Below, piece by piece: positions 1 through 64,000 of a DNA stretch of 64,000 bases. Position 1 is the first letter of the stretch. Every line of letters begins with the position of its first letter. The notes under the pieces were generated by a model. It was given only the letters and a program-made list of their open reading frames with translations, was not told where the DNA came from and ran no database searches. Origin of the DNA: Flavobacterium sp. N2038. GTDB lineage: Bacteria > Bacteroidota > Bacteroidia > Flavobacteriales > Flavobacteriaceae. The stretch lies in NCBI RefSeq assembly GCF_025947185.1, contig NZ_CP110001.1, forward strand, positions 2,418,001 to 2,482,000, in the 5' to 3' direction. The translations under genes and the position numbers were made by a program.

Positions 1-1080
1 GTAATCATGCAGTGTTTTCAGCCAGACCAGATTCCAGCAATGGCAACTTTAGCAAAAGAATTTGCGGTTTTTGATCATTGGTATTGCTCAGTGCCAAGTC
101 AGACCTATTGCAATCGGGCGTTCTGGCATGCGGCAAGCTCAGGAGGCAAAGTGATTAATCCGCTTGGTGAAGACGGAAGTGGTTTTTCCGGCATTGATGG
201 TGATTTGAAGGGTATGGATTCGTGGATAAAAGAGGTTTGGTCATTGCCAACTATTTTTGATCGTATGAATGACAATAATATTTCATGGAAAGTTTATTCG
301 CCTATTGCTCCTCTGAGTCTGACATATATTGTAAACGGGACTGGAGAAGGAAAAGACAATACGCATGGACATCTTGATTTTTTCTACGATTTAGAATTTG
401 GAACGTTGCCACAATACTCGTTTGTAGAACCTCAGTTTCTTCATAAACACAACGATCAGCATCCATCGGCAGTACATCATGAATTAACTACGGGCACGGT
501 AAAATTAGGAGATGAACTAATTAGAGAAGTTTATAATGCCATCAAAAGAAGTCCAAAAAGAGACAAAATACTTTTTATTATCACTCATGATGAACATGGA
601 GGCTGTTATGATCATGTTGCTCCGCCAAATACGGTGCCACCTGTTGAAGGTATGAAAGGGGAGTGTGATTTTACCTTTGATCGTCTTGGTGTCCGCGTTC
701 CTATGATAATGGTATCTTCCTATATTCAGCCAAAGACGATAATCAACGGACAATTTGAGCATACTTCATTCATAAAAACAGTTTGTCAGAAATGGGGAAT
801 GGATCCGCTCACCGATAGGGATAAAAGCCCTGAAGTTTTACCATTTACGGAAGTTTTCTCCAATCAGAAAAGAACAGATTGGCCCGATATTCCATCAGAA
901 ATGAGCTTAAAGGAATTACTTCCGGAAGTCGACACAAGCGGTGATCCATTAAACGGACTTCAAAAATCCATGTTAAGCAGTCTGTTACACATCGAAAAAA
1001 TGAAAGCTCTTGGTAATACTCAAAAAGAAGAAATACAAACTATTGGAGATATGATGGAATTTATCAAGAGATTTCAGTAA
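1..1080 (+). CDS. Phosphoesterase family protein (phospholipase C / acid phosphatase type), 5' end missing
   Basis: The reading frame is open to the left edge, so the true start and the N-terminal metal-binding part lie outside the window. The visible part matches the phosphoesterase family that includes bacterial phospholipase C and AcpA-type acid phosphatases. It has an early Tyr/Trp-rich stretch (DHWYCSVPSQTYCNR) and a metal-ligand motif THDEHGGCYDHVAPP about 195 residues in. An RLGVRVPMIMVSSYI segment follows, then FEHTSFIKT with a conserved His. Such enzymes cleave phosphate esters, usually after export. About 359 residues are visible and the family is usually 400-550, which fits a missing N-terminus. 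The substrate cannot be read from sequence. A strong terminator follows, so it is probably the last gene of its unit. Confidence 0.85.
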   Translation, partial: VIMQCFQPDQIPAMATLAKEFAVFDHWYCSVPSQTYCNRAFWHAASSGGKVINPLGEDGSGFSGIDGDLKGMDSWIKEVWSLPTIFDRMNDNNISWKVYSPIAPLSLTYIVNGTGEGKDNTHGHLDFFYDLEFGTLPQYSFVEPQFLHKHNDQHPSAVHHELTTGTVKLGDELIREVYNAIKRSPKRDKILFIITHDEHGGCYDHVAPPNTVPPVEGMKGECDFTFDRLGVRVPMIMVSSYIQPKTIINGQFEHTSFIKTVCQKWGMDPLTDRDKSPEVLPFTEVFSNQKRTDWPDIPSEMSLKELLPEVDTSGDPLNGLQKSMLSSLLHIEKMKALGNTQKEEIQTIGDMMEFIKRFQ

Positions 1081-1158
1081 AACCAATTGTAGTATGATTC
1101 TGCTATAAAGCTTAAGAGTATTGTAAAGATTGAAAATTTAAATTGCCATGAAACAAGA

Positions 1159-1190
1159 AAACCTGCAAATCCTTGGATTTGCAGGTTTTA
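1159..1190 (+). terminator. Rho-independent terminator after the phosphoesterase gene
   Basis: A 14-bp perfect stem (AAACCTGCAAATCC pairing with GGATTTGCAGGTTT) with a 2-base loop lies 78 bases after the phosphoesterase stop. A T-rich run starts about 10 bases further on. The facing gene is convergent, so the hairpin may serve both directions. Confidence 0.7.
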
Positions 1191-1337
1191 CCACTATTTT
1201 TTTCGGGTTTTTGAAAAGATTAAAAAAGAGGTTTTTTTACTTTTACCCTTTTATTGGTGAGAGTATGATTTGAACTTTAAGTTCGAATCCTATAATTAGA
1301 AATCATTTGATTATAAAAAATACAATCGATGTGTTCC

Positions 1338-2552
1338 TTATCTTAATTTTCCAACAAATATTACACTTCCGCCAATCGCCTCAGAAATTGCTTCAAAATC
1401 AGCAGCTCCTTTTTGTTTCAAAAGGCTGAATTTACCGTCAGGAGCAGTGATATTACCATAATATTCTACACCATCAATTGTACCAACAGTATAAACGGTA
1501 CCGTATTTTTCAAAAGAAGTAAAAGGTTCCACTTTTAATGTTTTTAAATCTACAAGAGCAAATTTTGTTGGAGCATTATACCAGTCAGCAGGTTTTGCCG
1601 GTGGAGTAAATGTATTGTCTAAGTATTGAGCAAGAGCTTTATCTCCGTGAACATACGCCACAACATTTACTGAATGCGCATTTAGAGCAGCTTTTAAATC
1701 TACAAAAAAGTTAGGATCAAATGTTCCGTTAGGATTTACTTTTAATAATCCGCTTGTAGTTGGATTACCAGTTACAGTACTATAATCTAATGAAATGGCA
1801 CTTTCACGAGATGGTCTGTAATACAGTGAACCATCAGTTCCTTTTGCAAACGTATGATACCCCATCGACATACGAGAATCTTTAACATAAGTAACTGCTT
1901 TTGTTGTTAAATCAAAAACGGCAATTTGTGCATATTGTAGAAACCTGTTATAATCAGTAGGAGTTGCAGCAATTGGTAAGATGATTTTTTTTGCAGAAGT
2001 AACATAACTCATATAAGTTGCTGTTTTGATACCTGCATCATTACTAAATGGCAATGGAGTAACGGCTATAGTTTCTGTGATAGCCATAGTTGTTGGGTTG
2101 AACTTAATAATTTTGCCATCATTTAAGGCAAAGAAATAAGCTTCTGTCTCAGACACGAAAGCAGGAGGACCAAAAGTACCACTAACACCTGTACCTGTAA
2201 GACTTAAAGCATCTGAAGCCGAAATTTTCATATCATTACTTACATTGTATTTGGTTAAGGTTGATGCTGTACCATTCCAAACATAAGGGTGTTCGCCATA
2301 GGAATAAATTGTAGCACCCGGACCTATCTCTGTCATCGTTTTGTAATCAAGAGTTGAAGGGAATTTGTCGTATGCTCCTAAATAAAAAACTCTGCCTCCG
2401 GGAGTATTTACACGTACTGACGCTATAACTGCCGGGTTATTACCCTGACCTTCATCTTTCTTAGAATCATCTGAACTACATGATGTTAATGCAAATACCG
2501 AGCACATTATGGCTAATGCAGCATGTTTTATAAAAAATCGATTTGTTTTCAT
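1338..2552 (-). CDS. DUF4374 lipoprotein, XusB-like siderophore-binding surface protein
   Basis: This 404-residue protein has a lipoprotein signal peptide with lipobox ALTSC at about residues 21-25, followed by SSDDSKKDE, a typical surface-export-like tail. The rest is repetitive beta-propeller-like sequence with no catalytic motif and matches the DUF4374 family. The family member XusB of Bacteroides thetaiotaomicron is a surface lipoprotein that captures ferric siderophore for the TonB receptor XusA. Here the gene lies 21 bases after the TonB receptor gene on the same strand, so the two are probably co-transcribed. I infer that it binds the siderophore made by the adjacent biosynthetic genes. 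No XusC-like inner-membrane partner is present nearby. Confidence 0.82.
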   Translation of the reverse strand: MKTNRFFIKHAALAIMCSVFALTSCSSDDSKKDEGQGNNPAVIASVRVNTPGGRVFYLGAYDKFPSTLDYKTMTEIGPGATIYSYGEHPYVWNGTASTLTKYNVSNDMKISASDALSLTGTGVSGTFGPPAFVSETEAYFFALNDGKIIKFNPTTMAITETIAVTPLPFSNDAGIKTATYMSYVTSAKKIILPIAATPTDYNRFLQYAQIAVFDLTTKAVTYVKDSRMSMGYHTFAKGTDGSLYYRPSRESAISLDYSTVTGNPTTSGLLKVNPNGTFDPNFFVDLKAALNAHSVNVVAYVHGDKALAQYLDNTFTPPAKPADWYNAPTKFALVDLKTLKVEPFTSFEKYGTVYTVGTIDGVEYYGNITAPDGKFSLLKQKGAADFEAISEAIGGSVIFVGKLR

Positions 2553-2573
2553 ACGTATTGATTATATATATAA

Positions 2574-4943
2574 TTAAAATTGAGTTACTAATTTGATATT
2601 AAATGATCTTCCTGGTTTTTGAACACCAAAAAAGTCATAATTTTTTTCATTACTTAAGTTTTGTATTTCGGCTGTCAGGGCATATCTAACCTTATTTATG
2701 CTATTATGATAGGTCGTGCCAAGATCAAAAAATTGCTGACTTGGAATCACAAATGGATTTGCTGAAGCGCTTTCCCAGCTTCTATAAAATTCATAAACAT
2801 ATCTTGCATCAAGAAAAAGAGATAATTTATCTGCCTTGTCAATGACGTTGAGAAAAGAATAATTAACACCTGCGTTAGCAAAAAAATAGGGCTGATTAGG
2901 TACTCGGTCTCCTTTGTAAGCTGCAAATATTCCTTCGTCTGAGTCATTATAAAAATGCTGATACGTACTGTTTGCGTTAAACGAAAGTTTACCGTTTTTA
3001 GAAGTCCAGTTTCCGGAAACTTCAATTCCTTTAGAAGTAGCTGCAAATACATTCTGATAAATATTGTTGCGGTCTATACTTGGAACAAACAAGATTTGGT
3101 TGTCTATCTTTCTTAAAAAGACATTGGTTTGCACTTGCCAGCTGCTCGTTTCATAATTTTCTTTTGACTTGAAAAAAAGTTCAAAATTGACGTTATGACT
3201 GCGTTCAGGTTTTAAATTGATATTGCCTTGTATGAATTGTCCGTCTCCGAACAACTCATCGGTCTGAGGCAGACGGGTAGCATATTCATAGGTTAGTCTG
3301 GTAGAAAACTGTTCATTGAACTTAAAACGAAATCCATTTCCAAAACCAAAATAGTTTACACTTCGGTTTTCTTTTATTGTTGTATTATTAGAAGGGATCT
3401 TCTCCTCAGAACTGATTTTTTGTAAATAATTTTTAGCAAAGAAAACATTCTCTAATTTTTCATTAAAGGCATTTATTTTAAAGTCTGCGCCATTAATCCA
3501 TGTAAACAAATCTCTTACTGCACTGGCCGGATCATAGCCATTAATAAGTCTGTCATCTCCGGTTTGTTTGGAGTAGGTAGGTGCCGAAGTAAAACTTACG
3601 GCATATTGATTATTGATTTTCCATGAAGCTTTCAGACGCGAAAAAACATCATTATTCCAGGTATAGGTATCACTTGGACCGGTAGATTCTGAAATCTCTC
3701 CGCTGACATTTCCGGCAGACCCCTCAATACGCTCGCCATACCAATTGTAAACAAAATCAGATACATCTGTAAATTGACGTTCTCTGTAATTATAACCTGA
3801 AATAAAATCTACTTTAAAATTTTCACCAAAGTCATTGCGATACGTAAGGACAGATCCAGCCGATTTTCTATACGTCATAACCTCTCCGTAAGGAACTCCA
3901 ACCATTAATTGATTATGCTGAATTTCCTTTGTGTAGTCGGTATAAAATCCTTCGATACTCAATTCTTTTGCCCAGATTCGGTCTTTTACTCCCGTTATTA
4001 ACTGCATGCCGAAGCCTTTGTATGCATCATGAAATCGCGGTACTGTTACATTTTTAATCTTTCCGGCATTGTCAGCAACATCAACATCTACCTTATAATT
4101 ATTTTGAGAAGTGTCGTAAAATCCGCTTCCTTTAATAAAAAATCCGGTCTTTTGATTGTAATTGCTAAGAATTAGAGATGTTCGGTAAGTTCCAAAAGAT
4201 CCCGCCTGAGCTGAAAAAGACCCGCTGAAGCCAGACTTTATTTTTGGAGTAATTAAATTGACAGCACCACCAAGAGCATCTGCTCCAAATTCGATAGGAA
4301 CCACTCCCTTATAAACCTCCACACGATCAATTAAATTTACCGGAACTGTTGAAACCCCAAAAGTATAACCATGATATTCCAACGGAATACCTTCTAAGAA
4401 AAACCGGATTTGATTTCCTGTTAATCCATTCATCGAAAAGCTTGTTCTGGAACCTAAACCGCCGCTGCGTCTTACACTTATGCCTTGGGTCTGAGCAAGT
4501 ACTTCGCCCAAATCTGCAGTTTGAAACTTAGCTTCCCGCATTTCTATTACCGAAACGGCTTGTGCTGTTTGCTCTTTTTTTTGTTTTTCAGATATACTCT
4601 TTACAACTACGTCATTTAATTTCTCGGCATCTTTCGATGTTTTATCCTCTTTTTCCAGAATAATAGTAACCGTAGTATTTGATTGATTTTCTAAAATAAC
4701 GGTTTGTTTCTTTGAAATGTACCCATCTAAACTCACCTCAATTGTATATCTGCCATTTTTCAGATTTTCTATCTGATAAAATCCGTCAGAATTTGTTTCT
4801 GCATTTATTTTGGTGTCTAAAAGATGGATATTGACTCCTGCTAACGGGTTTCCGAATTCATTATTTATTTTGCCTGAGATTTTGTTTTGTGCCATCAAAA
4901 ATGTTGACGAGAATATAAAGAGCAATGCTATTTTAAGATTCAT
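2574..4943 (-). CDS. TonB-dependent siderophore receptor with carboxypeptidase-like N-terminal domain
   Basis: This 789-residue outer-membrane receptor starts with a signal peptide (cleavage likely after FLMAQ). A carboxypeptidase-D regulatory-like domain follows at about residues 22-97 (ISGKINNEFGNPLAG). The plug domain begins near residue 120 (LNDVVVKSISEKQKK) and includes SFSMNGLTGNQIRFFLEG. The barrel ends in an aromatic residue (LVTQF), as outer-membrane barrels do. The length is typical of siderophore/haem receptors and shorter than the ~1000-residue SusC type. Its gene is first in a unit with the DUF4374 gene and has its own upstream region with a 19-bp palindrome that recurs in front of the biosynthetic operon. 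It most likely imports the cognate ferric siderophore. Confidence 0.9.
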   Translation of the reverse strand: MNLKIALLFIFSSTFLMAQNKISGKINNEFGNPLAGVNIHLLDTKINAETNSDGFYQIENLKNGRYTIEVSLDGYISKKQTVILENQSNTTVTIILEKEDKTSKDAEKLNDVVVKSISEKQKKEQTAQAVSVIEMREAKFQTADLGEVLAQTQGISVRRSGGLGSRTSFSMNGLTGNQIRFFLEGIPLEYHGYTFGVSTVPVNLIDRVEVYKGVVPIEFGADALGGAVNLITPKIKSGFSGSFSAQAGSFGTYRTSLILSNYNQKTGFFIKGSGFYDTSQNNYKVDVDVADNAGKIKNVTVPRFHDAYKGFGMQLITGVKDRIWAKELSIEGFYTDYTKEIQHNQLMVGVPYGEVMTYRKSAGSVLTYRNDFGENFKVDFISGYNYRERQFTDVSDFVYNWYGERIEGSAGNVSGEISESTGPSDTYTWNNDVFSRLKASWKINNQYAVSFTSAPTYSKQTGDDRLINGYDPASAVRDLFTWINGADFKINAFNEKLENVFFAKNYLQKISSEEKIPSNNTTIKENRSVNYFGFGNGFRFKFNEQFSTRLTYEYATRLPQTDELFGDGQFIQGNINLKPERSHNVNFELFFKSKENYETSSWQVQTNVFLRKIDNQILFVPSIDRNNIYQNVFAATSKGIEVSGNWTSKNGKLSFNANSTYQHFYNDSDEGIFAAYKGDRVPNQPYFFANAGVNYSFLNVIDKADKLSLFLDARYVYEFYRSWESASANPFVIPSQQFFDLGTTYHNSINKVRYALTAEIQNLSNEKNYDFFGVQKPGRSFNIKLVTQF

Positions 4944-4970
4944 GAAATATACTTAGAATTATACACTATT

Positions 4971-4989
4971 TTTATTTAGAATAAATAAA
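4971..4989. promoter_or_regulatory. Palindromic operator, candidate Fur-type box, upstream of the TonB receptor
   Basis: The sequence TTATTTA-GAA-TAAATAA is a perfect 7-3-7 inverted repeat, extending to 8-3-8 here. It lies 28-46 bases upstream of the receptor ATG. The same 17 bases recur upstream of the nitroreductase-led operon. Sharing by two siderophore units points to a common regulator. Fur is my inference, because the repeat does not match the E. coli consensus closely. Confidence 0.55.
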
Positions 4990-5051
4990 GATTCAAAAGT
5001 ATGAAATTATCTATTAATAATAACCAAATAGTATATAAAATATATTAATTT

Positions 5052-6143
5052 TTAATTTAAAGCCTCTATGATTTTTGATTTTTGGTTCTTTTTTCTGAGG
5101 AAATCTAAAAGTATTTGAACAGAAAAAGTCAGTATAATATAAAGTACTATAAGTGCCAGTACAGTTGATATTCCATTCTCTCTAAAACCAAAGATGCCTT
5201 TACCCCAGGAAATTAGAATCCATTGTGTCATGTACATTGAAGTGAGGTTCTTACTGCAATATTTTAATAGTTTTATAAATTTATTTTCTTTGACATTTAT
5301 AGATATTTTAAAAATAATCCATAGGAAAATTAATGTCCAGCCTGCGAAATAAACAACACCGCCCGGGCCCATATGGTAAAAACCATTGTAATTATAAGCT
5401 CCGTAGATAAAAACCAATGGCGCACCCAAAGCAAGAAACAAAAAGCTGGTATACAGCATGTTTTTAAACAATTTAGGACTGTCATAATTAAGTTCCTGGT
5501 ACCATTTGCCAAAAAACATTCCTATGATAATAAAAGACATCCACGGAAAAACAGGAAAATAAATGTATGCCGGAAAATCATTACTGAAAAGTAGATCCAG
5601 CACATAATTAATAACAGGATAATCTATATTGATGCCGCTGACTTCTCTGGATACTAATGCTATTAACAGGCCTATGGCTAAGATTACATATTTATTGGTG
5701 ACATATTTTCTAATAAAACCAATGAACAGCAAAGACATTCCTGCTAATTGAAGAATATCACCCAATAGCATCAAATATATATATTGCTGCTCTATTGGCC
5801 CATGCCATCCGTATCTTTGTATAAAATTATCTGGCGCAAAACCAAAAATGACAGGAAAAATGAACTTTAAAAAATTCATGAAAAGAGCAGCAGCTAAAAG
5901 CAGTCCGCCACGTTTTAAAGAACTTTTAAGGCTTTGATGACGAGAGGTCATAAAGGTTATTCCCATACAGATTAGAAAAATAGAAGTTCCTCTGCCCAGA
6001 AAAACAATAAAACTCCCAATAAAGGTTTCCGACTGTGATTTGACATCTGCAAATGTCAGTAGTGTATGTATGATTATCATGCCTATAACACTCATTCCTT
6101 TTATTAGATCCAGTGCTGCAATTCTTTTACTTTGCTGTTCCAT
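5052..6143 (-). CDS. Multi-pass membrane acyltransferase-like protein (DUF1624 / HGSNAT-like)
   Basis: This 363-residue protein has about ten hydrophobic helices and a start typical of DUF1624/heparan-glucosaminide acetyltransferase-like proteins: KRIAALDLIKGMSVIGM, then a His (IIHTLL) in the first helix. Members of this broad group move acyl groups onto substrates at or across the cytoplasmic membrane, but many are uncharacterised. The gene is last in the siderophore operon, 57 bases after an adenylating enzyme that itself follows a carrier protein. That order suggests it receives an acyl group from the carrier protein and attaches it to the siderophore or a membrane acceptor. This role is inferred; an unrelated envelope function is possible. 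Confidence 0.7.
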   Translation of the reverse strand: MEQQSKRIAALDLIKGMSVIGMIIIHTLLTFADVKSQSETFIGSFIVFLGRGTSIFLICMGITFMTSRHQSLKSSLKRGGLLLAAALFMNFLKFIFPVIFGFAPDNFIQRYGWHGPIEQQYIYLMLLGDILQLAGMSLLFIGFIRKYVTNKYVILAIGLLIALVSREVSGINIDYPVINYVLDLLFSNDFPAYIYFPVFPWMSFIIIGMFFGKWYQELNYDSPKLFKNMLYTSFLFLALGAPLVFIYGAYNYNGFYHMGPGGVVYFAGWTLIFLWIIFKISINVKENKFIKLLKYCSKNLTSMYMTQWILISWGKGIFGFRENGISTVLALIVLYIILTFSVQILLDFLRKKNQKSKIIEALN

Positions 6144-6200
6144 AGTTCTTTATTTTTAATCTTTATGTCTTATAACCTATTAGTTATTAAATAGTTGAAA

Positions 6201-7616
6201 TTACTCTGTAACCGTTTTTACAGCTGCTAGTGAATTTTCGTTTTCATTGATATGTCTATTTAAAGCAGGATAATCTACTTTACCATTAACAGTCAGTGGT
6301 ATCTGATCGAAATAATAGTTTTTTAATGAACTGGCATGTAATCCCAGTTTTTCCTTTAACAGTTGTGTAATGGTTTGACGCAGTAAAGATGGATCCTGAT
6401 GTATGATTCCGAGATATTTATCCTGAACACTTATACAGATGAAAGTTTGTCCACCTAATTCATTTTTTAGTAAAACTTCAACTTCATCAAGGTTTAAACG
6501 AACTCCGAATAGTTTTATAATGCGTTTAATGCGTCCCTTAATATGATAATAACCCAATTCATCTTTTTCTGCCAAATCACCGGTATAAAGTTTGTCAGTA
6601 TGATTATAATCCTGTAAATCAAAAATGTTGTTAGCATAACCTCCGGAGACATTGGGGCCGTAATAAATAAGTTCTCTTGTTTTTTCATCAATTTCAAACC
6701 TTCCGTTTTTTACAGGAAAACCTATAGACGTTCCTTTAGTTTGGAAATCTTTTGGCGGTAAAAAAGCCATTCTGCCGCTGGCTTCGGTTTGTCCGTATTG
6801 TGCGAAAAACTGTTTGCCATAAATTTGGGTATAATCTGAAATGACGTTTGCCAATTCTTTATTCATCATTCCTCCTGTGTGGGTCAAATAACGTACAGAA
6901 GGAGTGTCTTTTTTAAAGAAACCAAAACGATGCAGTAACTCATAAAAATAAGGAACACCGCTTAGTGTAGAAAAACCATACTCGGCAAGATCTGACCAAA
7001 ATTCTTTTTGAAGCGCATCCCTGTCAGTACATACAATTGTATTTGCTTTGATGCAATTTGTTGTAAAAATTGAAAAGCCGTAGACAAAATTAACAGGTAC
7101 ATTTAACGGAACAACATCGTGTTCCGTTATTGGCATGTACTCCATGATAGATAAGGCATTCTGAACCAGATTGTGATCTGAAATCTTAACAAATTTAGGT
7201 GACCCTGTAGTTCCTGAAGTGCTCATTAAAAGCTTAATATCACCATGAATAGGAGACAGAAGAATTTCTTTTCTTTTAAAGACTGAAATAGCTGCAGATA
7301 CCTGTTTTAACTCATATTCTTCAACCACTGTCCTTGACGGATCGAAGATATAAGCAGGTCTGTATTCATTTTCAAGATTTTGCTTAAACGCAGGATGTAA
7401 TCCCGCGTTAAGCAATGCTACTGTGTACTTTTTTTGATAAAAATTCAAAAACGTTTCAATTGCCGGCAGCTGATTGTCATTATAAATAAAAACAACTGCA
7501 CGCAAATTTTCAATGTCTAAAGATTCATGTAAATCGGCAAACGTTTTAACAACTTTGGTTTTTGCATCTATAAAATTTAATTTTTTATTTTTTTGAATTA
7601 AATCATAAAGTCCCAT
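6201..7616 (-). CDS. Stand-alone AMP-forming adenylation enzyme (acyl/aryl/amino acid-AMP ligase)
   Basis: The 471-residue protein carries the ANL-superfamily core motifs in order: A3 loop LMSTSGTTGSPK, A5 AQYGQTEASGRM, A7 YTGDLAEKDELGYYH, A8 hinge KGRIKRIIKLFGVRLN and C-terminal NGKVDYPAL with the catalytic Lys. These enzymes activate a carboxylate with ATP and load it onto CoA or a carrier protein. A carrier protein gene lies directly upstream, so that protein is the likely acceptor. The chosen ATG (protein MGLYDLI) leaves 16 bases after the carrier stop and has AAGAAG about 8 bases before it. An earlier in-frame ATG 33 bases upstream would overlap the carrier gene. The specificity-determining residues could not be assigned. 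Confidence 0.85.
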   Translation of the reverse strand: MGLYDLIQKNKKLNFIDAKTKVVKTFADLHESLDIENLRAVVFIYNDNQLPAIETFLNFYQKKYTVALLNAGLHPAFKQNLENEYRPAYIFDPSRTVVEEYELKQVSAAISVFKRKEILLSPIHGDIKLLMSTSGTTGSPKFVKISDHNLVQNALSIMEYMPITEHDVVPLNVPVNFVYGFSIFTTNCIKANTIVCTDRDALQKEFWSDLAEYGFSTLSGVPYFYELLHRFGFFKKDTPSVRYLTHTGGMMNKELANVISDYTQIYGKQFFAQYGQTEASGRMAFLPPKDFQTKGTSIGFPVKNGRFEIDEKTRELIYYGPNVSGGYANNIFDLQDYNHTDKLYTGDLAEKDELGYYHIKGRIKRIIKLFGVRLNLDEVEVLLKNELGGQTFICISVQDKYLGIIHQDPSLLRQTITQLLKEKLGLHASSLKNYYFDQIPLTVNGKVDYPALNRHINENENSLAAVKTVTE

Positions 7617-7632
7617 AGTTTCTTCTTTTGAA

Positions 7633-7875
7633 TTATTGGATTTCAACACCGTTTTTCTTCAATATTGCTTTTATTTTATCAACGCTTCCCATTTCCAGAA
7701 TGTCTTCCATCGGAATTGAAACATTATAAAATTTCTCCAGCTCATCAACCAAAAGCAAATGACTCATGGAATCCCATTCTACAATACCCTGGTATTCTAA
7801 ATCAGCTGTAATGGATTCTACCGGTATTTCAAATGCAGTTGCAAATACTTGATGTAATTCTTGTGTTGTGCTCAT
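7633..7875 (-). CDS. Acyl/peptidyl carrier protein
   Basis: This 80-residue acidic protein has the phosphopantetheine attachment signature EWDSMSHLLLVDELE, with Ser36 as the expected attachment site, and the four-helix pattern of carrier proteins. Its sequence is unlike a housekeeping AcpP (no DSLD), which suits a dedicated carrier. It sits between the MATE exporter gene and the adenylating enzyme gene, both on the same strand with short gaps. I infer that it carries the activated acyl or amino acid unit used by this locus. A 4'-phosphopantetheinyl transferase gene is not in the window. Confidence 0.9.
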   Translation of the reverse strand: MSTTQELHQVFATAFEIPVESITADLEYQGIVEWDSMSHLLLVDELEKFYNVSIPMEDILEMGSVDKIKAILKKNGVEIQ

Positions 7876-7912
7876 AATAATCTTGTTTTAATTTGTTTAT
7901 ACTTTGTTATTT

Positions 7913-9319
7913 TTAAACTTTAGTTAATTTCCATTTTCCTGTTCTGAATATCGTAATACAGCCAAATGCCAGTACCAATTCTGAAATTAAGATGGCAGCA
8001 AAAATGCCTTTTGGACCAAAACCTAATGCTACTCCAAAGACATAGGAAAGCGGTATTTGTATCACGTAAAACATAAGAATGTACAGCATGGTAACAATCA
8101 TTACTTTTCCGGCAGCATTAAGCGCTCTGGAAATGACCATGGTGTAACCTAATAATACATAGGCAATAGAAATAATGTGAATGTAAGTTGTGCTGTTGTC
8201 GACTACTTCGGGCACATCAGAAAAGATTCTGACAACGGGATCTGCTATAAAAATCCATACTATTGCCACCGAAATCAAAAAGCACATATTGATCATGCCT
8301 GCCCGCCAAACTGATTTTTCGGCTCTATCGGGCTGCTGTGCGCCCAAATTTTGTCCGGTTAAAATTCCTGCAGCATTGCCAATACCCCAAGCCGGAGTAG
8401 TGGCTATCGAAGCAACTCGCTGTGCTATTATATAACCTGCCAGTGCATTGCCTCCAAAATGAGAAACAATTTTGATCATAAACAGCCAGCTCGATGCAGG
8501 AATCAAATACTGCAGCATGCCTCCAAAAGCAAGTCTCAGTACTTTATTGAATATTTCGCGATGAATTGCCAGCTGTTGTTTTCCAATTTGAATAATGGTT
8601 GTTCCTTTAATTAAATGGAAAGCCTGATAACTGAGTCCTGTAAAACGGGCTAGAGCGGTAGCGATACCAACGCCTAAAAGCCCATAGGCAGGAACAGGAC
8701 CCCACCCAAAAATAAGCAGCGGACACAGAAGTATGTTTAATATATTAGACAGCCAAAGTGTGCGCATTGCCATAGAAGCATAACCCGCACCTCGGAAAAT
8801 ACCATTTAGCGCAATACGGATAATAATGAAGCCGCAGCTGGCAAACATTACTTTTGCATACAAACTGCCTTGTTTTATCATTTCTGGAGAAAGTCCTACG
8901 AGACTTAATATTTCATCACTCCATATAAAACATATTAAGCTTATTACAACACCGCAAATAACACTTATGTTTACTACCTGTCCGGCTGTAACACTTGCTT
9001 CTTTAAAGTTCTGCTCGCCAACGCGCCTTGCAATTAAGGTCGAAGCGGCAATGCTTAAACCTATAGAGACGGAATAAGAAAAGCTGATAACAGACTCTGT
9101 GGAACCAACAATAGAAACTGCCGATGCCCCAAGTTTACTCACAAAAAATAAACTGGCACAAACAAAAACAGATTCCATTACCAGTTCTAAAACCATAGGA
9201 ACGGCAAGCAGGACAATTGCTCTATTAATACTGCCTGATGTGAATTTTTTCTCTCGGCCTAATACTGCGGTAAGAAACAAATCAGTATAGGATTGAAGCC
9301 TTAATACAACTACTTTCAT
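7913..9319 (-). CDS. MATE family efflux transporter, probable siderophore exporter
   Basis: The 468-residue protein has twelve hydrophobic helices in two similar halves, as expected for MATE proteins (NorM/DinF group), which export compounds using Na+ or H+ gradients. Typical segments include AVPMVLELVMESVF near the start and AAGILTGQNLGA about two thirds along. Its ATG overlaps the stop of the upstream NIS synthetase by four bases (ATGA), so translation is probably coupled. The position between biosynthetic genes suggests export of the finished siderophore across the inner membrane; that is inferred from context. Confidence 0.88.
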   Translation of the reverse strand: MKVVVLRLQSYTDLFLTAVLGREKKFTSGSINRAIVLLAVPMVLELVMESVFVCASLFFVSKLGASAVSIVGSTESVISFSYSVSIGLSIAASTLIARRVGEQNFKEASVTAGQVVNISVICGVVISLICFIWSDEILSLVGLSPEMIKQGSLYAKVMFASCGFIIIRIALNGIFRGAGYASMAMRTLWLSNILNILLCPLLIFGWGPVPAYGLLGVGIATALARFTGLSYQAFHLIKGTTIIQIGKQQLAIHREIFNKVLRLAFGGMLQYLIPASSWLFMIKIVSHFGGNALAGYIIAQRVASIATTPAWGIGNAAGILTGQNLGAQQPDRAEKSVWRAGMINMCFLISVAIVWIFIADPVVRIFSDVPEVVDNSTTYIHIISIAYVLLGYTMVISRALNAAGKVMIVTMLYILMFYVIQIPLSYVFGVALGFGPKGIFAAILISELVLAFGCITIFRTGKWKLTKV

Positions 9320-11169
9320 AATTGGTGTTGTATTGTTTCGCCGCTAATCTCTGTAAACTCGTTCATCTCGTATTGCTTAATTACATAAAGCGGATTAGGA
9401 AGTTTACTTCCTTTTTTCGGTACGGCAAAACCAGTCTGTTCCGCATATCCGTTATTAAGCAGTTTTAAACTATTGATATAAAATCGTTTAAACTCCGGCT
9501 CAAAAAGATTGTACTTTTCAAATCGATCTATGAGATGTGGGTTACTCTGCTGATATTCTTCAATTGAACTTATTACGGTTTTCCAAAAGAGGTGTTCATC
9601 ATAATCCATATGAGTATGTAAAATATCCGACAGGTATCTAAAAAACGCATCAAAAACACCTATTAGAATAAACAATGGCGTATTTTCTTTATTTGATGAT
9701 TGTATAAGACCGTCTTTAAGTTCAGCCGGTAATTTTGCTTTGGCTTCTTCAGTTAAAACAATATCATCAACAAAATCTTTAATAATAATACGCTGCGGTA
9801 TTCCGTTTTTCATGACTAAAATGATATTCTCGCCATGAGGTGTTACACATAAAGAATGCTGATAATAAATATGCAGCAAAGGCTTTAAGTAGGCTTCCAG
9901 ATATTGTTCCAGCCAGCGTTGAGTGCTAAGTCCGGAAACGTTTATCAGTTCCTGAAGAAAAGGACGATCGTTATCATCGATGTATAATAAAGAGGCCATC
10001 GTCATGAGGTTTTCGTCTGGTTTACGGTATTTTTCGGCACTTTCTCTCCATAATGCACCTAACATTTCACGATAATGATACGGACTGTCGGTTATGGAAT
10101 TGTACTGTGGATGACGGTAAGAAACCGTAGCCACTTCGCCTAATAACACGACTTCTTTCTCCTGAAAATAAGGATCTTTATCGAGCATTTCTTTAACCCA
10201 TTTTGTTACCCTTGGCGCAATATCCATTTGTTTTGGAGATAAGCCTCGGATATTTCCTGTGCTCAAAATAGATATTGCCGTTTTTACATAATGTTTGGAA
10301 GGATAACTTAAATTAAAGAAAGTTCTAATGCTTTGCTGAGGCGAATATATATCGTCACTTTTGCCCAAAATAACTAAATACTGGTTTGCGAGATCCTGGT
10401 GAAATTGAAGCAAAATCTTATTGTTCAACTGCCAGGGATGCACGGGAATAAAAACGTAATCTTCAACAATAAGTTTCATATCACGAAGCTTTTCCTGAAA
10501 TTTGTTATATACTTCGGCGCCTAATTCTTCGGTATAAAAATCATTAAAATTGATCGTTTCCAAAGCGTTAAATGCAGCTCTTTTTTTATGAGCAGCCAGC
10601 CAGTACAAATCCGTATTCTTATTGGCTTCGGGGGCGTAATTGTGATAATCACTATTGTTGAAACCAACGCGTCCTTTGTTTGCAATTACCCACGGATGTC
10701 CTTCCATTTGATGTTCAATAGTCTGATAATCGGCTTGTGTAAGTTCAGAAGCAGTCAGCTTTTCTCTGGTGTACAAATGAGCATCAGCGTATAAAGTGTT
10801 GAGAAGTTCTTCGGTATATTTTGCCAATGTAAAAGAATCTATTCCAAAGGTTTTTTGTAATTCCATAAAAAAACAAATAACATCTTTGGCAGGCGAGGCT
10901 GTGCCGTTTTCCCATCTTTGGATACTTTCTTTTTCAATATGCCAATATTCTAAAAGTCTTGGATATGCCGAAAAAGTATAGTAAACCTCCGTAAGATCAG
11001 TTGTTAGTTTAAAATGGGTGATACCCTCTTTTTTACTTCCTGTAATGGCTGGTTTAGCAACATCTTCGTGCATTAATTCGGCTAAACTCTTGGCTAATAA
11101 ATTGATATTTACTTTTTCCCAAACCTGAGCGGTAAAAACTTCTATGTGTGGTATTGTTTCTATATTCAT
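9316..11169 (-). CDS. NRPS-independent siderophore synthetase (IucA/IucC family)
   Basis: NIS synthetases use ATP to join a carboxylate such as citrate or succinate to an amine or hydroxylamine. This 617-residue protein has family landmarks: GHPWVIANKGRVGF, FIPVHPWQLNNKIL, SIRTFFNLSYPSKHYVKTAIS, LYIDDNDRP and TPHGENIILV, with FhuF-like sequence near the end (IIKDFVDDIVL). The start was set at the ATG giving MNIETIPHIE, 13 bases after the monooxygenase stop; upstream in-frame codons run into that gene. It is one of two NIS enzymes in the operon, as in aerobactin- or schizokinen-like pathways where two successive couplings are needed. Subtype (A, B or C) cannot be assigned by eye. Confidence 0.93.
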   Translation of the reverse strand: MNIETIPHIEVFTAQVWEKVNINLLAKSLAELMHEDVAKPAITGSKKEGITHFKLTTDLTEVYYTFSAYPRLLEYWHIEKESIQRWENGTASPAKDVICFFMELQKTFGIDSFTLAKYTEELLNTLYADAHLYTREKLTASELTQADYQTIEHQMEGHPWVIANKGRVGFNNSDYHNYAPEANKNTDLYWLAAHKKRAAFNALETINFNDFYTEELGAEVYNKFQEKLRDMKLIVEDYVFIPVHPWQLNNKILLQFHQDLANQYLVILGKSDDIYSPQQSIRTFFNLSYPSKHYVKTAISILSTGNIRGLSPKQMDIAPRVTKWVKEMLDKDPYFQEKEVVLLGEVATVSYRHPQYNSITDSPYHYREMLGALWRESAEKYRKPDENLMTMASLLYIDDNDRPFLQELINVSGLSTQRWLEQYLEAYLKPLLHIYYQHSLCVTPHGENIILVMKNGIPQRIIIKDFVDDIVLTEEAKAKLPAELKDGLIQSSNKENTPLFILIGVFDAFFRYLSDILHTHMDYDEHLFWKTVISSIEEYQQSNPHLIDRFEKYNLFEPEFKRFYINSLKLLNNGYAEQTGFAVPKKGSKLPNPLYVIKQYEMNEFTEISGETIQHQL

Positions 11170-11182
11170 TTTAAGTTTGGTA

Positions 11183-12504
11183 TTAAATACTAATTTCTTC
11201 CGCTTTTTCTGCGACAATACCTGAAAGGTCAAAATCCTGAAAAGCAATCCTCTTTTCTAATTTATAGACTTCACGTTTTGCTACTTCATTAATGATATAG
11301 GAATTGCGATATGCGCCCATGCCCAAATCTGATGAAATGTAGCTATGTGTATGAATTTCTGCATTCTGCACAAAAATTTCGCTGCCGTTATGATCTATAC
11401 TGTAGTTTCTTTTTACATCATAACTGCCAGTTGAAGTTCTGCTGATGCGATGCTGTATGTCTTTAAGAAATTGAGGTTCCTGATAATGATATCCGGTGCC
11501 TAAAATTACATAGTCGGCGTGTTCTGTAAACTTTTTATGCTGTTCTACCTGCTCCAGATGCAATTCATAATTATTATGGATTCCTGGAGTTATATCATCC
11601 AATTGTATGTTTGGTCTGATCTTTACCCCAATATCATCGTTATCTACGCTCAGGGTATACAGATGATCGTAAATCTCGTTTAGCAAATCAAAATTTACTC
11701 CTTTGAATTGAGATTTCTGGCGATCCAGCATGACACTTCGAGTCGAAGACGGCATTTGATGGAAATAATCGATGTAATCCGGCGATGTATGCTCCAGAAC
11801 AAGTTTGGAATATTCCATAGCAAAAAAGCGATCCGGACGGGAATACCAATTCAGCTTTAGGTTTTTAGGTCTGTTTTGAAGCAGATCAAAGAACACTTCG
11901 GCCGCACTTTGCCCAGAACCAATTACAGTAACGGTATCCTGCTCTAATATTTCCTCTTTTCTGAATAAATAACTCGAGGTATGGGAAACATTTTTCATTT
12001 CTTTTAGTTCGACAAACTCAGGAAGTACAGGTACTGTACCCGTTCCTAATACTAATTTTTCGCAATAGTAAATTTTGGTTTGATCTTCCTCTTTGTGGAA
12101 TACGTGTAATTCATAAAGACCGTCTTTATACTGAATTTCTTTTACACTAGAGGAGAAGCGGCAGTTTTTGAGCTGCTTGATTACCCATTGACAATATAAA
12201 TTATACTCTTTGCGCAGTACAAAGAAATTTTCGCGGATAAAAAATTTATATAAGCGATCTGTCTTTTTAAGAAAATTTAAAAAACTAAATTTACTTGTAG
12301 GATCGGCCATTGAAACACAGTCGCATAAAAATGGAGTCTGCAAGGTAACATGGTCAATAAGCAAACCGGATGCCAATTGAATTGCTCTTTTTGATCAAAA
12401 AAAAGTGATGAAACGTCATCAACCGGTTCTAACAAAGCAGCTAAGCCTAAATTGAAAGGTCCAATTCCGATTCCTATTAGTGAATATACTTTACGATCTT
12501 CCAT
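11183..12504 (-). pseudogene. Lysine/ornithine N-monooxygenase (IucD type), frameshifted as given
   Basis: The 5' part (from the ATG at 12504) encodes SLIGIGIGPFNLGLAALL, an FAD-binding motif, and runs to QFNWHP. There the frame shifts: family members continue W-H-P-G-hydrophobic, and GLLIDHVTLQTPFL appears in the next frame. Adding one base near 12366-12369 would restore a protein of about 440 residues, the normal length. The downstream part keeps the NADPH motif VIGSGQSAAEVFFDLL and the C-terminal ILGTGYHYQ. The enzyme N-hydroxylates a diamine or lysine to make the hydroxamate precursor. Both flanking genes are intact and tightly spaced. The lesion may be a true mutation or a one-base sequence error; as written the enzyme would not be made. 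Confidence 0.88.
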
Positions 12505-12505
12505 A

Positions 12506-14962
12506 TTATTGGTTTATAAGATTAGGTTCTGCTTCAGCGTTTATTACAATGTCTTGGTTTTGAGGGAATTTAGCCCAGTACCATTCGCGATAGCAAAAAT
12601 TAAGATTTGAGGTTTTGTGCGGCATTTCGATTACCTTATCGATTTTAAAGCCATGAAAAGCTTTGTTCATCATCGAAGCTCTGGAATCGACAGCACCTTC
12701 GCCAACCATTTTACCCACTTCGGGTTGAGCAAATACATAATCGATCATGCATTGTGTAGAGGGTGAAACAAATTTCAGTTTAGGATCTGTTGGTGCAATA
12801 AATTGATGCGTTCCGTAATCAGTAGGCAGCACATCATAATAATCTCCCAGCACATCACGGGTAGGCCAGTATACTTCGATATTAAAAGTCGGTTCTCCGT
12901 TAGCCATTCCTATATAACTGTACAAACCATCTCCAGGAAGTAAGGTTCTGTAATAGGTTTCAAGTTCGCGCAGAGGCCAGTCCATTCTCCAGGCTGCTTT
13001 TGCGTGGTCACGATGAAACCATTCGTGCAGCATTTCTAAGTCATTATCTATATCAAGAGGGCGTAAACTTATAGTCACATCTTCCTTAGGGAAATAACGA
13101 TTGTAGACTAATTCTTTTCCTTTTGGATTTATTAATTGCTCTGAGAAAAAGCGTTTGTGTAAAACATTTGGGAAATTGATACGGGTAACGCCAGCAGGAT
13201 TGCCGCCGCAGTCAATATCATTAAGTGCCGTAAGCAAATTGCCTTTCACTTTCCAATATCTACTTTCTAGAATAAATGTAACCAGACCGCTTTCGTCTTC
13301 TTTTTGTAAAACCTCTAAAGCATCATATAAAATATTTAGGAGTTTTTTTTCATCTGCAAGTCTGTTAGCGCCAAAAGTATTTACAACGGCCAGTATATTT
13401 CCTACCCAGAAATAATGAAGCAGTAAATTGAATAAACGATCGTCCGGAATAAACATTTTTCCGTTTTCAGAGAAACCTGGTACGATATCATTTAGTTGAT
13501 CTTCAAAAGATTTTCGGAATAAAAAACTTTGATTATCACGAAAAAATAGTTTTTCGGGCATGAACGCTCCGTCCAATTGTACAAGTGTATTTTGTTGATG
13601 CCACTCGCAAACCATTCCCTGCTCGTTAAACATTTTTACTACACCGTTAAGTATAATATCAATGTATTTTCTGAACCAAATCTCACTGGTTTTTTCTATA
13701 GATAATCCGGTTTGTTCAGCAGCTTTTTGAATGATGTTCTCCATTCTGGAAGGATCTCCCAATAGGCTGTCCTGACATAAAGAAGCTAATAAAGAGACAT
13801 TATTTTCTTTTTCAGCTCCGGTACTTTTAAACGGATTGTAGCGCACACTGGTAGAAAAAGGGTCCAGTACATTTCCGTTATAGGATACAGATATAAAACC
13901 CGGATCACAAATCAATTCAATATCAGGATAGGTTTTCTTTACGTTGTCTCCCCAGGCAGTCTGCATTAATCGAGATACATCATATCCTCTGTAAAGTTCA
14001 TGATAATGATTAATACGTTCTGCGCCTGTAATTTTTACGTGAAGCGAAAATTTATACATATAATCGCTTTCGTTATTGTATACGGTTCTTACAGAAGAAG
14101 TTGCTGTAAATTCTTTTCCAAATTCACCTAAATCTATAAGCAGATTTTCTTTTACCAGTGTATCAAATACGGCTTGGTTTTTAAAATGAGCAGCTTCCCA
14201 CGGATGAATCGGAAGTACTTTCCACTGCGGATTTTTTTCCAGTAAATCCTGCAGTTTTTTATCTTCTTTACCTGCTTCTAATAGGGCTGCTTTTGCAAAA
14301 TCAGAAGGTAAAATATTGTCTACAGATTTTTCGGTAACCAAATCAGGATGCACTAAAAAATAATGCAGCTTAAAATATCCGCCAGTTTCGGGAGCATATT
14401 TTAAAACTTCGGCTTCCGTAAATCCTTCGCGTCCTTTGGTAAGAGGATGGAGTAAATGTCCAGCCGGAAATAATTGTTCCGCTTCAATAAAGGTCATTTC
14501 AGCTTTATTAAAATCCTGTCCGGAAGTTTTAAAATGCTCTAAAAACTGCGCTATTTTTTCGGTGCTCAGCTGCATTCTTTTTTTTACATTTTTAGAATCT
14601 GCCAGTGGATACTGCTGTCTTATATGAGTTGTAATTAGTTCTAGAAGACGATCTGCATCTATTTCTTTTATAGTTTCAGTAGTAAGGTCACGTTCCATTA
14701 CCGGAAAATCATATAAATGCCTGAAGGTTTCAGATCTGTAGCGTACTGGCGCATAGACTTCAACGTTATCAACAGGAAAATCCAATTTTAGATGAAGTTT
14801 ATGATTATACTTTGATATATAAGATTTCAGCACAGGATCGTATTTCGGAATCCCTTCATAAAAACTGCTGTTGCCTAATTCTCGCACGCAGCAATTAAGT
14901 AAAATAGTAAACGTAATATGGACTGCTTCCTGAGCAATCTCTTTAGGAGAAGATGTAGTCAT
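12506..14962 (-). CDS. Fusion of NIS synthetase (IucA/IucC) and GNAT hydroxylamine acyltransferase (IucB/AlcE-like)
   Basis: The first ~610 of 818 residues are an IucA/IucC domain: LFPAGHLLHPLTKGREGF, VLPIHPWEAAHFKN, SSVRTVYN, VCEWHQQNTLVQLDGA and LFFRDNQSFLFRKSF. The last ~190 residues match the siderophore-type GNAT acyltransferases (IucB/RhbD): ISLRPLDIDNDLEMLHEWF, AAWRMDWPL and MMNKAFHGFKIDKVIEMP. The fusion would acylate the N-hydroxylated amine and then couple it to a carboxylate. The gene overlaps the decarboxylase end by 20 bases and is one base from the monooxygenase start, so the block is translated as a unit. Similar activities are separate genes in aerobactin and rhizobactin loci. 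Confidence 0.92.
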   Translation of the reverse strand: MTTSSPKEIAQEAVHITFTILLNCCVRELGNSSFYEGIPKYDPVLKSYISKYNHKLHLKLDFPVDNVEVYAPVRYRSETFRHLYDFPVMERDLTTETIKEIDADRLLELITTHIRQQYPLADSKNVKKRMQLSTEKIAQFLEHFKTSGQDFNKAEMTFIEAEQLFPAGHLLHPLTKGREGFTEAEVLKYAPETGGYFKLHYFLVHPDLVTEKSVDNILPSDFAKAALLEAGKEDKKLQDLLEKNPQWKVLPIHPWEAAHFKNQAVFDTLVKENLLIDLGEFGKEFTATSSVRTVYNNESDYMYKFSLHVKITGAERINHYHELYRGYDVSRLMQTAWGDNVKKTYPDIELICDPGFISVSYNGNVLDPFSTSVRYNPFKSTGAEKENNVSLLASLCQDSLLGDPSRMENIIQKAAEQTGLSIEKTSEIWFRKYIDIILNGVVKMFNEQGMVCEWHQQNTLVQLDGAFMPEKLFFRDNQSFLFRKSFEDQLNDIVPGFSENGKMFIPDDRLFNLLLHYFWVGNILAVVNTFGANRLADEKKLLNILYDALEVLQKEDESGLVTFILESRYWKVKGNLLTALNDIDCGGNPAGVTRINFPNVLHKRFFSEQLINPKGKELVYNRYFPKEDVTISLRPLDIDNDLEMLHEWFHRDHAKAAWRMDWPLRELETYYRTLLPGDGLYSYIGMANGEPTFNIEVYWPTRDVLGDYYDVLPTDYGTHQFIAPTDPKLKFVSPSTQCMIDYVFAQPEVGKMVGEGAVDSRASMMNKAFHGFKIDKVIEMPHKTSNLNFCYREWYWAKFPQNQDIVINAEAEPNLINQ

Positions 14963-16460
14963 TTCCGTGTTTTTTTATAATTGAAAGGATATTATTAATG
15001 TGTGCTATAGTCGTTAATGGGTTCAAAATGGTGAACTTCAGATAAAAAATGCCATTTACTTTTGTACTTGCTACTAAGACTTCACCGTTAAAAAACATTT
15101 TCTTTTTGATATGTAAATTCATTTTACAGCAGTCACCCGGCCAGCCGGCTAGTTTATATCTAAAAACCAAAACACTTAAATCAGAATCTGTTAAAAGTTC
15201 AAAATCTTTGTCGTTGTCTATAATTTCAGCCGTTTGCTGTGTAGTTTCGATAATGGTCTCCGTATACTGTCCCAGTTTAGTTCTTCCCATGTGGCGCAGT
15301 GTACACCATAGTTTTAAAGCGTCAAAACGACGTGTACTTTGTACCAGTGACTTATTAATTTGAGCCGGAAGTTCATCATAATCCTGCTCCTTAGGATTTA
15401 GATAATCGGCGTGGTGTTTTATAATATGAAGATGCTGTTTGTTTCTCACCATAAAAGCACTGCTGCAGATAGGCTGAAAGAAAGATTTATGGTAATCAAT
15501 CGTAACAGAATCAGCTTGTTCGATACCGTTTAGAAGATGTTTGTATTTATCTGTCAGCAGTAATCCACAGCCATAAGCAGCGTCAACATGCATCCATAAT
15601 TTATGTTCTCTTGCCAGAACTGCTATTTCAGATAATGGATCAATATTACCGAAATCTGTTGTACCGGCTGTAGCCACAATAGCAATAGGAATGTTGCCTT
15701 TTTCCAGTTCTTCAGTAATGGCTAGCTTTAATTTTTTAGCATCCATTCTATAGCGGTTATCTGTAACAACCTGAACGATGGACTGCTCGCCAAGTCCTAA
15801 AATAGAAGCATTTTTTTGATTACTGAAATGAGATTTCTCAGAAACAAAAATTCGGAACTTACTGGCTTCCGGAGGACATCCATTTAATTTGATATTCCAA
15901 TTCAGGTATTTCAAAGCAAAATAATCCCTTGCCAAAAGCAGTCCCATTAGGTTACTCTGCGAACCGCCGCCTGTAAAAATACCATCACAATCGGCATTAT
16001 ATCCAATTTGTTCACCTGTCCAGGCAATCAATTTTCTTTCTATAAATGTTCCTCCGGCACTTTGATCATAGGTATCCTGCGACGAATTAATAGCGCTTAT
16101 CAGTACATCGGCTGCTAAGGCAGGAATCACTACAGGGCAGTTTAAATGGGCTATATATTCCGGTAAATGATAGGCAGTTGCATGGTTGACATAAATTTCA
16201 TCTATCTCATTCCAAAGGCTTTCATAATCTTGTAGTGGTACATCTAAGTTTACAGCTTCCACTTTATTTCGTATTTCCTCAGGTTTAATACCGCTGAATG
16301 GAATTTTGGTGTTTTCAAGAAAACCATTTACACGTTTTTGCACTAATGCTATGGCGTTGTTATATTCTGCGCCGGAATTTTCATGAAAAATATCCTGGTA
16401 AAATTGGTCTGCAGGATTTTTAACTAAGACATCCTGATCGTTGTCTAATAGGTTTTGCAT
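14943..16460 (-). CDS. PLP-dependent group II decarboxylase, probable (hydroxy)lysine decarboxylase
   Basis: This 505-residue enzyme shows the group II amino-acid decarboxylase pattern: FTGGGSQSNLMGLLLARD, ATAGTTDFGNIDPL, HVDAAYGCGLLL (Asp293 contacts the PLP nitrogen) and TIDYHKSFFQP with PLP-binding Lys325. Relatives in siderophore loci include the desferrioxamine lysine decarboxylase DesA and 2,4-diaminobutyrate decarboxylase RhbB. No diaminobutyrate aminotransferase is present, and a lysine-hydroxylase-like oxygenase gene lies close by. Lysine or 4-hydroxylysine is therefore the best substrate guess, giving cadaverine or 3-hydroxycadaverine. From memory, a Flavobacterium homologue next to a lysine hydroxylase was reported to decarboxylate hydroxylysine, which would fit. 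Confidence 0.9.
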   Translation of the reverse strand: MQNLLDNDQDVLVKNPADQFYQDIFHENSGAEYNNAIALVQKRVNGFLENTKIPFSGIKPEEIRNKVEAVNLDVPLQDYESLWNEIDEIYVNHATAYHLPEYIAHLNCPVVIPALAADVLISAINSSQDTYDQSAGGTFIERKLIAWTGEQIGYNADCDGIFTGGGSQSNLMGLLLARDYFALKYLNWNIKLNGCPPEASKFRIFVSEKSHFSNQKNASILGLGEQSIVQVVTDNRYRMDAKKLKLAITEELEKGNIPIAIVATAGTTDFGNIDPLSEIAVLAREHKLWMHVDAAYGCGLLLTDKYKHLLNGIEQADSVTIDYHKSFFQPICSSAFMVRNKQHLHIIKHHADYLNPKEQDYDELPAQINKSLVQSTRRFDALKLWCTLRHMGRTKLGQYTETIIETTQQTAEIIDNDKDFELLTDSDLSVLVFRYKLAGWPGDCCKMNLHIKKKMFFNGEVLVASTKVNGIFYLKFTILNPLTTIAHINNILSIIKKHGNDYIFS

Positions 16461-16482
16461 AATGATTAGTTTTAGAATTGGG

Positions 16483-17118
16483 TTATTTAAAATAGGTTAC
16501 TTTGTTAGAAACAGGAGTTCTTTTTTTTCTTGACGGTTCAATATCTTCGGGATAGTATCCAACATAAATTAAACCGAGAGATTTTTCATTTTCGGCCAGA
16601 TCAAATTGCTTTACATAATCAATTGCACCTGCCGATGTACTCCAGTAACTCCCAATATTATGGGCAGTGCAGGTGAGTGCTATGTTTTGAACAGCAGATG
16701 AAACGGCGGCAACTTCTTCCCATTCCGGAAGGTCTATTTTGTGATTACGAACCATGACAACGCCAATCACACAAGCTGAATTAAGAGGATATTCTTTAAG
16801 CAGATTGTACTTTTCGAGAGCAGTTTCGGCAGAAAATTTTTCATAATAGAAGTCTTTGTAATAGGCAGCCAAAAAGGATCCTAGTTTCTCTAAATAGCCA
16901 TCCTTTAAAACAATAAACCTCCATGGCTCGGTCATTTTGTGTGTAGGGGCATAAGTTGCGTTTGTTAAAATTTCATTTAATAATTCATCGGGTATATTTT
17001 GCTTTACAAACTCATCTGCGTAAACACTTCTTCTGGTTCGGATGATTTTTGAAATTTTATTTTGACCAGGTTGAAAATCTGACACCTTAAGTTTGCTGGG
17101 TTTGGTACTAATATTCAT
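16483..17118 (-). CDS. Nitroreductase family flavoprotein in siderophore operon
   Basis: The 211-residue protein has the nitroreductase fold sequence: IIRTRRSVYADEF (FMN phosphate contacts), ATYAPTHKMTEPWRFIVL, and AVQNIALTCTAHNIGSYWS in the second half. Such FMN enzymes reduce diverse electrophiles with NAD(P)H. It is the first gene of the long minus-strand siderophore operon, 22 bases before the decarboxylase. A role in reducing ferric siderophore for iron release, or a redox step in synthesis, is possible but only inferred. Residues 1-25 (through SDFQPGQNK) are an extra N-terminal stretch before the core. Confidence 0.85.
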   Translation of the reverse strand: MNISTKPSKLKVSDFQPGQNKISKIIRTRRSVYADEFVKQNIPDELLNEILTNATYAPTHKMTEPWRFIVLKDGYLEKLGSFLAAYYKDFYYEKFSAETALEKYNLLKEYPLNSACVIGVVMVRNHKIDLPEWEEVAAVSSAVQNIALTCTAHNIGSYWSTSAGAIDYVKQFDLAENEKSLGLIYVGYYPEDIEPSRKKRTPVSNKVTYFK

Positions 17119-17188
17119 ATTTTTTTAAAAAATTATTTAAGAAAATTCTTTTTATAAATTATAAAACAAATATATTTGTAAGTAAATC

Positions 17189-17205
17189 TTATTTAGAATA
17201 AATAA
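17189..17205. promoter_or_regulatory. Palindromic operator, candidate Fur-type box, in the divergent siderophore promoter
   Basis: This is an exact 17-base copy (TTATTTA-GAA-TAAATAA) of the palindrome before the TonB receptor gene. It sits 71-87 bases upstream of the nitroreductase ATG and about 180 bases upstream of the oxygenase ATG, so it could govern both directions. A TATATTTG box, matching the Bacteroidota -7 element on the minus strand, lies at 17167-17174 between the palindrome and the nitroreductase gene. Confidence 0.55.
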
Positions 17206-17386
17206 AAACAGTGCAAGCAAATGTAGAAATTAATCTTTATAAAAAAAATAAAACAAAAAAAATATATGAAATTCTGTACATTTTTAAAATGTATCTGAGT
17301 GATGTTTTATTTTTATACTGGTTGATTTCAACCGTTTGTGTTTTTTGTTTGTCCAAATTTTTATTAACAATTAAATAAACTTATAA

Positions 17387-18499
17387 ATGAAATCACACTC
17401 ATTAATTGAAGATGAAATACCAGTAAAAGAAAGTTACGTTTATTCAATTCCTACTGGCCCGCTGATAGTGGAGGTTACCCCACAGGAAAGAAATATTTTG
17501 TCTAATGTGGGCACTCTGCTGGAGAAGGCATTCCAGAGTTATGAAAATCCAGATTATATAGCGGCACTTCATCTTTATTCTTTCCAGCTTCTTCCGGAAC
17601 GAATAGCCAGAATCTTAAGCCGTTTTGGAACAGATTTCTCGGCAGACCAATATGGAGCCATTATTTTTAAAGGCCTTTTGGAAGTGGATCAGGATCATTT
17701 GGGGCCGACTCCCGCGAACTGGCAGAGTGCTGATTACTCAAAACTCAATAAATACGGCTTTATTTGTTCGCTGCTGCATGGCGCAGTTCCTTCTAAACCT
17801 GTTCAGTATTATGCACAACGAAAAGGCGGAGGAATTCTTCATGCTGTTATTCCGGATGAAAAAATGGCTGTTACACAGACAGGATCAGGATCAAAAACGA
17901 ATCTGTATGTTCATACTGAAGATGCGTTTCTTCTTCATCAGGCTGACTTTTTAAGCTTTCTTTATTTGCGAAATGAAGAGAGAGTTCCTTCAACACTTTA
18001 CTCGGTACGATCACATGGCGGGGTTAATGAAGTAATGGAAAAGCTTTTTAGGCCTATTTATCAATGTCCTAAGGACGCCAATTATGATGAAGAAATTAAT
18101 AATGGTCCGCTGGCTTCTGTTCTATACGGAAATAAAGAATTGCCTTTTATTAGATTCGATGCAGCCGAGCAGATATTTAATGAAAAGGCTGGGCAAACAC
18201 CCGAAGCTCTTTACAATTTGACTGAATTCTGGAACGAGGCAAAAGAGTTGATTAATAGTGATTATATACCGGATTCCGGAGATGTTGTATTTGTCAATAA
18301 TCACTTATGTGCCCATGGAAGAAGTGCTTTTACGGCAGGGCAGAGGGAGGAAAATGGTAAGATTGTGAAGTGCGAGAGACGACAGATGCTCAGAATGATG
18401 AGTAAAACCAGTTTAATTCATATAAGAGCGATGACGCAAACAGATGATCCCTATTTTGTTATGGAAGAACATTTAGGAAAAGTTTTTGATCAGGATTAA
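17387..18499 (+). CDS. Fe(II)/2-oxoglutarate oxygenase of clavaminate-synthase-like family, probable lysine hydroxylase (KDO type)
   Basis: This 370-residue protein has the facial-triad pattern of clavaminate-synthase-like oxygenases: YVHTEDAFLLHQADF (His176, Glu178) and VFVNNHLCAHGRSAF (distal His310), followed by CERRQMLRMM with an Arg that would bind 2-oxoglutarate. Enzymes of this group from Flavobacterium and Chitinophaga (KDO enzymes) hydroxylate free L-lysine, mostly at C4. The gene is divergent from the siderophore operon and shares its regulatory region, so hydroxylated lysine is the likely feed for the decarboxylase. Exact regiochemistry cannot be told from sequence. Other beta- or gamma-hydroxylases (arginine, asparagine) belong to the same family. 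Confidence 0.85.
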   Translation: MKSHSLIEDEIPVKESYVYSIPTGPLIVEVTPQERNILSNVGTLLEKAFQSYENPDYIAALHLYSFQLLPERIARILSRFGTDFSADQYGAIIFKGLLEVDQDHLGPTPANWQSADYSKLNKYGFICSLLHGAVPSKPVQYYAQRKGGGILHAVIPDEKMAVTQTGSGSKTNLYVHTEDAFLLHQADFLSFLYLRNEERVPSTLYSVRSHGGVNEVMEKLFRPIYQCPKDANYDEEINNGPLASVLYGNKELPFIRFDAAEQIFNEKAGQTPEALYNLTEFWNEAKELINSDYIPDSGDVVFVNNHLCAHGRSAFTAGQREENGKIVKCERRQMLRMMSKTSLIHIRAMTQTDDPYFVMEEHLGKVFDQD

Positions 18500-18517
18500 A
18501 CAGTGAGGCTGAAATAA

Positions 18518-18552
18518 AAAGAGATGTCAAATTATATTTGATGTCTCTTTCT
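18518..18552 (+). terminator. Terminator after the oxygenase gene
   Basis: A 15-bp perfect stem (AAAGAGATGTCAAAT pairing with ATTTGATGTCTCTTT) with a 3-base loop follows 19 bases after the stop codon. From here to the tRNA promoter, about 360 bases, no gene or strong structure was seen. Confidence 0.75.
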
Positions 18553-18916
18553 ATATTAGATCAATACAAACCTTCAAATAAGTTATACATATGAGAGAGC
18601 AAAAATGAAATAAATGATTGAGTTTTACCAACTAAATAGCGAACAACTCTTAGCACTGATTTTTTTTAGCATCGAAAATTAATGTTGAAAAGGTTTTTTA
18701 TTTCCTCAATAGTTACTTTAAAATGTCAATAAAAACAATAACTGGCGAATTTTATAAAGATCGAATGGAAAGTAAAAACTATAGACGTACCATGAGAATA
18801 ATCCTATTTTTAAGAATGAATAAAAAAATATCTCTAATGAAGAGATTTTTATTTTATTCAATTCCAATCAATTAAAAAATAATTAATAAATAACTTAAAA
18901 TTAAGTTCGTTTTTTG

Positions 18917-18947
18917 TTTGTAAATGTAGAAAACGTTCCTATATTTG
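18917..18947 (+). promoter_or_regulatory. Bacteroidota-type promoter of the tRNA-Tyr gene
   Basis: TTTG (18917-18920) and TATATTTG (18940-18947) are separated by 19 bases and match the phylum -33/-7 consensus TTTG / TANNTTTG. The tRNA begins 41 bases after the -7 box, leaving a short leader. This is the best promoter match in the window. Confidence 0.75.
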
Positions 18948-18987
18948 CAACCGCTTAGAACAACAAAGCGCAATAATACAAAGCTTC

Positions 18988-19068
18988 GGGGAGATACTCA
19001 AGCGGCCAACGAGGGCAGACTGTAAATCTGCTGTGTGAACTTCGCAGGTTCGAATCCTGCTCTCCCCA
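18988..19068 (+). tRNA. tRNA-Tyr (anticodon GTA)
   Basis: The acceptor stem GGGGAGA pairs with TCTCCCC. The anticodon loop CTGTAAA gives GTA, and the T arm reads GCAGGTTCGAATCCTGC. The long variable arm (about 13 bases) is typical of bacterial tRNA-Tyr. The 3' CCA is not encoded: the acceptor stem is followed by A, then CA. Confidence 0.96.
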
Positions 19069-19070
19069 CA

Positions 19071-19103
19071 AAAGTCCTAATCTTTGATTAGGACTTTTTT
19101 TTT
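19071..19103 (+). terminator. Terminator of the tRNA-Tyr transcript
   Basis: A 12-bp perfect stem (AAAGTCCTAATC pairing with GATTAGGACTTT) with a 3-base loop runs into a T tract directly after the tRNA. Confidence 0.88.
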
Positions 19104-19371
19104 AGCTAAAATTGGATAAAAGGAATAAAGCTGCAAAATCTAAAAAGCGGCAGTTTTTTCAATCTTTGTAAAAACGATCAAAAGTTTTGTGACTAAATTG
19201 TAGTATAAACTCGCTATCAGGTTATACTTGTTTAGTTTTTGTGCCTGACCTCTTTACCTTTTCCAGGATAATTCAAAAATAATGTATGATAATCCGACTA
19301 TTTTGTTTTAAACGACATTTTAAACAAAATAAATTGACTTTTTAAACAAAGTAAAGCAGATGTGATGTGTC

Positions 19372-19379
19372 TAATTTTG
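19372..19379 (+). promoter_or_regulatory. -7 promoter box upstream of the SDR gene
   Basis: TAATTTTG matches TANNTTTG and ends 27 bases before the chosen ATG. No TTTG element at the usual distance was found. The box supports the internal ATG over an in-frame ATG at 19362, which lies upstream of it. The preceding ~270 bases after the tRNA terminator show no gene. Confidence 0.45.
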
Positions 19380-19406
19380 TCTCATAACTTTTTAATATTT
19401 AATAAA

Positions 19407-20399
19407 ATGAGACAAAACAATTATCAGGGAGCGTTACAACAATCGATAGGTTCTGGATTTAATGCAAAATCCACAACGGCTGATGTTATCAAAGGAATTG
19501 ACCTTAAAGGAAAGATTGTAATTGTAACTGGTGGAAATGCAGGCATTGGTCTTGAAACAACTAAAACATTAGCAAATGCTGGTGCTACAGTAATTGTACC
19601 TGCAAGAGACATTGAAAAAGCTAAGATGAATTTGGAAGGCGTAAAAAATGTCGAATTGGAGGTAATGGATATTATGAATCCCGGTTCTATTGATGCGTTT
19701 GCTGAGAAATTCCTGTCTTCGGAGAGACCTTTGCATTTACTTATAAATAATGCAGGTATTATGTGGGTACCTTTACGCAGAGACAGTCGCGGCATCGAAT
19801 CACAATTGGCGACTAATTACTTAGGGCAATTCCATTTGACAGCAAAACTTTTTCCTGCACTTAAAAAAGCGAATGGCTCAAGGGTTGTTAATGTATCTTC
19901 TCTTGGGCATCATATGTCTCCTTTCGATTTTGAGGATCCTAACTTTCTTCACAGAGAATATGAAACTTTGCAAGCTTATGGGCAATCAAAAACAGCAAGT
20001 AATTTATTTTCTCTTGAGCTTGATAATCGTGCGAAATCTTTCAATATAAGAGCCTATTCAGTACATCCGGGTTCAATTGCGGGGACTGAATTAGCAAGAG
20101 AAGCATCTTTAGAATTGTTTCAAAAAATGGGCTTCTTAGATGCAGAAGGCAATATAATGCCTGAGGTTGCAGCAAGGCTAAAATCAATATCGCAAGGTGC
20201 TGCCACAACTATATGGTGTGCTACAAGTTCTTTGCTTGATAATATTGGTGGTGTTTATTGTGAAGATGGAGATATTGCTTTATTACTATCTGAAGAAAGT
20301 ATTGGAACATCTGGTGTTGCTCCTTATTCTTTGGACGAATACAATGCTAAGAAATTATGGAATTTAAGCGAGCAAATGACAGGTTTATCCTTTATGTAG
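19407..20399 (+). CDS. Short-chain dehydrogenase/reductase family oxidoreductase
   Basis: The 330-residue protein has the classical SDR signature: VTGGNAGIGLETT for NAD(P) binding, LLINNAGIM, VVNVSSLGHH with the catalytic Ser, and AYGQSKTASN with the YxxxK pair. It resembles retinol-dehydrogenase/WW-domain-oxidoreductase-like SDRs that reduce or oxidise small carbonyl compounds; the substrate is unknown. The N-terminal ~25 residues (MRQNNYQGALQQS) precede the Rossmann fold. An AraC regulator gene follows 109 bases downstream on the same strand and may control it. Confidence 0.88.
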   Translation: MRQNNYQGALQQSIGSGFNAKSTTADVIKGIDLKGKIVIVTGGNAGIGLETTKTLANAGATVIVPARDIEKAKMNLEGVKNVELEVMDIMNPGSIDAFAEKFLSSERPLHLLINNAGIMWVPLRRDSRGIESQLATNYLGQFHLTAKLFPALKKANGSRVVNVSSLGHHMSPFDFEDPNFLHREYETLQAYGQSKTASNLFSLELDNRAKSFNIRAYSVHPGSIAGTELAREASLELFQKMGFLDAEGNIMPEVAARLKSISQGAATTIWCATSSLLDNIGGVYCEDGDIALLLSEESIGTSGVAPYSLDEYNAKKLWNLSEQMTGLSFM

Positions 20400-20508
20400 G
20401 TAGTTCAATATAAATTTAAACGGACTAAAAACAAATGATACTTTCTATCTTTACATTAATAAAATCTTTCTTAAAGAAGAATATAGAGATAAATTATACC
20501 AATTAGTT

Positions 20509-21312
20509 ATGGAGCATATATCTAAATATTTAACCCCTGAGATCAAACTGTCCTGCTATGAGGATAAGTTCTTTAAATCAGATGTCATGTTTGATGATCA
20601 TATGCTGGTTTGGTTTATCTCTGGAGAAACAAAAATTATACAGTATGACATCTCCTTTCTTTTTAAGCAAGGAGATATCTTTTTAATTCCCAGAAACCAG
20701 CTTGCAACAATAATTAATTATCCTTCAAATGGGCAACCGCATAAAACGGTGGTTATGCATCTCACGGTTGAACGGTTAAAGGGATTTTATAAGAAAATCG
20801 AATATAATAAAAACCCAGCTACTGAAAACAAAATTTACAGTTTTAAAAACCATCCTTTATTAGAAAGCTGCTTAGCTTCACTTGTCCCTTATTTTGATTT
20901 GAAAGATGGTTTTTCAGAGGAACTGGCTTCTTTAAAAATAACCGAAGCTTTGAATATTTTGAGAGAAATTGACAAAGATGTCGACAATGTATTAGCTAAT
21001 TTTGATGAACCAGGTAAAATTGATTTAATTAGTTTTATGGAACGTAATTTTATGTTCAACATGCCTTTGGAGAAACTAGGTTATCTTACTGGTCGCAGTT
21101 TATCAACATTCAACCGGGATTTCAAAAAGTTTTTCAAAACAACTCCGCAAAAATGGCTAACCCAGAAAAGACTTGAATTAGCTTATTATCAATTAACCGA
21201 AAAAAAGAAAAAACCTATTGACGTTTACCTTGAAGTTGGTTTTGAGAATTTATCTCATTTTTCATATGCTTTTAAGAAGCAATATGGAATTTCTCCAAAA
21301 CAATTGCTTTAA
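20509..21312 (+). CDS. AraC family transcriptional regulator
   Basis: The 267-residue protein has a cupin-like N-terminal sensing region (GETKIIQYDISFLFKQGDIFLIP) and a C-terminal AraC/XylS DNA-binding domain. Its two helix-turn-helix units are visible as LEKLGYLTGRSLSTFNRDFKKFF and VYLEVGFENLSHFSYAFKKQ. The gene lies downstream of the SDR gene on the same strand, a frequent pairing of a regulator with its target. A terminator follows about 90 bases after its stop. Confidence 0.9.
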   Translation: MEHISKYLTPEIKLSCYEDKFFKSDVMFDDHMLVWFISGETKIIQYDISFLFKQGDIFLIPRNQLATIINYPSNGQPHKTVVMHLTVERLKGFYKKIEYNKNPATENKIYSFKNHPLLESCLASLVPYFDLKDGFSEELASLKITEALNILREIDKDVDNVLANFDEPGKIDLISFMERNFMFNMPLEKLGYLTGRSLSTFNRDFKKFFKTTPQKWLTQKRLELAYYQLTEKKKKPIDVYLEVGFENLSHFSYAFKKQYGISPKQLL

Positions 21313-21394
21313 GATACTTTAGAAATCAAATTTATACATTCGATCCTATATACGTTAACGAAGATCTGTTTATAAACTATGGCATTGTATAAAA

Positions 21395-21424
21395 CAAAAA
21401 AATCTCCGCTAGGGAGATTTTTTG
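21395..21424. terminator. Bidirectional terminator between the AraC and TlpA-like genes
   Basis: The hairpin AATCTCC-GCTAG-GGAGATT is flanked by an A run on the left and a T run on the right, so it can end transcripts from both convergent genes. Confidence 0.75.
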
Positions 21425-21444
21425 TTTTGTTCTAAAACTAAGCC

Positions 21445-22611
21445 TTATTTAGCTAAAAGTTCAAGGATTTTTGCTCTCAATTCCGGACCTCTTAAGTCCT
21501 GAGCTACTACTTTTCCTGAAGCATCAAGAATAAAAGTAGCAGGAATTGATTCAACATTATATTGTTTTGCAATTGGTTCGTCCCAAAATTTTAAGTTTGA
21601 AACGTGTGTCCATGTTAAACCATCTTTTGCGATAGCTTCTGTCCACTTGCTTTTTTCTTTATCTAAAGAAACACCAATTATATTTAGTCCTTTTGAATGT
21701 AACTCTTTGTATATAGCTACAACATTTGGATTTTCCTTTCTGCATGGTCCGCACCATGAAGCCCAAAAATCAACGATAGTTACTTTTCCTAAACTTTCTT
21801 TAAGAGAAACTACTTTTCCTTCTGGATTAGGAGCTGAAAAATCTGCTCTTCATTTAGCGCTACCAACAGGAGCTGCTGTTGCACCTACTGCAGGCATTTT
21901 TGCTTGACCAATTTTAGCTTTAGCTTCTTTACCAGGAATAGTGTTTTTTAATGACTCATCTAAAGAGTTATAGATACTTTCTACTTTTTTAGCATCTGCT
22001 GTAGGATCTTCAGACATTCCTTTAACGATCAATACAGAGATAAAAGATTTTGGGTGAGACTCAGCATAAGCAACATATGATTTTTTAGACTTCTCTTGTA
22101 CTTCAGTTTGAAGTGTCATAAATTGTTTCATCAAGCTATTGATAACTGCAGTATCCTGAGCTTGTTGAGCTTGTTGCATTTTTTGAGTATTCTTTTTCTG
22201 AAAATCAATTAAGCTTTTTTGAGTTTTTGTAAGTTCATCCTGGAATTTAGTAAACTCTTCGTTGTTGTAAGTTCCGGTAACTTTAGATTTATGAATACTG
22301 TCTTTATCAATTGCGATATTGATTTCTCCGCTTTCTAAGATAAATTGAATAGGACCTCTCGCATCCTGAAGAATTAAGGTATGGAAAGCTGGTTCAGTTA
22401 CTTTACCTTTTATTTCAAATTTTCCATTTTCAACTTTTACAGTATCAAGAGCAACAGTTATATGTGTTGTTGGATCCTGACCTTGAAGAATGATAGTTTT
22501 ACCGTTTTCGATACCTGTAGCAGTTCCAGTAATTAAGTATTCTCCGTCTTTAACTTTGCTGCAAGAAATAATAGCTGCAGTAGCTGTAAGTAAAAAAAAT
22601 ATTTTTTTCAT
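21445..22611 (-). pseudogene. TlpA-like thiol:disulfide lipoprotein with premature in-frame TGA
   Basis: The intact frame encodes a lipoprotein signal (TAAIISC), a DUF4369-like beta domain (GEYLITGTATGIENGKTI, residues ~22-120) and a helical linker. It stops at a TGA (21850-21852) after APVGSAK. The same frame then continues for 134 codons as a complete thioredoxin domain: RADFSAPNPEGKVVSLKE, WASWCGPCRKENP with the redox CxxC, and SIPATFILDASGK, ending at TAA. Without the stop the protein would be 388 residues, normal for this Bacteroidota family of periplasmic thiol oxidoreductases. No good ATG exists between the stop and the CxxC, so the thioredoxin part would be lost. A nonsense mutation, a six-base insertion or a sequence error are all possible. 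Confidence 0.85.
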
Positions 22612-22813
22612 TATAAATATTAATTAGTTAATTGATTTGTGCAACAAAAGTATCTAAAATTATAAAACTTACAGAATTTTGTAACCTAAAATTTTGTTAT
22701 TGTTTTTTGCAGCTTAAAGCCTTTGTTTACAAGGGGTTTGATGGTTTTACTTCTTTAAAAGCTATTAAAAGTGTTTTTATTTCAGCTTAATATAAACGTT
22801 TTCGCAATAATTA

Positions 22814-22847
22814 GGCATAAAAAAAGCACTCCGTTACCGAAGTGCTT
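22814..22847 (-). terminator. Terminator after the J-domain/KTSC gene
   Basis: On the minus strand, AAGCACT and AGTGCTT form a 7-bp stem around a 10-base loop, followed by a run of seven T. It lies 23 bases after the stop of the J-domain gene. Confidence 0.75.
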
Positions 22848-22869
22848 ATGGCTTTATCTAAGTATAAAA

Positions 22870-23310
22870 TTACTCTTGATTTGTTTTCTTTCTCCAGGTA
22901 AAAGAGTTCAAGATATGTCTTTTTGCAAATCTTCCTGGTGAGTCAGCGTTTACCATTTTTACGTAAGTTGCTTTAGGAACACTAATGTATTCATAAACAC
23001 TTCCGTTAGAAAAATCGATAATCAAACGACCTTCAACAAATTTATAATCAGTGATTGTTGAACTTGCTATAGTCTCAGTATATTCAGGTAAGTTAGCTTT
23101 AATCGTTTCAGGATTAATACTTACTAAGAAGTGGTAAGCCTCAATAATTGCTTTACTTTTTTCTTCTGCTGCTTTCAAACCAGCATCATCACCTTGAAAT
23201 TTATCAGGATGAGATTCTTTCATCGCATTACGATAAATGGTTTTTAAATCTTTTAATTCTGCAGTTTTGTCTACGTTTAGTAACTTGCGGTATTCAACTA
23301 TTTTTTTCAT
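22870..23310 (-). CDS. J-domain protein with C-terminal KTSC domain
   Basis: The 146-residue protein begins with a DnaJ-like domain (residues ~5-65) with the Hsp70-stimulating HPD motif in ESHPDKFQGDD. A KTSC domain (residues ~85-140) follows, with IDFSNGSVYEYISVP and SPGRFAKRHI. J domains recruit Hsp70; KTSC is a small domain of unknown function related to lysyl-tRNA synthetase-associated sequences. The combination seems widespread in Bacteroidota, but its client is unknown. It is apparently a single-gene unit with its own terminator. Confidence 0.82.
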   Translation of the reverse strand: MKKIVEYRKLLNVDKTAELKDLKTIYRNAMKESHPDKFQGDDAGLKAAEEKSKAIIEAYHFLVSINPETIKANLPEYTETIASSTITDYKFVEGRLIIDFSNGSVYEYISVPKATYVKMVNADSPGRFAKRHILNSFTWRKKTNQE

Positions 23311-23513
23311 AAATAAAAATGTAACTTATTGTCTATTAGTTTGAAATGGATGTTTTTTACTTCAAAACGACAAATTTTTTGCAAAGGTACACTTTTTTTT
23401 AACTTTTTACTTTTGATAGAAAAAATATTCAATAAATATGTTGAATGTTAGAAGTCGTATGTCAAAACTTATGCGCAAAGTTTAAACCTGAAACCTGAAA
23501 CCTAAAACAAAAA

Positions 23514-23765
23514 CTACTTCTGTTCCGGTTTGTAATTTGCCTTATCAAAGTTTTTAGATTTCTTAGGATATTTATCGTAACTAATATCACTTGGGTTTTC
23601 AATTACAGATTTGATTGTAATCATATCTCCAACCTGAAAATTAGTACTGGCAATTTTATAATCTAAAAGAATTTCACCGCAAAAATAATTGTTGTTTTCA
23701 TCTTTTTCTATGATGCCGGTGTAAACTCCTTTTTTCAGCATTTTTTCGTGTGCTCCTTTAGACAT
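23514..23765 (-). CDS. Conserved-looking small protein of unknown function (83 aa)
   Basis: I do not recognise a domain. The protein (MSKGAHEKMLKKGVYTGII...) is basic at both ends, has alternating beta-like segments (FQVGDMITIKSVIE) and no signal peptide, so it is probably cytoplasmic. The start was placed at this ATG, not an in-frame ATG 39 bases upstream, because TAACTTTG, a -7-type box, occupies 23792-23799 between the two. The gene is divergent from the next plus-strand gene, with a gap of only about 85 bases. Confidence 0.6.
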   Translation of the reverse strand: MSKGAHEKMLKKGVYTGIIEKDENNNYFCGEILLDYKIASTNFQVGDMITIKSVIENPSDISYDKYPKKSKNFDKANYKPEQK

Positions 23766-23851
23766 GATTTCTTTATTTAAAATTGAAGCTGCAAAGTTAA
23801 GCAATTAATGTTTGGTTTAGGGAGTTCCGTACAATCTGAGTATATTTGCAC

Positions 23852-24394
23852 ATGCAGAAGAATTACAGACCACATCCAAATTCGTTTAAAAATACATTTT
23901 GTGTTTTTCATGAAGTGCTTTCAAATGAGATTGAAGGTTTAAAAAAGCAATTTGAAAGCAAAGCTGGAAGTACCTATTATTATACAGAGAAAGGAATGTA
24001 TCGGGTATCTAATCACTGGGGAAGGCTGGCTAATAGTAAATGGCGTTTAATTGCGTGTGAACCCGAAACAGAATCAAAGACTAAAATTGGTTTTGCAGCC
24101 TGGAGCGAATTTTATCCTGATAATGCCGAAGAAAAACTATATTATATCGAAGCTGATTTTGATAAAAACCTTGCCAATTATCAGCATAGAAATAATCCGG
24201 AGTATGATAAAAAAGCGGTACTAAGAACAAGTTTTGAAACTGCAAAAAGACTGAAACAAATTAGGAATTTGCAGCAACTAACATCCTGGGCAAAGTATTT
24301 TGATTATGATGATATTGATGAGTTGAGAAAACAGATTATCAACGAATTGATTTTTACCGAAAAAAGTTTAGAAGAAATTAAAAGAGCAATATAA
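23852..24394 (+). CDS. Uncharacterised protein of about 180 residues
   Basis: I do not recognise a family. The protein is soluble-looking, rich in aromatic residues in the first half (STYYYTEKGMYRVSNHWGRL, NSKWRLIACEPE) and charged towards its helical C-terminus. The ATG used lies only a few bases after TATATTTG (23841-23848), a good -7 box; if that box is used, the mRNA would have almost no leader. A TTG two codons upstream is an unlikely alternative. The stop overlaps the ATG of the next small gene (TAATG), so the two are probably translated together. Confidence 0.6.
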   Translation: MQKNYRPHPNSFKNTFCVFHEVLSNEIEGLKKQFESKAGSTYYYTEKGMYRVSNHWGRLANSKWRLIACEPETESKTKIGFAAWSEFYPDNAEEKLYYIEADFDKNLANYQHRNNPEYDKKAVLRTSFETAKRLKQIRNLQQLTSWAKYFDYDDIDELRKQIINELIFTEKSLEEIKRAI

Positions 24395-24534
24395 TGGGAC
24401 GCAATAACGAAAGAAACATTAAAATTCACAATGACAAATTGCACAAAGCCCAGGCGAAGAAAAAACAAGCCGAAGTTTCGCGTAAAGAAAAATTAAAGGA
24501 AATCGTAAAGAAATTCAACGAAAATAAAGAGTAA
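24394..24534 (+). CDS. Small Lys-rich protein (46 aa) overlapping the previous gene
   Basis: The frame starts with the ATG in TAATG, sharing one base with the upstream stop, and encodes a very basic, helical peptide (KLHKAQAKKKQAEVSRK... ending KKFNENKE). The overlap and the lack of rare structure favour a real coupled gene. High lysine content and small size resemble nucleic-acid-associated small proteins of Bacteroidota, but no function can be claimed. Confidence 0.55.
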   Translation: MGRNNERNIKIHNDKLHKAQAKKKQAEVSRKEKLKEIVKKFNENKE

Positions 24535-24647
24535 TAAATATAGTTTCAAGTTTCATGTTGAACGTTTCAAGTTGTTGGAGCGAAAACCTGAAACCTGAAA
24601 CCTGACCCGAGGCTGAAAGCCGAACGGGCGAAGCAAACAAAAAAAAT

Positions 24648-24884
24648 ATGAATAGTAAATTTGAAACCCTAAAAGCAAGAGTACAGGAAATCATTGATTT
24701 GATGGCAGTAAAAAATGACAGAGAAGCTAATAATAAATTGCTTGAAGTAAGTGATGAATTAGATGAAATGTTAGATCATGCCGAAGAAGATGAAGAACTA
24801 AGGGAAATCAGCAGATATCAGGTTCTGTTAAATCAGCTTCATGTAAAGATTAATGGGGAAGAACAAGTTGATGGCGATGCATAA
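24648..24884 (+). CDS. Small acidic helical protein (78 aa), unknown function
   Basis: The protein is almost wholly alpha-helical and acidic (LLEVSDELDEMLDHAEEDEELREIS), without Cys or signal peptide. I do not recognise a domain. Its 3' end overlaps the start of the YchJ-like gene by about 14 bases, indicating a shared transcript. The 113-base gap before it holds copies of a CCTGAAA heptamer that recurs elsewhere in the window. Confidence 0.6.
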   Translation: MNSKFETLKARVQEIIDLMAVKNDREANNKLLEVSDELDEMLDHAEEDEELREISRYQVLLNQLHVKINGEEQVDGDA

Positions 24885-25251
24885 ATGTTATTGCGATACT
24901 GGTCTGGAATTTGAAAACTGTTGCGGATTATACCTTCAAAACAATCAAAAAGCGCCAACAGCTTTGGCTTTAATGCGTTCCAGATATTCGGCCTATGCAA
25001 CTCATAATGCAGATTATCTTTTAGAAACAACCTATATTTCTGAAAGGCAATTTTATTCGAAAGCCGAAATTTTAAAATGGGCTGTGAGTAATAAATGGCA
25101 AAAGTTAGAAATTCTGAGCTTTACCGAAAACACAGTCGAATTTAAAGCTTACTTTTTAGATTCAAATAATAAACCTCAGACACATTACGAATTTTCAACC
25201 TTTAAATTCGAAAATGATGCTTGGTATTATTTAGACGGAAAGTTTGAATAA
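24871..25251 (+). CDS. YchJ family protein (UPF0225), SEC-C-type metal-binding N-terminus
   Basis: The 126-residue protein opens with HKCYCDTGLEFENCCGLYL, a Cys pattern like the SEC-C zinc motif, followed by ALALMRSRYSAYATHNADYLL, the hallmark of YchJ proteins. The C-terminal half has an NTF2-like pattern (FKAYFLDSNNKPQTHYEFS). The function of YchJ is not established; metal binding is likely. Two ATGs six bases apart are candidate starts. The first was taken because GGGGAAG lies about 9 bases before it. An even earlier in-frame ATG adds six unlikely residues. Confidence 0.82.
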   Translation: MAMHKCYCDTGLEFENCCGLYLQNNQKAPTALALMRSRYSAYATHNADYLLETTYISERQFYSKAEILKWAVSNKWQKLEILSFTENTVEFKAYFLDSNNKPQTHYEFSTFKFENDAWYYLDGKFE

Positions 25252-25357
25252 TCATCAGATCTAACACTGTTAGTTGCTGATTTTGATTGAATATTTTAAC
25301 TAAAAATTAATAAAGGATTCTATTTTCATAATTCTAAAATAACGTAATTTTAGAATT

Positions 25358-26476
25358 ATGAAAAACGAATTTAAAAAAGGTTTTTATTTTAAGTCGTACG
25401 AAGCCCCGTTTCAGTCTCCGTTTGAAAAACTTTTTGGCATTTTCAAAGAGCTAATCACCCATACTTCGGGCGATTTTGATGAAGCAATCAGCTGGCTTCG
25501 GGAGTTGGATATAGAATATAAACTGACCGATGAGAACTACACAATCGATGATTTTATCGAAGATCTAAAAAAGAAAGGTTATATAAAGGATAAAGTCAAA
25601 GAAGACGGTACAAATGGTTTGGGCATAACGGCAAAAACGGAACGCGCCATTCGTCAGCAGGCTTTAGATCAGATTTTTGGAAACTTAAAGCGATCCGGAA
25701 ACGGAAATCATAAAACAAAACATGCCGGAAACGGAGATGAACATACAGGTGAATTTCGTGAGTTTAATTTTGGCGATGGTTTAGAACGTATTTCTTTGAC
25801 AGAAAGTCTGCGAAATGCCCAGATTAATAATGGTGTTGAAAGCTTTATGCTGACCGAAAATGATTTGGTTGTTGAAGAAACACAATACAAGGCACAAATG
25901 AGTACGGTTCTGATGATTGATATCAGTCATAGTATGATTTTGTATGGAGAAGACCGGATCACGCCGGCAAAGAAAGTTGCCATGGCTCTTGCCGAATTAA
26001 TTACAACCCGCTATCCAAAAGATACGCTCGATATTTTGGTTTTTGGTAATGATGCCTGGACGATTCCAATTAAGGATTTACCTTATTTACAAGTAGGACC
26101 TTATCATACCAATACAGTTGCCGGACTTCAGTTGGCGATGGATATTTTACGCAGAAAACGAAATACCAACAAACAGATTTTCATGATTACCGACGGAAAG
26201 CCGAGTTGTGTTCGCGAGCGTGATGGTTCGTATTATATGAATAGTAACGGACTTGATCAGTATATTGTAGACAAATGTTATACTCAGGCGCAACAGGCCA
26301 GAAAATTGCACATTCCAATAACTACTTTTATGATTGCAAATGATCCATATTTGCAAAGATTTGTCAATCATTTTACAGAAGCCAATCAGGGAAAAGCATT
26401 TTATACAGGATTAAAAGGTCTTGGAGAAATGATTTTTGAAGATTACGAAACAAATAGGAAGAAAAGAGTTCGTTAA
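25358..26476 (+). CDS. VWA domain protein, partner of the following AAA ATPase
   Basis: The C-terminal half of this 372-residue protein is a von Willebrand A domain with the metal site VLMIDISHSM (DxSxS), followed by Thr and Asp positions (YHTNTVAGLQ, FMITDGKPSC). The N-terminal ~170 residues are charged, with a Gly/His/Asn-rich linker. VWA proteins paired with MoxR or Mg-chelatase-type ATPases form chaperone-like complexes that activate or insert cofactors into partner enzymes. The ATPase gene lies 144 bases downstream on the same strand. The target complex is not evident from neighbours. The intervening gap holds tandem CAAAGTTA copies and a small inverted repeat. Confidence 0.85.
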   Translation: MKNEFKKGFYFKSYEAPFQSPFEKLFGIFKELITHTSGDFDEAISWLRELDIEYKLTDENYTIDDFIEDLKKKGYIKDKVKEDGTNGLGITAKTERAIRQQALDQIFGNLKRSGNGNHKTKHAGNGDEHTGEFREFNFGDGLERISLTESLRNAQINNGVESFMLTENDLVVEETQYKAQMSTVLMIDISHSMILYGEDRITPAKKVAMALAELITTRYPKDTLDILVFGNDAWTIPIKDLPYLQVGPYHTNTVAGLQLAMDILRRKRNTNKQIFMITDGKPSCVRERDGSYYMNSNGLDQYIVDKCYTQAQQARKLHIPITTFMIANDPYLQRFVNHFTEANQGKAFYTGLKGLGEMIFEDYETNRKKRVR

Positions 26477-26527
26477 ATAGACTCAAAGTTACAAAGTTAC
26501 AAAGGTTAAGAGGGACAAAAATCTTAG

Positions 26528-26547
26528 AGACACACGGCAGTGCGTCT
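26528..26547. repeat. Short intergenic inverted repeat
   Basis: AGACACAC-GGCA-GTGCGTCT is a near-perfect palindrome (one mismatched pair) between the VWA and ATPase genes. It looks like the small GC-richer palindromes scattered between flavobacterial genes. No T run follows, so it is not an obvious terminator. Confidence 0.4.
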
Positions 26548-26620
26548 AATTAAATTATCATAAAAACAAAATACATTGAATTTTTAAATCATTTAATCTT
26601 TCAATTTTTAAATCAAAAAC

Positions 26621-28084
26621 ATGGAAATAAACAATATAAAAACATTAGGTCAGTTAAAAGCTGCAGGATATAAAAGTACCAGTATTAAAGATGAATTACG
26701 AAATAATCTTCGTGAGAAAATTAAATCAGGAAAGCCTGTTTTTGAAGGTGTTCACGGATTCGAAAACACCGTTATTCCAGAATTGGAACGGGCGATTCTG
26801 TCACGTCATAATATTAATTTGTTGGGGCTTCGCGGACAGGCAAAAACGCGTTTAGCGCACAAAATGGTAGAACTTCTGGATGAATATATTCCGTTTGTTT
26901 CTAATTCTGAAATTAATGATGATCCGTTTCATCCGATTTCTCGTTTTGCTAAAGATTTAATCGCCGAAAAGGGAGATGAAACACCAATTTCATGGCTGCA
27001 CAGAAATGATCGTTTCTTTGAAAAATTAGCAACTCCCGATGTTACAGTTGCCGATTTAATTGGAGATGTTGACCCTATAAAAGCGGCAAATTTAAAACTC
27101 TCTTATGCAGACGATCGTGTTATTCATTTCGGAATGATTCCCAGAGCCAATCGCTGTATTTTTGTTATTAATGAATTGCCGGATTTGCAAGCCAGAATTC
27201 AGGTGGCATTATTTAATATTTTGCAGGAAGGAGATATTCAGATTCGAGGATTTAAGCTAAGAATGCCGTTGGATATGCAATTTGTTTTTACGGCAAATCC
27301 GGAAGATTACACAAATCGAGGAAGTATTGTAACTCCTTTAAAAGACAGAATAGGTTCTCAGATTTTAACACATTATCCTGAAAGTGTAGAAGTTGCCAGA
27401 ACAATTACTCAACAGGAAGCAAAGCTGGATGAAAATCAAAGTAATCTGGTTTATGTGCCAGATTTAGCGAGAGATATTCTGGAACAAATAAGTTTTGAAG
27501 CTCGTGAAAGTGAATATATAGACAATAAAAGTGGTGTAAGTGCCAGAATGAGTATCACGGCTCTTGAAAATTTAATTAGTACAGCAGAACGCAGAGCATT
27601 AAAATCAGGAGCGGATAATACTACTTTAAGATTGTCTGATTTTATTGGAATAATTCCGGCCATTACAGGAAAAGTAGAATTGGTTTATGAAGGGGAGCAA
27701 GAGGGAGCAGCCACAGTTGCCCAATATTTAATAGGTTCGGCTATAAGAACTTTGTTTCCGGCGCATTTTCCGAAGATCGAAAAACTGGAAAAACCGGGAG
27801 AAAAAACGCCATATTCAGATTTAGTAGAATGGTTTTTTGCAGAAAGCGGATTTGAATTATTAGACGACGCCTCAGATGTTGAATATAAAAGTATTTTGGA
27901 TGAGGTTACGCCTTTAGAAGATTTGCTTAAAAAATATCAGCCTCATTTAGATCAAAAAGACCAGTACTTTATGAAAGAATTTATTTTATGGGCTTTAGTT
28001 GAATACAAAAAATTAAGCAAAGATCGGTTTGCAACCGGTAGTCAGTTTAAGGATATGTACGGAAGTTATATTAGTAAACTATAG
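26621..28084 (+). CDS. AAA+ ATPase of MoxR / Mg-chelatase subunit I type
   Basis: The 487-residue protein has Walker A LLGLRGQAKTRLAH, a Walker B-like CIFVINELPDL and FTANPEDYTNRGSIV (sensor 1 with following Arg), as in Mg-chelatase I/MoxR ATPases. The insert between A and B (PISRFAKDLIAEKGDETPISW) and the long C-terminal helical part are larger than in short MoxR proteins. With the upstream VWA protein it probably forms an ATP-driven remodelling complex like BchI/BchD or MoxR/VWA pairs. No porphyrin or methanol-oxidation genes are nearby, so the client is unknown. Confidence 0.88.
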   Translation: MEINNIKTLGQLKAAGYKSTSIKDELRNNLREKIKSGKPVFEGVHGFENTVIPELERAILSRHNINLLGLRGQAKTRLAHKMVELLDEYIPFVSNSEINDDPFHPISRFAKDLIAEKGDETPISWLHRNDRFFEKLATPDVTVADLIGDVDPIKAANLKLSYADDRVIHFGMIPRANRCIFVINELPDLQARIQVALFNILQEGDIQIRGFKLRMPLDMQFVFTANPEDYTNRGSIVTPLKDRIGSQILTHYPESVEVARTITQQEAKLDENQSNLVYVPDLARDILEQISFEARESEYIDNKSGVSARMSITALENLISTAERRALKSGADNTTLRLSDFIGIIPAITGKVELVYEGEQEGAATVAQYLIGSAIRTLFPAHFPKIEKLEKPGEKTPYSDLVEWFFAESGFELLDDASDVEYKSILDEVTPLEDLLKKYQPHLDQKDQYFMKEFILWALVEYKKLSKDRFATGSQFKDMYGSYISKL

Positions 28085-28089
28085 TTATA

Positions 28090-28431
28090 ATGCTTACAAA
28101 AAAGCAAGTTTTGATTTTATTTTTAATTTCAGGTGATCCGGGAATAAATGGTATTTATTCTTTAGTTAAGTTTTTTGACAGAGCTGATTTTCCTTCTAAT
28201 ATGAGAGATAATGTAGAGGTTTTATTAAGAAATGAACTTGTAGTTATTTCTGAAAGATTTGATAATGGGGCCGAAAAAAAATATCAAATTACTAAAGAAG
28301 GTAAAGAATTTTTATTGGACAATTTTAGTATTTCGGAAACTATACAGTATATTGAAACTATGGAGAATCCAGATTTAGTTTTGGGGATAACTAAAGCATA
28401 TATTGAAAAAAGCAAAGAATTTTATAAGTAG
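28090..28431 (+). CDS. Small winged-helix-like protein (113 aa)
   Basis: The protein starts five bases after the ATPase stop. Its pattern fits a winged helix-turn-helix: KKQVLILFLISGDPGINGIYSL, then LLRNELVVISERFDNG, then KKYQITKEGKEFLLD as the wing. A specific family was not recognised; PadR/MarR-like small regulators are possible relatives. The short gap suggests co-transcription with the VWA and ATPase genes. A strong terminator follows. Confidence 0.6.
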   Translation: MLTKKQVLILFLISGDPGINGIYSLVKFFDRADFPSNMRDNVEVLLRNELVVISERFDNGAEKKYQITKEGKEFLLDNFSISETIQYIETMENPDLVLGITKAYIEKSKEFYK

Positions 28432-28477
28432 TAATTATTTTGAAATTTATCTGAAATAAAATTAATCGATAGTAGTC

Positions 28478-28522
28478 AAACCCGACAAGTTTTTAAAACT
28501 TGTCGGGTTTGTTATTTTTTTT
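28478..28522 (+). terminator. Terminator after the VWA/ATPase operon
   Basis: A long near-perfect hairpin (AAACCCGACAAGTTTT pairing with AAAACTTGTCGGGTTT) is followed, after GTTA, by a run of eight T. Confidence 0.85.
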
Positions 28523-28524
28523 AT

Positions 28525-28558
28525 TATATTTGATATATCAATTATATTTATATCAAAT
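28525..28558 (+). promoter_or_regulatory. Promoter box overlapped by MarR-type palindromes
   Basis: TATATTTG (28525-28532) matches the -7 box. It overlaps the perfect palindrome TTGATATATCAA (28530-28541), and a further half-site TATATCAAAT at 28549-28558 pairs with ATTTGATATA at 28528-28537. The MarR gene starts nine bases later. The arrangement suggests autorepression. Confidence 0.6.
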
Positions 28559-28567
28559 AAATGAATT

Positions 28568-29005
28568 ATGAAACTTGAAAATCCAACCGGAACTGCTTTG
28601 TATTCTATAGAATTGGCAATTAAAGAATATCGCAAACTGGCACAGAAAAACATTGCCAAAGTGGTAAAAGATATTACAGTAGATCAATGTCTGGTGCTAA
28701 TTATATTAAATGATAATCGGGATATTTCTCAGAACGAATTGGCAAATCTTGTTTTTAAAGACAATGCTTCTATAACTAGAATGATCGAGTTAATGGTAAA
28801 AAAGGATTATTTATCCCGAACCATTCATCCGGAAGACAGAAGAAAGTTCAATCTTATGATTACCGAAAAAGCATTGAAAACTATTGAATTAATTGAGCCG
28901 GTTATTCAATCAAACAGAGAGACAGCTTTATATGGTTTATCTGTAAGTGAAATAACATTGCTAGATCAAACATTGCATAAAATAATTCGTAATTGTAAAA
29001 AATGA
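28568..29005 (+). CDS. MarR family transcriptional regulator
   Basis: The 145-residue protein has the MarR winged-helix region: LVLIILNDNRDISQNELANLVFKDNASITRMIELMVKK as recognition unit, then DYLSRTIHPEDRRKFNLMIT with the Asp-Arg-Arg wing. Flanking helices for dimerisation are present. MarR proteins usually repress their own and a neighbouring gene. The gene overlaps the serine hydrolase gene by four bases, making that the likely regulated partner. Palindromes over its promoter support autoregulation. Confidence 0.9.
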   Translation: MKLENPTGTALYSIELAIKEYRKLAQKNIAKVVKDITVDQCLVLIILNDNRDISQNELANLVFKDNASITRMIELMVKKDYLSRTIHPEDRRKFNLMITEKALKTIELIEPVIQSNRETALYGLSVSEITLLDQTLHKIIRNCKK

Positions 29006-30330
29006 GAAGTATGAAATCAAAATTAATCTTAATCATGTTGTTCATTTTTACTTTTGGCTATTCGCAAAAGGAATTGGGTAGTAAACTTGAAAAGTACATG
29101 GACGCACAGTTTGCAGTTAATGATTTCAGTGGCACTGTTTTAGTTTCTAAAAATGACTCAATACTATTCAAAAAGGCCTATGGATTTGCTGATTATGAAT
29201 GGAAAACTGAAAATACAATAGATTCAAAATTTAGTCTGGCCTCAGTTTCTAAACAGTTTACAGCAGTTGCAATTCTTCAATTGGCAGAGCGTAAAAAACT
29301 TTCATTAGAAGATCCTATTAAGTTGTATTTTGCTGATTTTCCAAAAGGAGAAAAAATAACGATAAAAATGTTGCTCACTCATAATTCTGGTTTGCAAATG
29401 GATTTTGATGAATTGTATTTGTCCAAGACAGATTTAGATCAAGATTCCGTTTATCATTATATCATCAAAAAGCCATTGCTGTTTGAACCTGGAACAAGTA
29501 CAGCTTACAGTAATATAGGTTATTATTTATTAGCAAAAATTATTGATAAAGTATCAGGTCAGCCTTATGCCGTATTTTTAGAACAGCAATTGTTTAGCAG
29601 AGCCAAAATGTACAATTCAGGTATTTCAACAAATAATGCAATTGTAGATAAAATGACTAAATCGTATTATTTTGAAAATGATAAGCTAATAAAAAATCCC
29701 TATATCAATTGGAATTTTAATATAGGTCATGACGGCGTTTATTCAACGGTTGAAGATTTGTATTTATGGAACAAGGCGTTGTTTGACAGTGAGATTATTT
29801 TATCAGAAGAGTCAAAGAAAAAGATGTTTACTTCTTATAATGATCAAAATTTTGGATTTGGAGTTTTGGTTAATCCATTTTACAATCAGGATCACCAATT
29901 GATTGCCCACGATGGTGGTTTTTTCGGGACAATGACTTCATTCAATAAATATACAAATGACAATATTTTAATCACGGTTTTATCTAACAATCAGTCAAAA
30001 TCTTATTATATCGCATATGGTCTTGCCGGAGTTTGTTTTGGAAAAGAAGTTGAGCTTCCGTATAAGCATACTCAAACAGTAATTGATGAAAAAATCTATG
30101 ATCAATATGCAGGGGAGTATGAGAATATTAAAATTTTAAAGAAAGATAACAAGTTGTATTATCTTGATTATGATATTGAGTTGTTGCCGGAGTCTCAAAC
30201 TAAATTTTTTCGTTCAGACAATTGCAATACTACGGTTGAGTTCATTAAAAATAAAAAAGGGAAAGTTACACAGCTGGAAATAAAAAAGGCAGGAATAAAA
30301 GAAGTTAAAATTAAAAGTAAGGGAGTATAA
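29002..30330 (+). CDS. Serine hydrolase, class C beta-lactamase/penicillin-binding-protein-like
   Basis: The 442-residue protein has a signal peptide (LILIMLFIFTFGYSQ) and the active-site set of the beta-lactamase superfamily: SxxK as S81-V-S-K84, YxN as Y169-S-N171, and a late HDGGFFG segment in place of KTG. The fold is shared by peptidases, esterases and lactamases, so the substrate is open; secretion to the periplasm is likely. The C-terminal ~100 residues form an extra lipocalin-like part (YDQYAGEYENIKILKK). An internal ATG three codons on is an alternative start. The overlap with the MarR gene indicates one transcript. Confidence 0.88.
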   Translation: MRSMKSKLILIMLFIFTFGYSQKELGSKLEKYMDAQFAVNDFSGTVLVSKNDSILFKKAYGFADYEWKTENTIDSKFSLASVSKQFTAVAILQLAERKKLSLEDPIKLYFADFPKGEKITIKMLLTHNSGLQMDFDELYLSKTDLDQDSVYHYIIKKPLLFEPGTSTAYSNIGYYLLAKIIDKVSGQPYAVFLEQQLFSRAKMYNSGISTNNAIVDKMTKSYYFENDKLIKNPYINWNFNIGHDGVYSTVEDLYLWNKALFDSEIILSEESKKKMFTSYNDQNFGFGVLVNPFYNQDHQLIAHDGGFFGTMTSFNKYTNDNILITVLSNNQSKSYYIAYGLAGVCFGKEVELPYKHTQTVIDEKIYDQYAGEYENIKILKKDNKLYYLDYDIELLPESQTKFFRSDNCNTTVEFIKNKKGKVTQLEIKKAGIKEVKIKSKGV

Positions 30331-30334
30331 GTGC

Positions 30335-30342
30335 TATTTTTG
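30335..30342 (+). promoter_or_regulatory. -7 promoter box upstream of the DMT transporter gene
   Basis: TATTTTTG matches TANNTTTG and ends 18 bases before the chosen ATG, which supports that start over a GTG at 30331. No clear TTTG partner was seen. Confidence 0.45.
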
Positions 30343-30360
30343 CATTCAAAATTTAATTCT

Positions 30361-31215
30361 ATGCTGTTTCTAATTCTAAGTATACTTTGCAGTGTTACCG
30401 TTGGTATAATCTTTAAAATCACCCGTAAATACAATTCAAACCCCATTCAGATTATTGCATTCAATTATGTTATAGCGATTGCTCTTTGTTATTTTACTTT
30501 TAGTCCAAATTTAGAAGAAATTACAGCAGATGCACCATGGAATATTTATGTTACAGTTGGTGTTTTACTTCCGGTTGTTTTCTTTTTTTTAGCTGCTTCA
30601 ATAAAAACTATGGGAATTGTAAAGACCGATGCTGCACAGCGTTTGTCCTTATTTATTCCGATATTGGCTGCCTGGCTCATTTTTAAGGAAGAATTTAATT
30701 CTTATAAAGTAATAGGGCTTATTGTTGGTTTTATAGCGCTTTTGTTCATCTTAAGAAAGCAGACTGAGAATAGCGAGAACAAGTGGATTTATCCGGCTCT
30801 TGTATTGTTAGGTTTTGGTTTTATTGACATTCTTTTTAAACAAATAGCCCTTTATACAACATTGCCTTATACTACTTCTTTGTTTGTTGTTTTTGGGATT
30901 TCGTTGGTTATTGCCGTAGGAATTGTTTTGTACGGAATCATCATTAAAAATGATAAACTGAATATTAAAAATTTGCTTTTTGGCGCTGGGGTGGGAATTT
31001 TTAACTTTGGAAATATCTTATTTTATCTAAAAGCACATAAAGCATTTTCTGAGAATCCGTCAACTGTTTTTGCCGGAATGAATATGGGTGTGATTATTTT
31101 GGGCAGTGTAGTCGGAACACTTTTTTTTAAAGAAAAATTATCTAAAATTAATTTTGCAGGTCTGTTTTTAGCCTTAATAGCAATCGTTTTTATTGTTTTT
31201 TCGCAATTTAAATAA
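30361..31215 (+). CDS. EamA/DMT superfamily transporter
   Basis: The 284-residue protein has ten hydrophobic helices in two repeats of five, as in EamA drug/metabolite exporters. Positive charges cluster at loop ends (FKITRKYNSNP) and the last repeat ends VVGTLFFKEKLSKINFAG, the usual EamA signature position. Substrates range from amino acids to small metabolites and cannot be told here. The start was chosen at MLFLILSI, because the ORF's first codon is a GTG lying before the -7 box. Confidence 0.85.
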   Translation: MLFLILSILCSVTVGIIFKITRKYNSNPIQIIAFNYVIAIALCYFTFSPNLEEITADAPWNIYVTVGVLLPVVFFFLAASIKTMGIVKTDAAQRLSLFIPILAAWLIFKEEFNSYKVIGLIVGFIALLFILRKQTENSENKWIYPALVLLGFGFIDILFKQIALYTTLPYTTSLFVVFGISLVIAVGIVLYGIIIKNDKLNIKNLLFGAGVGIFNFGNILFYLKAHKAFSENPSTVFAGMNMGVIILGSVVGTLFFKEKLSKINFAGLFLALIAIVFIVFSQFK

Positions 31216-31321
31216 TTTTTATAAGCTTCTTAATTCCTTAATTTACAGCTTGTTTTTAGGTTTTTTTAAAAGTTTTAAAAATAAACTCTACTAATTCGAT
31301 AGAATTTATAAAATATATTTA

Positions 31322-31329
31322 TAAATTTG
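31322..31329 (+). promoter_or_regulatory. -7 promoter box upstream of the first Cys/Met-rich mini-ORF
   Basis: TAAATTTG matches TANNTTTG and ends nine bases before the mini-ORF ATG. If used, it would give an almost leaderless mRNA. A matching TTTG at -33 was not found. Confidence 0.45.
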
Positions 31330-31337
31330 TCTTAACA

Positions 31338-31424
31338 ATGAAAAACTTTAGTCGAAATATCATCCCGTTTATGTGCAGTGAGGCGATGTGCTGCATGATG
31401 AACTATGCGATGAAATGGCGTTAA
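31338..31424 (+). CDS. Mini-ORF, Cys/Met-rich peptide of 28 residues, unknown
   Basis: The frame ATG...TAA encodes MKNFSRNIIPFMCSEAMCC followed by MMNYAMKWR. Six Met and three Cys in 28 residues is very unusual. It directly follows a -7 promoter box and is followed, 33 bases on, by a strong terminator. That is the layout of a regulatory leader peptide or of a small stand-alone gene. A second Cys/Met-rich mini-ORF comes after the terminator. I know of no named family. Chance occurrence cannot be excluded for so short a frame, but the composition shared with its neighbour argues against it. Confidence 0.45.
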   Translation: MKNFSRNIIPFMCSEAMCCMMNYAMKWR

Positions 31425-31457
31425 TAGAGAAAGTACTTGTTAGTTATTTTTTTTTTT

Positions 31458-31491
31458 AGCCTTTCATGCACCAATGAAAGGCTTTTTTTTA
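31458..31491 (+). terminator. Terminator between the two Cys/Met-rich mini-ORFs
   Basis: A perfect 10-bp stem (AGCCTTTCAT pairing with ATGAAAGGCT) with loop GCACCA is followed by eight T. A T run also precedes it. It would end transcripts of the first mini-ORF, or act as an attenuator upstream of the glutamate dehydrogenase gene. Confidence 0.88.
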
Positions 31492-31512
31492 GAACTATTA
31501 ATAACCCTAAAT

Positions 31513-31638
31513 ATGAGATCAAATAGAAACACAAATATTATGATGCACTGTTGTCTGATGAAAATTCCGTGTTGTATGTGCAGTTATTGCAGATTTTATT
31601 TCAATGAAAAAATAATACGATATACCCAAATCAAGTAA
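31513..31638 (+). CDS. Mini-ORF, Cys/Met-rich peptide of 41 residues, unknown
   Basis: The frame encodes MRSNRNTNIMMHCCLMKI then PCCMCSYCRFYFNE and a basic tail. Six Cys and five Met fall within the first 26 residues. It ends 23 bases before the glutamate dehydrogenase ATG, where a leader peptide would sit. A later in-frame ATG pair at 31540 could be the real start. The resemblance in composition to the mini-ORF upstream is direct observation; metal binding or Cys/Met-codon sensing are guesses. Confidence 0.4.
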   Translation: MRSNRNTNIMMHCCLMKIPCCMCSYCRFYFNEKIIRYTQIK

Positions 31639-31661
31639 ACCAAAAATTAAAAAGAAAAAAG

Positions 31662-32948
31662 ATGAGTTCAGAAATTATAAAACAGAATCCGTTTCAATCG
31701 ATGATTGATCGTTTTAATGTAGCAGCCGATATTCTTAACCTTGAAGAATCAATCAGGCAAAAACTGCAACGTCCTGAAAAACAAATTGTAGTTAATTTTT
31801 CTATTACACTGGATAATGGAAATCAGCAAAATTTTGAAGGATACCGCGTTATACATAATACTGCGTTAGGTCCGTCAAAAGGAGGAATACGTTACGATAC
31901 AGCCGTAAATCTGGATGAGGTAAAAGCATTGGCTGCCTGGATGACCTGGAAGTCTGCCGTGACAGGAATTCCTTTTGGAGGGGCAAAAGGCGGAATTATT
32001 TGTGATCCAAGAACGCTTTCTAAAGGAGAATTAGAAAGAATTACCAGAGCATACACACAAAGATTATCGGATATTTTTGGTCCGGAAAAAGATGTTCCGG
32101 CCCCTGACATGGGAACTGGTCCTGATGAAATGGGCTGGTTAATGGATGAGTTTTCAATCGTGCACGGTAAAACAATTCATGCCGTAGTAACGGGGAAACA
32201 TTTACATTCAGGAGGTTCATTAGGCAGGGTAGAAGCTACAGGAAGAGGTGTGAGTATAATAACATTACTGGCGCTTCAAAAATTAAAACTAAGACCGGCA
32301 AGATCAAGTGTGGCTATTCAGGGATTTGGAAATGTTGGTTTGCATTCGGCTTTATTTTTATTCGAAAAAGGACTAAAGGTGGTTGCTGTAAGTGATGTTT
32401 CGGAAGCATTTTACAACCCGGATGGAATTAATATACCAGAGTTAATTTTATATTATAATCTGAATAATAAAAGTATTAAAGGATATCCAAATTCTGTAGC
32501 GATAAAACATGAGGAATTATTGCTTTTGGATGTTGATGTTTTAATTCCTGCAGCAAAAGAAGATGTTATTACGCAACAGAATGCAAAAGACATTCGTGCC
32601 AAAATTATTGTAGAAGGCGCAAATGGTCCGGTTTCATCAGATGCCGATACTATATTGCATGATAATAATGTTTTGGTAGTTCCGGATATTTTAGCCAATG
32701 CCGGCGGTGTGACAGTTTCTTATTTTGAGTGGCTTCAGAATTCGCTTTTAGAATCCTGGAGAATTCACCAGATTAACACGAGATTGGAAGATATTTTAGA
32801 AAAGGGTTTCGAAACCGTTTTTAGAATTGCTGCAAAGTACAATGTAACACCTCGAATAGCGGCTTATATTATTGCTTTGCAAAAAGTAGCCGACACACAA
32901 TCTGTAAAAGAAGTGGCTTTAGAAGCGCCAAAATTTAAACAGAATTAA
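31662..32948 (+). CDS. Glu/Leu/Phe/Val dehydrogenase, probably NAD(P)-glutamate dehydrogenase
   Basis: The 428-residue enzyme has the family core: GYRVIHNTALGPSKGGIRY, TWKSAVTGIPFGGAKGGI with the substrate Lys, PAPDMGTGPDEMGW with the catalytic Asp, and a Rossmann motif VAIQGFGNVG. Length and sequence fit the hexameric ~45-kDa glutamate dehydrogenases that interconvert glutamate and 2-oxoglutarate plus ammonia. The substrate-pocket residues were not checked, so a leucine or phenylalanine enzyme is possible but less likely. The leader region is unusual, with a terminator and two Cys/Met-rich mini-ORFs. Confidence 0.93.
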   Translation: MSSEIIKQNPFQSMIDRFNVAADILNLEESIRQKLQRPEKQIVVNFSITLDNGNQQNFEGYRVIHNTALGPSKGGIRYDTAVNLDEVKALAAWMTWKSAVTGIPFGGAKGGIICDPRTLSKGELERITRAYTQRLSDIFGPEKDVPAPDMGTGPDEMGWLMDEFSIVHGKTIHAVVTGKHLHSGGSLGRVEATGRGVSIITLLALQKLKLRPARSSVAIQGFGNVGLHSALFLFEKGLKVVAVSDVSEAFYNPDGINIPELILYYNLNNKSIKGYPNSVAIKHEELLLLDVDVLIPAAKEDVITQQNAKDIRAKIIVEGANGPVSSDADTILHDNNVLVVPDILANAGGVTVSYFEWLQNSLLESWRIHQINTRLEDILEKGFETVFRIAAKYNVTPRIAAYIIALQKVADTQSVKEVALEAPKFKQN

Positions 32949-33068
32949 AAAATAGTAAGTCCAATTAAGATTTTTTCATTGATCATAAAACGCATATTTG
33001 CTTTTTTTTTGGTCGATGAAAATATCTTTTTTTAGTTCATATCAATCAATATAAAGTAATGTTTAAAA

Positions 33069-34292
33069 ATGGAACATATTAATTTTCTTGCGTTTGCAAT
33101 GCCTGCTTTTTTCCTTTTTTTGTTTTTAGAATACAAGCTGGCGCAACGAAAAAAAAGACCGGAAATTTTTAATTATGAAAGTTCAGTTTCAAATATAAGC
33201 ATCGGTATTGCCGAGCGATTAATCAATTTATTTATTGCAGCGAGTTTTTATCAGCTTTATTATTTTATTTACAATAATTATAAACTCTTTGATATTCCGG
33301 CTAATGTTTTTGTTTGGATGGCACTTATACTGGCAACTGATTTTGTCTGGTATTGGTATCATCGATTAGGGCATGAGGTAAATTTTTTCTGGGCAGCACA
33401 TATTGTGCATCACCATAGTGAAGAATTTAATTTTACGGCCGCAGCAAGAATTACGACATTTCAGGCGGTAATTCGTACCGGATTTTGGTGTGTTTTACCT
33501 TTTATTGGTTTTCATCCTACAATGGTAATTACAATGCTTATCGTTCATGGAGCCTATTCTTTTTTTACCCATACACAGCTTATTGGGAGAATAAAATGGT
33601 TAGAATATGTTTTTGTAACCCCTTCTGTACATGGTGTTCATCACGCTTCTGATGAAAAATATCTTGATAAAAATTATGGGGATATGTTTACTTTTTGGGA
33701 TCGACTCTTTGGAACTTTTCAGGAAGAGGAAGAAAAACCAAAATACGGATTAACCCATCCGTTAAAAAGTTACAGTTTCCTGTGGCAGCACTTTCATTAT
33801 TATTTTGAAATTTATGAATTATGGAAGCGCTCTGAAGGATTTAAAGCAAAATGGAAAGCCGTTTTTGGAAGTCCCGCACATATGGATCAGGATATTCGTC
33901 CCATATTAGAAAAACGTTTTTTGCAAGATAAAAGCAATCCGCATCAACGACTTAGATTTCGCAATTATCTTTATATTCAATTAGGAATCTGTACTTTGTT
34001 TTTAACCGTTTTTACTTATTATTTTGATTTACTGAATGTATTTGATAAGGTTTTTGTTTTATCCTTTATATTGATTACCCTAATAAATTGCGGTGCTTTA
34101 TTAGAACAGCGAAAATGGATTTATTATCTCGAATATGCCCGACTTTTTATCGTGACAACCTACTTCCTGTACGAAGAAAATCTAACCACATTTTTCTTTG
34201 TTCCACTGGCAGTTATGATTTTTGCAGAGCAGCTTTTCTCCCTCGGAAAGCGTTATCAGAATGTAATTCTTCAATTGGAATCTTCAAAATAA
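33069..34292 (+). CDS. Sterol desaturase / fatty acid hydroxylase family membrane protein
   Basis: The 407-residue protein has several transmembrane helices and the di-iron histidine boxes of the family: WYWYHRLGHEVNFFW (HxxxH), AAHIVHHHSEEFN (HxxHH) and SVHGVHHASDEKYLDKNYG (HxxHH). Such enzymes hydroxylate or desaturate lipids at the membrane. In bacteria lacking sterols the likely substrates are fatty acids, ether lipids or carotenoids. The C-terminal ~130 residues add three more helices. The gene stands alone between the glutamate dehydrogenase and a repeat-rich convergent intergenic region. Confidence 0.9.
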   Translation: MEHINFLAFAMPAFFLFLFLEYKLAQRKKRPEIFNYESSVSNISIGIAERLINLFIAASFYQLYYFIYNNYKLFDIPANVFVWMALILATDFVWYWYHRLGHEVNFFWAAHIVHHHSEEFNFTAAARITTFQAVIRTGFWCVLPFIGFHPTMVITMLIVHGAYSFFTHTQLIGRIKWLEYVFVTPSVHGVHHASDEKYLDKNYGDMFTFWDRLFGTFQEEEEKPKYGLTHPLKSYSFLWQHFHYYFEIYELWKRSEGFKAKWKAVFGSPAHMDQDIRPILEKRFLQDKSNPHQRLRFRNYLYIQLGICTLFLTVFTYYFDLLNVFDKVFVLSFILITLINCGALLEQRKWIYYLEYARLFIVTTYFLYEENLTTFFFVPLAVMIFAEQLFSLGKRYQNVILQLESSK

Positions 34293-34389
34293 AAATGGAC
34301 CACAGATTATGCGGATAAGACGGATGATCACAGATTTTATTATTGTGTGAATTTGTAATCTGAAAGGAGCGTAAAATAAAAAAAAGGCC

Positions 34390-34553
34390 GCCACGAATTC
34401 ACGAATTATTTTTCCTAACTGGGTAAGTAAAATTTGTGAATTCGTGGCGAATTTTCCCTGCAAGGTTTTCAAAACCTTGTAGGTTTAAATTATTTATACT
34501 ACTGACTGGAGTTAATCAATAGGAGACCTACAAGGTTTTAAAAACCTTGCAGG
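34390..34553. repeat. Nested inverted repeats in a convergent intergenic region
   Basis: Three structures are visible. The 18-base arms GCCACGAATTCACGAATT and AATTTGTGAATTCGTGGC pair with one mismatch. CCTGCAAGGTTTT-C-AAAACCTTGTAGG forms a tight hairpin at 34457-34484. Its inverted copy lies at 34526-34553. The last two are also reverse complements of each other, so they can pair internally or together. They lie between convergent genes and may act as bidirectional terminators or be dispersed palindromic repeats. Confidence 0.75.
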
Positions 34554-34562
34554 ATCGGGGAA

Positions 34563-36161
34563 TCAAATTGTTTTAATCTCCATAATCTTTTGCTCAAAAG
34601 TATCTTTAAAATCAGATTTACTTTTAATCCTGGTTTTGTAGGTATAAATTGTAGCTACAGAAAGTTCTAAGAATTCTGCCATTTGACTGCTGTCTTGAAT
34701 TCCAAGTCGATACAAAGCAAAAATTCTTAATTCGGTATTTAAAAGTTCGCCTTTTTTGACAATACATTTATGATCATTTGGGAATAAATGATTAAAGTCG
34801 GTCACAAAAGTGGGGAATAACTTCAGGAAAATTTCATCAAACTGATGAAAAAGATTCTCACGTTCTTCTTTGACATTGTAGCGCTTTAAACTCGCAATAA
34901 CCTCGTCTGTTTTTTTGGTAATGATTTTATGCAAAGTACTTTTCTGAATATGATCAATTTTATTAATAAACGCTGAAGTTGCTTTGATAAAATAGGTAAT
35001 ATATTCTTCTTTAATGGCATTGGCTTCGCTTAAACTCACATTCATCTCCTGCAATTGCAAGTACGAATCGGCCATAATTTTTCGCGCTTTATTCTTTTCT
35101 TTTAATTGTTTGAAAATAATGCCCAGAAAAACAAAAATAATAACCGTTAAGATTGTCAAGAGAATAATAATCTTTTCTAGTTTATCATTCTTGTCTTTTA
35201 CATTATTAAGCTGTGCTTTTTCGATAATAGGCAGAATGGAGGAAATCTCAATTTTTCGATGTCTTGCATTATAAAAAGTAGCATCATCCATGGCAATATT
35301 GATGTACTCGTTTGCTTTATCCAAATAGCCCATTTTAAAGAGTTCGTTGGCTAAATTTCGAAGTGCAACGGTTTCTTTTGTAGCATTTTTAACATCGGCA
35401 ATAGCAGCAAGAGCCAGATATTGAATTGCTTTTTTGGTATAACCCCGTTCAGAATAAATATACCCAAGACTGGATGTAGCAATGCCATAATAATCGGCAG
35501 GCAATTTGTAATTATTAATCCAGTAGCTAAATGCAAATTCGGCACCACGCCAATCCTGTTGTTTAAGTCTTTTTAAGCTCTCTGCTGCCCAATATTCATT
35601 AGAGTTGGTTCCAATTAATTCCAGAGCTTTTTTTAGAAAATGATTTCCTTGCTGTACATAATGAATATTAAAGCGCTGGTCTTTATTGTAATCGGCTAAA
35701 TCATAATAGGCTCGTGCTTTTATCGAATAGTACTCAAATTTATTTTTCTGATCGAGTTTTTGGTCATTAATAACATTCAGTGTGTCAATTGCTTCTTTAA
35801 ACAATCCGGATGAAAGCAAAACAAAACCTTCCTTGATTCGGCTTTTTGCCAAATATTTTGGATCCTTGAGAACTATAGCTTTGATTTTGGCTTCTTCTAA
35901 ATAATAGTAAGCCGAATCGTATTTGAAAGATTTATATTCCTCAAACAATGACATATAAGTATGATACAGCTGTTCGTTATTTTGGCTTACAGTAAACTTA
36001 GACACATCTCTTTTTAAGCTTTCAATTTTTCGATATTTCTGTTTTAGATAAATGTCTTTTTTAAGAAGCACTTTATCTAATTCTTCTAAAACAGGATTTG
36101 TCTCTTTTGCAGCGAGAGAAAAACCGCCCAGGAAGAAAAGCAGTATCAATATTCTTTGCAT
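34563..36161 (-). CDS. DUF6377 transmembrane regulator with TPR-like sensor and C-terminal HTH
   Basis: The 532-residue protein begins with a signal peptide ([15 protein letters not shown]). TPR-like helical repeats follow (residues ~30-310), then one transmembrane helix near residues 331-352 ([19 protein letters not shown]). The cytoplasmic part is a coiled region ending in a LuxR-like helix-turn-helix ([25 protein letters not shown]). This matches DUF6377 proteins, which sit beside SusC/SusD loci in Bacteroidota and are thought to sense glycans in the periplasm and act on nearby promoters. Here the gene is divergent from the polysaccharide locus, across 482 bases of non-coding DNA. Confidence 0.85.
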
Positions 36162-36643
36162 GATTTTGTTTTGGTTTAGGAAAAGGTTGGTTGATAGATA
36201 TAGTTAGTTAATTCGTTTTAAAATTAAGAATAAGTTTGAGATTAAGCTAAGCCTGTTTTTCTGGAATCTTGTAAATTGTTTAATAACATAGCTTTAAAAG
36301 GTGATTTTCAGAGTGAAAATAAGCTGTGAATGTTAAAAACAGGTAATTTATTTGCAATTATACAATAAAAACAAGTTATATATACGTATAGTGAAAAAAA
36401 TATACTGATTATTTTTCATATTGTCATTTTTACCATTAAAAAATGATGAGTTTTTATCTAAACAGCATCTTGATTTTTAACTTATAGTTAAAAATATAAA
36501 ATACTGATTATTAGCTTGTTGTGTTTTTTATTGCTTGAATTTCATCTTGATTTTTATCGGATTTTTTTTTTAAGATTTATTTAACGTCTAGTTTCGCTGT
36601 ATCCTTTTGAAAGGGATAACAAACTAACAAAAACCAAAAATTT
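36162..36643. promoter_or_regulatory. 482-base divergent control region of the polysaccharide locus
   Basis: No gene was found here. Two pairs of direct repeats interleave: ATACTGATTATT at 36402-36413 and 36501-36512, and CATCTTGATTTTTA at 36466-36479 and 36543-36556. They could be binding sites for the divergent DUF6377 regulator; this is inferred only from position and repetition. The region is strongly AT-rich. Confidence 0.45.
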
Positions 36644-37165
36644 ATGAAATGTAAAAGTCTTTATTGGTTAGCTTTTATGATGTGTTTTTTTGCGATCGGA
36701 TGCGATAACACAGATGACGGAAGCTACGTAGAACCGATTACCCTTTATGAAAAAGTAAACGGGAATTGGGGATTAACAAATCTGAAAATGGTGGATGAAG
36801 TTGCGAAAGCAAATAATATCGAACCAAACGAAGAAAACTTGAGTACTTATTTTAACTACGAAGATTTTAAAATCAAATTTAACGTAGATGAAAAGAACAA
36901 TCCAACAAGTTATGAAGTAACAGGAGATGTCCCTCCGTTATTTGCTCCTAAAGGATATTGGGCATTGAGCTCAGATTTTCAGCAGACCAATGGTATTGGA
37001 ACTAAAATCTACTTGTACAGCGATGCACAAAAAACGCAAAAAACAGACGAGCTAAGATTGGTTTCGGTTCCAGGTAAAAACAAAGAAATGCAGATTCAAT
37101 TGGCACATTCTTCTGGTGGCGTCGTTTTCGCGTCTTACATATTTAAATTAAATGCTATTAATTAA
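36644..37165 (+). CDS. DUF5004-like lipoprotein of the polysaccharide utilisation locus
   Basis: This 173-residue lipoprotein has the lipobox FAIGC at residues 16-20 and then acidic residues (DNTDDGSYVEP). The body resembles small lipocalin-like DUF5004 proteins found at the start of SusC/SusD operons (LYEKVNGNWGLTNLKMVDE). It probably sits on the outer membrane. A glycan-binding or accessory role is inferred from the locus. It is first in the plus-strand operon, eight bases before the next gene. Confidence 0.65.
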   Translation: MKCKSLYWLAFMMCFFAIGCDNTDDGSYVEPITLYEKVNGNWGLTNLKMVDEVAKANNIEPNEENLSTYFNYEDFKIKFNVDEKNNPTSYEVTGDVPPLFAPKGYWALSSDFQQTNGIGTKIYLYSDAQKTQKTDELRLVSVPGKNKEMQIQLAHSSGGVVFASYIFKLNAIN

Positions 37166-37173
37166 AAAGTAAT

Positions 37174-38256
37174 ATGAAAAAGTTTATATATACAATTTTA
37201 CTTGCCTTATTGATGGCTCCTAATTTTATTCAGGCGCAAGAAGCCGCTGGAGCTGTAGGGCCAATTTCATCATTTCCTGTTGTGTACAAATATGATGAAC
37301 AAGTTACGTGGTATTTTGATATGTCGGCATCGACATTTTCTGAAACAGAAGATTTATACATCTGGATCTGGTCTCCATCTGAACCAGACGCTGGGCACTG
37401 GGAAAATTCTTCAGATTTTGCAAAACTGAAATACGAAGGAAACAGAATCTGGAGTTTTACTTTGACTCCGACTGTTTATTTTTCTAAAACCCCAGAAGAA
37501 ATAGCTAAGAGTGATGGATTTTGGTTTCGTTTGAAAAACAAAAACGGATCTAAACAAAGTGATGTTGCTAATGTGGCGTATACTGATTTCTCGTCATTTT
37601 ATACTTCAGGTGAATTATTTAGATCGTATCCAACAAAACCTTTAATTGATAAACCGGTAAGTATTGTGTTTAATGCAAATCTTAATCCTGCATTTGCTGG
37701 CACTCCAAGTGTACATATGCATGGTGGTTTGAATGATTGGGCTATTCTGCAAATGTATGAAGCTGCAAAACCAGAAATTGCTGCAAAAACAAAATTGAAA
37801 GATCTAGGCAACGGTTTTTATAAAATGGATTTTATTCCTAAGCAGTACTTCAATGCTCCAGATGATTTTGTAATGGAAAAGATAAATTTTCTGATGGTAG
37901 CAGAGAATTGGACAACAAATTCTGGCGATCAGGTTATTTACGCAGGAGAATTTGTTCCGCCACCGCCACCAAGTTTCGCTTTTTTTCCGTCACAAATCAG
38001 TCAAAAAGATTTTCTTGGAATGTCAAGAAAAAATAACGAAGCAGGTGTAAACAAATTGATTTACACGATTACCGCTGGACCAAAAACAATTTCTGGTGAA
38101 TTTACTGGAGGAACTGCAGAAATTAAAGGTTTTGTCAATTTAGTTTCAGAACTAAATGGAGTCCCAGGTTTAAGTGAAATCCATGTTTTGGTTAAAGACA
38201 ACAAAGACAAAACAATTTCGGATACGACGATTCCGCTTAAAACTTTAGATAAATAA
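37174..38256 (+). CDS. Secreted protein of the polysaccharide utilisation locus, unknown fold
   Basis: The 360-residue protein has a signal peptide cleaved around NFIQAQEAAG and no lipobox. The sequence is beta-rich with two similar-looking halves: YDEQVTWYFDMSAS with WSPSEPDAGHW, then DKPVSIVFNANL with VHMHGGLNDW. They may be two immunoglobulin- or CBM-like sandwich domains, with a Pro hinge VPPPPPS near residue 270. A specific family was not assigned. Position between the DUF5004-like and SusC genes suggests glycan binding at the cell surface. Confidence 0.6.
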   Translation: MKKFIYTILLALLMAPNFIQAQEAAGAVGPISSFPVVYKYDEQVTWYFDMSASTFSETEDLYIWIWSPSEPDAGHWENSSDFAKLKYEGNRIWSFTLTPTVYFSKTPEEIAKSDGFWFRLKNKNGSKQSDVANVAYTDFSSFYTSGELFRSYPTKPLIDKPVSIVFNANLNPAFAGTPSVHMHGGLNDWAILQMYEAAKPEIAAKTKLKDLGNGFYKMDFIPKQYFNAPDDFVMEKINFLMVAENWTTNSGDQVIYAGEFVPPPPPSFAFFPSQISQKDFLGMSRKNNEAGVNKLIYTITAGPKTISGEFTGGTAEIKGFVNLVSELNGVPGLSEIHVLVKDNKDKTISDTTIPLKTLDK

Positions 38257-38284
38257 TCACTATTAAATTAAAACACCAATTCTA

Positions 38285-41200
38285 ATGAATAGTAAAAATA
38301 AAAAAAGCGTCCTGCATCAAATGTGGACTGCTAAAGGAGCGGTATTGATGATTTTTATGCTTTTTCTTTCTGCCGGTACTTTCGCGCAGACGAAAAAACA
38401 AATATCAGGAACCGTTTATGACAATACGGGAACACTATTGCCGGGAGCTTCTATCATTGAAGTAGGAACAAAAAACGGAACTACTACAGATTTTGATGGT
38501 AAATTTAGTCTTCAGGTAGCCGTAGGAAGTGCAATCGAAGTTTCGTTTATCGGAGCAACAACACAAAAAGTTCAGATTACCGGAAATAATAATTATGAAG
38601 TTCGTCTGCAAAATGACGGTTATAGTCTGGCAGAAGTACAGGTAGTTTCTGTAGGTTACGGAAAAGTAAAAAAATCAGATTTGACAGGAGCAATTTCTAC
38701 AGTTGGAGCAGATGATTTACTAAAAGGAACTATTTCTTCTACAGAGCAGGTTTTGCAAGGTAAAGTAGCAGGATTGAGTATTATTCGTCCTTCTGGAGAT
38801 CCGGCTGCGGGTTCTACAATCCGTCTTCGTGGAGGAACTTCTTTAACGGCAAGCAACAGCCCATTAATTGTGGTTGATGGTATTGCAGGAGTTGATATTA
38901 ACGTGGTTCAGCCTTCTGATATTAAATCGGTTGACGTTCTTAAAGATGCTTCGGCGACAGCAATTTACGGTTCTCGTGGGGCAAATGGAGTAATTATAAT
39001 TACAACTAAATCCGGAACAAAAGGAGTTTCAGTTGTTTACAACGGATCATCTGGTTTTGGATATGTTAATGATAACTTAGATCTATTGTCTGCAAATCAA
39101 TGGAGAGGTTATGTTCGCCAAAATCAAATCGCAGATGCAGTAGATTATGGAGCAAATACAAACTGGCAAAAAGCAATCGAGCAGACAGCAATTTCTCAGT
39201 CTCATACTTTAAGTATCAATTCTGGCAAAGCCGACAGTGGTTTCAGAACATCACTTTCTTACTTAAACAATGAAGGAGTTATTAAAAAATCTGGTTTAGA
39301 AAGATTAAGCGGAAATGTTAGTGCTTATCAATTTTTAGGAGATAACAAAGAAGTAAAATTTGATATGGGATTATTTGCAAACATCGACAAATGGCACCCA
39401 ATTGATTACAGAATTTTTGAAAGAGCTTACAACTTAAATCCGACTATTCCAGTTTATGATGCAAATGGAGATTTTAGTGTTGTAGTAGGAAATATTTACC
39501 AAAATCCAGTTGAGATTTTAACCAACAGAACTTTCGATAATGAAAGACACAGACTTTTGGGTTATTTTAAAACAGATGTAAAATTTCTCAATGACTTTAC
39601 TGCGACAGCAAATATTTCATTAGAACACAATGCTGTAAAAGCGGGTACTTACAAACCATCTTATGCCGTTATGGAAGGGCAGACTGAAAATGGTTTTGCT
39701 CAAAGAACTTATGATGAATATACTAATGCGCAAGGTGAGCTATATGTAAATTACAGCAAAATTATTGACAAACATAACATTAGTGCTTTAGCAGGATATT
39801 CTTATCTTGAAAACATCTATGAAGGTTTTGGAGCTCAGAGAGGCGGATTTGTAACAGATGCTTTTAGCTATAATAATTTAGGAGCTGGTTACAACTATCG
39901 TTTGAACGATGTGTATTCATACAAAGGAAAATCAAATTTAGTTTCTTTTTATGCTCGTGCTAACTACGGTTATGATGGTAAATATTTATTAACTGCAACC
40001 GTAAGACGCGACGGATCAAGCCGTTTTGGAGAAAACAATAAATGGGGAACCTTCCCATCTGCTTCTGTAGCTTGGAGAATTTCTAACGAAGAATTCATGG
40101 AATCTTCAAAAAGCTGGTTAGACAATTTAAAACTAAGAGTTGGTTACGGAGTTACAGGTAATCAGGACGGAATTGGGGAGTATAAATCACTTTCTATCTT
40201 AGGAGTTGGACACGACAGTTACTACGATCCTGTAAGTAAAACCTGGAGTTTGGCTTATTCTCCAAAACAAAATCCAAACCCTGATTTGAAATGGGAATCT
40301 ACAGAACAGCTTAACATTGGTTTCGATTTTGGTCTTTTCAACAGAATTACAGGATCATTTGAATGGTATTCTAAAAAAACAAAAGATTTATTATACACTT
40401 ACGAAGTGCCTCAGCCTCCATATTTAGTGGGAACAATGTTGGCAAACGTTGGAGAAATGTCAAATAAAGGAGTAGAGCTAACTTTGAATGCTGATATTAT
40501 CAAAGGAGATAAATTCAATTGGAATGCTAATTTAACTCTTGGACACAACGTTCAGAAAATCGAGAAACTTTCTAATCCAACTTATAAAACAGATGTTATT
40601 TATAGTGGCTCTCTTCATGGTTTAGCGGGTATGTCCGGACAGTATTCTCAAATCATTGCTGAAGGATACCCTGTTGGAACTTTCTGGGGATTCAAAAATG
40701 CTGGTTTAGATTCTACTGGAAAAATACAGTATTACAATGCTGCAGGACAAGTAGTAGACGAAAGTGTTTTGGTAGATGCCGATAAAACAGATTTAGGAAA
40801 CATTCAGCCTGATTTGACTTTAGGTCTTGGGATGAATTTTACTTACGGGAATTTTGATCTTGGATTTTCCGGATATGGAATGTTTGGACAAAAAGCATTA
40901 AATGCAACCAACATGATGTTAAACGATCCAAACAGATTACCAGCTTTTAATGTGCCGGATTCTTTCTTAAGCAGTGGTATTACTTCTGCTCCTAAGTATT
41001 CTGATTACTGGATTGAAGATGCTTCTTTCTTTAGGCTTCAGACCTTGACTTTTGGTTATACTTTACCATTGAAATACAAAAAATCTAAATTTAGAATGTA
41101 TGTAATGGGAGAAAACTTGTTTGTAATTACAGGTTACAAAGGTGTAGATCCGGAGATTGGTTTAAATGCTCAGGATGGAATTGGTCAGACTGGAGTAATG

Positions 41201-41299
41201 GATAAAACTGGTTTGGCAGCTCCTGGAATTGATAGATACAATAATTATCCTCGACCAACTACTATTTCTGTTGGACTAAATTTTACGCTGAATAACTAA
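38285..41299 (+). CDS. SusC-like TonB-dependent glycan importer
   Basis: The 1004-residue protein is the standard SusC/RagA type. It has a signal peptide ending FLSAGTFAQ and a carboxypeptidase-like domain (QISGTVYDNTGTLLPGASI). The plug domain starts QVVSVGYGKVKKSDLTGAIS and holds SPLIVVDGIAG and ATAIYGSRGANGVIIITTK. A long barrel ends VGLNFTLNN. It imports oligosaccharides across the outer membrane with the SusD-like lipoprotein encoded 28 bases downstream. TonB-box details were not resolved. The specificity follows the locus and cannot be read from the barrel. Confidence 0.95.
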   Translation: MNSKNKKSVLHQMWTAKGAVLMIFMLFLSAGTFAQTKKQISGTVYDNTGTLLPGASIIEVGTKNGTTTDFDGKFSLQVAVGSAIEVSFIGATTQKVQITGNNNYEVRLQNDGYSLAEVQVVSVGYGKVKKSDLTGAISTVGADDLLKGTISSTEQVLQGKVAGLSIIRPSGDPAAGSTIRLRGGTSLTASNSPLIVVDGIAGVDINVVQPSDIKSVDVLKDASATAIYGSRGANGVIIITTKSGTKGVSVVYNGSSGFGYVNDNLDLLSANQWRGYVRQNQIADAVDYGANTNWQKAIEQTAISQSHTLSINSGKADSGFRTSLSYLNNEGVIKKSGLERLSGNVSAYQFLGDNKEVKFDMGLFANIDKWHPIDYRIFERAYNLNPTIPVYDANGDFSVVVGNIYQNPVEILTNRTFDNERHRLLGYFKTDVKFLNDFTATANISLEHNAVKAGTYKPSYAVMEGQTENGFAQRTYDEYTNAQGELYVNYSKIIDKHNISALAGYSYLENIYEGFGAQRGGFVTDAFSYNNLGAGYNYRLNDVYSYKGKSNLVSFYARANYGYDGKYLLTATVRRDGSSRFGENNKWGTFPSASVAWRISNEEFMESSKSWLDNLKLRVGYGVTGNQDGIGEYKSLSILGVGHDSYYDPVSKTWSLAYSPKQNPNPDLKWESTEQLNIGFDFGLFNRITGSFEWYSKKTKDLLYTYEVPQPPYLVGTMLANVGEMSNKGVELTLNADIIKGDKFNWNANLTLGHNVQKIEKLSNPTYKTDVIYSGSLHGLAGMSGQYSQIIAEGYPVGTFWGFKNAGLDSTGKIQYYNAAGQVVDESVLVDADKTDLGNIQPDLTLGLGMNFTYGNFDLGFSGYGMFGQKALNATNMMLNDPNRLPAFNVPDSFLSSGITSAPKYSDYWIEDASFFRLQTLTFGYTLPLKYKKSKFRMYVMGENLFVITGYKGVDPEIGLNAQDGIGQTGVMDKTGLAAPGIDRYNNYPRPTTISVGLNFTLNN

Positions 41300-41327
41300 G
41301 CGAATTGATAACCATAAAATATTAAAA

Positions 41328-42833
41328 ATGAAAATCAAAATAACAGCAGCGATACTTTTAAGCATGCTTTTTACGGTATCATGTACTGATCTGAACGAAC
41401 AGTTGTATGATCAGGTAGAAGATGGGAATTTCGGGAATACAACCAAAGAAATAGATGCGCTGGTAGGTGGAGCTTATTCTTCATTAAGAGGATTCTCTGA
41501 TGTAATCTCAAACAATTTTCCAACTAGCGAATATGTTTTCTTTTTGAACGAAGTAGTTTCAGATGAAGCTACAATTCCAACAAGAGGGACAAATTGGTAC
41601 GACGGAGGGCAATATCAAGATGCGCAAAAACATACCTGGAAAGCAGATAACAGAATGATTCTTTCGGCGTGGCGCTACAACTATACCGGAATAGCAAAGA
41701 TTAATGCGATTATTTATCAGATTAATAAGTCGACTTTATCTGAGCAGGCAAAAACCCCCATTTTTGCCGAATTAAAAGCTGTTAGAGCTTATTACTATTA
41801 CAATCTTTTAGATTTATTCGGGAATGTGCCAATTGTAACCAATTTTGAAGATACAGATCTTCCGACAAATTCAACAAGAAAACAAGTTTATGACTTTGTT
41901 GAAAAGGAATTAACAGATGCTATTCCATATTTAAATCCAAATGTGGTGTATTCTAAATTTACCAGAAACGTAGCCTATTCTGTTTTAGCCAGATTATACC
42001 TCAATTCAGAAGCATTTATTGGACAGCCGCGCTGGCAGGATTGTTTAGATATGTGCCAGAAAATAACAGGATATAGTCTGACACCAGATTTCTTTTCGAA
42101 TTTTGTGACAGAGAACCAGACTTCTCCAGAAATTATTTTTGCTATTCCATACGATTCAAAAGCAGGAACAGTTGGAAATTACATGAACTCAATGTCTTGT
42201 CATTACAATCAAAAATTAGCGATTTCTGCAATACCAAACAATTATCCTTGGAGTGCAAACGGAATGTGCGCGCAGCCTGGAGTTTATTCAACTTTTGCAG
42301 ATACAGACAAAAGAAAAAAATGTATGCTTGAAGGCGATCAGATCAATCTTGCAACAGGTTCTGTAATTATGATGGACAACGGAGAACCGTTAACGTATAC
42401 AGAGGATCTTACTAGTTTAGAAGATGCAAAAGAAAATGAAGGTGTTCGTTTACATAAATACGAAATGAAAGCGGGAGAACAATGGGAACGTGATCACGAC
42501 TTTGTATTAATTCGTTATGCAGAAATCTTAATGATGCAGGCAGAATGTTACGTTCGTTTAGGTTCACCAGATTTAGCAAGACCATTTGTGCAGCAAGTGG
42601 CATCTCGTGCAGGTGAAGAATTGCCAGCAACAATTGATCTTAAATTTATTGATCAAGAGTTATTGAAAGAATTCATATTTGAAGGAAGAAGAAGAACAGA
42701 CAACATTCGTTTTGGTACATTTTTCCTACCATGGTGGTCAAAAGATGCAACAGAGAAATACAGAGCTATTTTTCCAATTCCAAGTACCGTTTTAACTACA
42801 AATAAAAACCTAAAACAGAATCCTGGATATTAG
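41328..42833 (+). CDS. SusD/RagB-like surface glycan-binding lipoprotein
   Basis: The 501-residue lipoprotein has a lipobox at FTVSC (residues 15-19) followed by TDLNEQLYDQVEDG, typical of RagB/SusD proteins. TPR-like helices (ELKAVRAYYYYNLLDLFGNVP) and the C-terminal FEGRRRTDNIRFG are family hallmarks. It caps the SusC-like transporter and binds the glycan. A hairpin follows its stop, so SusC/SusD levels may be set above those of the enzymes downstream. Confidence 0.94.
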   Translation: MKIKITAAILLSMLFTVSCTDLNEQLYDQVEDGNFGNTTKEIDALVGGAYSSLRGFSDVISNNFPTSEYVFFLNEVVSDEATIPTRGTNWYDGGQYQDAQKHTWKADNRMILSAWRYNYTGIAKINAIIYQINKSTLSEQAKTPIFAELKAVRAYYYYNLLDLFGNVPIVTNFEDTDLPTNSTRKQVYDFVEKELTDAIPYLNPNVVYSKFTRNVAYSVLARLYLNSEAFIGQPRWQDCLDMCQKITGYSLTPDFFSNFVTENQTSPEIIFAIPYDSKAGTVGNYMNSMSCHYNQKLAISAIPNNYPWSANGMCAQPGVYSTFADTDKRKKCMLEGDQINLATGSVIMMDNGEPLTYTEDLTSLEDAKENEGVRLHKYEMKAGEQWERDHDFVLIRYAEILMMQAECYVRLGSPDLARPFVQQVASRAGEELPATIDLKFIDQELLKEFIFEGRRRTDNIRFGTFFLPWWSKDATEKYRAIFPIPSTVLTTNKNLKQNPGY

Positions 42834-42843
42834 GTTATTAAAA

Positions 42844-42890
42844 TGTCAGTCTTCCATGTTGGTTAGTCGTGGAAGGCTGACATGTTTTTA
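42844..42890 (+). terminator. Hairpin between SusD and the glycosidase genes
   Basis: TGTCAGTCTTCCATG and CGTGGAAGGCTGACA form a 15-bp stem with one G-T pair, followed by TGTTTTT. It may be a partial terminator that lowers expression of the two glycosidase genes relative to SusC/SusD. Confidence 0.6.
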
Positions 42891-42967
42891 AAATGATTAT
42901 CTGCGAGGCTTTATTTAGCCACAGATTAAAGGATTTTCACAAATTAATAATCTTTTTTAATCTTTAT

Positions 42968-42983
42968 CCCGATAGCTATCGGG
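42968..42983. repeat. Perfect 16-base palindrome CCCGATAGCTATCGGG
   Basis: The sequence is its own reverse complement and lies in the gap before the GH71/99-like gene. A related, opened-up version (CCCGATAGCT...AGTTATCGGG) forms the terminator after the GH97 gene. It is probably a member of a dispersed intergenic repeat family. Confidence 0.6.
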
Positions 42984-43035
42984 AGTGGCAAAAAAAAAAT
43001 AGTAATCATGAGTTCTAAATAAATATTATCTCAGT

Positions 43036-44280
43036 ATGAAAAGATATATCACATCGTTATTTTTTGGTTTGATGAGTATTGCGATGGCTGCTGGATGCAG
43101 TAGCGACGATAAAGGTTCAGACAAACCAGTAGAACCAGAAAAAATAGCCCCTGTTGCGATTGAGAAAACCAACAGCACCAAAATTTATATGCACTATATG
43201 CCGTGGTTTGAAACCAACGAAAGCAGTGCCGATAAAAAATGGGGATATCACTGGACAATGGCAAACAAAAATCCGAACAACGTAGGAACAAACGGCCGAA
43301 GAGAAATTGCATCGTACTATTATCCGCTGATTGGACCTTATCACTCAGGCGATAAAAATGTGATCGAAAATCATTTACTGTTGATGAAATATTCAGGAAT
43401 TGATGGAATTTTGATCGATTGGTACGGCACTTACGACGTAAACGATTATAGAATGGTCAAAGAAAATACAGACCAGCTTATTGAAATGCTTGATAAAGTA
43501 GGTTTAGAATATGCTATTGTGTACGAAGACCGATTTTTGACCAATGTTGTCAATGCAGGAAAGGCGATTTCGGTAACTGGTGCAGCAAAAACAGATTTGG
43601 CTTATGTAGAAAAGAATTATTTTCCTGATGCCAATTACATCAAGATTAATGGTAAACCGCTATTAATGAATTTTGGACCAATTGTTTTGCAGACTCCGAC
43701 AGAATGGACAAACGTCTTTAATACTTTGACTACAAAACCAACTTTCCTAACACTTTGGGATCATTCGTCGATGGCAGGAGAAAATGCTTCTGGAGAATAT
43801 GCATGGGTGTACAAAGACAATAGTTATCTGACGAATTTTTATACCAATACAAAACCAAAATTGGGTGTAGCAATGGGAAGCGCTTATCCTGGTTTTAAAG
43901 ATTTTTATGCCGCAGGCGGAGGTGGTGCTGCTATTGGATGGACTATCGAACATAATAATGGAGCAACACTTGATGAAACGCTCGCTTTGGCTAAAAATGC
44001 AAATATAAATTACCTGCAGCTGATTACGTGGAATGATTTCGGAGAAGGCACAATGATTGAACCGACGGTAGAATTTGGGTATTCTTTTATCGAAAAAATC
44101 AAAACTTTTGCCGGAGTAAAAAATACCGAAAGTGTTTTTACAGAAATCAGCAAACTGTATAGCCTAAGAGTAGAAAAGAAAGCTGATGCCAATGCTCAGA
44201 AAAAATTAGATCAGGCTTTTAATTATTTTGTTTCTATGCAGCCTGCAAAAGCAAAACAGTTATTGAGCGAAATTAAATAA
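43036..44280 (+). CDS. Glycoside hydrolase family 71/99-like lipoprotein
   Basis: This 414-residue lipoprotein has an N-terminal lipobox (MAAGC, then SSDDKGSDK). The barrel has GH71/99 clan features: YMHYMPWFETNES, YSGIDGILIDWYGTYDVNDY, FLTLWDHSS and TWNDFGEGTMIEP, with acidic residues Glu337 and Glu342 in the position where clan members keep catalytic or substrate-contact residues. GH99 enzymes are endo-alpha-mannosidases/mannanases and GH71 enzymes are alpha-1,3-glucanases. Its partner here is a GH97 enzyme, so an alpha-glucan or alpha-linked heteroglycan is likely. The surface lipoprotein position suggests it makes the first cuts. Confidence 0.82.
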   Translation: MKRYITSLFFGLMSIAMAAGCSSDDKGSDKPVEPEKIAPVAIEKTNSTKIYMHYMPWFETNESSADKKWGYHWTMANKNPNNVGTNGRREIASYYYPLIGPYHSGDKNVIENHLLLMKYSGIDGILIDWYGTYDVNDYRMVKENTDQLIEMLDKVGLEYAIVYEDRFLTNVVNAGKAISVTGAAKTDLAYVEKNYFPDANYIKINGKPLLMNFGPIVLQTPTEWTNVFNTLTTKPTFLTLWDHSSMAGENASGEYAWVYKDNSYLTNFYTNTKPKLGVAMGSAYPGFKDFYAAGGGGAAIGWTIEHNNGATLDETLALAKNANINYLQLITWNDFGEGTMIEPTVEFGYSFIEKIKTFAGVKNTESVFTEISKLYSLRVEKKADANAQKKLDQAFNYFVSMQPAKAKQLLSEIK

Positions 44281-44305
44281 GAGTTGTAATTAATACAATT
44301 AAATA

Positions 44306-46324
44306 ATGAAAAACATAAAATATAGATACTGCCTGATTGCTTTGGCCTCGATATTGCTTTGCGCCTGTAGTACTAAAAAAACGTATAAAATCAGTTCTCC
44401 CGGAAAAAACACCGAACTAGTTTTTGAATTAACGGCTTCAGGTCAGCCACAATATAGTTTTACCTCAGATGGAAAATCGGTGATTGAACCTTCATTGATG
44501 GGATTTGAATTTCAGGAAATTCAGAAAATGACAGATGGTTTTGAAGTAGTTTCTACCGAAGAAAAAACAGCCGATGAAACGTGGGAACAACCGTGGGGTG
44601 AGTTCAAAAAAATTCGCGATCATCACAATGAATTGATTGTTCATTTAAAAGAATCAAAAGGAGAGGAACGTCTGGTTGATATTATTTTCAGGGTTTTTGA
44701 TGATGGAGTTGGTTTTAGGTATTCTTTTCCAAAACAACCCCATTTAGGTAAAGTGAAAATTTCAAATGAAATTACTCAGTTTACATTCAAATCAGAAAAT
44801 GATGTTTGGTGGATTCCGGTACATCGTGAAAATAGTTATTACGAAAGTACCTATCGCAAAACACCGGTTAGCAAAACAGATACAATAAACACGCCGGCAA
44901 CTTTTGAAACAAAAGAGAAATTGTATGTTGCCATTCATGAAGCCAATTTAACTGATTTTGCTTCGATGACGCTTTTAAAAATGAATAATAAACAATATAA
45001 AAGCGAATTAGTGCCATGGGCAGATGGCGTAAAAGTATATGCAGAAACTCCATTTCAAACTCCGTGGAGAACCATAGTTGTAGGGAAAACACCGGGAGAT
45101 GTTGCAACATCGACTATAATGTTAAATTTAAATGATCCTTCAAAAATTGAAGACCTTTCCTGGATTACACCATCTAAATATATTGGAATCTGGTGGGGAA
45201 TGCATCTGGAAAAATACACTTGGGGACAAGGTCCAAAACATGGTGCCACCACCAAGAATACAAAAGAATATATTGATTTTGCTGCAAAAAATGGTTTTGA
45301 CGGCGTTCTGGTTGAAGGCTGGAACGAGGGTTGGGATGGTGACTGGACTGCCGACGGATCTGCATTTAGTTTTGTAAAAGCCTATCCTGATTTTAACCTG
45401 GAAGAAATTACCAAGTATGCTGCGATAAAAAATGTTCGTTTAATTGGACATCATGAAACGGCTGGAGCTACTAAAAATTATGAAAGCCAGTTAGAAGATG
45501 CTTTTAAATTGTATCAAAAAATGGGTGTAAACTCAGTTAAAACGGGTTATGTAAACAAATATCTGGATAAAAAAGAATGGCACGATAGTCAATATGGAGC
45601 ACGTCATTACAGAAAAGTAATCGAAACTGCGGCCAAATATCATATTATGATAGATAACCATGAACCTATGAAAGGAACCGGTATACAACGTACATATCCT
45701 AATTTTATGTCTCAGGAAGGTGGAAGAGGGCAGGAATACAATGCCTGGTCTGTAGATGGCGGAAATACTCCGGAACATTTAACTACTTTGCCTTTTACCA
45801 GAATGCTTTCCGGACCTTTTGATTACACACCGGGAAATTTTAATTTTGATTATAAAACGCCTTCAGGGGCCAAAGTACAAACTACACTGGCAAATCAATT
45901 AGCATTGTATGTCATTATTTTTAGTCCGTTGCAAATGGCTTCAGATTTACCGGAGAATTATGTAGGGAAACCTGAATTTCAATTCATAAAAGATGTGCCT
46001 TGTACCTGGTCGGATACTAAAGTTTTAGATTCTAAAATTGGAGAATATACTACCATTGCTCGTAAAGACTGGGATGAGAAGAATTGGTATTTAGGTTCAA
46101 TCACAAACAGAAATGCGAGAGACTTAAAAGTAGCTTTATCATTTTTAGATAAGGATAAAGAATACGAAGCAGAAATCTATGCAGATGGAGAAGGAGCAAA
46201 TTATAAAACAAATCCTTATCCGGTTGCGATTTCAAAACAAAAAGTGAATAATAAAAGTGTACTAAATATTAAATTGGGAGCTGGGGGAGGAACAGCCATA
46301 AAATTCTCTCCAATCGAAAAATAA
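44306..46324 (+). CDS. Glycoside hydrolase family 97 (SusB-like alpha-glucosidase/galactosidase)
   Basis: The 672-residue protein has a lipoprotein-type signal (ILLCAC, then STKKTYK). It matches GH97: an N-terminal beta-sandwich (SPGKNTELVFELTAS), then a (beta/alpha)8 barrel with WWGMHLEKYTWGQGPKHGATT, GFDGVLVEGWNEGWDGDW, IDNHEPMKGTG and SQEGGRGQEYNAW. Glu453, Glu471 and Glu477 fall where inverting, calcium-dependent members keep their Glu residues, which favours alpha-glucoside hydrolysis over the retaining galactosidases. It follows the GH71/99-like gene by 25 bases, is last in the operon, and is followed by a terminator. It probably trims oligosaccharides in the periplasm. Confidence 0.92.
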   Translation: MKNIKYRYCLIALASILLCACSTKKTYKISSPGKNTELVFELTASGQPQYSFTSDGKSVIEPSLMGFEFQEIQKMTDGFEVVSTEEKTADETWEQPWGEFKKIRDHHNELIVHLKESKGEERLVDIIFRVFDDGVGFRYSFPKQPHLGKVKISNEITQFTFKSENDVWWIPVHRENSYYESTYRKTPVSKTDTINTPATFETKEKLYVAIHEANLTDFASMTLLKMNNKQYKSELVPWADGVKVYAETPFQTPWRTIVVGKTPGDVATSTIMLNLNDPSKIEDLSWITPSKYIGIWWGMHLEKYTWGQGPKHGATTKNTKEYIDFAAKNGFDGVLVEGWNEGWDGDWTADGSAFSFVKAYPDFNLEEITKYAAIKNVRLIGHHETAGATKNYESQLEDAFKLYQKMGVNSVKTGYVNKYLDKKEWHDSQYGARHYRKVIETAAKYHIMIDNHEPMKGTGIQRTYPNFMSQEGGRGQEYNAWSVDGGNTPEHLTTLPFTRMLSGPFDYTPGNFNFDYKTPSGAKVQTTLANQLALYVIIFSPLQMASDLPENYVGKPEFQFIKDVPCTWSDTKVLDSKIGEYTTIARKDWDEKNWYLGSITNRNARDLKVALSFLDKDKEYEAEIYADGEGANYKTNPYPVAISKQKVNNKSVLNIKLGAGGGTAIKFSPIEK

Positions 46325-46375
46325 ATTAGTTAAGTTTTATTTTGAGTTAAGTTAAGTAAGTTTAAGTTTGGCAAT

Positions 46376-46412
46376 AAACCCGATAGCTGGAGAGTTATCG
46401 GGTTTGTTTTTT
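46376..46412 (+). terminator. Terminator of the polysaccharide utilisation operon
   Basis: AAACCCGATA pairs with TATCGGGTTT over a 10-base loop and is followed by GTTTTTTT. It lies about 50 bases after the GH97 stop. Confidence 0.8.
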
Positions 46413-46414
46413 TG

Positions 46415-46625
46415 TTTCAGGTTTCAGGTTTCAGGTTTCAAGTTTGAGTAACTTTGAGTGTAATTTTACCGCAAAGCTCGCAAAGTTTTTTTATAATTGA
46501 GGTTTTGTAAAAGCGCAAAGTTCGCAAAGCTTTGAAATAAAACCTTTGCGAACTTTGCGTAAATCTTAGCGCTCTTTGCGGTAAAAAAAAACTTAGGCCC
46601 TCAGTATCTTAGCACCTTAGTACCT
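46415..46625. repeat. Repeat-rich intergenic region: heptamer array and AAAG-type inverted repeats
   Basis: Four tandem copies of a GTTTCAG-type heptamer come first. Next are facing arms built from GCAAAGTTCGCAAAG and CTTTGCGAACTTTGCG, with TTTACCGCAAAG mirrored by CTTTGCGGTAAA. A CTTAGCACCTTAGTACC stretch touches the stop of the minus-strand gene. No coding frame is seen. Related motifs recur near 23.5, 24.6, 50.3 and 62.4 kb. Confidence 0.65.
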
Positions 46626-47534
46626 CTATTTTCGAATCTGAATATGCTTTCCAAAAGTGTACACTGCTGTTATCGTTGGTCCGTTATATCCCCATTTTAA
46701 GAAACCGTTTAATCGGTCCTGAACAGTATCTATTCTAAAGTTCAAACCGGTATAACCTGCAGTAAGGCTAAAGTTTTGAGCAACATTATATAGAACCGAT
46801 AAGTTGTAGCTTATTATTCGGCCATCAGTTTCATCAATTTTTACTGCGAGATAATTTACGTTGGCATATAAACCCCAGCGTTTTCCAAGAACAAATTCTC
46901 CCCATATCCCAATATCTGGTAGTGGAGCAGTAAAATTAAAATTATCATGATATTCTACACTTTGCGTATTAGCATTTAATTTTAATCCTAAATCTGCAAA
47001 AAGGACATGCGCTCCAATTAATAGACCCGCTTGATATTTAGGTTTAGATAGAATAGCATAGCCATAAGCAATTCTGGCAATCTGTACATTAAAAGTACCT
47101 CGAACACTTCCATTAACTGGATAAGTATGATCTCCGAAATTAATTTCTCTTTGCAGCGTTTTTGTTGCAGTCCTGTCTAGTACAAAATATTCAAAACCTA
47201 ATCGGGATCTTCTGGATATACGCCAATCAAATGTTCCTAAAAATGATGCAGTCGATTTAGAAAATCCTAAATCACTTTCAAGATCAACTTCAGTTCCTAT
47301 ATTTCCGTTGTTGCCTTCAACTTGAACTACAGTATTATTTACAGGAAAAAAACCACCGGCAGAAACTTTAAATCGTCTATTGTGCCAAGGGAGATCATCA
47401 GCATCGTAGTCCTGAAATTCTTTGGCGTTATTTTGCAAGGCGGGTAAAGTGTCTGTTGGAATTTGAGCTACATCCTGAGCCTTAGCTGAAAACCAAAAGA
47501 GGGAAACTATCATAAAACAAAATAATTTTTTCAT
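46626..47534 (-). CDS. Outer-membrane beta-barrel protein, unknown role
   Basis: The 302-residue protein has a signal peptide (FCFMIVSLFWFSAKAQD). A series of amphipathic strands follows, rich in aromatic and Gly residues (SAGGFFPVN, RLGFEYFVLDRTA, YGYAILSKPKYQAGLLIGA, LTAGYTGLNFRI). It ends near TITAVYTFGK, a barrel-like C-terminus. It looks like a 10- to 12-stranded outer-membrane protein; no family was assigned with certainty. The start was set at MKKLFCF, because the longer frame puts 17 non-signal residues in front. Confidence 0.7.
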   Translation of the reverse strand: MKKLFCFMIVSLFWFSAKAQDVAQIPTDTLPALQNNAKEFQDYDADDLPWHNRRFKVSAGGFFPVNNTVVQVEGNNGNIGTEVDLESDLGFSKSTASFLGTFDWRISRRSRLGFEYFVLDRTATKTLQREINFGDHTYPVNGSVRGTFNVQIARIAYGYAILSKPKYQAGLLIGAHVLFADLGLKLNANTQSVEYHDNFNFTAPLPDIGIWGEFVLGKRWGLYANVNYLAVKIDETDGRIISYNLSVLYNVAQNFSLTAGYTGLNFRIDTVQDRLNGFLKWGYNGPTITAVYTFGKHIQIRK

Positions 47535-47850
47535 CAGATTTATTTTTAGAGTTTTTGATAAATTTTTAACACTTAAAGTTAACAAAAAAAATCTTCCGTT
47601 TTATTTTTTTGGTTTTATTATTTTTACAATTCGCCTGATAATGAGTTTGGTATGTTTTTTTTGAGGATTTAATGAGTGATTTTGAATCTCAAATTTTGCA
47701 TTTAATGTTAATATTGCACTTACAGTTGAAGTTTGATATTGCAAGAAGCGTCAGTATTTTCGGTTTGGATTCTTTTGTTTTTATTTTATATCCTGTTTAA
47801 TCGTAAAAAACAAAAAGCATAACCATTTCAATATTTTAATGCATTAAAAT

Positions 47851-48285
47851 TTAAACCCTATTATAATCGGCTTTCCAGTGTACGATTGCTTTTTTTATAG
47901 AATCACCTCTAAGATTGTTTTTTAAGGCATCTTCAATAAGAGGTAATAATTCATTATCGGGTGCAAAGCGCAGTGCAAAAATCTGATCATCGGTTAGTTT
48001 GTATTCAAATTCTTCAAGTCTTTTTCCAGTAAGAGTAAAATAGCGATAACGAAGTTCTAAACGTACAATTCGGTTTTGCAAGGTTAAAGCATAATGCTGA
48101 CGAAGCATATAGGCAAGACAAAATAAAAAGATGAAACCAACGCTGATAAAGGACCAAATTAAAGCATCGCTGGTTGTAAAGGCAAAGTATATACTGCTAA
48201 TCAAAAACAAAATTAAAACGGGGTAGTAAACAAAATGATGTGGTGTATAAAACCTTACGTGATTGTAATAAGTTTGAATTTTCAT
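47851..48285 (-). CDS. DUF6526-like membrane protein (144 aa)
   Basis: The protein has two transmembrane helices (FVYYPVLILFLISSIYFAF and ALIWSFISVGFIFLFCLAYML) and a cytoplasmic tail with LELRYRYFTLTGKRLEEFEY and NNLRGDSIKKAIVHWKADY. I recognise it as the kind of protein annotated DUF6526 in Bacteroidota, with no known function. It is apparently monocistronic, with about 265 bases of non-coding AT-rich DNA between it and the preceding barrel gene's promoter side. Confidence 0.6.
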   Translation of the reverse strand: MKIQTYYNHVRFYTPHHFVYYPVLILFLISSIYFAFTTSDALIWSFISVGFIFLFCLAYMLRQHYALTLQNRIVRLELRYRYFTLTGKRLEEFEYKLTDDQIFALRFAPDNELLPLIEDALKNNLRGDSIKKAIVHWKADYNRV

Positions 48286-48591
48286 GTGGAGGATCTTTGA
48301 ATTACTTGAGATTCTTTTGATTAAAGATAAAAAAAGAAAGCTACCCTAGTATTAATAGAATAGCTTTTTTTCTCAAAAATAAACTAACATAACCAATGTT
48401 GCTTTTATAATATAAACTTGCTAAAGTTTGCTTAATTATATTTATTTGAAAAAAGCCCTGTTTGTTGCAGGTATTACGCTGACAATGACTTTAATTTCCT
48501 GAAGTAAAATTAATGCAGGAGTCCAAGATTTTTGTTACATGATAATTTGGAAATGTTATATGATTTCAATCTTTTGACGTTTTAATGGGAA
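48286..48591. other. 306-base intergenic region without a gene
   Basis: No convincing frame was found. A weak hairpin (AAAGCTA at 48337-48343 with TAGCTTT at 48361-48367) could serve as a terminator for the minus-strand DNA glycosylase gene. The remainder is featureless AT-rich DNA. Confidence 0.4.
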
Positions 48592-49074
48592 TTATAACGA
48601 GCCAATAATTTTCCATTCGTCTAATTTGGACTGAAAAGTTTTACCTGCATTTGCCGGACTTGTTGATGGCAAAGTAATAAGATGGTACTTTTTATCTATA
48701 GAGACATACTTCCTGAAAAAAGCAGCTGCTTTTTGACCGTTAAATAAAATGGTTTTTATGTTGGGATGATCTTTTAGAAAGGTTTCAAAATCATTGGCAA
48801 TTTCATTTTTAATCGCGCTGTCCAAACTTCCAATGCGATCACAATATTGAAGAACGTCCCATAAAGCCACTTTGTTTTTGAGCAAAAGGGCTTTTTTAGT
48901 TTCATAATCGTTTGAAAAATCTTCGTTGAAAATTGTAAATAAAAATTTCCAGAAATTATTTTGATTATGCCCGTAATATTGATTGAGTTCTAATGACTTG
49001 ATTCCCGGCATTGTGCCTAAGATCAATAAATTAGAATCGGGAGCACTTATTGGAGAGAAAGAGAAGCTTTTCAT
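48592..49074 (-). CDS. DNA glycosylase of the uracil-DNA glycosylase superfamily (hypoxanthine/mismatch type)
   Basis: The 160-residue protein has the superfamily core with LILGTMPGIKSLELNQYYGHNQNNFW (motif 1 with Asn in the catalytic region), VALWDVLQYCDRIGSLDSAI, and LPSTSPANAG as the DNA-intercalating loop. This arrangement fits the family-6-like hypoxanthine-DNA glycosylases annotated as DNA-deoxyinosine glycosylase, which remove deaminated bases. The internal ATG (MKSFSFSPIS) was chosen because the 14 extra residues of the longer frame are not conserved-looking. A mismatch-specific (MUG) activity is an alternative. Confidence 0.82.
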   Translation of the reverse strand: MKSFSFSPISAPDSNLLILGTMPGIKSLELNQYYGHNQNNFWKFLFTIFNEDFSNDYETKKALLLKNKVALWDVLQYCDRIGSLDSAIKNEIANDFETFLKDHPNIKTILFNGQKAAAFFRKYVSIDKKYHLITLPSTSPANAGKTFQSKLDEWKIIGSL

Positions 49075-49261
49075 TTTTTGAATTAAGAAATTTTTTATTT
49101 GAGTTAAAATAATCATTTATAAGTAATTATAAAACAAATGCTGAAAATTATATAACATTTTTGATCCATTCATGAGCGAACTTTGAATTCTGGTTTTTTG
49201 AGGCAATACTTTTTGCCGCTAAAAATTGTAATCGATGACGTAGAATTTAAATAGCAACATC

Positions 49262-50284
49262 ATGAAAATAGTTCGTATACATACAGAGAAAAATCAAAAC
49301 ATATTTGAGGAATTAAATTCTAATTTTGGTGGAAATGTAAATTTTGATACTGATGAATATTCGCTTGAAGTGAATAATAATTTTGCCAAAGGATCTATTA
49401 TTGGAGCTTCTTTTAATGACGGTATTTCATACGTTCAGTTTGATATGAGTTTTTCAGATGATTTGAGAATGGATATTGTAAATATGGCTTCATCGCCTAT
49501 TTATTTTGCTTATTGTTCAAAAGGTAATTTATCTCATAGTTTTGGAATAAATGGTGAAGAACGAAAATTAAAAACGTTTCAGACGGCCATTTTAACTTCA
49601 AAATTAAATCAGGAGAATATTTTGTTTTTTGAAAAGGACAAAAAGACAAAATTCACTTTAATTATTGTGGGTAATAATTCAGAACTAAGTCATATTAATT
49701 CTTTAAGTCATATGGTTAGGGAAACTTTTTTTCAGGAAACTATGAATGAAGAATTCTTTTATGCGGGTTCTTATAATTTGAAAATTGGTGAAAAGATTGA
49801 GCAGTTAAACTCGATCACTCAAACTGGTGTAGTTAGAAATTTACTAAAAGAAGGAATCTTAAGAATTATTCTTGCAATGGAAATCCAGCAGCATTCTGAT
49901 GATTTAAATTCTTTTTCAAGAGAACCAAATTATCTGACCTTAAGAGAAATGGAAGAAATAAAAGAGCTTTCAGAAGTTATAAAAACAAATCCTGAAGAAG
50001 CTTTTACTATTAAATCTTTAAGTAAAAAATCTGGGTTATCACCAAATAAACTTCAGGAGGGTTTTAAAATGATTCATAACAGAACTGTAAATGATTATAT
50101 TACACATATGCGTGTTTTAAAAGCTGAAATTTTAATGCGAACCTCGGACTTGAATATCTCCGAAATTGTGTACTGCATTGGTTTTACGAGTAGAAGTTAT
50201 TTCTCTAAAATCTTCAAACAAAAATTTAACTGTAGTCCAAAAGAATATAAGTTTAATCTCAATTCGTTGGCGATAACAGCTTAG
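49262..50284 (+). CDS. AraC family transcriptional regulator
   Basis: This 340-residue protein has a long N-terminal region with beta-rich sequence (YVQFDMSFSDDLRMDIVN, IYFAYCSKGNLSHSFG). It ends in an AraC DNA-binding domain: FTIKSLSKKSGLSPNKLQEGFKMI and ISEIVYCIGFTSRSYFSKIFKQKFNCSPKEYK. No neighbour is in an obvious operon with it, as the flanking genes point the other way. The effector is unknown. Confidence 0.9.
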   Translation: MKIVRIHTEKNQNIFEELNSNFGGNVNFDTDEYSLEVNNNFAKGSIIGASFNDGISYVQFDMSFSDDLRMDIVNMASSPIYFAYCSKGNLSHSFGINGEERKLKTFQTAILTSKLNQENILFFEKDKKTKFTLIIVGNNSELSHINSLSHMVRETFFQETMNEEFFYAGSYNLKIGEKIEQLNSITQTGVVRNLLKEGILRIILAMEIQQHSDDLNSFSREPNYLTLREMEEIKELSEVIKTNPEEAFTIKSLSKKSGLSPNKLQEGFKMIHNRTVNDYITHMRVLKAEILMRTSDLNISEIVYCIGFTSRSYFSKIFKQKFNCSPKEYKFNLNSLAITA

Positions 50285-50445
50285 TTTAAGATGCTAAGGT
50301 TCTAAGATGCTAAGCTTTTTTCTTAGTTAATATCTAATAAAGACTTCATATATTGGAACTTTAATAGCTTATAACTTAATTTTTCTTTTCGAATAAGCAC
50401 AGAACCTTAGCATCTTAGAACCTTAGTAGCTTAGCACCTTTTTTC
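50285..50445. repeat. Intergenic CTAAGG-type imperfect repeats
   Basis: GATGCTAAGGTTCTAAGATGCTAAG near 50290 faces its mirror CTTAGCATCTTAGAACCTTAGTAGCTTAGCACC near 50405, so the region can fold into a long stem with an AT-rich loop. The gap is between convergent genes. The same words occur at the end of the minus-strand gene near 46.6 kb. Confidence 0.65.
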
Positions 50446-50447
50446 AT

Positions 50448-51647
50448 TTATCTTCCAAATCGATAATACTCCAAATCCAGATTTTCCTTATTATTGATAG
50501 AATCCAGAACAGAGTTCATTCCCATAGCGCTAAAGGTAATTCCGTTTCCTCCAAAACCCAGAACATAATGTTCATTTTTGTCAGGATCCGGTTTCCCAAA
50601 ATAAGGCAATCCGTCTTTTGTTTCTCCAAAGGTTCCTGCCCAGGAATAATCCAGTTTAAAATTGAAATCTGGAAAACGTTTTTTAAAATGCTTTAAGAGA
50701 AAAAGTTCTTTTTTAGGAATTAATTTATCACGTCTTTTGGCATCTTTAAACTCTTCGTCTCCGCCACCCATTATAATTCGATTATCATCTGTAGCTCTAA
50801 AATAAAAATAAGGAGATGATGTATCCCAAAAAATAGCATTTTTAAAACCTGAAGGTAAATTTTCAAAACTTTCAGATGCTATGGCATAGGTACTTTTTAA
50901 ATCGACTACTTTCTCAGAAAGCGTTTCTGTGCTCTCATAGCCGGAACAATGTATAACATGATCTGCTGCAATGGTAAATTTATTTTCGGTATGCGCAATG
51001 GCTTTATCTTTTGTATATTCGATCGAGGTAATGTTGGTCTGATCAAATATTTTGACTCCTTTTTTTTGACAATATTCTAATAAATCCAGAGCAAATCGAT
51101 AGGGATCCATAACCGCAGCTGTTTTAGATTCTATGGCAGCAAGAGCATTGAGACCTAATTTTTTTAAATCATATTTGGTTAACCAATTGACATCAAAACC
51201 ATTTTCTTTTCGGCTTTTGAATTCATTTTTTAGATAAGGAAGATCTTTTATCACAGTGCTGAAATAAATACTTTTTTTAAATTCAAATCCGCAGTCACTT
51301 TTTATTTCATCACAAATTTTTCGCAAGTCAAAAATTGCTTTTTTTCCGTTTAAATAACTGTCTACAGCGCATTTTCTTCCTCTGATTTTGATTAATTCAT
51401 GTAACGGGATATCTACTTCATATTGCAATAAAGCGGTACTTCCAGCGGTACTTCCATTACATACATCGCGTCTGTCTGCCAATATAATCTTTTTCCCTTC
51501 GCTGCTTAATTTGTACGCAATTAGAGCTCCGGTGATTCCGCCGCCAATAATTAAAATCGAGGTTTCGTAATTAGATCCAATCGAGGGATAACTTTGATTC
51601 ATTGAATTTTTTATTGGCCAAAAAGTTTCTGTAGATCTTAGTTTCAT
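50448..51647 (-). CDS. FAD-dependent oxidoreductase (DAO/DadA-like amine oxidase group)
   Basis: The 399-residue protein has the dinucleotide-binding motif ILIIGGGITGALIAYKLSSEGKKI, then CNGSTAGSTALLQYEVDIPL, HVIHCSGYES and, near the end, YVLGFGGNGITFSAMG, all typical of DAO-family flavoenzymes (gamma-glutamylputrescine oxidase, glycine oxidase and others). The start and stop overlap its upstream partner by four bases. The substrate is unknown. From its partner, a membrane protein of the low-affinity iron permease family, no pathway can be deduced. Confidence 0.85.
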   Translation of the reverse strand: MKLRSTETFWPIKNSMNQSYPSIGSNYETSILIIGGGITGALIAYKLSSEGKKIILADRRDVCNGSTAGSTALLQYEVDIPLHELIKIRGRKCAVDSYLNGKKAIFDLRKICDEIKSDCGFEFKKSIYFSTVIKDLPYLKNEFKSRKENGFDVNWLTKYDLKKLGLNALAAIESKTAAVMDPYRFALDLLEYCQKKGVKIFDQTNITSIEYTKDKAIAHTENKFTIAADHVIHCSGYESTETLSEKVVDLKSTYAIASESFENLPSGFKNAIFWDTSSPYFYFRATDDNRIIMGGGDEEFKDAKRRDKLIPKKELFLLKHFKKRFPDFNFKLDYSWAGTFGETKDGLPYFGKPDPDKNEHYVLGFGGNGITFSAMGMNSVLDSINNKENLDLEYYRFGR

Positions 51648-52156
51648 TTTTTTGTCGTATTTCGGGCTGTTGAAGTTGATTTTGTAATAGTTTTTTTGCT
51701 GTTTCTGCTTTTGCCTTTTCGTTCATGCTGTTCATGCGCTTCGGCAATAGAATGTGAAGTTCTGATGCTTTCATCTTTTTTGGCAAGTTCACTGAGTCTT
51801 CGGTAATATTTTTGAATAATAACCATTTCTTCTTCCGTCATATTTTCAATATCAACCAGACTATTACTTGAGAATTCATTTGAGGCCACCAATTCATTTA
51901 ACTTTAGTTGAATGGCAAGAGAATCTTTGTTTTGTGCTTTCTGAATCAGGAAAACCATCAGAAAAGTGATTATCGTTGTTCCGGTATTAATCACTAATTG
52001 CCAGGTCTCAGAATAATCGAAAACAGGGCCTGAAACTGCCCAGGCAACCACAATTAAAAAAGCGCCTATAAAAGCTGTTGTGCTGCCGGCGGTTTTAGAA
52101 ACATGTGTGGCAAATTTTTCAAAAGCATTACTTTTATTTTGATTTTTTGTTTTCAT
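51644..52156 (-). CDS. Low-affinity iron permease family protein (PF04120 type)
   Basis: The 170-residue protein has two close transmembrane helices (STTAFIGAFLIVVAWAVSGP and LVINTGTTIITFLMVFLIQKAQ) followed by DSLAIQLKLNELVA, the signature of the small bacterial Iron_permease family. A helical region and a very basic Ser/Thr/Lys tail end the protein. Despite the name, iron transport by bacterial members is unproven. The ATG of the FAD oxidoreductase overlaps its stop, so the two are co-translated. Confidence 0.82.
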   Translation of the reverse strand: MKTKNQNKSNAFEKFATHVSKTAGSTTAFIGAFLIVVAWAVSGPVFDYSETWQLVINTGTTIITFLMVFLIQKAQNKDSLAIQLKLNELVASNEFSSNSLVDIENMTEEEMVIIQKYYRRLSELAKKDESIRTSHSIAEAHEQHERKGKSRNSKKTITKSTSTARNTTKK

Positions 52157-52335
52157 TTGAGTTCGACTTTTTAGGATTACTAACCTTTTCTTCTTTGATT
52201 ACTTTATTATGTTTTCATCATAAACAGCATCGTCAATTTTTTTACCGCATTGTCAAAAAGCAGCCTTTTAATTTAATCCCAAAAGCAGCTTGCTTTGCTT
52301 TTAATAAAGTATTATTTTAAAATGGAACATATATG

Positions 52336-53175
52336 TTATGATTTTGTTTTTTCGGCTTGCGCTTTTTTGAAGTCTTCTTCTTTTTGTTTTTCTTCTTTAG
52401 CTTTATCTTGCTTATCCTTTTCTTGTTTCTCTTTCTCTTGTTTCTCTTCTCTTTTATCTTTTTTCTCTTCTCTTTTATCTTTTATTTCTTCCTGCTTTTT
52501 TTCTTTTTCTTTCTCTTTTTTTCTGAAGTATCCTCTAAAAAGAAAATTGCTTTTTGCAGCTTCCATATTATCACTAAAACCTTTTGTTCCGGTTTCTAAA
52601 TTTGAAAGTGTGTTCGAAACGCTGTTTGCCATTTTATCATCCCGGACTAATCTTGCCAAAGCGCCATTTCCGTTGTTCATACTATGACTAAAAATGGCAA
52701 GTTCTTCAGATATCACACCTACATTATCAACGCTTTTCTTTACGCTTTTCATAATGTCATTCATTTCTATTCCATCGATTGAAGCAATGGCACCGTTATT
52801 TTCAATTATTTTAGTAGATTTTATTCCAGGAGTAATAGTCAGTACTTTGTCGCCCATTAATCCATCTGATCCAATGCTGGCGCGGGCATCTGTTTTTATA
52901 AATTCACGCACATCATCTTTTATTACCATAGAAACTACCACCGAAGAGTCATTAATCAATCTGATATCTTCAACAGTACCAATATTGATTCCTGAAAAGC
53001 GAACATTGTTTCCAACTTCTAAGCCACTTACGGTTTTGAATCTTGACGAAATATGAAATGTGGAGCCAAACAGGTTTTTTTGTTTACCAATAAAATAAAT
53101 AGCCATTATAAAAAGTAACAAACCAATTGTTACAAACATTCCTAGTTTCCAGGTATATCCAGATTGCTTCTCCAT
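52336..53175 (-). CDS. MlaD-type MCE protein with a long charged tail
   Basis: One N-terminal transmembrane helix (WKLGMFVTIGLLLFIMAIYFIG) is followed by an MCE domain (FKTVSGLEVGNNVRFSGINIGTVEDIRL, residues ~43-120) and a helical segment. MCE proteins form the periplasmic ring of Mla lipid transporters. The last ~65 residues are almost only Lys, Glu, Asp and Gln (KKEKEKEKKQEEIKDKRE and similar), an unusual tail likely to be disordered or a long single helix. It is last in the Mla-like operon, 18 bases after the ATPase gene. Confidence 0.9.
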   Translation of the reverse strand: MEKQSGYTWKLGMFVTIGLLLFIMAIYFIGKQKNLFGSTFHISSRFKTVSGLEVGNNVRFSGINIGTVEDIRLINDSSVVVSMVIKDDVREFIKTDARASIGSDGLMGDKVLTITPGIKSTKIIENNGAIASIDGIEMNDIMKSVKKSVDNVGVISEELAIFSHSMNNGNGALARLVRDDKMANSVSNTLSNLETGTKGFSDNMEAAKSNFLFRGYFRKKEKEKEKKQEEIKDKREEKKDKREEKQEKEKQEKDKQDKAKEEKQKEEDFKKAQAEKTKS

Positions 53176-53193
53176 GATTTCTATTTTTTTGTT

Positions 53194-53973
53194 TTATTCA
53201 AAAAATGAGCGCACCCATTTGTCTTCGTCTTTTTCTAATTCTTCATAAGTTCCTTCGGCGTGAATTACACCGTCTTTAAGAACCATAATTCGATCGGCAG
53301 TCATTTTGGCGCAGGCCATATCGTGCGTTATAATTATTGATGAGGTCTTTTGTTTTTGTTTGATATCCAGAATTAGTTCGCTTATTTCTCTTGATGTAAT
53401 AGTGTCTAATCCAGTTGTGGGCTCATCGTACAAAATGATTTCGGGTTTTAAAATCAGTGTTCTTGCTAAGCCAATTCTCTTTCTCATTCCGCCTGATAAT
53501 TCAGATGGCATTTTATCAATTGCCTCACTTAATCCAACATTTTCCAGCGCTTCGATTACTTCATTTTCAATTTCATCGAGGCTTAAATCTTTTCTATGTG
53601 CTCGTAGCGTAAAGGCAAGATTTTCTCTAACAGACATGGAATCGTATAAAGCTGCACTTTGAAATAAAAAACCAATTCTGACTCTTATTTTATTGAGTTC
53701 TTCTTTGGAAAGATTCAGAACATTTTCATCAAAAACTTTTATTTCGCCTTTGTCCGGATCTATTAACCCCACAATACATTTTATAGTGACTGATTTTCCT
53801 GAACCGGAACGTCCCAAAATCACCAGATCTTCACCTTTATTTACGGTAAGATTTATGCCTTTTAGAACCTCATTTTTACCACCAAAAGTTTTATGCAAGT
53901 CCTTAATTTCGATAATCGGGCTTTGCTTTTTTTCTTTAATTGTAGGGTCTGTATTTTCTTTATCTTTAATCAT
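53194..53973 (-). CDS. Mla-type ABC transporter ATP-binding protein (MlaF-like)
   Basis: The 259-residue ATPase has Walker A ILGRSGSGKSVTIKC, the Q-loop FLFQSAALYDSMSVRENL, signature ELSGGMRKRIGLARTL, Walker B ILYDEPTTGLDTIT and the His switch IIITHDMA. The SGGMRKR signature and the AALYDSMSV region are characteristic of the MlaF branch. With the permease and MCE protein it moves phospholipids between the inner membrane and the periplasmic MCE ring. It lies one base from the permease stop. Confidence 0.93.
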   Translation of the reverse strand: MIKDKENTDPTIKEKKQSPIIEIKDLHKTFGGKNEVLKGINLTVNKGEDLVILGRSGSGKSVTIKCIVGLIDPDKGEIKVFDENVLNLSKEELNKIRVRIGFLFQSAALYDSMSVRENLAFTLRAHRKDLSLDEIENEVIEALENVGLSEAIDKMPSELSGGMRKRIGLARTLILKPEIILYDEPTTGLDTITSREISELILDIKQKQKTSSIIITHDMACAKMTADRIMVLKDGVIHAEGTYEELEKDEDKWVRSFFE

Positions 53974-53974
53974 C

Positions 53975-54733
53975 TCAATAAATTAAGTCAGTTAATTGTA
54001 CAGCTACCATATCGATAATAAATATGCTTAAAGAGGCTGTAACAACTGCAGAGTTGGCAGCGCGTCCCACGCTTTCTGTTCCGTTTGATGCATTAAATCC
54101 TTTATAACATCCGATCATTCCAATAAAATAGCCAAAGAAGAAAGTTTTAATTGTAGCCGGCAACAGATCTGAAAATTCAAGCGACTGAATAATCTGGGTT
54201 AAATAGCGGTAGAAATTTACATCGCCATGAATATTGATTCCGGCATAACCACCAATAATACCTACAGCATCGGCAAAAATCACCAATATAGGAACCATTA
54301 AGGTGCAGGCTAAAATTCTTGTTACAACCAAATAATTGTACGGATTTATGGCCGATACTTCCATAGCATCTATTTGTTCTGTCACTTTCATCGATCCTAA
54401 TTCGGCACCAATTCCGGATGAAATTTTTCCGGCACAAATCAGTGCTGTAATAACAGGTGCAATTTCTCTGATTAGCGATAGTGCTACCATTCCGGGAAGC
54501 CAGCTTTCTGCACCAAATTTTACCAATGTTGGCCGGGATTGTAATGTAAGTACCAATCCCATAATAAATCCTGTAATGGCAACCAAGGGAAGTGATTTGT
54601 AACCGATGTAATAACATTGTTTCAAAAACTCTTTTGCCTCATAGGGAGGGATAAAAACCTCCTTAAAAAACCGCTTTGCAAACAAGGTTGCATCTCCAAT
54701 TTCTGCGAATGTATTTTTTAAGCTGAGAATCAA
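53975..54733 (-). CDS. MlaE/YrbE-type lipid ABC transporter permease
   Basis: The 252-residue membrane protein has the permease signature of the Mla family: QCYYIGYKSLPLVAITGFIMGLVL, then SLIREIAPVITALICAGKISSGIGAELGSMKVTEQIDAM and ATIKTFFFGYFIGMIGCYKGF. About five or six helices are present. It is first in the operon with the ATPase and the MCE protein, the standard order of MlaE, MlaF, MlaD. Outer-membrane MlaA and periplasmic MlaC or MlaB genes are absent here, as is usual in Bacteroidota. Confidence 0.93.
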   Translation of the reverse strand: MILSLKNTFAEIGDATLFAKRFFKEVFIPPYEAKEFLKQCYYIGYKSLPLVAITGFIMGLVLTLQSRPTLVKFGAESWLPGMVALSLIREIAPVITALICAGKISSGIGAELGSMKVTEQIDAMEVSAINPYNYLVVTRILACTLMVPILVIFADAVGIIGGYAGINIHGDVNFYRYLTQIIQSLEFSDLLPATIKTFFFGYFIGMIGCYKGFNASNGTESVGRAANSAVVTASLSIFIIDMVAVQLTDLIY

Positions 54734-54921
54734 AATATTTTCTTTTTATGAGTTATTAAAAAACTGAGAACCATTTTTTTAACAATTGTATCTTCTTTTT
54801 TAATTATATAGGAAAGTTACCGCTATACTTGTTAAAATATTTTACAGAACTTTTTTTCAGGCTTATATAATTTTCATAAAATCACAATAATTCATGAAAA
54901 GTCACGTTAACGATTTTCATA

Positions 54922-54956
54922 AAACAAAAAATCCCTTTCATTAAGAAAGGGATTTT
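54922..54956. terminator. Terminator after fabF, identical to one beyond the TetR gene
   Basis: ATCCCTTTC and GAAAGGGAT form a 9-bp stem around ATTAA, flanked by A and T runs, so it works in both directions. The 35 bases are identical to those at 56866-56900, on the other side of the TetR/FabF operon. Confidence 0.85.
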
Positions 54957-54995
54957 TGATAAGATGTGTTTTATTTGAATTTCAGTTTTTGTCCT

Positions 54996-56240
54996 TTACT
55001 CTGTAAATTTTTTAAAAATTGAACTTGCGACATGACCACCAAAACCAAAAGTATTACTCATAGCATAATTAACTATTCTGGATTGTGCTTTTCCAAGTGT
55101 TAAATTAAATTTATCAGCAAAGTCCTGTTCGACAGTTTCTGTGTTTATTGTTGGTGGAACAATATTCTCCTGGACCGCTTTTATACAGGCGATCGCTTCA
55201 ATTGCTCCGGCCCCTCCAAGTAAATGCCCTGTCATTGATTTTGTGGCACTGATATTGGCATTTGGATTTATGCCAAACACTTTTTCCATTGCTTTAAGTT
55301 CGCTTAAATCTCCGGTTGGAGTAGACGTAGCATGCGCATTGATATAATCAATTTTGTCAGGTGTAATTTCTGCTTCTTCAAGAGCAAGTTCCATTCCTAA
55401 AACGGCTCCTTCACCTTCCGGATGTGTTCCTGTTAAATGGTAAGCATCTCCCGCTAAACCTCCGCCAACAATCTCGGCAAGAATTACAGCATTTCTTTTT
55501 ACAGCATGTTCGTAGCTTTCTAGTATAACAACACCGGCTCCTTCGCCCAGAACAAAACCATTTCTTGCAGCATCAAAAGGGCGTGAGGCTTTGCTGTAAT
55601 CTTCATTTAATGTAGATAATGCTTTTGAGGCATTAAAACCACCAATTGAAGATTCTGTAACAGAAGCTTCCGAACCTCCGGTAATCATCATATCTGCTTT
55701 GCCCCAGCGAATATAATTGAATGCATCTATAATTGCAGTATTACTTGCAGAGCAGGCTGCTGCAGTTGTATAGTTAATTCCGCGAAGCCCGTATTTGATA
55801 GAAATAACTCCTGAGGCTATGTTTACTATTCTTTTCGGAATAAAAAACGGACTAAATCTTGGGGTTCCATTTCCTGATTTATATTCTCCAATTTGTTCCT
55901 CAAAAGTTGAAATACCGCCGTCGCCACAACCCCATATAACTCCAATTCGGTTTTTGTTTAAGGAATCAAAATCAATATTGGCATTTCGTACCGCTTCGTC
56001 TGTTGCGTGCAAGGCATATTGAGTAAAAAGGTCGTATTTTCTAATTTCGTTTTTCTCAAAAATATGTTCAGCATTAAAGTTTTTAACTTCGCATGCAAAT
56101 TTGGTTTTGAATTGTGTGGTGTCAAATCGTGTTATTGGAGCCGCACCGCTTACTCCGTTAATTAATGAACTCCAATATTCCTGAACATTGTTCCCAATAG
56201 GTGTTACTGCTCCTAATCCTGTTATTACAACTCTATTCAT
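54996..56240 (-). CDS. Beta-ketoacyl-ACP synthase II (FabF family)
   Basis: The 414-residue condensing enzyme has the Cys-His-His triad: TTAAACSASNTAI (Cys163), NAHATSTPTGD and MTGHLLGGAGAIE, plus GEGAGVVILE. The length and N-terminus VVITGLGAVTPIGNN match FabF. Because it follows a TetR regulator with a one-base overlap and no other fatty-acid genes, it is probably not the housekeeping copy. A special role, such as lipid remodelling or secondary metabolism, is possible. FabB/FabF subtype was judged from overall similarity only. Confidence 0.9.
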   Translation of the reverse strand: MNRVVITGLGAVTPIGNNVQEYWSSLINGVSGAAPITRFDTTQFKTKFACEVKNFNAEHIFEKNEIRKYDLFTQYALHATDEAVRNANIDFDSLNKNRIGVIWGCGDGGISTFEEQIGEYKSGNGTPRFSPFFIPKRIVNIASGVISIKYGLRGINYTTAAACSASNTAIIDAFNYIRWGKADMMITGGSEASVTESSIGGFNASKALSTLNEDYSKASRPFDAARNGFVLGEGAGVVILESYEHAVKRNAVILAEIVGGGLAGDAYHLTGTHPEGEGAVLGMELALEEAEITPDKIDYINAHATSTPTGDLSELKAMEKVFGINPNANISATKSMTGHLLGGAGAIEAIACIKAVQENIVPPTINTETVEQDFADKFNLTLGKAQSRIVNYAMSNTFGFGGHVASSIFKKFTE

Positions 56241-56797
56241 TATTTTTTAGATCTTAATTCTGTTAATATTGTTTCTCTAACCAATTCAAAATCATCGTCG
56301 CCTGTAACTCTTGAGAGTTGTACAATTGCAACCATATTGGTTATTATCATTAGCGCTTTTGTTCTGGGTAACATGTCAAAATCAAATATGTTAAGTTCTT
56401 TTCCTTCGATTAAAATTTCGGTAATCCAGTTGATTACTATCTTAGCAAATTCTTGCAGTTCTGTTTTTATAGCATCATCCAAAGTGTTTAAATCTGTGGC
56501 TAATGACCCTACAATACAGACTTTATTCTCTCGTTTAATTTGTGCATGCACTTCTAAGAAAGCTTGCAGTTTTGTTAGTGGCGATTCATGGGCAACTTTT
56601 TCCTTTAAGGTTTCACATCGGGCGATATGTTCTTTTATAGTGGCCACACCAAGATCTGATTTTGTAGGGAAGTGGTAGTGAATAGAGGCTGTTTTTATCC
56701 CAATATCATTTGAAATATCTTTAAAACTAAAAGCATTGTAACCTTTGTTTCTAATAAATTGATCTGCTTTATCTATAATATTTTCCCGTGTTGTCAT
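56240..56797 (-). CDS. TetR family transcriptional regulator
   Basis: The 185-residue protein has the TetR helix-turn-helix near the N-terminus (ADQFIRNKGYNAFSFKDISNDIGIKTASIHYHFPTKSDL) and a helical ligand-binding region (PLTKLQAFLEVHAQIKREN). It shares one base with the fabF start and should be co-transcribed. A palindrome directly upstream is a probable self-operator. Ligand unknown; acyl-CoA or a small lipophile is a fair guess, given its partner. Confidence 0.9.
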   Translation of the reverse strand: MTTRENIIDKADQFIRNKGYNAFSFKDISNDIGIKTASIHYHFPTKSDLGVATIKEHIARCETLKEKVAHESPLTKLQAFLEVHAQIKRENKVCIVGSLATDLNTLDDAIKTELQEFAKIVINWITEILIEGKELNIFDFDMLPRTKALMIITNMVAIVQLSRVTGDDDFELVRETILTELRSKK

Positions 56798-56822
56798 GAC
56801 TCATTTTTTTTAAACAAATATA

Positions 56823-56841
56823 CTACCTATTAGTAGATAGG
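56823..56841. promoter_or_regulatory. Candidate TetR operator upstream of the tetR-fabF operon
   Basis: CTACCTATTAGTAGATAGG contains inverted arms CCTAT and ATAGG separated by six bases, with the CTA repeats further balancing the site. It lies 26-44 bases upstream of the TetR ATG, a usual place for an autoregulatory operator. Confidence 0.5.
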
Positions 56842-56865
56842 CAAGTTTTTTTTAATTTTTTAACT

Positions 56866-56900
56866 AAACAAAAAATCCCTTTCATTAAGAAAGGGATTTT
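56866..56900. terminator. Terminator after the glycosyltransferase gene side, copy of the one beyond fabF
   Basis: The hairpin and flanking A/T runs are identical over 35 bases to the terminator at 54922-54956. Here it lies between the 3' end of the minus-strand glycosyltransferase gene and the upstream region of the TetR gene, so it ends the glycosyltransferase transcript. Confidence 0.82.
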
Positions 56901-56937
56901 CCGGGTTAAATGGAATTTTGGTTAATTTTTTCTTCGA

Positions 56938-59208
56938 TTAAGAGTTAATTGCAATGCCGGTTCTGGTTTTTATAAGTGGTATAATTTTAACTTGAGACTG
57001 TTTGAAGTTTTCCATTAATAATCGCGCTGTTAAATAACAAACAGTAGATTCTGCTCCCTGATTTAAGTTTACATTTTCTTTTTCAAGTCCGTCGTAGCCG
57101 CCCCCGCTTACCGGGTTATACATAATTTGATTTAAATGATTTTTGCCTAAGAACCAGTTAAAAGCAGTTTTCATTTTGTTTTTATATTCCGGAGTTTTAA
57201 AGGCATTATAAAATGTATTTAAAGTTTGAATAGTGTAGGTAACATCAATAGGTTGTTCTCCATATTCTTGCGGTTCTGAACCTTTATGGTACCAGCTTTG
57301 ATTAGATATGGCTTTGAAATTACCATCGACAAAAGTTTTTGACATTAAGAAGTCTAAGGAATCTAAGGCTACTTTTTTGTAAGCCGGTTTATTGGTAACT
57401 AAATAAGCATATAACATAGATTCTGGCAGAATTCCGTTTCCGTATGTTAAATAGTTTTCAAACCACTGCCAGTCTTCAGAAGCTGTATCTTCATAGTGAG
57501 TAAACAGTTTAGCATTCAGTTTATTGATAATTGCTGCCACATATAAATTTGGAATGGTATTATGATATAAAAACAAACCTTTTGTAGCAAAACCAATTGA
57601 ACGTGGTGATTGAATATTTTCGGCCCATTTTAGAGCAGCTAATAAACATTTTTCTGCCTTTTTTGAAATGTTTTCAGGCAGAATATCTTTGTTTGATATT
57701 ACAGTTCCCAGAGCCCAAATTGCTCTTGCATTGGAATCTTCTAAATTAACCTCGGCATTTTGCTCCATATGTTCGCGATATTCCTTATCGACATAATTGA
57801 TGAAGTCGCCTTTTGGTTTTTGACATCTTTCAATAAAATCCAGATAAATTAAAATATACGGAAGATCATCTCTATCTCCCGTTAATTTGTAATGCATGCA
57901 AAATGCAATTAAGGCACGGGCATTATCATCTAAAGTGTAGCCGGATTCCAGATCTGGAACTGAAATTTTACTGAATTGAATAATTCCAAGTTCGGTTGTT
58001 AATTTTTTGATATGTAGCAATTGAATTTCCGGATAGGTATATTTTACTTCAGATGGATTTTCAATTAGTTTTTTATAGGTATTCATATGTGTCAGCGCAG
58101 CATTTTCCCATGAAGAAGCTCTCATTTTAGTAAAAGCATTAATTCCCATTTCATGTCTCAGGTTTTCGTCTGAAATTAGTTTTAAAGCTGATTCTGCAAA
58201 CTGATCTACATTTCCAATATCAACAAGAATTCCGCAATCTGAAGTTAATACTTCTTTTGTATGTGGAATTTTGGAGGCTACCATCGGACAAGCGCAACTC
58301 ATAGCATAAGCAAAAGTGCCGCTTACAGCCTGATTTGGATCTTTGGAGGTAAATAGATAAATATCTGTGGCTTTTAAATAATCTAAAAGCTCTTCGGTAT
58401 CTAAATATTTATTGATGAAACGTACATTGTTTTGCAAATTTAATTCTTCAACAAGGGTTTCCAGTTTATTGCGATAAGCATCAACACCATCTATAATTAA
58501 ATTAGGGTGTGTTCTGCCAATGATTAGATAGAGTAGGTTTGGTTCTTTTTTTACGATTTTTGCTAAAGCCTGTAAACCGGTTTCTATATTTTTTCCTTCT
58601 CCCAAAAGTCCAAAAGTAGACAAGACAAGTCGATCCTGAATATCGTATTTGGCCTTTGCCTGATGTGGAGTGTCATAAATTACAATATGAGTTCCGTGTG
58701 GTACCATTGTAATGATCTCTTCAGAAATTCCATAATCATTTATCAAAATTTCTTTAGACTGATTGGTCATTACAAAAACAGAATTGCTGTAACTCAGCAG
58801 AAGTTTTACGAATGTTCTTAGTTCATTATTAGGATTCGGAATAACACTGTGAAAAGTAAAAGTAACCGGTTTTTTTATTACAGTTAAAAAGTCAAGCAAA
58901 TAGTCTCCAAACTGTCCGCTAAATAAACCAAATTCATGCTGAATGTGAACTAATTTTACGTTTTTATCTTTGTTGATTTGCTCCGCGACTTTAGAATATT
59001 CTTCTCTGATTTTTGTGTTTAATGTAAAAGCCTGTTCCGGATTTTCTTTGGGTTTATCAACTAACTCGCAAATTTCGCAAGTAATAGATTTACCAAAAAC
59101 ATCACTAATTCCTTTTATTGTATCCTGCGTATAAGTTGCTATTCCACATTGTGTTGGTGGAAATGTTGAGAGAAATACTATTTTAGATTTATTTGATAAC
59201 TTCTTCAT
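56938..59208 (-). CDS. Two-domain protein: GT4-type glycosyltransferase plus C-terminal alpha/alpha barrel-like domain
   Basis: The first ~380 of 756 residues form a GT-B glycosyltransferase: FLSTFPPTQCGIATYTQDTI near the start, LVHIQHEFGLFSGQFGDYLL, LSTFGLLGEGKNIETGLQAL and VSGTFAYAMSCACPMVASKIPHT. The remaining residues are helical repeats with LDDNARALIAFCMHYKL, NARAIWALGTVISN, SRSIGFATKGLFLYH-like and ENYLTYGNGILPESMLYAYL, like a toroid of a glycosidase or epimerase. Its start overlaps the stop of a decayed GH130 gene by 20 bases, suggesting an original pair acting on a mannose-containing glycan. No donor sugar can be assigned. Confidence 0.85.
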   Translation of the reverse strand: MKKLSNKSKIVFLSTFPPTQCGIATYTQDTIKGISDVFGKSITCEICELVDKPKENPEQAFTLNTKIREEYSKVAEQINKDKNVKLVHIQHEFGLFSGQFGDYLLDFLTVIKKPVTFTFHSVIPNPNNELRTFVKLLLSYSNSVFVMTNQSKEILINDYGISEEIITMVPHGTHIVIYDTPHQAKAKYDIQDRLVLSTFGLLGEGKNIETGLQALAKIVKKEPNLLYLIIGRTHPNLIIDGVDAYRNKLETLVEELNLQNNVRFINKYLDTEELLDYLKATDIYLFTSKDPNQAVSGTFAYAMSCACPMVASKIPHTKEVLTSDCGILVDIGNVDQFAESALKLISDENLRHEMGINAFTKMRASSWENAALTHMNTYKKLIENPSEVKYTYPEIQLLHIKKLTTELGIIQFSKISVPDLESGYTLDDNARALIAFCMHYKLTGDRDDLPYILIYLDFIERCQKPKGDFINYVDKEYREHMEQNAEVNLEDSNARAIWALGTVISNKDILPENISKKAEKCLLAALKWAENIQSPRSIGFATKGLFLYHNTIPNLYVAAIINKLNAKLFTHYEDTASEDWQWFENYLTYGNGILPESMLYAYLVTNKPAYKKVALDSLDFLMSKTFVDGNFKAISNQSWYHKGSEPQEYGEQPIDVTYTIQTLNTFYNAFKTPEYKNKMKTAFNWFLGKNHLNQIMYNPVSGGGYDGLEKENVNLNQGAESTVCYLTARLLMENFKQSQVKIIPLIKTRTGIAINS

Positions 59209-59951
59209 GGGGATTCTGTTTTAATGCGGTTAATAAGTCATTAAGATTCACTGAAGCCACTGCAATTTTGTCATCGGCGGCACCATAATAGATATATAGA
59301 AGGTTATCGAAAAATGCTGTTCCTGTTGGAGTTACAACATAGTTTACGTAACCGTGTCTTTCGTAATATTAAACTGGTGTAATTAATGGTTTTGGTAGTC
59401 TCACAATTACTTTTGCAAGATTGTCAAGATCTGGCAGAGTGACACAAGCGTGATAAACAAGTCCTTTTATGGGCCTTTCGGCAGCTTGATAAATTAACAA
59501 TCATCCATCTTTGGTTTCAATAGGTGGGGCGCCTGGACCAATGTGACTTGTTTCATGATCATACTATAATATGATCAGGCAGGTTTTTTTAATACTCTTT
59601 CCAGAAGGCAACAATCAACTCGTTTTTTCCAAAAGCGACGATCTGAATTGAGGAAAATAATTTATGTAAAGCTATAAATTTTCCATTAGAATTCTTCGGA
59701 AAAAAGACCACATTTTTGTCCCAAACATATAAAATTTTCTTAATTGTTTCTGTTGATGTATAATTTCTTTTGGTATTAAAGGCTAATGTTCTTTTAATAC
59801 TTTTTATTTTTAAGTTTTTGATAGACAAGTATGTATGTTTATTCAGCATAAATTTTGCATCTTGAAAAAATGCTGAATCTAAAACGTCTGATTTTTCAAA
59901 AGCTCTTTCTGTTTTTTCTAAAATTACACCATGTTTTATTACTCCATTCAT
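59189..59951 (-). pseudogene. Decayed GH130-type glycoside phosphorylase/hydrolase gene
   Basis: The N-terminal part runs from the ATG at 59951 as an open frame of 120 codons and shows GVILEKTERAFE and VLDSAFFQD, matching GH130 starts, then jumps to WDKNVVFFPKNSNGKFIALH and FWKEY. The stop then replaces the expected KNLPD. The same frame reappears after another stop as HETSHIGPGAPPIETKDG (stop where family members have Trp) and LLIYQAAERPIKGLVYHAC. After a further TAA come YVNYVVTPTGTAFF, IYYGAADDKIAVASV and LLTAL. Large internal pieces of a ~320-residue enzyme are missing (roughly 65 codons). The end overlaps the glycosyltransferase start, the layout of an intact operon. Confidence 0.82.
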
Positions 59952-60154
59952 ATCACCAATTATATTGAAGCTAAAATTACTTTGATATAAGAGTGGTGAT
60001 TAATCCAATCAATCAAAAAATTAACTCAAAAGCATTTGTGTGGAAATTGTATAATCTTACAAAAAGAATTGTAGAAACAATCGCAAATTTCATGAATTAC
60101 GAAAGTAAGGTTGAATTGAAAGTAATGAAAAAAAGAAACTTTTAAGTCTGTAAC

Positions 60155-60619
60155 TTATCTAAAGGAATAATACTTTTTGGTAATAAAAGCAATTGGGAAA
60201 CCAATACATAAAATAAGAATTATGACTGATAAAAGAAAAGGGAAATCTAGCTGTTTTTCGGGTAAAACGGGAAAAAAAATAGGCAGGATAATTAAATTCA
60301 TGATCATCCAGACCAGAATGCCATAAAATGTTCCGGATAAAGCAGCATTCTTTTTTAAAAAAGGAAAATAGGGGTAAATGATAAAGTAAAACCAGGCAAA
60401 GGTAAAAGCAATGAAATAATGTAATCCCAGTCCGCAGAAAACCATTAAAAAATTACCTGTATATGCCTCTTTTCTAAAAATAGCACTTGCAATAGATCTC
60501 AAAATTTGCGTTGGAGTGGTTTTGTGCAGTATAAAAGCATAAACCGTAAATGCTGCAACAATATCCATCGTTCCGGCAACTAATCCTGATAAAAACACTG
60601 CTCCGCCTTTTGATCTCAT
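60155..60619 (-). CDS. Small membrane protein (154 aa), unknown function
   Basis: Four hydrophobic helices are visible: GAVFLSGLVAGTMDIVAAFTVYAFIL, LGLHYFIAFTFAWFYFIIYPYFPF, ALSGTFYGILVWMIMNLIILPIFF and FLLSVIILILCIGFPIAFI. There is a basic segment between the first two. A YagU/DUF1440-like relationship is possible but not certain. The gene stands alone between the decayed GH130 gene and the DinB/VOC pair. About 200 bases before it on the GH130 side show no features. Confidence 0.65.
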   Translation of the reverse strand: MRSKGGAVFLSGLVAGTMDIVAAFTVYAFILHKTTPTQILRSIASAIFRKEAYTGNFLMVFCGLGLHYFIAFTFAWFYFIIYPYFPFLKKNAALSGTFYGILVWMIMNLIILPIFFPVLPEKQLDFPFLLSVIILILCIGFPIAFITKKYYSFR

Positions 60620-60660
60620 ATTGTTTTTTTTAATTTTTTTAAAAGAATTTAGAAGCTAAT

Positions 60661-61173
60661 TTACAAATTATTTAAGGATTTAAAAATCTTATTTAGCTGA
60701 TTGGTATGTCTTTGTGTGTGAACCAAAGCAAAGTTAATCCATTCGTAGAGAGTAAATTTGTCAAAACCCGGCAGTTGAAAATCCGGACTGATTAATGTTA
60801 AATCATATTTTTCTGCACACTCTAGTAATTCAGATTCAATTTTGAGCAGTTTTAAATTCAGATCATTTTTATTGTACTCTTTTTTCTCCGGAATAAGAAA
60901 TACTGGTGCATCCATTTTTAGATCGAAGTTTAAAAAAAGAGCATCAATATCTTTTACATTTTCATCTGGTTTTCTGTTGGTTTTTTCTGTTTTTCTGGCA
61001 AATAGTTCCGGAAATCCAGAATCTGCCATGATAATATGCTGAGCAACCTGACCTGCTGTCCAGCTTCCCTCATATGGAACTTTGTTCAGATCACTTTCAG
61101 GAAAAAGAGAAAGAGTTTCTTTTAATTTTTGAAATGTGTCAGTAATTTTTTTCTGAACAGATGTTTTCATCAT
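60661..61173 (-). CDS. DinB family protein (DinB_2-like metalloprotein)
   Basis: The 170-residue protein has the helical bundle pattern of DinB-like proteins with metal-site His residues: GSWTAGQVAQHIIMAD early and FALVHTQRHTNQLNKI late. Members include thiol-dependent transferases and hydrolases, many uncharacterised. The start at MMKTSV leaves 20 bases after the VOC stop, since the longer frame overlaps that gene. Together with the VOC gene it probably forms a two-gene unit. Confidence 0.78.
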   Translation of the reverse strand: MMKTSVQKKITDTFQKLKETLSLFPESDLNKVPYEGSWTAGQVAQHIIMADSGFPELFARKTEKTNRKPDENVKDIDALFLNFDLKMDAPVFLIPEKKEYNKNDLNLKLLKIESELLECAEKYDLTLISPDFQLPGFDKFTLYEWINFALVHTQRHTNQLNKIFKSLNNL

Positions 61174-61193
61174 TATTGATTTTAGAGCCAAAA

Positions 61194-61568
61194 TTATTGT
61201 ACAGATGAGATCCACCAGACATTCCCAAACGGATCAACAACACCGCAGGCCGTTCTGGAATTTTTTGTGGTAACATCCATTACGTTTTTTGCACCATTAT
61301 TTAAGGCTTTCTGATAAGTTCCATCAACATCGGGGACATAAACAAATAGATGTGCGGTTTGCGAGGGCCAGTCTTTATTCTCGTCAGTAATCATGATAGT
61401 ATTTCCGCTAATGATAATTTCGGCATGCATCACAGTTCCGTCTTCACGTAAAATTTCTCTGCTTCCTTTTTCTGCATCGAACACTTTATTAGTGAAATCG
61501 AAAAACTCTGAAGTATCTTTTAAAATTAAATACGGTATTATACTTTGGTGGTTGACCGGTAAATTCAT
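61194..61568 (-). CDS. VOC family protein (PhnB/glyoxalase-like)
   Basis: The 124-residue protein matches the PhnB-like group of the vicinal-oxygen-chelate superfamily: IIPYLILKDTSEFFDFTNKVFDAE, MHAEIIISGNTIMI, LFVYVPDVDGTYQKALNNGA and VVDPFGNVWWISSV. Members bind a metal and act on diverse small molecules or confer resistance; no substrate can be named. It precedes the DinB-like gene. Confidence 0.86.
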   Translation of the reverse strand: MNLPVNHQSIIPYLILKDTSEFFDFTNKVFDAEKGSREILREDGTVMHAEIIISGNTIMITDENKDWPSQTAHLFVYVPDVDGTYQKALNNGAKNVMDVTTKNSRTACGVVDPFGNVWWISSVQ

Positions 61569-61657
61569 TTTGTAAGATTTAAAGGATTGATAACTATTTC
61601 AAATTTACAAATAAATATTTAAAAACCTGTATATTAGTTGTTTACATCTTTAGTAAA

Positions 61658-61870
61658 TTATAAAAGCACTTCGCAATGAAAGCCATGCGAATTTAGAAGT
61701 TCGATTATTTTGTAATTTGAGATTGTTTCTGAATGAATTCGCAAGATTTTATCACAATCTTCAAGATCAAAATTGATTGCACTATTAGGAAAATGTTCAA
61801 GAAGTTTCCCAATAATTATTTGAGATTGTTCGACTTCCTGAACATTTGTTTTAAAAATCTCTATCATCAC
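61658..61870 (-). CDS. Small protein of unknown function (70 aa), ferredoxin-like fold suspected
   Basis: The protein has a beta-alpha-beta-beta-alpha-beta feel: IEIFKTNVQEVEQSQIIIGKLL, then HFPNSAINFDLEDCDKILRI, then YKIIELLNSHGFHCEVLL. It has no CxxC metal site. Similar short proteins without one occur in flavobacteria. It lies about ten bases after the DoxX stop and is probably co-transcribed with it. Confidence 0.6.
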   Translation of the reverse strand: MMIEIFKTNVQEVEQSQIIIGKLLEHFPNSAINFDLEDCDKILRIHSETISNYKIIELLNSHGFHCEVLL

Positions 61871-61879
61871 TTATAATGT

Positions 61880-62260
61880 TTATAAGGCAATATTTTTATA
61901 TCGCTCTACTTTATGATAATAGATATAAGAGAGGGCTAAAATCACCAAAAAGATTAAGGGAAAAAAGCTCTGAAAATTAACCCCGTCAATTGCGAAATGG
62001 CTAATTGAGGCAAATATAAAATCAAAACCAAATCCTGCATAAGCCCATTCTTTTACATTTTTTGGTATTTGCGGAATTACCAATACCAGAACTCCCAGTA
62101 TTTTGAACACGACCAATGCGTTTCCAAAATATTCAGGATACCCCAAATGTCTGATTCCTTCTTTAGCAAGTTCTGTTTGCGAAGTTAAGGCTGGCATTAC
62201 ACCTTCAAATAAAAAAATAGTAATCGTAGTAATCCAAAAAATAATTTTTGCTTTTTTCAT
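61880..62260 (-). CDS. DoxX family membrane protein
   Basis: This 126-residue protein has four transmembrane helices and the DoxX-like pattern: HLGYPEYFGNALVVFKILGVLVLVIP, NVKEWAYAGFGFDFIFASISHFAIDG and LVILALSYIYYHKVE. DoxX-like proteins are small quinone- or redox-associated membrane proteins of mostly unknown role. The gene leads a unit with a 70-residue unknown protein. Confidence 0.85.
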   Translation of the reverse strand: MKKAKIIFWITTITIFLFEGVMPALTSQTELAKEGIRHLGYPEYFGNALVVFKILGVLVLVIPQIPKNVKEWAYAGFGFDFIFASISHFAIDGVNFQSFFPLIFLVILALSYIYYHKVERYKNIAL

Positions 62261-62634
62261 GTGGTATTTTTTAAAAAGTTATTAGTTAATGTATTACAAA
62301 TATAATCATCTTATATTTCTGATAAAATACACATTTGCGACTATTTTAGGGGCATTTGCGACAAGATTTCTTTTTTAGGTTCAAAGGGGCAAAGTGACAA
62401 AGGGGCAGAGGATTTATGTTTAAGCCAAAGATTAAAAAGATTAAAAGATTTGTTTCTTGTAGATTTGGCAGATTGAACGGATTATTTATTACTTAGAAAT
62501 CAAATCTGCTCAATCTGCCAAATCCGCGAGAAATAAAAAAAACTTGCGACTTCACGTCTTTGTGAGAGATTTGAGTGGTTGATTAATTGGAATTTGGACT
62601 CGGGCGATAGCGAACAGGCGCAGCAATTTAAAAT
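62261..62634. repeat. 374-base intergenic region with an inverted repeat
   Basis: No gene was found. GATTTGGCAGATTGA (62462-62476) and TCAATCTGCCAAATC (62510-62524) are perfect 15-base inverted arms. Runs of CAAAGGGGC/CAAAGTGAC-type units precede them near 62385. These resemble the dispersed intergenic repeats elsewhere in the window. Confidence 0.6.
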
Positions 62635-63366
62635 TTATGCCAATTGGTAATTCGTAATAATAAACAAATCCTCAAAACCTAATCTGGCATAAATACCTTT
62701 TCCTAAATCTGATGCTTGTAGTTGAGCATATTGACAATTAGCATCAATAGCTTCGTTGATTGCAAATTTCATAATTTCTTCAGCCAAACCTCTTTTACGC
62801 ATTTCGGGAATTATACCAACTCCGTGAATTCCCATCGTTTTTCCGGTTTGAAAAAGCGTTAGCGTTCCAACTGGTTTTTCTTCAAAATGAACCAAGTAAA
62901 ACGTTGCATTTTCAAAATTGTGAACTAAAGTTTCTTTACTAATCACATAATTAAAAGAGAGCGGATAAATATCAGACCAGATTTTAGCATCTTCTTCATT
63001 TAAAACCCTTTTAAAACTAAGGCTGTTTTGAAGCGTAAATTTTTTATCCAGTTTTAAAGCCATTGCGGTTAATTTATTTCGAACAGAAAAGCCGTTTTTT
63101 TCGAAAGTTTCATTTGAATTACTTCCAAAAATATCCCAATACGGAACAACCAAGCCCGGATTTTTTGCAATAGTTTCCAGAATTTGAGGAAAGTTTTCTT
63201 CAGTAATATCTTTTCGAAACCATAGACGATTTGGCCAGCCTGAATTTTTGATTTGACTGAATTCTAAAAAATCAGTTGTATGATACGAAAGGAGAGGAGT
63301 AGCAACAGTTTTCCAGAGAGTTGTTAGATTGTCAATGTTGTCTTTGATAAGATTAATATGGTTCAT
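62635..63366 (-). CDS. GNAT family N-acetyltransferase
   Basis: The C-terminal half of this 243-residue protein has the GNAT core: YLVHFEEKPVGTLTLFQTGKTMGIHGVGIIPEMRKRGLAEEIMKFAINEA (V-x-x-x-x-R-x-x-G-x-A), then AQLQASDLGKGIYARLGFED. The N-terminal ~120 residues are a second, degenerate GNAT-like or accessory part (WFRKDITEENFPQILETIAK). Its acceptor is unknown. The gene faces the Crp-type regulator gene in the same direction and has 72 bases between them. Confidence 0.85.
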   Translation of the reverse strand: MNHINLIKDNIDNLTTLWKTVATPLLSYHTTDFLEFSQIKNSGWPNRLWFRKDITEENFPQILETIAKNPGLVVPYWDIFGSNSNETFEKNGFSVRNKLTAMALKLDKKFTLQNSLSFKRVLNEEDAKIWSDIYPLSFNYVISKETLVHNFENATFYLVHFEEKPVGTLTLFQTGKTMGIHGVGIIPEMRKRGLAEEIMKFAINEAIDANCQYAQLQASDLGKGIYARLGFEDLFIITNYQLA

Positions 63367-63438
63367 TGTAACGACGAGTTTTAATTATACAGACAAAGGT
63401 AAATGCACGGTTTTAAGAAAGCCTTTACATATGTTGAT

Positions 63439-64000
63439 TTACAAATCTTTTTCGAGACTTTTTCTAATTCGGCTTAATTGCGTTGGTGTAATGCCCAAAT
63501 GCGACGCAATATGCAATAACGGAACCCGATCGGCAATACTTGGATGCTTCTCCAGTAGAGTTACATATCTTTCGGTAGCATTCTGCATCACTAAAGCGAC
63601 TTCTCTTTGTTCTTTTTCGATAATCCAGTTTTTCTCTAAATGGGCGATATAAAAGTTTTTGAGATCTTCATTTTCATTAACCAGCGAAATATATTTTGTA
63701 TAATTAAGGTTGATGATAACAGAGTCTTCTAATGCTTCAATAGTAAAGTTAGAAGGCGTTTGTAACATCAATGAAACTTTAGAACCAGCAAAATAATTTT
63801 CCATAAAAAGGTTTTTGTTATAGAAATTCCCTTGCGGGTCAGTTATAAAAGCCCTTAAAATTCCTTTTGCAATAAAATGCTGATTTTTAGCGATTGCCCC
63901 GTTTTGTAGCAATGTTTCTCCTTTTTTGAGTGTTTGGAACTCGGCAATGTTTTCAATCAGTTTCCATGATTTTTCAGAAATTGGATAGTAGCTTTCAATG
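63439..64000 (-). CDS. Crp/Fnr family transcriptional regulator, 5' end outside window
   Basis: The frame stays open to the right edge, with residues IESYYPISEKSWKLIENIAEF before the first internal start-like TTG, so the gene begins beyond the window. The cyclic-nucleotide-binding-like domain shows GETLLQNGAIAKNQHFIAKGILRAF. The C-terminal winged helix reads VPLLHIASHLGITPTQLSRIRKSLEK. Members of this Bacteroidota subgroup lack the full phosphate-binding cassette, so a nucleotide ligand is doubtful. About 187 residues are visible. Confidence 0.88.
   Translation of the reverse strand, partial: IESYYPISEKSWKLIENIAEFQTLKKGETLLQNGAIAKNQHFIAKGILRAFITDPQGNFYNKNLFMENYFAGSKVSLMLQTPSNFTIEALEDSVIINLNYTKYISLVNENEDLKNFYIAHLEKNWIIEKEQREVALVMQNATERYVTLLEKHPSIADRVPLLHIASHLGITPTQLSRIRKSLEKDL

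Follow-up and report, generated by a model that had tools for sequence, protein, structure and literature searches.

A conserved Flavobacterium locus pairing a lysine 4-hydroxylase with an NIS operon, very probably for a chryseochelin-type siderophore

Why does a lysine hydroxylase gene stand back to back with an NIS siderophore operon, and what would the two make together? We examined such a locus in a window of 64,000 nucleotides (the whole stretch of DNA analysed) from Flavobacterium sp. N2038. The arrangement is divergent, with the hydroxylase gene on the plus strand and the NIS operon on the minus strand:

17387..18499, plus: lysine 4-hydroxylase, KDO-type Fe(II)/2-oxoglutarate enzyme (6euo match)
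17189..17203, plus: core of a Fur-like box, TTATTTAGAATNAWT, within the divergent promoter region common to both sides
16483..17118, minus: nitroreductase-family flavoprotein (PF00881)
14943..16460, minus: group II PLP decarboxylase, proposed 4-hydroxylysine decarboxylase (5o5c match)
12506..14962, minus: IucA-like (type A) NIS synthetase fused to a GNAT acyltransferase (PF04183, PF06276, PF13523)
11183..12504, minus: diamine N-monooxygenase gene (IucD-type, DfoA/DesB-like), broken (5o8p-like pieces)
9316..11247, minus: second IucA/IucC NIS synthetase, DesD/DfoC/AlcC-like (type C; 7tgn match)
7913..9319, minus: predicted MATE-family exporter (PF01554)
7633..7875, minus: acyl carrier protein (ACP), 80 aa (PF00550, 28 bits against a cut-off of 20.8)
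6201..7613, minus: small AMP-forming acyl ligase, proposed ACP loader (PF00501)
5052..6143, minus: membrane acyltransferase, HGSNAT/Acyl_transf_3 type (PF07786, PF01757)
4972..4986, plus: Fur-like box, second copy, shortly before the receptor gene
2574..4943, minus: TonB-dependent receptor, MxcH-like (below that model's cut-off)
1338..2552, minus: putative lipoprotein downstream of the receptor and conserved together with it (no match in Pfam or NCBIfam)

An earlier sequence-only reading had named the oxygenase, the decarboxylase, the IucD-type monooxygenase, two IucA/IucC synthetases, the GNAT fusion and the MATE exporter. All are present as listed, although that gene list was incomplete, having missed the ACP, the receptor and the break in the monooxygenase frame. 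Gene identities, conserved active-site residues, linkage and the shared promoter box are read directly from the DNA; the gene set is conserved, and a chance grouping is ruled out. From these comparisons we consider it very probable that the locus serves to make, export and take up a siderophore of the chryseochelin type. The sequence-only reading knew of no described compound that matched, which was mistaken: chryseochelins are dihydroxamates assembled from citrate, 3-hydroxycadaverine and fumarate. According to the accessible text of the 2023 description, chryseochelins A-C come from Chryseobacterium CHR2, CHR5 and CHR6, producers identified by 16S, and chryseochelin A combines a citrate core and 3-hydroxycadaverine in a dihydroxamate that bears two fumaric acid appendages (PMC9989332). 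The gene set that we derived from the compound structure (lysine hydroxylase, decarboxylase, N-hydroxylase, GNAT and two NIS synthetases) is all present in the window, the N-hydroxylase gene being broken.

The window KDO aligned with crystallised KDO5 (6euo), an L-lysine 4-hydroxylase, at 682.7 bits, with 294 of 370 residues identical (79%). All 13 KDO5 residues checked are present (H176, E178, H312, R334 and nine others), and the 2-His-1-carboxylate iron site and the 2OG arginine are in place. Across an alignment of 39 KDO rows, 12 of the 13 positions were invariant; the variable one, 233, is Tyr in the window, while the Chryseobacterium side has Leu in 13/13 rows, L011 has His and L086 has Phe. 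Tyr233 has been proposed, on the basis of calculations, for C4 selectivity (PMC11066847), and its replacement in these relatives counts against the chryseochelin-type reading. The Flavobacterium enzymes FjohKDO and FspeKDO yield (4R)-4-hydroxylysine in the accessible text of PMC12930750. The identity to KDO5 and the complete set of checked residues lend support to the earlier proposal that lysine would be hydroxylated at C4.

The hydroxylase and decarboxylase genes are tightly linked. KDO was divergent from the decarboxylase in all 28 KDO genomes of a Flavobacteriales-order sample (395 genomes), with a gap of 279-962 bases. In a genus sample of 199 genomes the decarboxylase occurred in 15/15 KDO genomes; in 14 the two genes diverge within 1019 bases, and in the remaining one they are split over contigs. 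Pooling both samples gave 41 distinct KDO genomes, with the decarboxylase in every one and 40 divergent within about 1 kb. The earlier suggestion to look for the gene set in other flavobacteria was borne out, operon and KDO recurring in, for example, 8/8 Chryseobacterium loci fetched. A class sample of 395 genomes (3 positives) had no KDO beyond Flavobacteriales, nor did one appear among 13 Chitinophagaceae genomes in a guessed family search without a positive control; KDO enzymes are on record from C. pinensis and Niastella.

Among solved structures the decarboxylase best matched the desferrioxamine decarboxylase 5o5c (466.5 bits), and it scored 363.4 bits against the RhbB L-2,4-diaminobutyrate decarboxylase model NF052646, under the NCBIfam cut-off of 900. 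Because KDO-linked decarboxylases group in a single clade, and residues fixed in that clade lie beside the catalytic motifs (T95, Q128, N214, A366 and S375; 5o5c differs at all of these positions), the comparison suggests that they are tuned to hydroxylysine. The 5o5c match and the clade residues also favour the earlier claim of decarboxylation to 3-hydroxycadaverine, making the route from lysine through 4-hydroxylysine to 3-hydroxycadaverine a well-supported prediction for the building block. Could KDO instead be a bystander, serving something else beside an operon for an ordinary cadaverine siderophore? Related KDO-less operons do exist, and that of G176 is otherwise of the KDO type, but the 41/41 co-occurrence, the shared promoter with its Fur-like box, the variation of the decarboxylase residues with KDO presence and the 3-hydroxycadaverine in the known Chryseobacterium product, as given in the accessible part of its description, make this very improbable.

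In the shared promoter, the box core TTATTTAGAATNAWT is flanked by TATATTTG (17171, plus strand) and CAAATGTA (minus-strand TACATTTG), which we take to be flavobacterial -7 boxes. A strict form of the promoter pattern, requiring both sides, fitted the window and 12/15 Flavobacterium loci but none of the 8 Chryseobacterium loci, whose box has a different right half. The 15-base box had 8 hits in the genome against about 5 expected under a rough composition model with only 4 simulated hits; this chance level is not low, so the case for the box rests on its placement and conservation. Seven of the 8 hits precede receptor, siderophore or DUF4198 genes. R. anatipestifer has the identical left half, ATTTAGAAT, in the Fur box shown in PMC10986502. 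A first guess at a Fur-type pattern gave only chance matches and was dropped, and no Fur motif was found in the accessible text of a Flavobacterium psychrophilum iron paper.

Receptor and lipoprotein genes adjoin the operon in all three relatives of locus type A with that flank (L078, L079, L087). The model closest to the window receptor is that of a myxochelin (catecholate) receptor, whose cut-off it does not reach, and the receptors of L080 (locus type B) and L082 (Chryseobacterium) have other best models; these points speak against the chryseochelin-type reading. By sequence, the protein encoded at 2574..4943 is likely to function in ferric siderophore uptake.

The pieces of the monooxygenase are closest to the desferrioxamine enzyme 5o8p, and since this gene and the decarboxylase (5o5c) are both nearest to desferrioxamine enzymes, we read them as diamine-pathway enzymes. 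For the synthetase part of the fusion protein the best chain was IucA 5jm7 (159.7 bits), and the GNAT part was closest to DfoC 5o7o. The second synthetase scored 452.5 bits with DesD 7tgn, 273.3 with IucC 6cn7 and 38.1 with IucA 5jm7. Both synthetases carry IucA_IucC and FhuF domains, one nearest IucA and the other nearest type C, which supports assignment of the pair as one type A and one type C enzyme, the classes for double citrate loading. With a DfoA-like monooxygenase, a GNAT and this NIS pair, the N-hydroxylation, acylation and double joining to citrate foreseen earlier remain the probable course. L086/G202 had looked like a one-synthetase variant, and was rejected as such because its second NIS gene sits just past the fetched stretch.

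We infer each enzyme's substrate, the acyl group, the order of joining and the regulation as follows. KDO would hydroxylate free L-lysine at C4, and the adjacent decarboxylase would turn 4-hydroxylysine into symmetric 3-hydroxycadaverine, one amine of which the flavin monooxygenase would N-hydroxylate. Acylation of the hydroxylamine would fall to the GNAT; the group transferred is probably a C4 dicarboxylic acyl, fumaryl if chryseochelin is a guide, and may come from the AMP ligase and ACP. Citrate would then receive its first arm through the IucA-like synthetase and its second through the DesD/AlcC-like one, with export by MATE, re-uptake through the TonB receptor and presumably Fur-like control.

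The source strain itself may not produce the siderophore. Its monooxygenase gene is split: ORF 12277-12504 holds the N-terminal part and ORF 11183-12376, in a different frame, the remainder; therefore either production has been lost or there is an assembly error at that site. A receptor-bearing non-producer, in which the pathway is dead and kept for uptake only, would be compatible with the chryseochelin-type reading, and we give it slightly less than an even chance. The break hits the sole IucD-type gene (a search of the genome found no second full copy), this gene is a single open frame in 42/42 relatives' loci, and one relative without an IucA/IucC gene (L027/G017) retains the receptor and a 3' remnant of KDO. 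Type-A relatives whose operon is intact include F. hungaricum and F. branchiicola strains (L004 and L005). Yet one indel in a single-contig genome is a possible sequencing error, and the remaining operon genes are open.

We also infer the roles of the ligase, ACP and membrane acyltransferase and the identity of the acyl group. The ACP adjoins the ligase gene in relatives' loci too. A structure search with the predicted ligase model (pLDDT 85.7) gave oxalyl-CoA synthetase and MenE as the best folds among the 50 matches listed, which span modest query-normalised TM-scores of 0.57-0.68 and also include FadD10 among other fatty-acid ligases and many ANL enzymes of varied substrates. Given these modest scores and varied substrates, the search leaves fumarate versus fatty acid unsettled. 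More distant ligase relatives lie in polysaccharide-biosynthesis-looking clusters, with an ACP match in 5/6; the one cluster run against Pfam has SDR, LuxE and LuxC genes beside the ligase. This shows a general ligase-carrier module, uninformative on the acyl group. Among KDO loci seen with that flank, the HGSNAT-type acyltransferase is confined to locus type A, and it had no match in 6 Chryseobacterium-side loci with the downstream flank (L082-L085, L106, L107). The nitroreductase was considered as the origin of the fumaryl double bond and rejected, since the junction between KDO and decarboxylase held no nitroreductase match in 8/8 Chryseobacterium loci.

Identity between the operon proteins and their Chryseobacterium counterparts is just 44-64%, so the acyl group may differ. 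The same building block could carry another acyl, giving dihydroxy-arthrobactin (acetyl) or a succinyl analogue, with ligase, ACP and acyltransferase only adding a late fatty-acyl tail. We hold this to be the lesser probability, though an appreciable one. It would fit the identity of just 44-45% between the fusion protein and the Chryseobacterium ones, the HGSNAT-type acyltransferase in the operon and the fatty acids on the amine of chryseochelin C, as described in the accessible text of PMC9989332. The fumaryl assignment fits better with a GNAT nearest DfoC and with a ligase model nearest to enzymes of short or dicarboxylic acids, even if FadD10 also ranks among the matches listed; moreover, the 6 Chryseobacterium-side loci lack an HGSNAT match although the genus makes a lipidated form. 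Calculated [M+H]+ values are 621.2250 for the fumaryl product (chryseochelin A), 625.2563 for succinyl and 509.2453 for acetyl; with two oxygens fewer, as expected in the absence of KDO, the fumaryl product would come to 589.2352.

A more doubtful idea is that the C4 hydroxyl acts as a linkage switch: an NIS synthetase would esterify citrate at this hydroxyl and leave an amine free, the ligase and ACP would cap that amine with a fatty acid, and hydroxylation would thereby decide whether the siderophore diffuses away or stays in the membrane. In Flavobacterium loci of type A, the membrane acyltransferase would join in this capping. Were the idea true, the ligase/ACP pair would have co-evolved as one module with KDO and the re-tuned decarboxylase, with a native role for the lysine 4-hydroxylases of biocatalysis.

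Returning to the chryseochelin-type reading, the conserved pathway is real and the compound class already known; a published gene assignment was not found in the literature searched, including the accessible text of PMC9989332. The locus thus offers candidate genes for a Ralstonia-inhibiting siderophore known by structure alone and a proposed native job for lysine 4-hydroxylases employed as biocatalysts. KDO-linked, KDO-lost and never-KDO decarboxylases form a natural contrast for substrate tuning of PLP decarboxylases at a few named residues, and the gene sets predict which Flavobacterium and Chryseobacterium strains produce the compound or have lost it.

Arthrobactin, nannochelin and aerobactin are built, as the window would have it, with type A and type C NIS synthetases, an N-hydroxylase and a GNAT; to our knowledge, their pathways have no lysine C-hydroxylase, ligase or ACP. 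The desferrioxamine/bisucaberin systems (DfoJ-DfoA-DfoC; DesABCD) are nearest to the window in decarboxylase, monooxygenase and GNAT, and as far as we know rely on a single type C synthetase, with no type A enzyme to load citrate. In Elizabethkingia anophelis, the iucA/C-iucB-iucD-ddc cluster shares decarboxylase, NIS, GNAT and monooxygenase with the window, is down under iron and is required for siderophore activity, according to the accessible text of PMC7221216; KDO, ACP and ligase had no match in the similar single-NIS loci L070-L073. Kineochelin was checked for its name, and its paper contains none of the terms cadaverine, hydroxylysine, citrate and dioxygenase. KDO5/FspeKDO and FjohKDO belong to the same enzyme family as the window KDO and, unlike the siderophore-linked enzyme here, are handled as biocatalysts in the literature, where a term search of three KDO papers found no mention of siderophores. 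Compared with Chryseobacterium loci, most Flavobacterium loci add the nitroreductase, and those of type A add the HGSNAT-type acyltransferase and another receptor. The chryseochelins have the product architecture that the window gene set predicts, and Chryseobacterium genomes share the operon and KDO.

The window holds a real, conserved siderophore locus within a 4.67-Mb, single-contig genome, laid out as follows:

17387–18499, plus strand: KDO, the L-lysine 4-hydroxylase gene, divergent from the operon
Minus strand, operon in order: nitroreductase-like gene, group II decarboxylase, IucA/IucC–GNAT fusion (synthetase 1), IucD-type monooxygenase, second IucA/IucC (synthetase 2)
Minus strand, continued: MATE exporter, 80-aa acyl carrier protein (ACP), AMP ligase, HGSNAT/acyltransferase-3 membrane protein
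Minus strand, after the HGSNAT/acyltransferase-3 gene: TonB receptor, then putative lipoprotein
17189: element TTATTTAGAATNAWT, in the promoter shared by KDO and operon
4972: second copy of TTATTTAGAATNAWT, ahead of the receptor gene

The operon's two IucA/IucC genes are the only ones found by a genome search. The monooxygenase gene is frame-broken, its N-terminal part lying in ORF 12277–12504 and the remainder, in a different frame, in ORF 11183–12376; a search of the genome found no second full-length copy. In relatives, all 42 loci where the gene was matched, whether KDO-bearing or not, have it as one open frame.

A sequence-only reading had proposed that lysine is converted through 4-hydroxylysine to a 3-hydroxycadaverine siderophore, and its hydroxylated-lysine inference stands. 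KDO scores 682.7 bits to the solved L-lysine 4-hydroxylase 6euo (294 of 370 residues identical), and identity to the window's KDO is 83–94% in the full-length Flavobacterium loci found (including one [Flexibacter]) and 59–62% in Chryseobacterium. We compared 13 positions of KDO5, 12 taken from PMC11066847 and H312 chosen by us as the distal iron histidine. The window keeps all 13, and 12 are invariant across 39 rows (KDO5, the window and 37 rows from the loci). Only position 233 varies: 24 rows have Tyr there, the 13 Chryseobacterium-side rows have Leu, L011 has His and L086 has Phe. Among solved structures, the decarboxylase is nearest to the desferrioxamine decarboxylase 5o5c, followed by a DABA decarboxylase. 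Since the monooxygenase piece best matches 5o8p (desferrioxamine biosynthesis), then 6xbb and putrescine N-hydroxylase, N-hydroxylation probably acts on the diamine, following decarboxylation. Joining citrate twice requires a type A together with a type C NIS enzyme, and the locus has both. Synthetase 1, of type A, scores 159.7 bits to IucA (5jm7) versus 29.2 to DesD, with a GNAT domain nearest DfoC, and synthetase 2, of type C, scores 452.5 bits to DesD, 273.3 to IucC and 38.1 to IucA.

The same operon occurs in Chryseobacterium. All eight Chryseobacterium loci among the 25 KDO loci share the gene order, including MATE, ACP and ligase, with KDO divergent; identities to the window are 62–64% for the decarboxylase, 44–45% for the fusion, 59–61% for the monooxygenase and 54–56% for synthetase 2, and none of the eight has a nitroreductase match. 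In the order sample, KDO was present in 28 and the decarboxylase (E <= 1e-80) in 37 of 395 genomes; the decarboxylase was divergent from KDO in 28/28 KDO genomes (gap 279–962 bases) and occurred without it in nine. The genus sample of 199 genomes gave KDO in 15 and a siderophore-type decarboxylase (at least 46% identity) in 24, nine of them without KDO. All 15 KDO genomes carried the decarboxylase, 14 divergently (gaps 926–1019 bases) and one, G131, split over contigs. The two samples overlap by two genomes, giving 41 distinct KDO genomes. A class sample (395 genomes) yielded three KDO positives, all Flavobacteriales, and misses some KDOs, since those of Chitinophaga and Niastella are known (PMC12930750).

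In the decarboxylase tree (57 rows, 48 different), the 38 KDO-labelled rows form one starred clade (100/98) together with two rows labelled KDO-less. Explaining the labels on this tree takes three changes, interpreted as a single gain and two losses. One of these two, F. psychroterrae (L009), actually has a KDO with one in-frame stop. The other, G176 (L041), keeps the promoter region (78% over 197 bases), beside which no KDO match is left. Comparing 31 distinct KDO-linked rows with five sister and 11 further KDO-less rows, we found 19 positions near-fixed in KDO rows and absent elsewhere (at most one row). These include T95, where KDO-less rows have I or V; Q128 of the NSSxDTYDQS motif (L, M or V); N214, three positions beyond the histidine of its motif (I or L); A366 (N); and S375 (T). 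In an alignment of 16 rows, all KDO rows have a one-residue insertion ahead of the QSTRRFD motif. At 95, 128, 214, 366 and 375, 5o5c carries residues of the KDO-less kind, and at 236 the KDO letter; G176, which lost KDO, keeps T95, Q128, N214 and A366 and has KDO-less letters at 331 and 375. Judged by motif position rather than coordinates, these residues would touch the substrate. Neutral substitutions, too, may become fixed along a deep clade, and the pattern therefore supports tuning to hydroxylysine without proving it. FjdA, an F. johnsoniae decarboxylase and possibly a counterpart of the operon enzyme, is reported to have 1.1% relative activity on 3-hydroxylysine (CadA = 100%; PMC9288024).

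Ligase and ACP were found in every KDO operon with sufficient fetched flank, and in G176. Close ligase copies (51–90%) occur in 17 of the 18 searched genomes behind the 25 KDO loci, coordinates place 16 of them next to the operon, and in G018 the copy sits on a different contig. The eighteenth is F. potami (G017), in whose genome no IucA/IucC gene was found. Neither gene has a match in the nine KDO-less loci L069–L077 (L069 is truncated where its contig stops). The predicted ligase structure (mean pLDDT 85.7) is nearest oxalyl-CoA synthetase and MenE, with modest TM-scores; the pair may serve to supply fumaryl groups or to add fatty-acyl tails. Distant ligase homologues (41–43%) occur in loci L100–L105, with ACP homologues in L101–L105, in surroundings that resemble polysaccharide clusters (SDR, LuxE and LuxC neighbours Pfam-confirmed in L101 only); they may form an uncharacterised acyl-supply module.

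Flavobacterium has at least two alleles of the operon, type A (the window, L003–L005, L007, L008 and L087) and type B, whose synthetases are ~50–55% identical to the window's. The HGSNAT gene is present in 3/3 type-A relatives for which this flank was available, and the type-B loci L068, L080 and L081 show no match to it; the best model for the L080 receptor is RhtA, under cut-off. L006 and L018 combine a KDO 92–93% identical to the window's with type-B synthetases, and L087 combines type-A synthetases (88–90%) with an 82% KDO and a 58% nitroreductase. Because these loci mix KDO and synthetases of differing types, comparison with window 9316–18499 points to swapping of the synthetase, or siderophore-core, block by recombination. 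In F. potami, which lies outside both co-occurrence samples, L027:6258–10320 retains receptor, lipoprotein and only a KDO 3' remnant, with the operon absent; this is a receptor-only genotype, possibly a cheater. L068 (G176; 14640–16600) is a KDO-type operon without KDO that retains promoter, ligase and ACP. L086 (G202) is rearranged, with two NIS genes following KDO on its strand and a GNAT protein lacking a synthetase domain match. Another KDO-less NIS operon of Flavobacteriaceae (L074–L077) has a separate GNAT and an HGSNAT-type acyltransferase, plus a nitroreductase match in L076 and L077; nitroreductase and HGSNAT are recurring accessories.

The promoter element TTATTTAGAATNAWT lies upstream of KDO in 13/16 full-length Flavobacterium loci (L003–L018) and 8/8 Chryseobacterium loci. 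The window genome has eight exact copies, versus ~5 expected by a first-order model (from four simulated hits) and none for the reversed-pattern control. Seven precede TonB receptors, the siderophore operon or a DUF4198 gene adjoining a receptor, and the eighth an uncharacterised 118-aa gene. Of these eight Fur-like boxes, those at G000:C1:62038, 375352, 380247, 3751784 and 3752670 stand ahead of TonB receptor genes or the receptor-side DUF4198 gene and likely belong to an iron regulon of N2038. TTATTTAGAATNAWT has its left half in common with the R. anatipestifer Fur box ATTTAGAATTATCCTAAAT, whose promoter was tested with Fur by EMSA (PMC10986502); a shared bidirectional promoter that contains a Fur box is described for R. 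anatipestifer too (PMC11967795).

That no described compound matches, as first proposed, proved wrong. Chryseochelin A was reported in 2023 from three soil strains assigned to Chryseobacterium, at genus level, by 16S. It is a dihydroxamate built on citrate that contains 3-hydroxycadaverine and two fumaric acid appendages. In its isomer B, one citrate arm is attached to the hydroxyl as an ester, and in C the amine thus freed additionally carries a fatty acid (PMC9989332). The authors leave the biosynthesis to be proven by further studies, and the word 'cluster' does not occur in that paper; PMC11734721 and PMC11927942, in the parts seen, merely cite chryseochelin. A search of a literature library that covers few subscription journals found no paper linking a lysine 4-hydroxylase with a siderophore, and a gene assignment may exist in print elsewhere. 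As far as the literature was searched, what is new beside the known chryseochelins is a probable gene set for compounds of this type, along with its distribution across Flavobacterium and the residues that mark its decarboxylase.
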